In this document: in pieces, positions 1 through 20,557 of the stretch
Numbering within the stretch: the stretch's first letter is position 1
How the letters are laid out: each line of letters opens with the position of its first letter
From: a virus
Virus record (IMG/VR): IMGVR_UViG_3300043452_000029
Location: 1-20,557 of that record
Reading direction: 5' to 3' (one strand)
Length of the DNA: 20,557 bases
Notes under the pieces: generated by a model
What the model was told of the DNA's origin: nothing
Seen by the model: the letters and a program-made list of their open reading frames with translations, nothing else
Database searches by the model: none
Translations under genes and position numbers: made by a program

Positions 1-231
1 CTAGTAAAAACATTTCCAAAAAAATCATTCATTGTAACCAGCTGGGCAAAGAAAGAAAAACCAAAGAATCAAGCCGCTAGAGACATCGAATTTATGTCTT
101 GCATAAAAATATATGTAAATAGCTTTAAAGCGCATCCTAGAAGCCGTTTTGGTGGAAATAAAACCTTTGTGATTTGGGACAAAAAAGACAACAAACCAGT
201 TCAGCAAAAACTTTTTCAAGATGGGAACTAA
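1..231 (+). CDS. C-terminal end of a probable RecA/RadA-fold ATPase (5' truncated by window edge)
   Basis: The reading frame is open from base 1 to a TAA at 229-231, giving 76 residues with no start in the window. The fragment reads IVTSWAKKEKPKN, then RDIEFMSCIKIYV, then RSRFGGNKTFVIWD. This order resembles the end of RecA/RadA/DnaB-type P-loop ATPases: a strand ending in T/S-x-x-x-K, a hydrophobic 'D-x-v-i-x-v' strand, then a K/R-x-R-F-G loop and a final strand. The Walker A and B motifs would lie upstream, outside the window. It overlaps the next gene by 11 nt, so the two are probably co-transcribed. In phages such a protein would act in replication, recombination or transposition-associated DNA handling. 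The family call is inference from a short motif pattern; the existence of the coding region is well supported by its codon use and tight spacing. Confidence 0.55.
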   Translation, partial: LVKTFPKKSFIVTSWAKKEKPKNQAARDIEFMSCIKIYVNSFKAHPRSRFGGNKTFVIWDKKDNKPVQQKLFQDGN

Positions 232-622
232 AAAGCAAATCTATAACACCTTTTCGGATAGTGATAGTCCAGTAGAAAACTATTTCAACAATAAAAAACG
301 AGTAGTTGAAACCTCAAAAAAGGAAAGCAGTCAATCTCTTTCAGCAGAAATGGAATTGATAATGAAAAGAAAGCGAAGTACTATTTTGACTCTAGCCACG
401 CACACAGGTATAAAAGAAGCTGACAGCTGGACAAAGTTTAATGATTTTATGAAAAGCTCGTCTATTCATAAAAAAGCCCTTAATGCTTATGATTATCACG
501 AATTGGATGATTTGCTTAAACAGTTCCAAGCATTGAAAGCTAATTTCGAAAACAGTGCTAAAAAGGTAGGGAATAAAGCGTGGCATCACGCCACGGGAAT
601 CCCTAAAACATCTAGCAATTAG
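221..622 (+). CDS. Phage early protein, possibly GemA/Mu gp16-like
   Basis: A 133-residue basic protein whose start overlaps the upstream ATPase gene by 11 nt. The N-terminal 40 residues are low-complexity and polar. The C-terminal part (about 48-120) is predicted helical and has the spacing I-x-x-LA-x-x-x-GI, W-x-x-FN-x-FM, S-x-x-x-K, EL-x-x-L-x-x-QF. This is reminiscent of GemA (Mu gp16-like) regulators, which are short helical proteins in the early region of transposable phages. Mu GemA has been linked to host gene expression and DNA supercoiling. The match here is by eye and weak. The position, just after a DNA-handling ATPase and before small accessory genes, fits that role. An unrelated helical DNA-binding protein is equally possible. 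Confidence 0.6.
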   Translation: MGTKKQIYNTFSDSDSPVENYFNNKKRVVETSKKESSQSLSAEMELIMKRKRSTILTLATHTGIKEADSWTKFNDFMKSSSIHKKALNAYDYHELDDLLKQFQALKANFENSAKKVGNKAWHHATGIPKTSSN

Positions 623-641
623 GCATAAAAAAAGCCCTAAA

Positions 642-697
642 TAATACTATCTAGAGCCTTATCAACTTGGCGGTTGTGAGCCTCAAAGATAGTATTA
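642..697. repeat. 11-bp perfect inverted repeat flanking a 34-nt spacer
   Basis: TAATACTATCT at 642-652 is the exact reverse complement of AGATAGTATTA at 687-697. The right arm ends 2 nt before the ATG at 699, so as RNA the stem would hold the initiation region of that gene. As DNA, the right arm overlaps the -7 box of a leftward promoter-like element at 684-712. It could be a translational control hairpin or a two-site operator. The 76-nt gap holding it has no gene. Confidence 0.7.
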
Positions 698-712
698 AAT
701 GGCTTATACCAA
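684..712 (-). promoter_or_regulatory. Leftward Bacteroidota-type promoter candidate
   Basis: On the minus strand, TTG (complement of 710-712) is followed after 18 nt by TATCTTTG (complement of 684-691). This matches the Bacteroidota consensus TTG-N(17-23)-TAnnTTTG exactly. A transcript would start near 677, cross the inverted repeat and run antisense to the gene at 221-622. A run of T residues on the minus strand lies at 627-633, but I see no convincing hairpin in front of it. The element is inferred from sequence only. Confidence 0.4.
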
Positions 713-929
713 AGAAAATTTTTTAAAAAGAGTTCTTGAAATTCAAACTATTGTCTTGCATCATCGCAAGCAAGAGCTGTTTTTTAAAGAAATTTTCCAT
801 AAGCACATTGAAAATCAGTACCACATCTGCAAAAGAACCTTTGATTCTTATATGGGAATCAATGCCAAAAAAGAACTGCGGGAACTACGGGAAAAGAAAC
901 AAAATAAAAACCAATTAACCCTTTTTTAA
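699..929 (+). CDS. Small phage protein, possible helix-turn-helix
   Basis: A 76-residue, lysine-rich protein. An N-terminal helix (MAYTKENFLKRVLEIQ) is followed by a stretch at about 38-62 reading YHICKRTFDSYMGINAKKELREL. That looks like a helix-turn-helix recognition segment ('is-x-x-tf-x-x-yl-x-x-nakkel') of a type seen in small proteins of Bacteroidota Mu-like phages. The ATG follows directly on the right arm of the inverted repeat, and the stop codon abuts the next ATG at 930, which implies co-translation. It is probably a DNA-binding accessory or regulatory protein. Function is not established, and the HTH reading is visual. Confidence 0.65.
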   Translation: MAYTKENFLKRVLEIQTIVLHHRKQELFFKEIFHKHIENQYHICKRTFDSYMGINAKKELRELREKKQNKNQLTLF

Positions 930-1175
930 ATGACACACGAACTAAAAATACATCCCGAATATTACAAAGATGTTTTATTAGGATTCAAGAAAGTTGAAAT
1001 CCGATTGAATGATCAAAATTACCAAGAAGGCGACCTCTTAATTCTCAATGAATTTGACCCAAAAACAGAAAAATATACAGGCGGTCAGGTAAAAAGAAAA
1101 GTAGATTATATCGTTAAATTCCCTATCGGTTTAGCCCCTAATTATTTGGCTTTACAAATTTCTAAACCTTTATAA
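930..1175 (+). CDS. DUF3850 domain (ASCH/PUA-like) protein
   Basis: An 81-residue protein matching the whole DUF3850 family layout: HELKIHPEYYKDVLLGFKK at the N-terminus, then VEIRLND (the K/E-R core of the pocket), a GDLLIL strand, a YTGGQVKRKVDYI strand and a C-terminal LALQI strand. DUF3850 belongs to the ASCH/PUA-like beta-barrel superfamily, thought to bind RNA or modified nucleotides. It is common in phages and mobile elements, but its exact substrate is not known. The start lies immediately after the TAA of the previous gene with no spacer. Length is normal for the family, so the protein appears complete. Confidence 0.85.
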   Translation: MTHELKIHPEYYKDVLLGFKKVEIRLNDQNYQEGDLLILNEFDPKTEKYTGGQVKRKVDYIVKFPIGLAPNYLALQISKPL

Positions 1176-1177
1176 AA

Positions 1178-1441
1178 ATGGATAATACTAAAAAATTCAA
1201 TAATTATCTAGTAGGAGCAATAGGAACTACTGAAGGTAATCTAAAAATGAGACATCAAATTTTAAATGTTCACACTACAATGCAAAAATTTGAGTCATTC
1301 AAAAAATTGGAAGTACATGATCAGTTAGATTATTGTGTGACGATAATTAGAATAGCGGTTCACACATCTACGGATGATTTATTTAAAATAAGACCATGTA
1401 ATAGGAATGAAACTTTTGAATATTCAATTTATAAACAATGA
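1178..1441 (+). CDS. Unrecognised small phage protein (87 aa)
   Basis: I do not recognise this protein. It is 87 residues, mixed charge, with no signal peptide or membrane segment. It contains a central amphipathic stretch (FESFKKLEVHDQLDYCVTII) and two cysteines. It begins 2 nt after the DUF3850 gene and its TGA overlaps the next ATG in an ATGA arrangement (1438-1441), so it belongs to the same operon. Its coding nature is supported by this coupling on both sides. As part of a run of small unknown early genes, a host-takeover or anti-defence role is possible but unproven. Confidence 0.6.
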   Translation: MDNTKKFNNYLVGAIGTTEGNLKMRHQILNVHTTMQKFESFKKLEVHDQLDYCVTIIRIAVHTSTDDLFKIRPCNRNETFEYSIYKQ

Positions 1442-1665
1442 AAGCAGAAGAAATATACAAATACATAGATAGTTTTATCGAAATCTATGATGCACAAGGG
1501 AATGAAGTAAACCCAATACCTGAAGATAAGGTAGTAACGGTTTATTGTGAAGGAACGTTTGAGAGGGGTTTCGTTGAAAATACATTGGGTTCTGAAATAG
1601 GTTTTGAATCCTTAATCGCAAAAAGTTGGATTTTACATTCTCATTTAAAACAATTGATAAAATGA
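1438..1665 (+). CDS. Unrecognised small phage protein (75 aa)
   Basis: I do not recognise this acidic, soluble 75-residue protein. The N-terminus (MKAEEIYKYIDSFIEIYD) is predicted helical, and the middle has beta-like VVTVYCEGTFERGFV. It is coupled at both ends by 4-nt ATGA overlaps (1438-1441 and 1662-1665), a strong sign that it is translated as part of the operon. The final residues (HSHLKQLIK) are basic. No motif points to an enzyme. Confidence 0.6.
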   Translation: MKAEEIYKYIDSFIEIYDAQGNEVNPIPEDKVVTVYCEGTFERGFVENTLGSEIGFESLIAKSWILHSHLKQLIK

Positions 1666-1997
1666 AAATAAAACTAAACCTAACAGCCGATCAAGTTTTT
1701 GCCGTTGCAAAACTTTTACAGCAAGTATATGACTTGTTTCCTTCTGTTAATTGTGAACAATTATCAGTACGCTCAATAGCTTTTGATTTAGATGAGAAAT
1801 TCACGGCTAAACGCAAAGCATTGCTAAAGAAAAACACTCTTTTTGATGTAGGTAAAGAGTATGAATTGAGCTTAAAATATCATGAAGCGGTTGCTTTGCG
1901 AAAAATCATTTCCAACTTAATAGAAACTGTAAACGATGTTAAAGCAACCAATGATTTAAGAATGTTGTATCACTTTTTACATCAAAAAACTGCATAA
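1662..1997 (+). CDS. Unrecognised small phage protein (111 aa)
   Basis: I chose the ATG at 1662 (MKIKLNLTADQVF) over an in-frame ATG at 1626 because 1662 makes an ATGA overlap with the preceding stop, the same arrangement as its neighbour, and avoids a 40-nt overlap. The 111-residue product is helical and rich in lysine and leucine. It has a beta-like MKIKLNLT start and a possible coiled segment near residues 70-95 (EAVALRKIISNLIETVNDV). No domain is recognised. The next gene starts 1 nt after its stop. Confidence 0.6.
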   Translation: MKIKLNLTADQVFAVAKLLQQVYDLFPSVNCEQLSVRSIAFDLDEKFTAKRKALLKKNTLFDVGKEYELSLKYHEAVALRKIISNLIETVNDVKATNDLRMLYHFLHQKTA

Positions 1998-1998
1998 T

Positions 1999-2244
1999 AT
2001 GGAAAAACTAACAACTAAACAGTTAATGGAAAAATGCAAAGAGATTTACAGTCAAACTCGAGGTGCATATTTTGTTATCAATTGCAATGATGAAGGTTGG
2101 AAATTGCAAATTATGAGCAGTGGCACATTATTTAAAGGGGGGTTAAAATCAGTTTTGCGGGCTTATATTGATGAAATAACAAGAGAAAGGGATGTTATTC
2201 CAAACCCTAAAAATCCGAAATGTATTAAGAAGTATTTATATTAA
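1999..2244 (+). CDS. Unrecognised small phage protein (81 aa)
   Basis: An 81-residue protein that I do not recognise. It starts with a helical, lysine-rich MEKLTTKQLMEKCKEIY, followed by beta-like AYFVINCNDEGWKLQIMSSG and a helical SVLRAYIDEITRERD. The C-terminus is basic (NPKNPKCIKKYLY). The layout helix-strand-strand-helix would suit a small alpha/beta fold, but that is a guess. It is spaced 1 nt after the previous gene and 11 nt before the next, in line with the operon. Confidence 0.55.
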   Translation: MEKLTTKQLMEKCKEIYSQTRGAYFVINCNDEGWKLQIMSSGTLFKGGLKSVLRAYIDEITRERDVIPNPKNPKCIKKYLY

Positions 2245-2255
2245 AATAGCAGAAT

Positions 2256-2690
2256 ATGGAAGAATTAATCACATACAAAGTAACCTTTAAAGAAACTGCT
2301 GACGAATGGTTATTTCAATATCGCAAAAGTGATGGTGTAATTTACAATTTCACAAATATGAAAGGCAATCGAGTACTGACATTATTAGATAAAAACCAAT
2401 TCCCTGGCACTGTAAAAAGAATTGAAGAATGGACGGCTCTAAAAAAGATAATTACCATTGAACTCGTGTTAGACAGCTACTCTTTTGATGAGTTTTGGGA
2501 GAAATACGACCTCAAACAAAAGAAAGAATTTGCCGAAAAAGCCTTTAATAAATTGAGTCTGGTAGATAAAATAAAATGCTTTGCAAAGTTACCCAGTTAT
2601 GATGCTTATGTTAAAGCAAAAGGCATCAACAAACAACTAATGGTCACTTGGATTAACCAAAAACGATACAACGATGAATTTAAAATTTAA
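2256..2690 (+). CDS. Unrecognised phage protein (144 aa), possibly nucleic-acid binding
   Basis: A 144-residue protein, the largest unknown of this early block. The first 75 residues look beta-rich (ITYKVTFKETADEWLFQYRK, KKIITIELVLDSYSF). The last 70 are helical and basic, ending in a segment (DAYVKAKGINKQLMVTWINQKRYNDEF) whose 'NKQLMVTWINQKRY' part resembles a helix-turn-helix or homeodomain-like recognition helix. DNA binding is a reasonable guess from that pattern only. The gene ends directly in the first TTTAAA repeat cluster, before the small membrane peptide gene. Confidence 0.6.
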   Translation: MEELITYKVTFKETADEWLFQYRKSDGVIYNFTNMKGNRVLTLLDKNQFPGTVKRIEEWTALKKIITIELVLDSYSFDEFWEKYDLKQKKEFAEKAFNKLSLVDKIKCFAKLPSYDAYVKAKGINKQLMVTWINQKRYNDEFKI

Positions 2691-2703
2691 ACAACATTTA
2701 AAC
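2679..2703 (+). repeat. TTTAAA-N5-TTTAAAC leader motif, copy 1 (with an extra TTTAAA)
   Basis: TTTAAA occurs at 2679-2684, 2686-2691 and 2697-2702. The last two are separated by 5 nt (caaca), and the last is followed by C2703. The ATG of the 42-residue gene begins at 2706, two nt after the C. The same TTTAAA-N5-TTTAAAC pattern recurs in four other gaps of the window. Confidence 0.7.
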
Positions 2704-2705
2704 AA

Positions 2706-2834
2706 ATGGATCAACACACTAAATTTTTGATAAAAGCCGAAAAAAAGGCATCTTTTTCGAAAGGATTATTAATTGGATTTAGCCTTTCGTCTTTTCTATT
2801 CTCACTATTCTTAATTTTTTTATTTTATAAATAG
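2706..2834 (+). CDS. Small single-pass membrane peptide (42 aa)
   Basis: A short gene encoding MDQHTKFLIKAEKKASFSKG followed by a hydrophobic stretch of about 20 residues (LLIGFSLSSFLFSLFLIFLF) and YK at the end. The polar, lysine-rich N-terminus and single membrane helix suggest a type II or tail-anchored inner-membrane peptide. Its start is preceded by the TTTAAA-N5-TTTAAAC motif and its stop is followed 4 nt later by an intrinsic terminator, so it is the last gene of the early operon. Phage peptides of this shape include superinfection-exclusion proteins and lysis regulators, but nothing here specifies which. Confidence 0.55.
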   Translation: MDQHTKFLIKAEKKASFSKGLLIGFSLSSFLFSLFLIFLFYK

Positions 2835-2838
2835 TCTA

Positions 2839-2873
2839 AAACCGCTTGTTATTCAAGCGGTTTATTTATTTTT
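2839..2873 (+). terminator. Intrinsic terminator of the early operon, possibly bidirectional
   Basis: A 10-bp perfect stem (AAACCGCTTG at 2839-2848 with CAAGCGGTTT at 2854-2863) and a 5-nt loop are followed by a T-rich tail (ATTTATTTTT). Read on the minus strand, the same hairpin is followed by TTTT, so it might also stop late antisense transcripts. Its core CCGCTTG/CAAGCGG is the same as that of the terminator at 3785-3815. Confidence 0.75.
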
Positions 2874-2874
2874 G
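2846..2874 (+). promoter_or_regulatory. Promoter of the moron-like cassette
   Basis: TTG at 2846-2848, an 18-nt spacer and TATTTTTG at 2867-2874 match the Bacteroidota consensus TTG-N(17-23)-TAnnTTTG exactly. The -33 TTG lies inside the left arm of the upstream terminator. Transcription would start near 2880, about 15 nt before the ATG at 2895. This arrangement would let the secreted-protein gene be expressed independently of the phage early operon. Confidence 0.55.
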
Positions 2875-2894
2875 ATAACCTTTAATACATTCTA

Positions 2895-3482
2895 ATGAAA
2901 AAATTACTACTCGCATTACTGCTAATTCCAACGTTTTTAATGGCTCAAAGCCGTCCTGATTGGAATTATGATGTTCAACAGCCAATAAGTGCTGATTTCC
3001 CCCAAAAACTACCTTTCTATAATGAGTATTTGCCGTTGCAAAATACCTATTACGAATTAAATATTACGCTCAATAATGTTCGTAAACTGGTAACGGATCA
3101 CTTAAAAATGAATCCAAAACAAAACGCACCATCGGGACCAGGCTTTCAATATGAGATTTACACAAACCCAACCCACAGAATGCCACTAAAAGTAAAATAC
3201 AATACGTTTACACTTTATGGCTTGGAGGTTGTAAAATCAATCGAAGTAAATGGAGATTTTAAAGATGTAGCAATCCTTTTTATTTATATGTACGACACTA
3301 ATTTTTCTGTAAACGAAATGCCTATAAACAAAGCCACAAAACACTACAAACAAGATTATGCTGTGTTTACAGTGAATAAAGAAGGTAAAGCTTCAGTTGT
3401 AATTACTAATACCCAATATGCCGATAATACGGCTACTTTTATAAAGGATTTTAATAAAGCAAAAGAAGCTTTAAAAAGTTAG
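2895..3482 (+). CDS. Secreted/periplasmic protein of unknown function (moron candidate)
   Basis: A 195-residue protein with a textbook signal peptide: MKK, a hydrophobic core LLLALLLIPTFLM, then A-Q-S with likely cleavage between A17 and Q18. The mature part is beta-rich (LKVKYNTFTLYGLEVV, AILFIYMYDT, ASVVITNTQY) and ends in a helical KDFNKAKEALK. I recognise no family. No lipobox cysteine is present, so it is probably soluble in the periplasm or exported. It has its own promoter overlapping the previous terminator. A signal-peptide protein is out of place between early phage genes and convergent tail genes, which suggests a host-benefit gene expressed from the lysogen. An alternative is an exclusion or lysis-related periplasmic protein. 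Confidence 0.75.
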   Translation: MKKLLLALLLIPTFLMAQSRPDWNYDVQQPISADFPQKLPFYNEYLPLQNTYYELNITLNNVRKLVTDHLKMNPKQNAPSGPGFQYEIYTNPTHRMPLKVKYNTFTLYGLEVVKSIEVNGDFKDVAILFIYMYDTNFSVNEMPINKATKHYKQDYAVFTVNKEGKASVVITNTQYADNTATFIKDFNKAKEALKS

Positions 3483-3485
3483 ATT

Positions 3486-3737
3486 ATGAGCAAAAAAGAC
3501 GCAATGGATACTTGGTTTCACGCAATAAAATATACTAGTGAAATGCAAAATGCATACGATGCAGCACTAGCGTACGAAAAGAACTGTAGAGCTAAATATG
3601 ACAGATTTAATATGCATTCTTTACCTATTCCAAAAGGACAGCAAATGTCTGATTTTGCAAATCAATATGGTACAACAGTTGAAGAAATGAAAAAATTTGA
3701 ATGTCAAATTGAATTATATTTAGGTAAAAACATTTAA
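3486..3737 (+). CDS. Unrecognised small protein (83 aa), second gene of the cassette
   Basis: An 83-residue soluble protein starting 3 nt after the secreted-protein gene, so the two are likely co-transcribed. The N-terminal half is helical and charged (DTWFHAIKYTSEMQNAYDAALAYEKNCRAKYDRF). The C-terminal half holds SDFANQYGTTVEEMKKFE, which resembles a short helix-turn-helix or LysM-like 'sdfAnqyGttveem' segment. The gene ends by overlapping the 3' end of the convergent gene at 3734 by 4 nt. Its own terminator lies further on, inside that convergent gene. Function is unknown. Confidence 0.6.
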   Translation: MSKKDAMDTWFHAIKYTSEMQNAYDAALAYEKNCRAKYDRFNMHSLPIPKGQQMSDFANQYGTTVEEMKKFECQIELYLGKNI

Positions 3738-4249
3738 TCGAATTCATACGTTAGATTTTTATTTAAATCCAGTTTATCATAATCACCCGCTTGGTATTTA
3801 TCAAGCGGGTTTTTTCTGCCCTTAAAACTGCATTCATAAGTCAATAGATAGATATCGACAATACTATCCATTTTGTGAAATCCTTCTGTAATAATTTCCA
3901 TCTTTCCAGTTGTTTCACTTTCAATGGTTCTAGCTATATCATCAATGATAGCCACGTAATCAAGGAACTTTAAACCAAGGTCACGATTAAGCGAAATATT
4001 AGAAGTATCACGCAATTGCTCATAACAGCAATAGAGCGTAACGGTAGCGGTTGGAGGCTGTGTTTGGTAATCAACATCCCAATCAATCAACAATGCAGGT
4101 TGGGAGAAAAGCTCAAAATTGTCTTCAAATTGTTCCTGCCCGGCATACAGATCAATATATTGCACTGGACTTATGTTTTTATTGATAAACCTTTGTTTGT
4201 TTTCTTCTTTTTCAAAGGTTTCAATTGCTTTTTTATAAAATGTATTCAT
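3734..4249 (-). CDS. Tail terminator/neck-type protein
   Basis: A 171-residue acidic protein at the end of the minus-strand late operon. It has the layout of small tail-terminator proteins (Mu gp37/lambda gpU-type alpha-beta fold): an N-terminal helix, a strand (FSQPALLIDW), then a long strand (ATVTLYCCYEQL), a helix (GLKFLDYVAIIDDIARTIE) and paired strands (VDIYLLTYECSFKG). Such proteins cap the tail tube after the tape measure sets its length and join it to the head. The call rests on fold-like pattern and on its place after the virion morphogenesis gene, not on a sequence motif. The start follows a TTTAAA-N5-TTTAAAC motif by 1 nt. The 3' end carries a terminator for the opposite strand. 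Confidence 0.6.
   Translation of the reverse strand: MNTFYKKAIETFEKEENKQRFINKNISPVQYIDLYAGQEQFEDNFELFSQPALLIDWDVDYQTQPPTATVTLYCCYEQLRDTSNISLNRDLGLKFLDYVAIIDDIARTIESETTGKMEIITEGFHKMDSIVDIYLLTYECSFKGRKNPLDKYQAGDYDKLDLNKNLTYEFD
3785..3815 (+). terminator. Intrinsic terminator for the plus-strand cassette, inside the convergent tail gene
   Basis: A 9-bp perfect stem (ACCCGCTTG at 3785-3793, CAAGCGGGT at 3802-3810) and an 8-nt loop are followed by TTTTT at 3811-3815. The U-tract is on the plus side only, so it stops transcripts coming from 2895-3737. It lies within the last 27 codons of the minus-strand gene at 3734-4249, where it also encodes residues around NPLDKYQAG. Confidence 0.75.
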
Positions 4250-4250
4250 A

Positions 4251-4268
4251 GTTTAAACAAGGTTTAAA
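4251..4268 (-). repeat. TTTAAA-N5-TTTAAAC leader motif, copy 2 (minus orientation)
   Basis: Plus-strand TTTAAA sites at 4252-4257 and 4263-4268 are 5 nt apart. Read on the minus strand, the motif ends in C (complement of 4251), 1 nt before the ATG of the tail terminator-like gene. The 19-nt gap between the two genes consists of almost nothing but this motif. A further TTTAAA lies at 4273-4278. Confidence 0.7.
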
Positions 4269-4778
4269 TTATTTTAAAATGTCGTTTATCTCTCGTTGAA
4301 CTAATCGCTCAATCCTACGTAATAAAAGTGCCGATTCGCCAATAAATCTTCTTTCTGGTAATGTCATTTTTCGCTTTCTTCGATGCGCTTTCACGGTTTC
4401 AGTACGTCCTTTACGCTTCCTGCTATGCGTTTTCACATTTATTATCTGATTTATTAGTGCGCCTTCGTTGTGAGCTTCTGCATACGGAACATCTGTGCCA
4501 ATGGTAACGCTATTGCGGGTTACCTTTATTTTTCGAATCGAACGTTTCAAACGCCCGGACTTTACCATCAATGAACCACGTGCTGCAGCTTTTTTTTGTG
4601 CTTCGCTATGCCATTCCGGGGATGGCTTGCGAGGTTTCCAAACTGAAACGCTTTTATCTACCCAGTTTTTACGAACAAATCTTTCTTTACTGAAATTGAC
4701 CGCTTCAATAGCGGCCATTTCAGGAAACCTTTTGTACAGTTTTGATAATCTATTCAGTTTAACTATAAAATCTTGCAT
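4269..4778 (-). CDS. Phage virion morphogenesis / tail completion protein (Mu gpG-like)
   Basis: A 169-residue, strongly basic protein. The core at about 70-115 is the family signature of phage virion morphogenesis proteins (P2 gpS/Mu gpG, HK97 gp10-like): 'SGRLKRSIR', then 'VTIGTDVPYAEAHNEG'. These proteins sit at the head-tail junction and help complete tails or attach heads. A lysine/arginine-rich insert at about 115-140 (KTHSRKRKGRTETVKAHRRKRK) is longer and more basic than in most members. The gene starts 1 nt downstream of the tape measure stop and precedes the tail terminator-like gene, in keeping with a neck function. Confidence 0.8.
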   Translation of the reverse strand: MQDFIVKLNRLSKLYKRFPEMAAIEAVNFSKERFVRKNWVDKSVSVWKPRKPSPEWHSEAQKKAAARGSLMVKSGRLKRSIRKIKVTRNSVTIGTDVPYAEAHNEGALINQIINVKTHSRKRKGRTETVKAHRRKRKMTLPERRFIGESALLLRRIERLVQREINDILK

Positions 4779-4779
4779 A

Positions 4780-6525
4780 TTAGGCGGTTTCAGCGTTAAT
4801 TATTACACGTCTCATCATTTCCTTAAACCAAGCTTCGACATCATCTTGTGTCATACCTTCATAAGCATTTTGAGCTACATTTATTCCTCCTTTATTGAAA
4901 GCATCAATACGAATATCTATTTTACGTATTTGATTGGCAGAACCAGCTACTCTGTTTACATCATCCCCTTGCTTTTTCTTTTTGCCGTCTGGAGTTAGCT
5001 TACCATCAATAACTGGAGGTTTTAATAATGGGCTTTGCGGTTTGTTTTCTGTTGCTGATTTTGGTTCTGTTCTAGCGGCTTTTTCTCCTGGTGTAACTAA
5101 GTTGTTTAATTCTCTAAATTGCTTGATTTTGTCAAGTCCTTTTTGAGCTAAACCCGTTGGGTCTATTTTAGCTGCTAATTCCAATATTTGCTGTAAAGGC
5201 TTTAATAAGGCATCAAACAAAACGAGTCCTATTCTCTTTAAACCTCCCACAATTCCATCCGTTTGAAACGCTTTTTTAATGCTTTCCCAATGATCATAAA
5301 CCGATTTAAAAGCACTTACTACCATTCCTACAGGACCTAAAAATACAATTAAAGCAGCTCCCCATTCATCCCATTTATTTATCGCAAGAACAATAACAGC
5401 TATCAAAGCAGCTATTCCTATAACAATTAAACTTACAGGATTGGCGTTTAATGCAATGTTCCAAAGCCATTGTGCAGCAGTTGCTATTTTTGTAGTAATT
5501 CCAAGTGATTTTAAAGTACTGTATAATCCTCCAAATAATCCAGTAATTTCGTTTATAGTACTTGCACCTGCTCCAAATGCTTCAATAGAAGGCATCCACG
5601 CACCAACTCCGTCAGCGATTGAAGTTTGTAAATTAGCTACCCATGTTTTCAAGCCTTCGTCAGTTTGTTTAAAAGATTCTAATTTATTTGGGTCAAGTTC
5701 CATAGTTCCTAATCCTAAAATAAAGCCCATACCAGCATCTTCACCGGCTCCTTTAAAAATATCAGTTAGTGCCAATTGTTTAGCTTGAGCTGTTGCACCA
5801 TTCATTGCCTTAGAAATCATTTGAACGGCCTCAAATGAAGTTTTACCAGCCAAATCTTTTACACTCAATCCTATTCCTTTTAAGGCATCGACTTGTGTGG
5901 GTCCCATTTCTTTAAGCGATAAATTAGCCTCTTTGATGGAATCAATTGCCTTGTCTGAAAAAATACCCTGTTTGCCTGCGTTAGTCATAATGGCTAACAT
6001 TTGTGAGGCATCTAAACCAAGTTCGCGAATTTGAGGACTGTATTCCTTAAATTGGTCAAGCATATCACCATTAAGATTCGCTCCTTTTTGATAACCAGCT
6101 TCAAGTATAGCCAGATTGCTTTCAAAAGTTCCTCCAAGCTGTTTAGTCATTGCATTGGCCGATTTTGCAATTTCTAAACTATCCTCGCCATAAACCTTGC
6201 TAATTTGATGTACTTTTTTATTCACTTCCTCCAAATTGCTCACGTCCATTTGCTGTAATGCAGTCTTGGTATTATTGATTTCTTTAGTAAAATCTAATGA
6301 CTCAGATACTTTATCGAATAGTTCAGACATCTGATTTATTTTAACCGGGTCAAATGCTTCGCCAATGTTTGAAAAAACTTTGATTTGTGACATGTTGAAG
6401 CTTTTCAATTTACCTTCCATTTTCTCCGTGGTACTTGATAGCTTCGCCTGAACCTGCGACAATTTGTTGTTAAACATTTTGTCGCCAAGCTCCATCATCA
6501 ACTCTAATTTTGATTTTTTACCCAT
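4780..6525 (-). CDS. Tail tape measure protein
   Basis: A 581-residue protein with the features of phage tape measure proteins. The first 130 residues form a helical, coiled-coil-like region. The conserved 'AKSANAMTKQLG' and 'MLAIMTNAGKQGI' segments (about 120-190) belong to the PhageMin_Tail core. A hydrophobic block at about 350-385 (AQWLWNIALNANPVSLIVIG and on) is the usual membrane-inserting segment. The C-terminus has a proline/lysine-rich linker and a basic end. It sets tail length and is ejected ahead of the DNA. At about 0.15 nm per residue it predicts a tail near 87 nm, a family rule of thumb. It lies on the opposite strand to its chaperone (16121-16632) and about 10 kb away, which is unusual. 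The 112-nt gap upstream (6526-6637) has no gene but holds a plus-strand -7 box. Confidence 0.9.
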   Translation of the reverse strand: MGKKSKLELMMELGDKMFNNKLSQVQAKLSSTTEKMEGKLKSFNMSQIKVFSNIGEAFDPVKINQMSELFDKVSESLDFTKEINNTKTALQQMDVSNLEEVNKKVHQISKVYGEDSLEIAKSANAMTKQLGGTFESNLAILEAGYQKGANLNGDMLDQFKEYSPQIRELGLDASQMLAIMTNAGKQGIFSDKAIDSIKEANLSLKEMGPTQVDALKGIGLSVKDLAGKTSFEAVQMISKAMNGATAQAKQLALTDIFKGAGEDAGMGFILGLGTMELDPNKLESFKQTDEGLKTWVANLQTSIADGVGAWMPSIEAFGAGASTINEITGLFGGLYSTLKSLGITTKIATAAQWLWNIALNANPVSLIVIGIAALIAVIVLAINKWDEWGAALIVFLGPVGMVVSAFKSVYDHWESIKKAFQTDGIVGGLKRIGLVLFDALLKPLQQILELAAKIDPTGLAQKGLDKIKQFRELNNLVTPGEKAARTEPKSATENKPQSPLLKPPVIDGKLTPDGKKKKQGDDVNRVAGSANQIRKIDIRIDAFNKGGINVAQNAYEGMTQDDVEAWFKEMMRRVIINAETA

Positions 6526-6540
6526 ATTGTAATTTTTTTA

Positions 6541-6548
6541 TATCTTTG
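6541..6548 (+). promoter_or_regulatory. Plus-strand TAnnTTTG box in the gap before the tape measure gene
   Basis: TATCTTTG is a perfect Bacteroidota -7 element, but no TTG lies at the normal distance upstream. A transcript starting near 6554 would run antisense into the 3' part of the MuF gene, which encodes its nuclease-like domain. The gap also holds short pairs that could fold (TTAAAG at 6563-6568 with CTTTAA at 6571-6576). This is a candidate only; the box may be chance. Confidence 0.25.
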
Positions 6549-6637
6549 TGCTATCAAGTTGATTAAAGACCTTTAACATTAGCGCTCACTGCGATAAGGA
6601 ATAGCATAGAGTGAAGGTTGTATTAAGTTACGGGTGT

Positions 6638-7972
6638 TTATTTAATTTTATTCCTTACCAGCAGACCTTTACGAAAGTAAGGGTCTTCTTGTTTAGACTC
6701 GTACCAAGTCATTATTTCCAAGCCTGTAGCCGTCATTTCGCAATCCACAATTACTACTTTGTCTTGGTAATATTTGATATACCTGGACTGAAATTTATTG
6801 TATATTTTTTTACCCGGATTGTTGTACCAAACTTCATCAGGATTTGCAATTAAATCCTTGACGTGTGCAAATAATTGATGTCTATTTTCTTGTTTGCTTA
6901 AATATTTACCTACTACGTGCCTGTTGAAATTGTCTTCTTTCAGGATTATTTTTCTATCAAAATAATCTTTGAAGCGCATAAACTTCTCTTTTTCTACGGT
7001 TTTGAATAACTCTTTTACGTTCCCTCCAGTAATACTATTGTCAAGTTTTATAGGATTTAAATCTGATTTAAACGAATCCCATTTTAGCAGATCATATTTA
7101 TCAAAAGTCATTTCATTAAGCTTTTCGGGCATTCCTTTGATGTCGCTGTAAAACTGTTTTTTGGTAAAAACCTGCTTCAAATCGGCACGATTGATTTCAA
7201 ATTGCGAATCCTTCCATTTCGGGTCAGCGGCTTGCATTAGTTCCTGACCAACCGCACCGCTTGTTACTTCTTTTGGCTTTTTGTTAGTTTGCAACATTTC
7301 GCAACGACAACCGTGACCATTCGGAGGCCAAAGCTTCATTGCTTCTTTATCACTTAAATTAAAAACTTTACCTTCTAATTTAGAGTGTTGGCTTCTTACT
7401 TTTGAATCTCCAGCCGTTTGATATTCCACAAAAGGGAAGTCATCCTTTTCAGCCATAAAACGATGGTATTGTGCGGTGTTTTGTCCTACTGCAATAGATA
7501 GATTGTATTCGGATTGCAGATAATTTTTATTGAATTCGCTAACCCTTTCACTCGCTAATTTTTCAAAATCAGCATAAGAACGGATTTCGTTTTTCTCTTT
7601 GTCAATCAGTAAATCACTCATTGCTGCCAATCGTGCTTCTGTTTTCGATTCCGAAAACTCGAATAAATTATACTCCATCATTTGGTATGCTAAAGTATCG
7701 GGCGTGTTCCATCCAGTTGTAACTCCAAACCCCGATTTTAAACCGCCTACTAATTCCAAAGCTTCAGCAACAATTAATTGTCCTTCTGTTCCTATGGTTT
7801 TCTTTTTATTCCATATTTGACCAATCAATTGATTCGTTAAATCATCAATTATTTTTGAACTCGCTGATGCTGTAGGTACGCTAGAACCACAACAGCTATG
7901 ATGAGTAATCTCTTTCCCAAGGTTTAGCGGTTGAATGGATATCTTTTTGCTCGGGATTTTGAATTGCTTCAT
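6638..7972 (-). CDS. MuF head morphogenesis protein with C-terminal PBECR nuclease/toxin-like domain
   Basis: A 444-residue two-part protein. Residues about 90-225 are the phage Mu gpF/SPP1 gp7 head morphogenesis (MuF) domain, ending in the signature R193-x-x-H196-x-x-L and WPPNGHGCRC (215-224). MuF proteins bind the portal and are packaged in the capsid. After a linker (230-340), residues about 345-440 match the PBECR (phage barnase/EndoU/colicin E5/RelE-like) nuclease pattern: RHVVGKY (H352), R364, NPDEVW (377-382), Y391/Y401, a VVIVD strand and a C-terminal strand. Such fusions are known as MuF polymorphic toxins. Nuclease activity is inferred, not shown. The start overlaps the portal gene by 77 nt; the next in-frame Met is inside the domain, so the overlap is likely real. 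No immunity gene is evident next to it. Confidence 0.85.
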   Translation of the reverse strand: MKQFKIPSKKISIQPLNLGKEITHHSCCGSSVPTASASSKIIDDLTNQLIGQIWNKKKTIGTEGQLIVAEALELVGGLKSGFGVTTGWNTPDTLAYQMMEYNLFEFSESKTEARLAAMSDLLIDKEKNEIRSYADFEKLASERVSEFNKNYLQSEYNLSIAVGQNTAQYHRFMAEKDDFPFVEYQTAGDSKVRSQHSKLEGKVFNLSDKEAMKLWPPNGHGCRCEMLQTNKKPKEVTSGAVGQELMQAADPKWKDSQFEINRADLKQVFTKKQFYSDIKGMPEKLNEMTFDKYDLLKWDSFKSDLNPIKLDNSITGGNVKELFKTVEKEKFMRFKDYFDRKIILKEDNFNRHVVGKYLSKQENRHQLFAHVKDLIANPDEVWYNNPGKKIYNKFQSRYIKYYQDKVVIVDCEMTATGLEIMTWYESKQEDPYFRKGLLVRNKIK

Positions 7973-9257
7973 TTTTTATAAGTTTTAAAATAGCCTCCAT
8001 TATTGGTGCTGATGCTACAATTTGGTTATTTGATTGAGTTTGTTTTTTGCCAGTTATCGGTACGTTAAATGTTTTAGAAAGCCACTCTTCGTCTACGTCA
8101 AATTCTTCCATAATGCCTTTTACAATTTCCCAAAACTTAATTAGATCTATTTCTTCTTTCGATTCTATCCATTCATAAACATCATCATCAGAAATGTAGC
8201 TATAGCCTTGAGTTTGTAACAAAGGCAATAATTCATCATTGATATTAAAACCTATATTTCTTCTATCTGATTGGCTAATTTTGAAATCTAAAGAGCGTTC
8301 GTGAACTTCGGTATTGGATCGATTGGCTTCATTGCTTCCTATCGTATTAGAACCCACTAACACACCTGAAATTTCAGTAGTATTATATTCAATAAATTTT
8401 GAATACACATTGTAAGCATCGGTTCTATTAGCTTCGTCAAACTTGATAGTAGTTCCTTCAGGGAAAACACCTACTGAAGCTTCAGCTAATGCCAATAATT
8501 GTTTTTCGACATTATCGATGTGTGTAGCATTGCTATTATTGGTAGTTGCTGAAATCATTGGCATACCAAACTTTTCGCAAAATTCTGCCCATGACTGTGC
8601 TACATTTCGTTTCCAGATTAAGTTTGGAATAATATTATTGATAAGTCCTAAAGGGTCGTCTTGATTAAGTTCAATTATCCACGGCTTATTTTGTTCAGAA
8701 TCATATTCTATAAAAACTTTATCTTTTGATAAATCAGGATAAATTCTTTTTTGACTAGGTACTAAGTTTCTTGAAGGTAGAACAGAAAATTTAATTTTCT
8801 TATCGTTAAACTCTGAAAACTCAATTAATTTAGTTCCATAAAGAATAGCGTCTAATTCAATATTTAAATAACGATAGAACCATTTTTGATTAAGTAATTT
8901 GGTTGCTTCTTCATTTATATCACCTGTTTTCTGATTTCTTATTTGAAATCCAACACTTAAAGTTGCTGTCTTTCTAAGGATAACATTTTTTAAAAGTGTT
9001 CCGTCCGTTTTCAAATCATCAACTAAATCAAAATAGCGATTGTACCGTGGTGTTTCAATATGTTCAATAGCGGTTAGTGCCAAACGCCAGGATTGAATTT
9101 CTTTTCTAGAGCGGTCTTTATAAGCATTAGCAATTTGCATTATAATAGCATCAGCATTTCGTTTACCTGATTTTAAAGACTGAGTATCTGCTTTTGCTAC
9201 AGGCGCAAAACCGCCCCTGTTTCGGTTGTTAAGTATTTGTTTTGTATTCTTTCTCAT
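7896..9257 (-). CDS. Portal protein, DUF935 (Mu gp29-like)
   Basis: A 453-residue protein of the DUF935 portal family, which forms the dodecameric DNA gateway at one capsid vertex. Recognisable parts are the N-terminal 'SWRLALTAIEHIETPRYNRYFDLVDDL', the 'FRYLNIELDAILYGTKLIEF'-like segment near 128-148 (here WFYRYLNIELDAILYGTKL), 'WAEFCEKFGMPMISAT' (about 228-243), and the 'GSNEANRSNTEVHERSLDF' stretch near 305-325 in the stem/crown region. The adjacent genes are those expected: terminase and DUF1320 upstream, MuF downstream. The last 26 codons overlap the MuF gene in another frame. A TTTAAA-N5-TTTAAAC motif lies in the 55-nt gap before its start. Length is close to Mu gp29-type portals. Confidence 0.88.
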   Translation of the reverse strand: MRKNTKQILNNRNRGGFAPVAKADTQSLKSGKRNADAIIMQIANAYKDRSRKEIQSWRLALTAIEHIETPRYNRYFDLVDDLKTDGTLLKNVILRKTATLSVGFQIRNQKTGDINEEATKLLNQKWFYRYLNIELDAILYGTKLIEFSEFNDKKIKFSVLPSRNLVPSQKRIYPDLSKDKVFIEYDSEQNKPWIIELNQDDPLGLINNIIPNLIWKRNVAQSWAEFCEKFGMPMISATTNNSNATHIDNVEKQLLALAEASVGVFPEGTTIKFDEANRTDAYNVYSKFIEYNTTEISGVLVGSNTIGSNEANRSNTEVHERSLDFKISQSDRRNIGFNINDELLPLLQTQGYSYISDDDVYEWIESKEEIDLIKFWEIVKGIMEEFDVDEEWLSKTFNVPITGKKQTQSNNQIVASAPIMEAILKLIKNEAIQNPEQKDIHSTAKPWERDYSS

Positions 9258-9285
9258 AAATTATAAAATTGTGCCTTAGAATCGA

Positions 9286-9303
9286 GTTTAAACGTGTTTT
9301 AAA
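9286..9303 (-). repeat. TTTAAA-N5-TTTAAAC leader motif, copy 3 (minus orientation)
   Basis: TTTAAA at 9287-9292 and 9298-9303, spaced by 5 nt. On the minus strand the motif ends with C (complement of 9286), 28 nt before the portal ATG. It occupies the middle of the 55-nt gap between the DUF1320 stop and the portal start. Confidence 0.65.
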
Positions 9304-9312
9304 TCTAAAACA

Positions 9313-9780
9313 CTACCATTTGTTATTAGTAAACTTGTTATTGCTGCTTAATCGAAAGGAGTCTTTCACTTCGCCGGTGCTTTCGTCTTTGATTAAAGGA
9401 AGGTCGGCATTGCCTTTTCCTTCTGCCATCATTTTGAGCCATTCCAAAGCATCTTGATAGCGGTTAGAGCGATGCTCTGGAATCTTATTGGGTGCAATCG
9501 AGCAATATAAATGGTACAATGCACAATCAATAACAATCATTACAACAAAGGCGTTTCTAGTATCAATTTGTTCTCCTGGATTATCGCCTTCAGCTGGTTC
9601 TAGTAATGGTGTGAAAATCAAAGCCACGTCATAACGCCCGGCTAAATAGTTTTTGATTTGAGCAATTGCCATTTGTTCTGCACTCAATAGCTTGGTTTCG
9701 CTGTAATTTTCAAGCAAAATGTTTTTGATTTCGGTACGAATCAAAACAGCGTAATCGGTCTCTTTTATAAATCGGTTCAT
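9313..9780 (-). CDS. DUF1320 protein (Mu gp36-like)
   Basis: A 155-residue protein with the DUF1320 layout: an N-terminal FIKETDYAVLIR helix, then 'AEQMAIAQIKNYLAGRYD' (about 35-52), which is the family's hallmark, followed by 'MIVIDCALYHLYCSI' and 'RYQDALEWLKMMAEGK'. Mu gp36-type proteins are thought to act at the head-tail connector. The start codon overlaps the terminase large-subunit stop (9780), and the portal gene follows. In Mu this family lies downstream of the major capsid gene; here it sits between terminase and portal, which marks a rearranged gene order. The C-terminus is polar and asparagine-rich. Confidence 0.82.
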   Translation of the reverse strand: MNRFIKETDYAVLIRTEIKNILLENYSETKLLSAEQMAIAQIKNYLAGRYDVALIFTPLLEPAEGDNPGEQIDTRNAFVVMIVIDCALYHLYCSIAPNKIPEHRSNRYQDALEWLKMMAEGKGNADLPLIKDESTGEVKDSFRLSSNNKFTNNKW

Positions 9781-11354
9781 TAGAATCTATTTTTGTTATT
9801 TTTTAATAATTCTTTACGGGATGTGGCTTTAGGTTCAAATTTGGTTACGAATGATATTTTATTAACCTGTGCTATTCCGGACTGTAAAAAATCGGGTCCG
9901 TCATCATTTGCACCGCTCCCTTTTTCAAATGAATACAATTGGTCTTCCATAGTTTGAAAGTCATTATTGCCTCTATATTTGGCATTAAAGAATACATTTA
10001 GTCTTTCAAAATAACCCGCCATACTTTCGATACGATCAAACTTATCAATCTTACTTTTTTTATCTGCAGTAACTGGAATGTACCAACCTCGCAAATCGCC
10101 TTCGACATCAAAGTCAGAAACAAAATCATCCATTGCAAATAAACCCTCAATCATATATCGGATGTTTTGATCTAAAAGTTTGTCGTCTTCTACAAGGTCA
10201 TAGAGCCATTGTGCTAATATCTTTCTTGATGTTTTTCGTAAAAAACAATAGATTAAATGAAACTCACGTCCTTTTTTACCAATCAATCCCATTCCTTTGT
10301 AATCTCCTGCATCTTTATAACTTAAATCGCCATAGAAACAAAGGGCATCGTACTGATCGAGTGGTAACATATCTTTGTATTGGATTTGTTCAGGTTTGAA
10401 TATTTCTCCATCCTGTATGTGCGTATGCTGATATTCACGCATAAACGAACGATAGGGCGTTTCTTCAAACTTTTCACGCCAATATTGAGAGTTTGTTTTT
10501 TCTGGCCATGTTGGTTCGAAAGTGTGTAAATCTTTAACCGCTTTGGCAGTAACTATAAAGTGTTTTATTTTACGTTTTACAGCTTTAGCTTTCTCGTTAA
10601 TTCGCTCAAATTCTTGCTTTAGTAAATTGATAATACAGTTTTTGTGAAAGTTGTTATTAGCAACAATGAAGCGTTGTCTCAAACCTCCTTCGTCAAAACA
10701 GCCTCTTAAATCCTCCCAAGCCCATTCGTAAGCTTCACGTGAAAGCTTATCATTCTTTACTCTTTTTCGAGTATCAGCATCATCCATTAAAATATAATCG
10801 GGGCGGTTTTCCTCCTCGCTCTCTCCACGGGGTGACTGACCGATACTCATTGCTTTGAATTTTACACCATCAGTCGTTGTAAAATCTCCATTAGTCCAGT
10901 CGCCATAATTAAATCGTTTGCCATAATCGTTAATCAATCGGGTATTCGATTTTAATTGTGCTTGTATTTTACCAATCAATTTTTTGGCTTTTGGGTCGGT
11001 TTGACCAATCAAAAGCATATAGAATAAATCCTTTGTGAAGTATAAAAACAAAGGAATTCCCATTCCTAAAAGAACTGATTTTGCACCTGAACGGTATATT
11101 TCACCAAGTACGCTACAAATTTTGTTGTTAATGATTATGTCAGCTAATTCAACATGATAAGGCGCACAAGGACTTTTGGCATAGTTTGGAAAGTAATATT
11201 CAAACCATTTTATATAATCGCCTTCCAGCCTTTTGATACGGTTGAGTTTATCAATAGGCTTTTCATTGATGTCGATTGTTGTAGCTTTCTTGATCCTAAC
11301 ACAATGCGCATCGTATTCCTTTATCAGTTTTTCCCATTTTGGACTCATTGCCAT
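9780..11354 (-). CDS. Terminase large subunit (packaging ATPase-nuclease)
   Basis: A 524-residue motor protein that pumps DNA through the portal and cuts it. The ATPase domain has a deviant Walker A, YRSGAKS (87-93), typical of terminases, and a Walker B, YILMDDAD (187-194). A coupling-type 'VANNNFHKN' segment (231-239) follows. The RNase H-like nuclease domain is seen in 'FYGDLSYKDAGDYKGMGLIG' (340-359, D343 as metal ligand), an acidic IEG at 402-404, and 'NDDGPDFLQSG' (483-493). All key residues appear intact. The gene starts within the stop region of the small subunit gene and ends overlapping DUF1320 by 1 nt, showing tight coupling. Length is normal for the family. Confidence 0.92.
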   Translation of the reverse strand: MAMSPKWEKLIKEYDAHCVRIKKATTIDINEKPIDKLNRIKRLEGDYIKWFEYYFPNYAKSPCAPYHVELADIIINNKICSVLGEIYRSGAKSVLLGMGIPLFLYFTKDLFYMLLIGQTDPKAKKLIGKIQAQLKSNTRLINDYGKRFNYGDWTNGDFTTTDGVKFKAMSIGQSPRGESEEENRPDYILMDDADTRKRVKNDKLSREAYEWAWEDLRGCFDEGGLRQRFIVANNNFHKNCIINLLKQEFERINEKAKAVKRKIKHFIVTAKAVKDLHTFEPTWPEKTNSQYWREKFEETPYRSFMREYQHTHIQDGEIFKPEQIQYKDMLPLDQYDALCFYGDLSYKDAGDYKGMGLIGKKGREFHLIYCFLRKTSRKILAQWLYDLVEDDKLLDQNIRYMIEGLFAMDDFVSDFDVEGDLRGWYIPVTADKKSKIDKFDRIESMAGYFERLNVFFNAKYRGNNDFQTMEDQLYSFEKGSGANDDGPDFLQSGIAQVNKISFVTKFEPKATSRKELLKNNKNRF

Positions 11355-11785
11355 TAGCCTTCCTGATTAATTTTAAACAAAATGAACTGTTTGTGATATT
11401 CTGTAAATAGCACAGCTGTTTTTGGGTCTTGATCTGCCATCCAGTTATCGAACTCTTTGAAAACAGAAAAGACAATTTGCACACTTGTGCTACTGGATAA
11501 TGTTTCGATTACCTTGTTAATCTTTGCTAGTGCATCTGCATCAATAAGGGAAACGCCACCTTCAGCAACTGTTTTTAATTCTTTAATTAGTATTTCCCGA
11601 ATTTTATGGGGCGATGCTAACATTTCGGCACGCTTGTTTTCCCAACGGCCGTCTTTTCTCCATTTTGACAAAGTTTGTTCCGATACGTCAAGTTGTTCGG
11701 AAATGGCTTTTGCCGTCATTCCGTCTTCAACAAACATCTTTTCGGCCATTACTTTTTTCGCCTGATTGGTAAGCAAATTTGACAT
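11354..11785 (-). CDS. Terminase small subunit, HTH DNA-binding (DUF1804/gpP-like)
   Basis: A 143-residue protein. I chose the ATG at 11785 (MSNLLTNQAKKVMAEKMFVE) over an in-frame ATG at 11836. The upstream 17 residues are hydrophobic and unlike the family, and the promoter-like box at 11807-11814 would lie inside them. Residues about 22-50 form a clear helix-turn-helix, 'MTAKAISEQLDVSEQTLSKWRKDGRWENKR', as in terminase small subunits and DUF1804. The C-terminal half is helical and would mediate oligomerisation. It recognises phage DNA for packaging and hands it to the large subunit, whose gene directly follows. It is the first gene of the minus-strand late operon. Confidence 0.85.
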   Translation of the reverse strand: MSNLLTNQAKKVMAEKMFVEDGMTAKAISEQLDVSEQTLSKWRKDGRWENKRAEMLASPHKIREILIKELKTVAEGGVSLIDADALAKINKVIETLSSSTSVQIVFSVFKEFDNWMADQDPKTAVLFTEYHKQFILFKINQEG

Positions 11786-11806
11786 GTTTTTATAGTGATT
11801 TAAATG

Positions 11807-11814
11807 CAAAAATC
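11807..11814 (-). promoter_or_regulatory. Candidate late promoter -7 box, leftward (terminase operon)
   Basis: On the minus strand this reads GATTTTTG, one base off TAnnTTTG. Transcription would start near 11800, about 15 nt before the chosen terminase ATG. No TTG lies at the usual -33 spacing, as would be expected of an activator-dependent late promoter. The box centre is about 41 bp from the centre of the dyad at 11841-11862. Confidence 0.35.
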
Positions 11815-11840
11815 CCATTAAATAAAGGCTTAACACTTAA

Positions 11841-11862
11841 TTGTTGCAACCCTTGCGAACAA
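11841..11862. promoter_or_regulatory. Imperfect dyad in the divergent late promoter region (operator candidate)
   Basis: TTGTTGCAA (11841-11849) pairs with TTGC and AACAA (11853-11856 and 11858-11862), with one unpaired G at 11857 and a 3-nt centre. The core GTTGCAAC is itself a palindrome. It lies at the midpoint of the 127-nt gap between the divergent late operons, nearly equidistant from the two -7 boxes. A phage late activator analogous to Mu C or Mor is a plausible ligand; this is inference. Confidence 0.45.
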
Positions 11863-11887
11863 TTTTTTATGCCCTATTTTATCCTCA

Positions 11888-11895
11888 CATCTTTG
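11888..11895 (+). promoter_or_regulatory. Candidate late promoter -7 box, rightward (capsid operon)
   Basis: CATCTTTG is one base off TAnnTTTG. A start near 11902 would leave a leader of about 11 nt before the ATG at 11913. There is no TTG at normal -33 spacing. Its centre is about 40 bp from the centre of the dyad, mirroring the leftward box. Confidence 0.35.
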
Positions 11896-11912
11896 CTGAA
11901 AAGTTTTAGAAA

Positions 11913-13022
11913 ATGATTTTTAGAGTCCAAGAAAATACTATCACAGCTTACGGTACAATATGGTCTGGAAATGGGATGGAATTTGTTTCATTACTTTCTC
12001 TAGTAGAAGCCAAACATAAAGAGATTACTATAAAGCTTCATACTTATGGAGGTTCTGTTTTTGATGGTAACCTAATGGCAAATGCACTAAGAGATTCTAA
12101 GTCTAAAATAAGACTGGAAATTGTTGGTATTGCTGCATCAATGGGTTTTGTAATATCATTATATCTCAAAGATGTTTACATGGTTTCTAATGGTTATTTA
12201 ATGGCACACGCTCCCTCTGGATATACAGAAGGAACAGCATTAGATCATGAAAACAATGCTAAGTTGTTGCGTTCCATTGAAAAAAACTTCATCAAAATTC
12301 TTATTGAGAAAACAGGGAAAACAGAAAGCTATGTAAAGAAATGGCTTGTAGGTGATAACTGGATGGATGCTGAAGAAGCTAAAAAAGAAGGCTTAATTAA
12401 AGACTTCTTAGACCCTGAAACTGAAACGGAAGATTTTAATCCTGAACAATTAGGAATGACCGAAACCTATAACCGTTTTTCTGCTTTACTGAATCCAAAA
12501 AATGATTTACATAATAATTTATCAGATACTATGAAAAAACCAATTATTGAAGCTCTAGCCTTAACTGGTGTAAATGAGCAAAGTTCGGAGACAGCGATTA
12601 TTGATGCTGTTAATGCAAAGTTTGCTGCTGAAAAGTCAGAACTTCAAGGCAAGCTAGATGCCGAAATTAAAAAGCGTGAAACTGCCGAAGAATCATTAAA
12701 AGCCCAAGGCAAAGCAGCTATTACGGCTGTTGTTGAAGCAGCTAAAAAAGCGGGTAAAATTACTCAAGACCAAGTGGCTACTTATGAAAGTATTGCTGAA
12801 GCTTCAGGAATTGAAGCTTTAAACATTGTTCTTGGTGCTATTCCAGCCCGTAATCCTATCTCTTCACAAATACAATCACATGGTAAAACGGATGCAGTTT
12901 TAGGTCGTGAGGAATGGGATTTTGACAAATGGCAAAAAGAAGATCCAAAAGCCTTAGAAGCTATGGCTGGAAAAGAACCAGAAAAATTCAAAGAATTGTT
13001 TAACGCAAAATATAAAAAATAA
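11913..13022 (+). CDS. ClpP-like head maturation protease fused to scaffold
   Basis: A 369-residue protein with two parts. Residues 1-165 are a ClpP-family (S14) serine protease: YGGSVFDG (45-52, oxyanion GG), GIAASMGF (72-79, nucleophile S76), MAHAPSG (97-103, H99) and GDNWMDAEEAKKEGLI (147-162, probable D148). Residues about 207-369 form a charged, alanine-rich coiled coil (KSELQGKLDAEIKKRETAEE) with a basic C-terminus (FNAKYKK), typical of a capsid scaffold. It assembles inside the procapsid with the coat protein and then degrades the scaffold. An internal ATG at 12531 could give a scaffold-only product, as with Mu I and Z. It is the first gene of the plus-strand late operon, and its stop overlaps the capsid ATG (TAATG). 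Confidence 0.88.
   Translation: MIFRVQENTITAYGTIWSGNGMEFVSLLSLVEAKHKEITIKLHTYGGSVFDGNLMANALRDSKSKIRLEIVGIAASMGFVISLYLKDVYMVSNGYLMAHAPSGYTEGTALDHENNAKLLRSIEKNFIKILIEKTGKTESYVKKWLVGDNWMDAEEAKKEGLIKDFLDPETETEDFNPEQLGMTETYNRFSALLNPKNDLHNNLSDTMKKPIIEALALTGVNEQSSETAIIDAVNAKFAAEKSELQGKLDAEIKKRETAEESLKAQGKAAITAVVEAAKKAGKITQDQVATYESIAEASGIEALNIVLGAIPARNPISSQIQSHGKTDAVLGREEWDFDKWQKEDPKALEAMAGKEPEKFKELFNAKYKK
12531..13022 (+). CDS. Possible internal-start scaffold product
   Basis: Met207 of the protease-scaffold gene (MKKPIIEALALTG) falls exactly where the protease part ends and the coiled-coil scaffold begins. It is preceded by an A/T-rich stretch like other starts here. Initiation at this codon would give a 163-residue scaffold with no protease, matching the nested gene plan of Mu (I and Z) and lambda (C and Nu3). 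The position is seen in sequence; use of the codon is inferred. Confidence 0.35.
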   Translation: MKKPIIEALALTGVNEQSSETAIIDAVNAKFAAEKSELQGKLDAEIKKRETAEESLKAQGKAAITAVVEAAKKAGKITQDQVATYESIAEASGIEALNIVLGAIPARNPISSQIQSHGKTDAVLGREEWDFDKWQKEDPKALEAMAGKEPEKFKELFNAKYKK

Positions 13023-13942
13023 TGGCAGAATTAGTTGACGGATTATGGCTTGAACAATTTGTAGAGCCTCAGCTTTTAGAAGAATTTAGAAACTATAAGG
13101 ATGACTTTATAGGGACTTTCAAAGCGCCTTCAGAGGATGCAATTGATAAAGATGGTATTAAGTTCAATAAGTTGATTAATGAAATCAAATTTCATGTCAA
13201 CAAGGATACTGCTTTCGAACCAGTTGACATTCCTAATAAAAAGGGTTTAGTTGAGTGGGATAAATTAGATACAGACTTAACTGTAGTATCTGATAAATCA
13301 ATGCGAGCTCTAGCTTTTGATAAAGAAAGTGAATTAAGAAGATTGCATAATGAAGCCTTTAGAATGGGTGTTCGAGATTATGCGTTGAGAAAAATTGCTC
13401 CAAAAGCGAATACTTCAGGAACTCCAATTTTAAGAACAACTGGAGAAGATGATGGGACTGGAAGAAAGAAATTGAAGTATTCTGATATGATTAAATATTA
13501 CAGCGTACTTGAAGGTTTGAATCTTACAGATTGGGCTCAAGCATTTATGATTCTTTGTGCAGAACACAGACAAGATCTTATTGAAGATCGAGGGAACACA
13601 AATAACATTCGTGACATTGAAATTGACAAGAATACAGGGGAATTAAAGCGATTTTTTAAACTAAAATTCTTTGAAAATAATAGCTCTGTAAAATTTACTG
13701 CGGGTGATGCTCCTGTTTCTGTAGGTGCTGTTTCTCAAACCACACATAGAAATGGTTCTTTGTTCTATTACGCTCCAAATATCGTACATCACATCGAAGC
13801 GGTTAAAGTGCTGTACAAACCGATGATTCAAGATACGAGAAATCCTGACCCGCAATCTGAATTACGTTTGCATTGCTACGGTCTTACAGACAAAAAGCAG
13901 GAATATGGTGTGGGTGCGTTAGTTTCTGGTATTGTTGTTTAA
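13022..13942 (+). CDS. Major capsid protein
   Basis: A 306-residue protein directly after the protease-scaffold gene, where the coat gene lies in tailed phages. It shows coat-like features: an N-terminal arm (AELVDGLWLEQFVEPQL), an extended loop region (INEIKFHVNKDTAFEPVDIP), a helical spine (LRRLHNEAFRMGVRDYALRKIAP at about 101-123), and a C-terminal strand region 'LRLHCYGLTDKKQEYGVGALVSGIVV'. The pattern suggests an HK97-fold coat of the Bacteroidota Mu-like type, although no short diagnostic motif proves it. The N-terminus follows a TAATG overlap, implying translational coupling with the scaffold. The ATG is the only sensible start. Confidence 0.85.
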   Translation: MAELVDGLWLEQFVEPQLLEEFRNYKDDFIGTFKAPSEDAIDKDGIKFNKLINEIKFHVNKDTAFEPVDIPNKKGLVEWDKLDTDLTVVSDKSMRALAFDKESELRRLHNEAFRMGVRDYALRKIAPKANTSGTPILRTTGEDDGTGRKKLKYSDMIKYYSVLEGLNLTDWAQAFMILCAEHRQDLIEDRGNTNNIRDIEIDKNTGELKRFFKLKFFENNSSVKFTAGDAPVSVGAVSQTTHRNGSLFYYAPNIVHHIEAVKVLYKPMIQDTRNPDPQSELRLHCYGLTDKKQEYGVGALVSGIVV

Positions 13943-13959
13943 ATTTTCATGTAAGTAAG

Positions 13960-14349
13960 ATGATAGATAAAACTACATTGAAGCAAGAAGCTGATAAGCT
14001 TTTTGCTTCTACATCCTACGAAGTGTTGTGGGGAAGTCCAGCAGGCGAATTTTTTACTTCTGAAAAAATTGGAAGTTTGAGCCTAAAGGAAGGTCAAAAG
14101 CTTATCAAGTTTGAAAAAACAGAAACAAAAGAGTTGAACGCAAATGACACTATTGCTAAAATCAAAGCAGTGACTTCATTGGAAGCTTTGAAAGAGTTTG
14201 AAGGCGATGAGCGTAAATCTGTTAAATCAGTTTATGACTGGAAACAAAAACAACTTACTGAAGCTATTAACGTAGTTGGTGCAAAAACGGTAGGAACTGT
14301 ACCTGCAGTTACAGGGAACGGAAACACAGACACCGACACCAAAAAGTAA
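13960..14349 (+). CDS. Small head-tail region protein (unrecognised)
   Basis: A 129-residue, lysine- and glutamate-rich protein between capsid and sheath. I chose the ATG at 13960 (MIDKTTLKQEADKLF). An earlier in-frame ATG at 13873 would add a cysteine/tryptophan-rich tail that is just the capsid gene read in another frame. It contains 'SYEVLWGSPAGEFFTSE' and a helical 'SLEALKEFEGDERKSVKSVYDWKQKQL', then a threonine-rich flexible end. Position suggests a capsid decoration, head completion or connector role; Mu has gp35 at this place. No family is recognised. Confidence 0.65.
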   Translation: MIDKTTLKQEADKLFASTSYEVLWGSPAGEFFTSEKIGSLSLKEGQKLIKFEKTETKELNANDTIAKIKAVTSLEALKEFEGDERKSVKSVYDWKQKQLTEAINVVGAKTVGTVPAVTGNGNTDTDTKK

Positions 14350-14350
14350 A

Positions 14351-14368
14351 TTTAAAACCAATTTAAAC
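14351..14368 (+). repeat. TTTAAA-N5-TTTAAAC leader motif, copy 4
   Basis: TTTAAA at 14351-14356 and 14362-14367 with a 5-nt spacer (accaa), followed by C14368. The sheath gene ATG begins at 14370. The motif fills almost the entire 20-nt gap between the two genes. Confidence 0.7.
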
Positions 14369-14369
14369 A

Positions 14370-15626
14370 ATGGCAAATTTAGATGCTGTAAAAACAAAAA
14401 AGGGCAAAGTAGGCGCTAATAGACTAAACAATGATAGGAGTGTTTCTGCTATCATTGTGGGGTCGCCTCCGATTCCTGACTTAGCATTCAAAGAAACAAT
14501 TCAAATTTTTGGTTTATATGATGCTGAGCAAAACGGTATTACTGCTGAATTTGATAAAGTAAACAACGTAAACGTGTACCGTCACATACGTGAGTTTTAC
14601 CGAAATGCAGGCGAAGGTGTTCCGTTGAACTTTATGGCGGTTGCACAAACGGAAACGTTGAAAACAATTGCTCAAGATGTTGCAGGCGATAAATTGAAAC
14701 GTTTGCTTATCGATTCGGATTACAAAGTGCGTCAATTGGCAATTGCTTTCAATCCAATCGAGGATGAAGAAAACCCAATAGTACATGTTGATGGTTTAGT
14801 TCCTGAAGTGTTTGAAAGTATTCCATTGGCGCAAGGAACTGCAGAATGGGCTTACGATCAGTTTATGCCTACTCACATTTTTATTGAGGGTTACAACCTT
14901 GGCGGAATAGCTTCTGTAGTACCTGATTTGCGAGATATTGAAAATGTCGAAGCTACAAAGGTAACTGTAGTTATTGGTCAGGACTGGCAATATGCAGAAA
15001 CCAAAACAGGCGATGCTCAAAAGTTTGCCGATGTAGGTACAGTTTTAGGAGTTTGCGCAGCTGCCGCTATTAATCAGAACATCGGTGACAATGAAGCTTT
15101 CAATTTAATGGATGCGACAAAACAGGCATGGATGGTTCCTGGACTATCGAACCACAAAAAAAATAAAGAAGTTTATGCAGAATTGCAAACTTTTGAAGAT
15201 AAAGGCTATGTATTCGGGGTTACTTATTCTGGTCTAGCAGGAGTCCGTATCAATAACGACCACGTTTGCGCACCTATCAAAATAGATGCTGAAGGCAACA
15301 TGAATGAGCATACAATAGCTTACGGTCGTGTTATGGATGATTGCGTTAGACAGATAAGAACCGCTTATCTGCCAAAAATCAAAAAGACTTATCCAGTAAA
15401 CGCAGCAGGAAAACTGCCTACTGGTGTGCGTGTACATCTTGAGACTATTGGCGACACCATTTTTACAGACATGGAAAAAGCGACCGAAATATCATCCGGA
15501 AAAACAACCATTGACCCTGATAGCGATTTGCTTGTTGCTAAAGAATTAAAGGTCTCTTTCAATGTACAGCCTACTGGTGTACTTGGATTCTTAAACGGAA
15601 CTATTAACCTAAAAGCGAAACAATAA
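14370..15626 (+). CDS. Contractile tail sheath protein (DUF2586-like)
   Basis: A 418-residue protein matching the DUF2586 sheath family of Bacteroidota Mu-like phages. Recognisable parts are VSAIIVGSPPI near residue 25-35, a first domain with 'VYRHIREFYRNAGEGVPLNFMAVA', a central insertion 'HIFIEGYNLGG', 'TKVTVVIGQDWQY' and 'VGTVLGVCAAAAINQNIGD' (the A/I-rich conserved segment near 224-242), and a C-terminal 'KELKVSFNVQPTGVLGFLNGTINL' with beta strands that link subunits. It polymerises around the tube and contracts on infection. Its gene is followed by tube, chaperone and baseplate genes, the normal order. It is the proof that the tail is contractile. Confidence 0.88.
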   Translation: MANLDAVKTKKGKVGANRLNNDRSVSAIIVGSPPIPDLAFKETIQIFGLYDAEQNGITAEFDKVNNVNVYRHIREFYRNAGEGVPLNFMAVAQTETLKTIAQDVAGDKLKRLLIDSDYKVRQLAIAFNPIEDEENPIVHVDGLVPEVFESIPLAQGTAEWAYDQFMPTHIFIEGYNLGGIASVVPDLRDIENVEATKVTVVIGQDWQYAETKTGDAQKFADVGTVLGVCAAAAINQNIGDNEAFNLMDATKQAWMVPGLSNHKKNKEVYAELQTFEDKGYVFGVTYSGLAGVRINNDHVCAPIKIDAEGNMNEHTIAYGRVMDDCVRQIRTAYLPKIKKTYPVNAAGKLPTGVRVHLETIGDTIFTDMEKATEISSGKTTIDPDSDLLVAKELKVSFNVQPTGVLGFLNGTINLKAKQ

Positions 15627-16045
15627 TGGCTACAATTACAAGAAACGGAAAAGCCTATGATAGTGCCGATGCAGAATTTTTTATAGAGGGCATTCCTATT
15701 GAAGTTACTACAGCAACTTATGGAAACGAACAGGAGCATCAATTGAATTATGGTCTTGGTTCAAATCCTACCAGTTGGAGTCGAGGCAAAAAAACGCCTA
15801 GCTGTACAATAGGAATTATGATGCATAATATTACACCTCTTGAATTGGCCGCTAAAGGAGGCAGTATTTTAGATATTCCGCCATTTTATATGATTGCGAC
15901 TTTTACCAACGAATATAACATCATTGTAACTGACAGGGTATTAATGAAGTTTCAAAACGAAGGTCGTGAAGTTACTGGCGAAATGGGTCTTAAAAAAGAA
16001 TACACAATGTTCGCTCTAAAAGTAGAATTGAACGTAGCAGCATAA
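15626..16045 (+). CDS. Tail tube protein (Mu gpM/XkdM-like)
   Basis: A 139-residue beta-rich protein directly after the sheath with a TAATG overlap. Features fit the tail tube fold: 'AEFFIEGIPIEVTTATYGNEQEHQLNYGLG' at the start (a beta hairpin), 'GKKTPSCTIGIMMHNI' and a C-terminal 'EMGLKKEYTMFALKVELNV'. Subunits stack as hexameric rings that form the DNA channel inside the sheath. It should be made in large amounts. A strong hairpin just downstream (16072-16093) could lower expression of the chaperone and later genes relative to this one. Confidence 0.82.
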   Translation: MATITRNGKAYDSADAEFFIEGIPIEVTTATYGNEQEHQLNYGLGSNPTSWSRGKKTPSCTIGIMMHNITPLELAAKGGSILDIPPFYMIATFTNEYNIIVTDRVLMKFQNEGREVTGEMGLKKEYTMFALKVELNVAA

Positions 16046-16071
16046 TTACACATTCATTTTCATTTTTCACT

Positions 16072-16093
16072 AAGCCCTCTTTTGGGAGGGCTT
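16072..16093 (+). terminator. Hairpin between tube and chaperone genes (attenuator candidate)
   Basis: AAGCCCTC (16072-16079) pairs with GAGGGCTT (16086-16093) around a 6-nt loop. Only one further T follows (T16094), so termination is probably partial. It sits in the 75-nt gap between highly expressed tube and low-level chaperone. Partial termination, or 3'-end protection of sheath/tube mRNA, would fit. Confidence 0.5.
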
Positions 16094-16109
16094 TAAATCA
16101 AATTTAAAC
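16092..16109 (+). repeat. TTTAAA-N5-TTTAAAC leader motif, copy 5
   Basis: TTTAAA at 16092-16097 and 16103-16108 with a 5-nt spacer (tcaaa), then C16109. The first copy overlaps the 3' arm and tail of the hairpin at 16072-16093. The chaperone ATG is at 16121. Confidence 0.7.
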
Positions 16110-16120
16110 AAAACCATATA

Positions 16121-16447
16121 ATGGAAAAAACAAAAACAAAAGCAGTAAGTCAAGAAACAATTGATAAAGTTGGCGGATCGGATAAATTAAGACGTGTTGA
16201 TTTACCATTAGATGATGATGGCAACGAAATTTTAGAAGTTGTTGTCTGTGTTCCTGATCGTAGAACAATGGGACAATATCTAAAGTATCAAAGTGTCAAT
16301 CCTGCTAAAGCTCAAGACATTCTCGTTAAAAACTGTTTGCTTACAGATAAAGAAACTGTTCTAGCAGATGATGCTTTATTCTTAACGTGTGTGAGTGCTT
16401 TGGCAGAAATGATTCCTATTAGAGAGAGTAAGATAAAAAAGTACTAG
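16121..16447 (+). CDS. Tail assembly chaperone, short form (gpG-type, zero frame)
   Basis: A 108-residue acidic/mixed protein (MEKTKTKAVSQETIDKVGG onward) ending KIKKY at the TAG of 16445-16447. Tail assembly chaperones bind the tape measure protein and help tube monomers assemble on it; they are not part of the virion. Its place after the tube gene and the -1 frameshift site near its 3' end fit this family. The sequence itself is highly divergent, as is usual. The middle reads as 'CVPDRRTMGQYLKYQSVNPAKAQDILVKNCL', similar in spacing to Mu gp41-like proteins. The tape measure it would serve is on the other strand at 4780-6525. Confidence 0.78.
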   Translation: MEKTKTKAVSQETIDKVGGSDKLRRVDLPLDDDGNEILEVVVCVPDRRTMGQYLKYQSVNPAKAQDILVKNCLLTDKETVLADDALFLTCVSALAEMIPIRESKIKKY

Positions 16448-16632
16448 ACGACTGTACGGGATTGATTGAAGATACTGATAAAGATATTGTTTTCAAAATT
16501 GATGCAATGATTAGTCATGTTCTTCATATCCCATTCCCGGAACAGTTGTCTGATACAGTTTGGTCAGAGAAGTGGGCGCAAGTGAAATATTTAATTGACA
16601 AGGGCATTATAGCTCCTAAAATTCCAATGTAA
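16121..16632 (+). CDS. Tail assembly chaperone, frameshifted long form (gpG-T type)
   Basis: A -1 shift at 16435-16441 joins the 107-residue N-terminal part to 63 new residues (VLDDCTGLIEDTDKDIVFKI, then DAMISHVLHIPFPEQLSDTV and on, ending APKIPM), for 170 in all. The extension has no start of its own at its beginning, yet it fills the space exactly up to the next ATG at 16632 (TAATG). Its content is plausible protein. In lambda and Mu-type tails, the ratio of short to long form made by this shift is needed for tail assembly. The long-form extension is thought to recruit tube protein. Frameshift efficiency here is not known. Confidence 0.75.
16435..16441 (+). promoter_or_regulatory. Programmed -1 ribosomal frameshift site, A AAA AAG
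   Basis: In the zero frame the codons ATA AAA AAG end in the heptamer A AAA AAG, identical to the E. coli dnaX slippery site. It lies one codon (TAC) before the zero-frame stop. Slipping back one base gives an open frame to the TAA at 16630-16632. A purine-rich AGAGAGAG lies about 10 nt upstream; a short GTAC-N9-GTAC hairpin downstream is weak. Confidence 0.8.
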
Positions 16633-17282
16633 TGGCAGTAACGGACGCATACAAACACGTATTTAATGATGTTGATACTTTTCCTCAAAATATAACAATT
16701 GATTTGGTTGCTCGTTATGCGGCGGCTTTTGGAATGATGGCGGCGGGAAAAGCAATTGAAAAAGCATTTGTTGAAAAGCAAAAAAACAACGATTACTCTT
16801 TTCAAACATTTCCGCTCCAGGAATCGAATTTTGAATATGTAAAAATGGTAATTCCTGATTTAGAACCATTGGAATTTTCGGCTGTTTTACATGGTGATCA
16901 GGGAAGCTTATTTGCACCGCCACTATTAATAAGTTTTGCTCAAGAAAAATCATTAATAGAAACGGAAGTAAATGATGATGATCCAATTATTATTGAACGT
17001 TGGGGAACTAAATCGTGGGACATCACTATAAACGGTTTGTTGATCGATTTAAAAAATAGAATTTATCCAAGTGATCAAATACGTCGTTTAAATCAGAACT
17101 GGAGATACAACGGTGTTGTAAAAGTTATAGGAACGCAATTTGAAGAAAAAGACATTGATAGTTTGTATTTCAGGTCAATCAATTTTACAGGTGTCGAAGG
17201 TTATCAGGATACATTACAATTTACAATCAATGCCAGTTCAATAAAGGCTGTAAATTTTACGCTTTTGAAACCGAATAGTTAA
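16632..17282 (+). CDS. DUF6046-like baseplate/tail protein
   Basis: A 216-residue protein. The N-terminus (MAVTDAYKHVFNDVDTF) leads to a helix-rich segment with glycine and alanine (AAAFGMMAAGKAIEKAFVEKQ). A beta-rich C-terminal half follows with 'IIERWGTKSWDITINGLLID', 'DQIRRLNQNWRYNGVVKVIG' and 'SINFTGVEGYQDTLQFTINASS'. This matches my recollection of the DUF6046 family found in Bacteroidota phage tails, next to the gpD hub. The C-terminal fold resembles the hub adaptor proteins that link tube end to baseplate (LysM-tail or T4 gp53-like). It starts by overlapping the frameshifted chaperone stop by 1 nt and couples to the hub gene the same way. Confidence 0.68.
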   Translation: MAVTDAYKHVFNDVDTFPQNITIDLVARYAAAFGMMAAGKAIEKAFVEKQKNNDYSFQTFPLQESNFEYVKMVIPDLEPLEFSAVLHGDQGSLFAPPLLISFAQEKSLIETEVNDDDPIIIERWGTKSWDITINGLLIDLKNRIYPSDQIRRLNQNWRYNGVVKVIGTQFEEKDIDSLYFRSINFTGVEGYQDTLQFTINASSIKAVNFTLLKPNS

Positions 17283-18289
17283 TGAATTATTTGTATTACA
17301 ATATTAGTATTAGAATAACCATTGCTGATAATTTACAGTTTACAGTATGTCAATCTATTCGAATTGATTCAAGTGTTCAAGTTCTTACAAATACTGCTAA
17401 AATCGAGTTACCACGTGAATTTCGTAATGCAGTTGATGAAGTTGGAAAAGCGGTTAATATTTCCGGTAAATCAATTTTAGATTTTATGAAACGTGGTGAT
17501 GCCGTTAAAATAGAATTTGGTTATGATGGTAACCTCGAAAATGAGTTCGAAGGTTACATAACAAAGATAGGTGCTGAAATGCCTTTGCTTTTAGAATGCG
17601 AAGATGAAATGTTTCAACTTAAGAAAGCTCCTCGAATAACTAAATTCATAAAGTCCGGAAAGTTAATTGATATTCTGAAAGCCGTTTTACCTGCTAAATA
17701 CACCATTGAATGCAATGCCGATTACAGCATCGGAAAATGGTTAATCGAAGATGCTACTCCTTACAATGTTTTGGATGAGCTTCGAGAAAAAGCAGGAATA
17801 AGAGCTTATTTCAAAAATCCAACTACGCTAGCCGTAGGAATGATTGTGGATTTTAAGGCAGAAACGGTTCATGAATACAATTTTAGCGAAAATGTTCGCC
17901 GTGGCAGCAGTTTGAAATTCGAGCAAAAAGAAAGTAAACCAATATTTCTAACAGTTGAAAGTAAACAGGCAAATGGAAGCGTTTTAACGGTTTCTGTCGG
18001 TGAAAAAGGTGGCGATGAAAAGACAATGAAGTTATGGCCGAATATGACAAAAGCAGAACTGCAATTGTGGGCTAACAAGCAACAAACGAGTGTTTCTTAT
18101 AGTGGCTTCGAGGGAACTTTAGACGGTTGGTGTGTTCCTAGAACCAAACCCGGACATGCAGCACAATTGTATAGGCCGATTTATAAAGACAGACATCAGG
18201 ATGGCAGGTATTTTATTGAAAGTGTTACAATTGATGTTAGCGGTTCTGAAGGAATAAAAAGAGCCAATAATTTAAGTTACAAACTATGA
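17282..18289 (+). CDS. Baseplate hub protein, gpD/Mu gp44-like
   Basis: A 335-residue protein of the late control gpD/gp44 hub type. Features: an N-terminal beta domain with 'TNTAKIELPREFRN' and 'FMKRGDAVKIEFGYDGNLENEFEGYITKI' (about 40-100), a middle domain with 'ESTDEMFQLKK'-like CEDEMFQLKK and 'NVLDELREKAGIRAYF', then a C-terminal barrel with 'WCVPRTKPGHAAQLYRP' and 'DGRYFIESVTIDVSGSEG'. Trimeric hub proteins form the platform between the tube and the spike. The order hub, spike, wedge is the same as in P2 and Mu. The end overlaps the spike gene by an ATGA. Confidence 0.82.
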   Translation: MNYLYYNISIRITIADNLQFTVCQSIRIDSSVQVLTNTAKIELPREFRNAVDEVGKAVNISGKSILDFMKRGDAVKIEFGYDGNLENEFEGYITKIGAEMPLLLECEDEMFQLKKAPRITKFIKSGKLIDILKAVLPAKYTIECNADYSIGKWLIEDATPYNVLDELREKAGIRAYFKNPTTLAVGMIVDFKAETVHEYNFSENVRRGSSLKFEQKESKPIFLTVESKQANGSVLTVSVGEKGGDEKTMKLWPNMTKAELQLWANKQQTSVSYSGFEGTLDGWCVPRTKPGHAAQLYRPIYKDRHQDGRYFIESVTIDVSGSEGIKRANNLSYKL

Positions 18290-18813
18290 GTGATTTTGAT
18301 GAAATTTTTAAGAATGCTGTAAATGGCTCAAGAAGAAAAGGAAAATTTACCCTAATAGTTGGAACTGTTAAAGCTATTGATGGTGACACTTGTACAGTTG
18401 ATAATTATGAAGATGTAAGTCTTAATGCGATAATAGATAATTTAGAAAGTCAATTTACAATTTACCCAAAAATAGGTTCTAAAGTAGTAATTGGACGGTT
18501 AGAAAATGAAGATAACGCTTTTGTATTGGGAGTTTCTGAAATCGAAAAAGTGCTTATTAAGATAGGAAATCAATCCCTAGAATTCAAAGAAGGGAATGTT
18601 ACTATAACTATAGGGAATCAGATTTTAGAAATGAAGGCCGGAAAGTTCAAAATAACGAACGGAACGGTAAGCCTTAAATCCATTTTAAACGATGGCTTTG
18701 ACCAACTAACAAAAGCGGTTCTGTTGACACCTTCGGGACCAGGGAAATTTTCAGATGCAGATATAACAGTATTTACAGATTTAAAAACTAAAACCAATCA
18801 ATTGCTAAGCTAA
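18286..18813 (+). CDS. Baseplate spike protein, gpV/Mu gp45-like
   Basis: A 175-residue protein. An OB-fold comes first (FTLIVGTVKAIDGDTCTVD, 22-40; KIGSKVVIGRLENEDNAFVLGVSE, 62-85). A beta-helix repeat region follows, with two tandem units that resemble each other: IGNQSLEFKEGN and IGNQILEMKAGK (about 91-123), then NGTVSLKSIL. This is the layout of central spikes that pierce the host outer membrane. The C-terminal 45 residues (DGFDQLTKAVLLTPSGPGKF) resemble the end of Mu gp45 relatives, but no iron-binding HxH tip is visible. It overlaps the hub gene by 4 nt (ATGA) and the next gene by 1 nt. Confidence 0.82.
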   Translation: MSDFDEIFKNAVNGSRRKGKFTLIVGTVKAIDGDTCTVDNYEDVSLNAIIDNLESQFTIYPKIGSKVVIGRLENEDNAFVLGVSEIEKVLIKIGNQSLEFKEGNVTITIGNQILEMKAGKFKITNGTVSLKSILNDGFDQLTKAVLLTPSGPGKFSDADITVFTDLKTKTNQLLS

Positions 18814-19028
18814 TGGCACTAAACGACACCGCATTTAAAAATGAAATAATTGCACTTCAGGATGAAATGATAGAGGCTGAGAATTATGATGATGCAAAGG
18901 TTATTTATGCTGAAAAATTAATGGTTGCTATAAAGAATTACATCAAATCGGGAACTGTAGTGGTAAACGTAACCACAACGGGAACGGCTACGAATCACAC
19001 AGGAACTGGAACTGGAGCAATAAGCTAA
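18813..19028 (+). CDS. Small spike-associated protein with T/G-rich C-terminus
   Basis: A 71-residue protein. The first 45 residues are helical (DTAFKNEIIALQDEMIEAENYDDAKVIYAE), and the last 25 are a low-complexity strand-like tail (TVVVNVTTTGTATNHTGTGTG). It starts at a TAATG overlap with the spike gene and is 3 nt from the wedge gene. Small proteins like this occur beside the spike gene in Bacteroidota phages. Function is not known; a role in the spike or its attachment is suggested only by position. Confidence 0.65.
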   Translation: MALNDTAFKNEIIALQDEMIEAENYDDAKVIYAEKLMVAIKNYIKSGTVVVNVTTTGTATNHTGTGTGAIS

Positions 19029-19031
19029 AAA

Positions 19032-19319
19032 ATGAGACAGGATATATTGAGAGATGAAAATGGAGCTTTGGCTTTTGCCAATGGCGATTTTTCCACTGGA
19101 CAAAGTGATCAGCAACACGTTGAAGATATTTTGGACTTGCAACCAGGGGAATTAAAAGAATTTCCTCTAGCTGGTTTTGGAGCTATCAATTATATCAAAA
19201 AAACAATTACTTCAGATGAGTTTAAACGTGATTTAAAGATTCAGTTAAACTATGATGGTTATAACAATGCAACGATTGACACTAGTAAAGGAATAGAAAA
19301 TTTAAACATTGAAATATGA
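19032..19319 (+). CDS. Baseplate wedge protein, Mu gp46 / gp25-like
   Basis: A 95-residue protein of the gpW/gp25 family. The expected order of features is present: 'DILRDENGALAFANGDFSTGQSDQQHVEDILDLQPGELKEFPLAG' (start through the conserved G-E-x-x-x-P-x-x-G turn), 'FGAINYIKK', and a C-terminal 'FKRDLKIQLNYDGY' strand. gp25-type proteins start sheath polymerisation at the baseplate. The gene sits between spike and holin, as gp46 lies just after gp45 in Mu. An ATGA overlap links it to the holin. Confidence 0.82.
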   Translation: MRQDILRDENGALAFANGDFSTGQSDQQHVEDILDLQPGELKEFPLAGFGAINYIKKTITSDEFKRDLKIQLNYDGYNNATIDTSKGIENLNIEI

Positions 19320-19864
19320 TGAGAATGATAAATTATTTTTTAAAAGGATTCGGTTTTGTCTCCTTAGATGAGTTTTTAAAGAGTGCTTTCGGATTCATTT
19401 ATACATCAACTTCAATCATTAAAATCGATTTAATAGTGGCTTTTATCTTCTCAACTGTTAGTTTCTTGTTTGGCTTCAATCATTTGTTTTTAATCGCTTA
19501 TGTAGTCTTATTAATTTCCGAATGGTACACAGGAGTTCAGGCTTCGATGAAAAGAGGCGAACGCCACGAAAGTCGAAAGTTTGGCAGAATGATTTTAAAA
19601 ATAGCCACCTATTTAGTGCCTATTTACATCTTGAATACGTTTGCCAAAAATGCCGATTTTATCAAAATTATGGATATGGAATTAGACCCTTTTGCGTGGT
19701 TGTATTGGGCGGTTTTACTCGGTATTATTTGGCAGTTATTAGTTAGTCTTTTGGAGAATTTAGACAGTTTGGGAATTCGATATGCAAAAACATTGATTCG
19801 AATAATCAATAAAAAGTTTTACAAACAATTTGAATTAGATGATGCAGACAATAGTACTATATAA
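19316..19864 (+). CDS. Phage holin (phage_holin_4 / toxin secretion-lysis type)
   Basis: A 182-residue membrane protein with membrane segments at about 36-68 (one long or two short), 93-110 and 126-148. Between the first and second is the family's conserved loop, 'ISEWYTGVQASMKRGERHESRKFGRMILK' (67-95), corresponding to the (D/E)-x-x-TG and basic SxK motif of phage_holin_4. The C-terminus is basic and polar. It would form membrane holes that release an endolysin at the end of infection. No endolysin is in the window. It lies inside the baseplate operon between wedge and LysM genes, so it would be expressed together with tail genes. The ATG at 19316 gives an ATGA overlap with the wedge gene; 19322 is an alternative start. 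Confidence 0.8.
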   Translation: MMRMINYFLKGFGFVSLDEFLKSAFGFIYTSTSIIKIDLIVAFIFSTVSFLFGFNHLFLIAYVVLLISEWYTGVQASMKRGERHESRKFGRMILKIATYLVPIYILNTFAKNADFIKIMDMELDPFAWLYWAVLLGIIWQLLVSLLENLDSLGIRYAKTLIRIINKKFYKQFELDDADNSTI

Positions 19865-20141
19865 TCAAACATTAGCCGATATAGCCATTAGGTTTTGCGG
19901 GACTATTGAAGCTATTGCCGATATAGCTATTCTGAACAGCATCAGTATCACTGATGATTTAGTTCCTGGACAAATCATTTTAATTCCAGTAAAAGATTAC
20001 AATTATCAAGAAGTGATTAATTTTTTTAGTGTAAATAAAATAGACCCAGCCACAACTTTGACAGATGAACACAGAGCATTGACAGAAGGTAATTCGGGTA
20101 TTGGTTTTTGGGAATTAGGAAACAATTTTATAGTACAATAA
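19839..20141 (+). CDS. LysM-type tail protein X
   Basis: A 100-residue protein. Residues about 4-50 match a LysM/tail protein X fold: YNQTLADIAIRFCGTIEAIADIAILN then ITDDLVPGQIILIP, which is the usual 'l-x-D-I-a-x-r-x-x-G-x-i-e-a-I...-N..i...L-x-pGq-x-l-x-iP'. P2 gpX-type proteins of this kind bind tape measure and tube at the tail tip, and LysM can bind peptidoglycan. The C-terminal half is polar and without a known domain. It starts inside the 3' end of the holin gene (26-nt overlap, ATG 19839 or 19842) and ends at a TAATG overlap with the next gene. Confidence 0.78.
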   Translation: MMQTIVLYNQTLADIAIRFCGTIEAIADIAILNSISITDDLVPGQIILIPVKDYNYQEVINFFSVNKIDPATTLTDEHRALTEGNSGIGFWELGNNFIVQ

Positions 20142-20557
20142 TGGCTAGAACGCTCACACAAATACACAACGGAATGTTGACAGATATTTCTTCAAATGAG
20201 GTGTTATCGGCTTATTTGACATCCAATAGTATGTATGCCATTTACAGGCTATTTACGTTCATTATTGCTGCGGCTATTTTTATTTTTGAATCTTTTTTAG
20301 ATCAACATAACAAAGAAGTTGATGACAAATTAGCCAATCAGCGATATGGTACAGAACCTTGGTATAGAGATATGGCGTTGCTTTTTCAGTACGGATTTTC
20401 TCTGGTCCAGGACAAAGATTATTTTATCAATGAAGGATTCACAGATGAAGAAATAGAAGCCTCGAAAATAATCAAATATGCAGCAGTTAACCAAGCTGAA
20501 AACAGCAGTCGTTTGATCATTAAAATAGCTGGAGAAGTTGATGGGGAACTTTCGGAT
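20141..20557 (+). CDS. Probable baseplate J/gp47-like protein, 5' part (cut by window edge)
   Basis: Open from the ATG at 20141 (TAATG overlap with the LysM gene) to the window end, 139 residues so far. Position after gp46 and LysM genes is where Mu gp47/P2 gpJ, the wedge protein, is expected. The segment 'SAYLTSNSMYAIYRLFTFIIAAAIFIFESFLDQH' followed by 'QRYGTEPWYRDMALLFQYG' is of a type I associate with Bacteroidota phage baseplate proteins. The hydrophobic run at 40-50 looks more like a buried helix than a membrane span. Because it is truncated and matched by eye, the product name is moderate confidence. Confidence 0.6.
   Translation, partial: MARTLTQIHNGMLTDISSNEVLSAYLTSNSMYAIYRLFTFIIAAAIFIFESFLDQHNKEVDDKLANQRYGTEPWYRDMALLFQYGFSLVQDKDYFINEGFTDEEIEASKIIKYAAVNQAENSSRLIIKIAGEVDGELSD

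Follow-up and report, generated by a model that had tools for sequence, protein, structure and literature searches.

The late genes of a Mu-like phage of Flavobacteriia are very probably expressed from one intergenic region, in which two divergent promoters share activator-type dyads, and the protein that binds this operator and activates the late promoters is, with a probability of roughly 0.78 as judged from sequence comparison, a small early protein denoted here family 6. The DNA analysed, referred to below as the window, is a 20.6-kb virus fragment with a Mu-like gene set (Portal_Mu, Mu F, Gp36, a ClpP-like protease and sheath), and its closest GenBank phage is Flavobacterium phage fF4. 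The initial annotation described two late operons diverging from a 127-nt gap, and this gap is real, lying at 11786-11912 between the start of TerS (minus strand, 11785) and that of the ClpP-like protease (plus strand, 11913):

3734..11785, minus strand: leftward late operon, with TerS, TerL, Gp36-like, portal, Mu F-like (with a PBECR2 domain), tape measure, Phage_tail_S and a 171-aa protein
11913..20557, plus strand: rightward late operon, with ClpP-like protease, capsid, sheath (DUF2586) and tail genes, continuing past the end of the window

Since both operons hold tail as well as head genes, the gap serves as control region for the full set of late genes in the window; a control region common to both operons, as first proposed, thus stands, but the description of these as head operons does not. 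The Mu F-like head protein (window 6638-7972, minus strand) has a C-terminal PBECR2 nuclease-like domain (E 2e-12), possibly a toxin-like domain packaged in the virion.

Within the gap, a dyad is flanked by one outward-facing promoter box on each side:

11807..11814, minus strand: leftward late promoter, -7 box GATTTTTG, with its first base (11814) at a distance of 37 bp from 11851; second in the weight-matrix ranking (29.1 bits)
11840..11863, no strand: late operator dyad ATTGTTGCAACCCTTGCGAACAAT, core GCAA-NNN-TTGC at 11846-11856, centre 11851, 21-bp unit 11841-11861
11888..11895, plus strand: rightward late promoter, -7 box CATCTTTG, with its first base (11888) at a distance of 37 bp from 11851; first in the weight-matrix ranking (36.2 bits)

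The dyad reads ATTGTTGCAA-CCC-TTGCgAACAAT, with the ungapped core GCAA-CCC-TTGC centred on 11851, and its pattern is single in the window even when three mismatches are allowed (0.15 expected). The 9-bp imperfect dyad noted earlier at the gap centre is therefore present, but what relatives conserve is only the ungapped core GCAA-NNN-TTGC; pairing of the outer ATTGTT and AACAAT arms requires a one-base bulge and is not generally kept. The initial annotation also placed one box in each direction, about 40 bp from the dyad centre, which proves to be exactly 37 bp on either side, and it correctly observed that both boxes differ from the consensus TAnnTTTG at base 1 and that neither promoter has a TTG at the -33 position. 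Outward promoters that would use the TTG of a dyad arm as their -33 element, such as TTG-N19-TATTTTAT at 11854-11883, were considered and rejected, because such -7-like stretches vary in relatives while NAnnTTTGC is kept.

Scans with TerL, a TerL profile and the protease yielded over 100 relatives that share the divergent arrangement; removal of redundancy left 83 regions, in which pairs of outward-facing -7-like boxes were scored. In 60 of the 83, the top-scoring box-to-box gap is 73, 94 or 115 bp (73 + 21n bp), as compared to a mean of 2.06 and a maximum of 7 in dinucleotide-preserving shuffles (100 sets). With a strict cut-off (sum 22 of 24), a quantised pair is found in 44 regions versus 0.1 in shuffles and at most four for any other offset triple, while loose thresholds carry a much higher background (15 in shuffles at 19). 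When the regions are aligned in register, a gap of 73 bp corresponds to one dyad, 94 to two and 115 to three, with dyads 21 bp apart and the outermost one 37 bp from its box on both sides. Self-complementarity along the gap, calculated without reference to any motif, has its maximum at base 36 in the 73 class, to which the 94 class adds a second maximum at 57 and the 115 class a third at 78; direct-repeat autocorrelation is highest at a lag of 21. On the TerL tree, dyad number has undergone nine or more changes. Deviating relatives are L019, with a gap of 93 bp, and L014 and L114, which have three dyads of the TAAAGC/GCTTTA type and yet a box spacing of 118 and 119 bp, respectively, instead of 115; the further class expected at 136 bp is represented among the aligned relatives by two poor matches only and is unsupported.

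Pooling of 156 half-promoters reveals a GCAA-NNN-TTGC core whose centre precedes the box by 37 bp and which has A5/T5 tracts on either side, near absence of conservation between -21 and -1, and a box of the form NAnnTTTGC. The box is made up of A in 98%, TTT in 93-100%, G in 99% and a following C in 67%, a conservation due in part to selection because the sites were located by box matches, and its first base is T in only 31%, so that the deviation seen in the window is usual in the group. It conforms to the Bacteroidota sigma-A -7 box, TAnnTTTG, which in flavobacteria spans -12 to -5 (PMC9723704), and this position puts the dyad centre at about -49 of both predicted promoters. A TTG occurs exactly at the -33 position in only 28 of the 156 half-promoters, and the combination of a dyad at fixed distance with no -35/-33 element is that of Mu-type activator-dependent promoters. 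Free variation of the dyad and its spacing among relatives had been named beforehand as the outcome that would speak against such a switch; instead, the 37 bp are fixed on both sides and the gap shifts only by 21-bp steps that add whole dyads. Given this dyad-box geometry, the region is best read, as originally suggested, as two promoters that lack a -33 element and share an activator site, though with the amendment that the shared site is not always a single dyad, as relatives often have two or three.

A weight matrix for the composite half-promoter, built without close relatives, places the two half-promoters of the region at the top in the window, the third site scoring 10.9 bits. For nine relatives, whose early and late stretches were scanned, the divergent region is likewise the best place, and so it is across the complete genome of fF4, where the next site scores 16.4 versus 27.2 and 24.0 for the region itself. 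Because this region is the only strong match of the composite motif in the DNA scanned, a single switch appears to govern the late genes as a whole.

The candidate for the protein that operates this switch is encoded near the start of the window:

221..622, plus strand: GemA-like gene, directly upstream of the candidate activator gene, in the GemA-Mor order of Mu
699..929, plus strand: candidate late activator (family 6), 76 aa, with four predicted helices, an HTH-like core and C-terminal QLTLF

Support for GemA is weak, consisting of a Pfam match in one homologue (E 2e-4, below the cut-off). Early regions of 30 relatives have few gene families in common, and family 6, which had no previous annotation, is present in all 30 when six-frame HMM searches are included. 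Its gene either follows the GemA-like gene, as Mor does in Mu, or occupies the position of C as the final gene ahead of the convergent operon. The early block including family 6 is inverted in the phage of L018 (early region L143) with respect to other phages, and in L037 the family 6 gene is also reversed in orientation, the two-dyad late region being kept in both. In the window, a small DUF3850/ASCH-domain RNA-binding-like protein (930-1175, plus strand) adjoins the candidate gene at its 3' end. AlphaFold predicts four helices for family 6 (pLDDT 84), for which Foldseek finds no significant structural relative and VIA-align none above noise, and Pfam detects in it neither an HTH or other recognised DNA-binding family nor a match to Mor; DNA binding by family 6 hence has no independent support from the Foldseek and Pfam searches. 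A resemblance to the RpoN box (PDB 2o8k, E 0.08) disappeared with a larger alignment and in Foldseek. The Mor/C family (PF08765) is over its cut-off in none of the 30 related phage records, one of which gives a partial 18.6-bit match, nor in four distant phages, so the late activator is probably not a Mor/C homologue.

What ties family 6 to the operator is their co-divergence. Family 6 was paired with the operator in 64 phages, and distance correlations were calculated on 50 phages as Mantel correlations, from which shared ancestry is not fully removed. Pairwise distances of family 6 and operator correlate with r 0.69, and the correlation is 0.54 given TerL, 0.58 given TerS and 0.60 given the protease; conversely, given family 6, the operator correlates at 0.05 with TerL, 0.014 with TerS and -0.08 with the protease, though all three flank it. 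Early proteins, including the repressor (0.016), reach 0.22 at most given family 6, which thus tracks operator divergence better than every other gene tested, and in phages with close TerL the Spearman correlation of family 6 and operator is 0.77. The recognition helix of family 6 tracks the operator no better than helix 1 does, and the number of dyads follows family 6 clades on inspection, no more strongly than it follows the TerL tree (6 versus 7 changes, in the same phages). From this co-divergence and the operator pattern we infer that family 6 binds operator DNA and that it activates rather than represses.

The promoters and the operator could be as described and the dyad nevertheless be bound by TerS, a repressor, another protein or a host factor, with family 6 being a replication or transposition protein that uses its tail to bind the clamp. 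Such an assignment would suit the HTH of TerS, the aptness of a QLxLF tail for replication proteins, the two early hankyphage proteins with tails of this kind, and the lack of a recognised DNA-binding family in family 6, but operator divergence is explained by family 6 and, once this is taken into account, little or not at all by TerS or the repressor, which were discarded as operator binders for this reason; nor would a host factor yield differing operators in phages of related hosts. We therefore regard another binder as rather unlikely. Still less probable is that the dyad is a repressor site, at which family 6 or another protein keeps both late promoters off in the early phase. A central operator is able to silence divergent promoters and a dyad alone does not separate activator from repressor, yet the site is separated from the -7 box by about 27 bp and overlaps with neither box nor start, the -33 element is absent in most regions, and the 37 bp held constant on both sides despite added 21-bp units are needed for contact with polymerase and not for blocking, all of which disfavours repression. 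That the dyad lies by chance between two ordinary constitutive promoters, as A-T-rich DNA with its many TTTG boxes and the weakness of one imperfect dyad as evidence might suggest, can be dismissed in view of the gap shuffles (60 of 83 against 2.1), the offset-triple controls and the palindromicity at the predicted centres.

The mechanism proposed for activation by family 6 builds on features established by sequence comparison, namely the box-dyad-box geometry, the 21-bp quantum, the uniqueness of the region in the parts scanned, and a family 6 that is universally present and co-diverges with the operator. The outward promoters would consist of a -7 box of sigma-A type (NAnnTTTGC) without a functional -33 element, and would for want of the latter depend on an activator. 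A family 6 dimer on the 21-bp dyad centred at 11851, about -49 from both predicted starts, would point its two faces outward and bring host RNA polymerase to both promoters, contact with polymerase at fixed distance and helical phase replacing the -33 element, and all late genes of both operons would be switched on together, which might, as first suggested, help to keep packaging proteins and capsid in balance. In relatives, two or three dimers would sit 21 bp (two helical turns) apart, the outermost keeping its distance and face. If this is true, the divergent promoters here share one to three activator dimers in a quantised array, and the 64 operator-protein pairs with their 21-bp step changes provide a natural experiment on the placement of an activator dimer relative to polymerase. 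The result would be a description of a one-site late switch in a large group of phages of Bacteroidota, on whose gene control the literature searched appears to be silent, with a concrete candidate activator named for a gene family without annotation.

The nearest functional parallels are Mor at Pm and C at the late promoters of Mu, where, as is probable here, a Mu-like phage employs a small middle-phase activator on a dyad upstream of promoters with a poor -35 and has its activator gene beside GemA or last before the late genes. Mor binds as a dimer to a dyad whose centre is at -43.5 relative to a promoter that has no -35, compared with about -49 here, and Mu has four late promoters (PMC4461284) that are separate, face the same direction and each have their own C site, whereas a single region here serves two divergent operons; unlike in Mu, sites occur in one to three copies at 21-bp steps and with a Bacteroidota -7 box. 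By its sequence features, the switch is one that would work like Mor/C while lying outside that family and having a different architecture. Flavobacterium phage fF4 (Winoviridae) shares the divergent region, in which its boxes are separated by 73 bp, and encodes family 6 at 7740-7979; the paper on this phage makes no mention of promoters, late control or an activator. The same divergent TerS/protease layout is found in hankyphage p00, Peternella_1, P. gingivalis phages and TCUEAP3, in which more distant Bacteroidota Mu-like phages family 6 was not detected and the clean 73/94/115 spacing was not seen.

Most family 6 homologues end in QL(S/T)LF, and a QLxLF-type motif is present in the last 22 residues of 46 of the 64 proteins, as compared to 4 of the 783 ORFs outside the family; shuffled tails give 0.6. 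C-terminal QL(S/D)LF is a published bacterial clamp-binding motif (PMC9690074), and the tail of family 6 may accordingly be predicted to bind the host sliding clamp. In T4, C-terminal clamp-binding motifs on gp33 and gp55 couple late transcription to replication (PMC7892883; PMC2988020), and most family 6 proteins resemble these factors in having such a motif, their role as late factor being putative. T4 differs in having its own clamp (gp45), a sigma-like gp55 and no sequence-specific upstream operator, whereas the tail here is on a putative operator-binding protein and the predicted partner is the clamp of the host. It is a tentative proposal, which we consider somewhat doubtful, that family 6 combines an operator-specific late activator with a host clamp binder, such that neither late operon would be transcribed unless the phage DNA is replicating; coupling of late expression to replication is in keeping with the transpositional replication of this phage. 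The motif is missing in some family 6 members (L050, L052, L083 and L093 among others) and is thus dispensable in some phages. A review in 2010 found no natural clamp-coupled transcription besides the T4 type (PMC2988020), and a working clamp tail would answer this open question of the T4 field with a second, independently evolved case.

Tails of this type are also seen on other small early genes. In hankyphage p00 (L151, BK010646), genes at 10177-10446 and 5244-5642 end in the clamp-binding-like QLSLF and QLTLF, respectively. The former, called 'transposase' in some records and with relatives in P. gingivalis phages, stands as the final gene ahead of the convergent head operon, a C-like position, and has an HTH-like stretch; it was considered as a family 6 homologue and set aside, as the profile comparison was not significant. 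In L124, a second small early ORF (7749-8021), unrelated to family 6, likewise ends in QLTLF.
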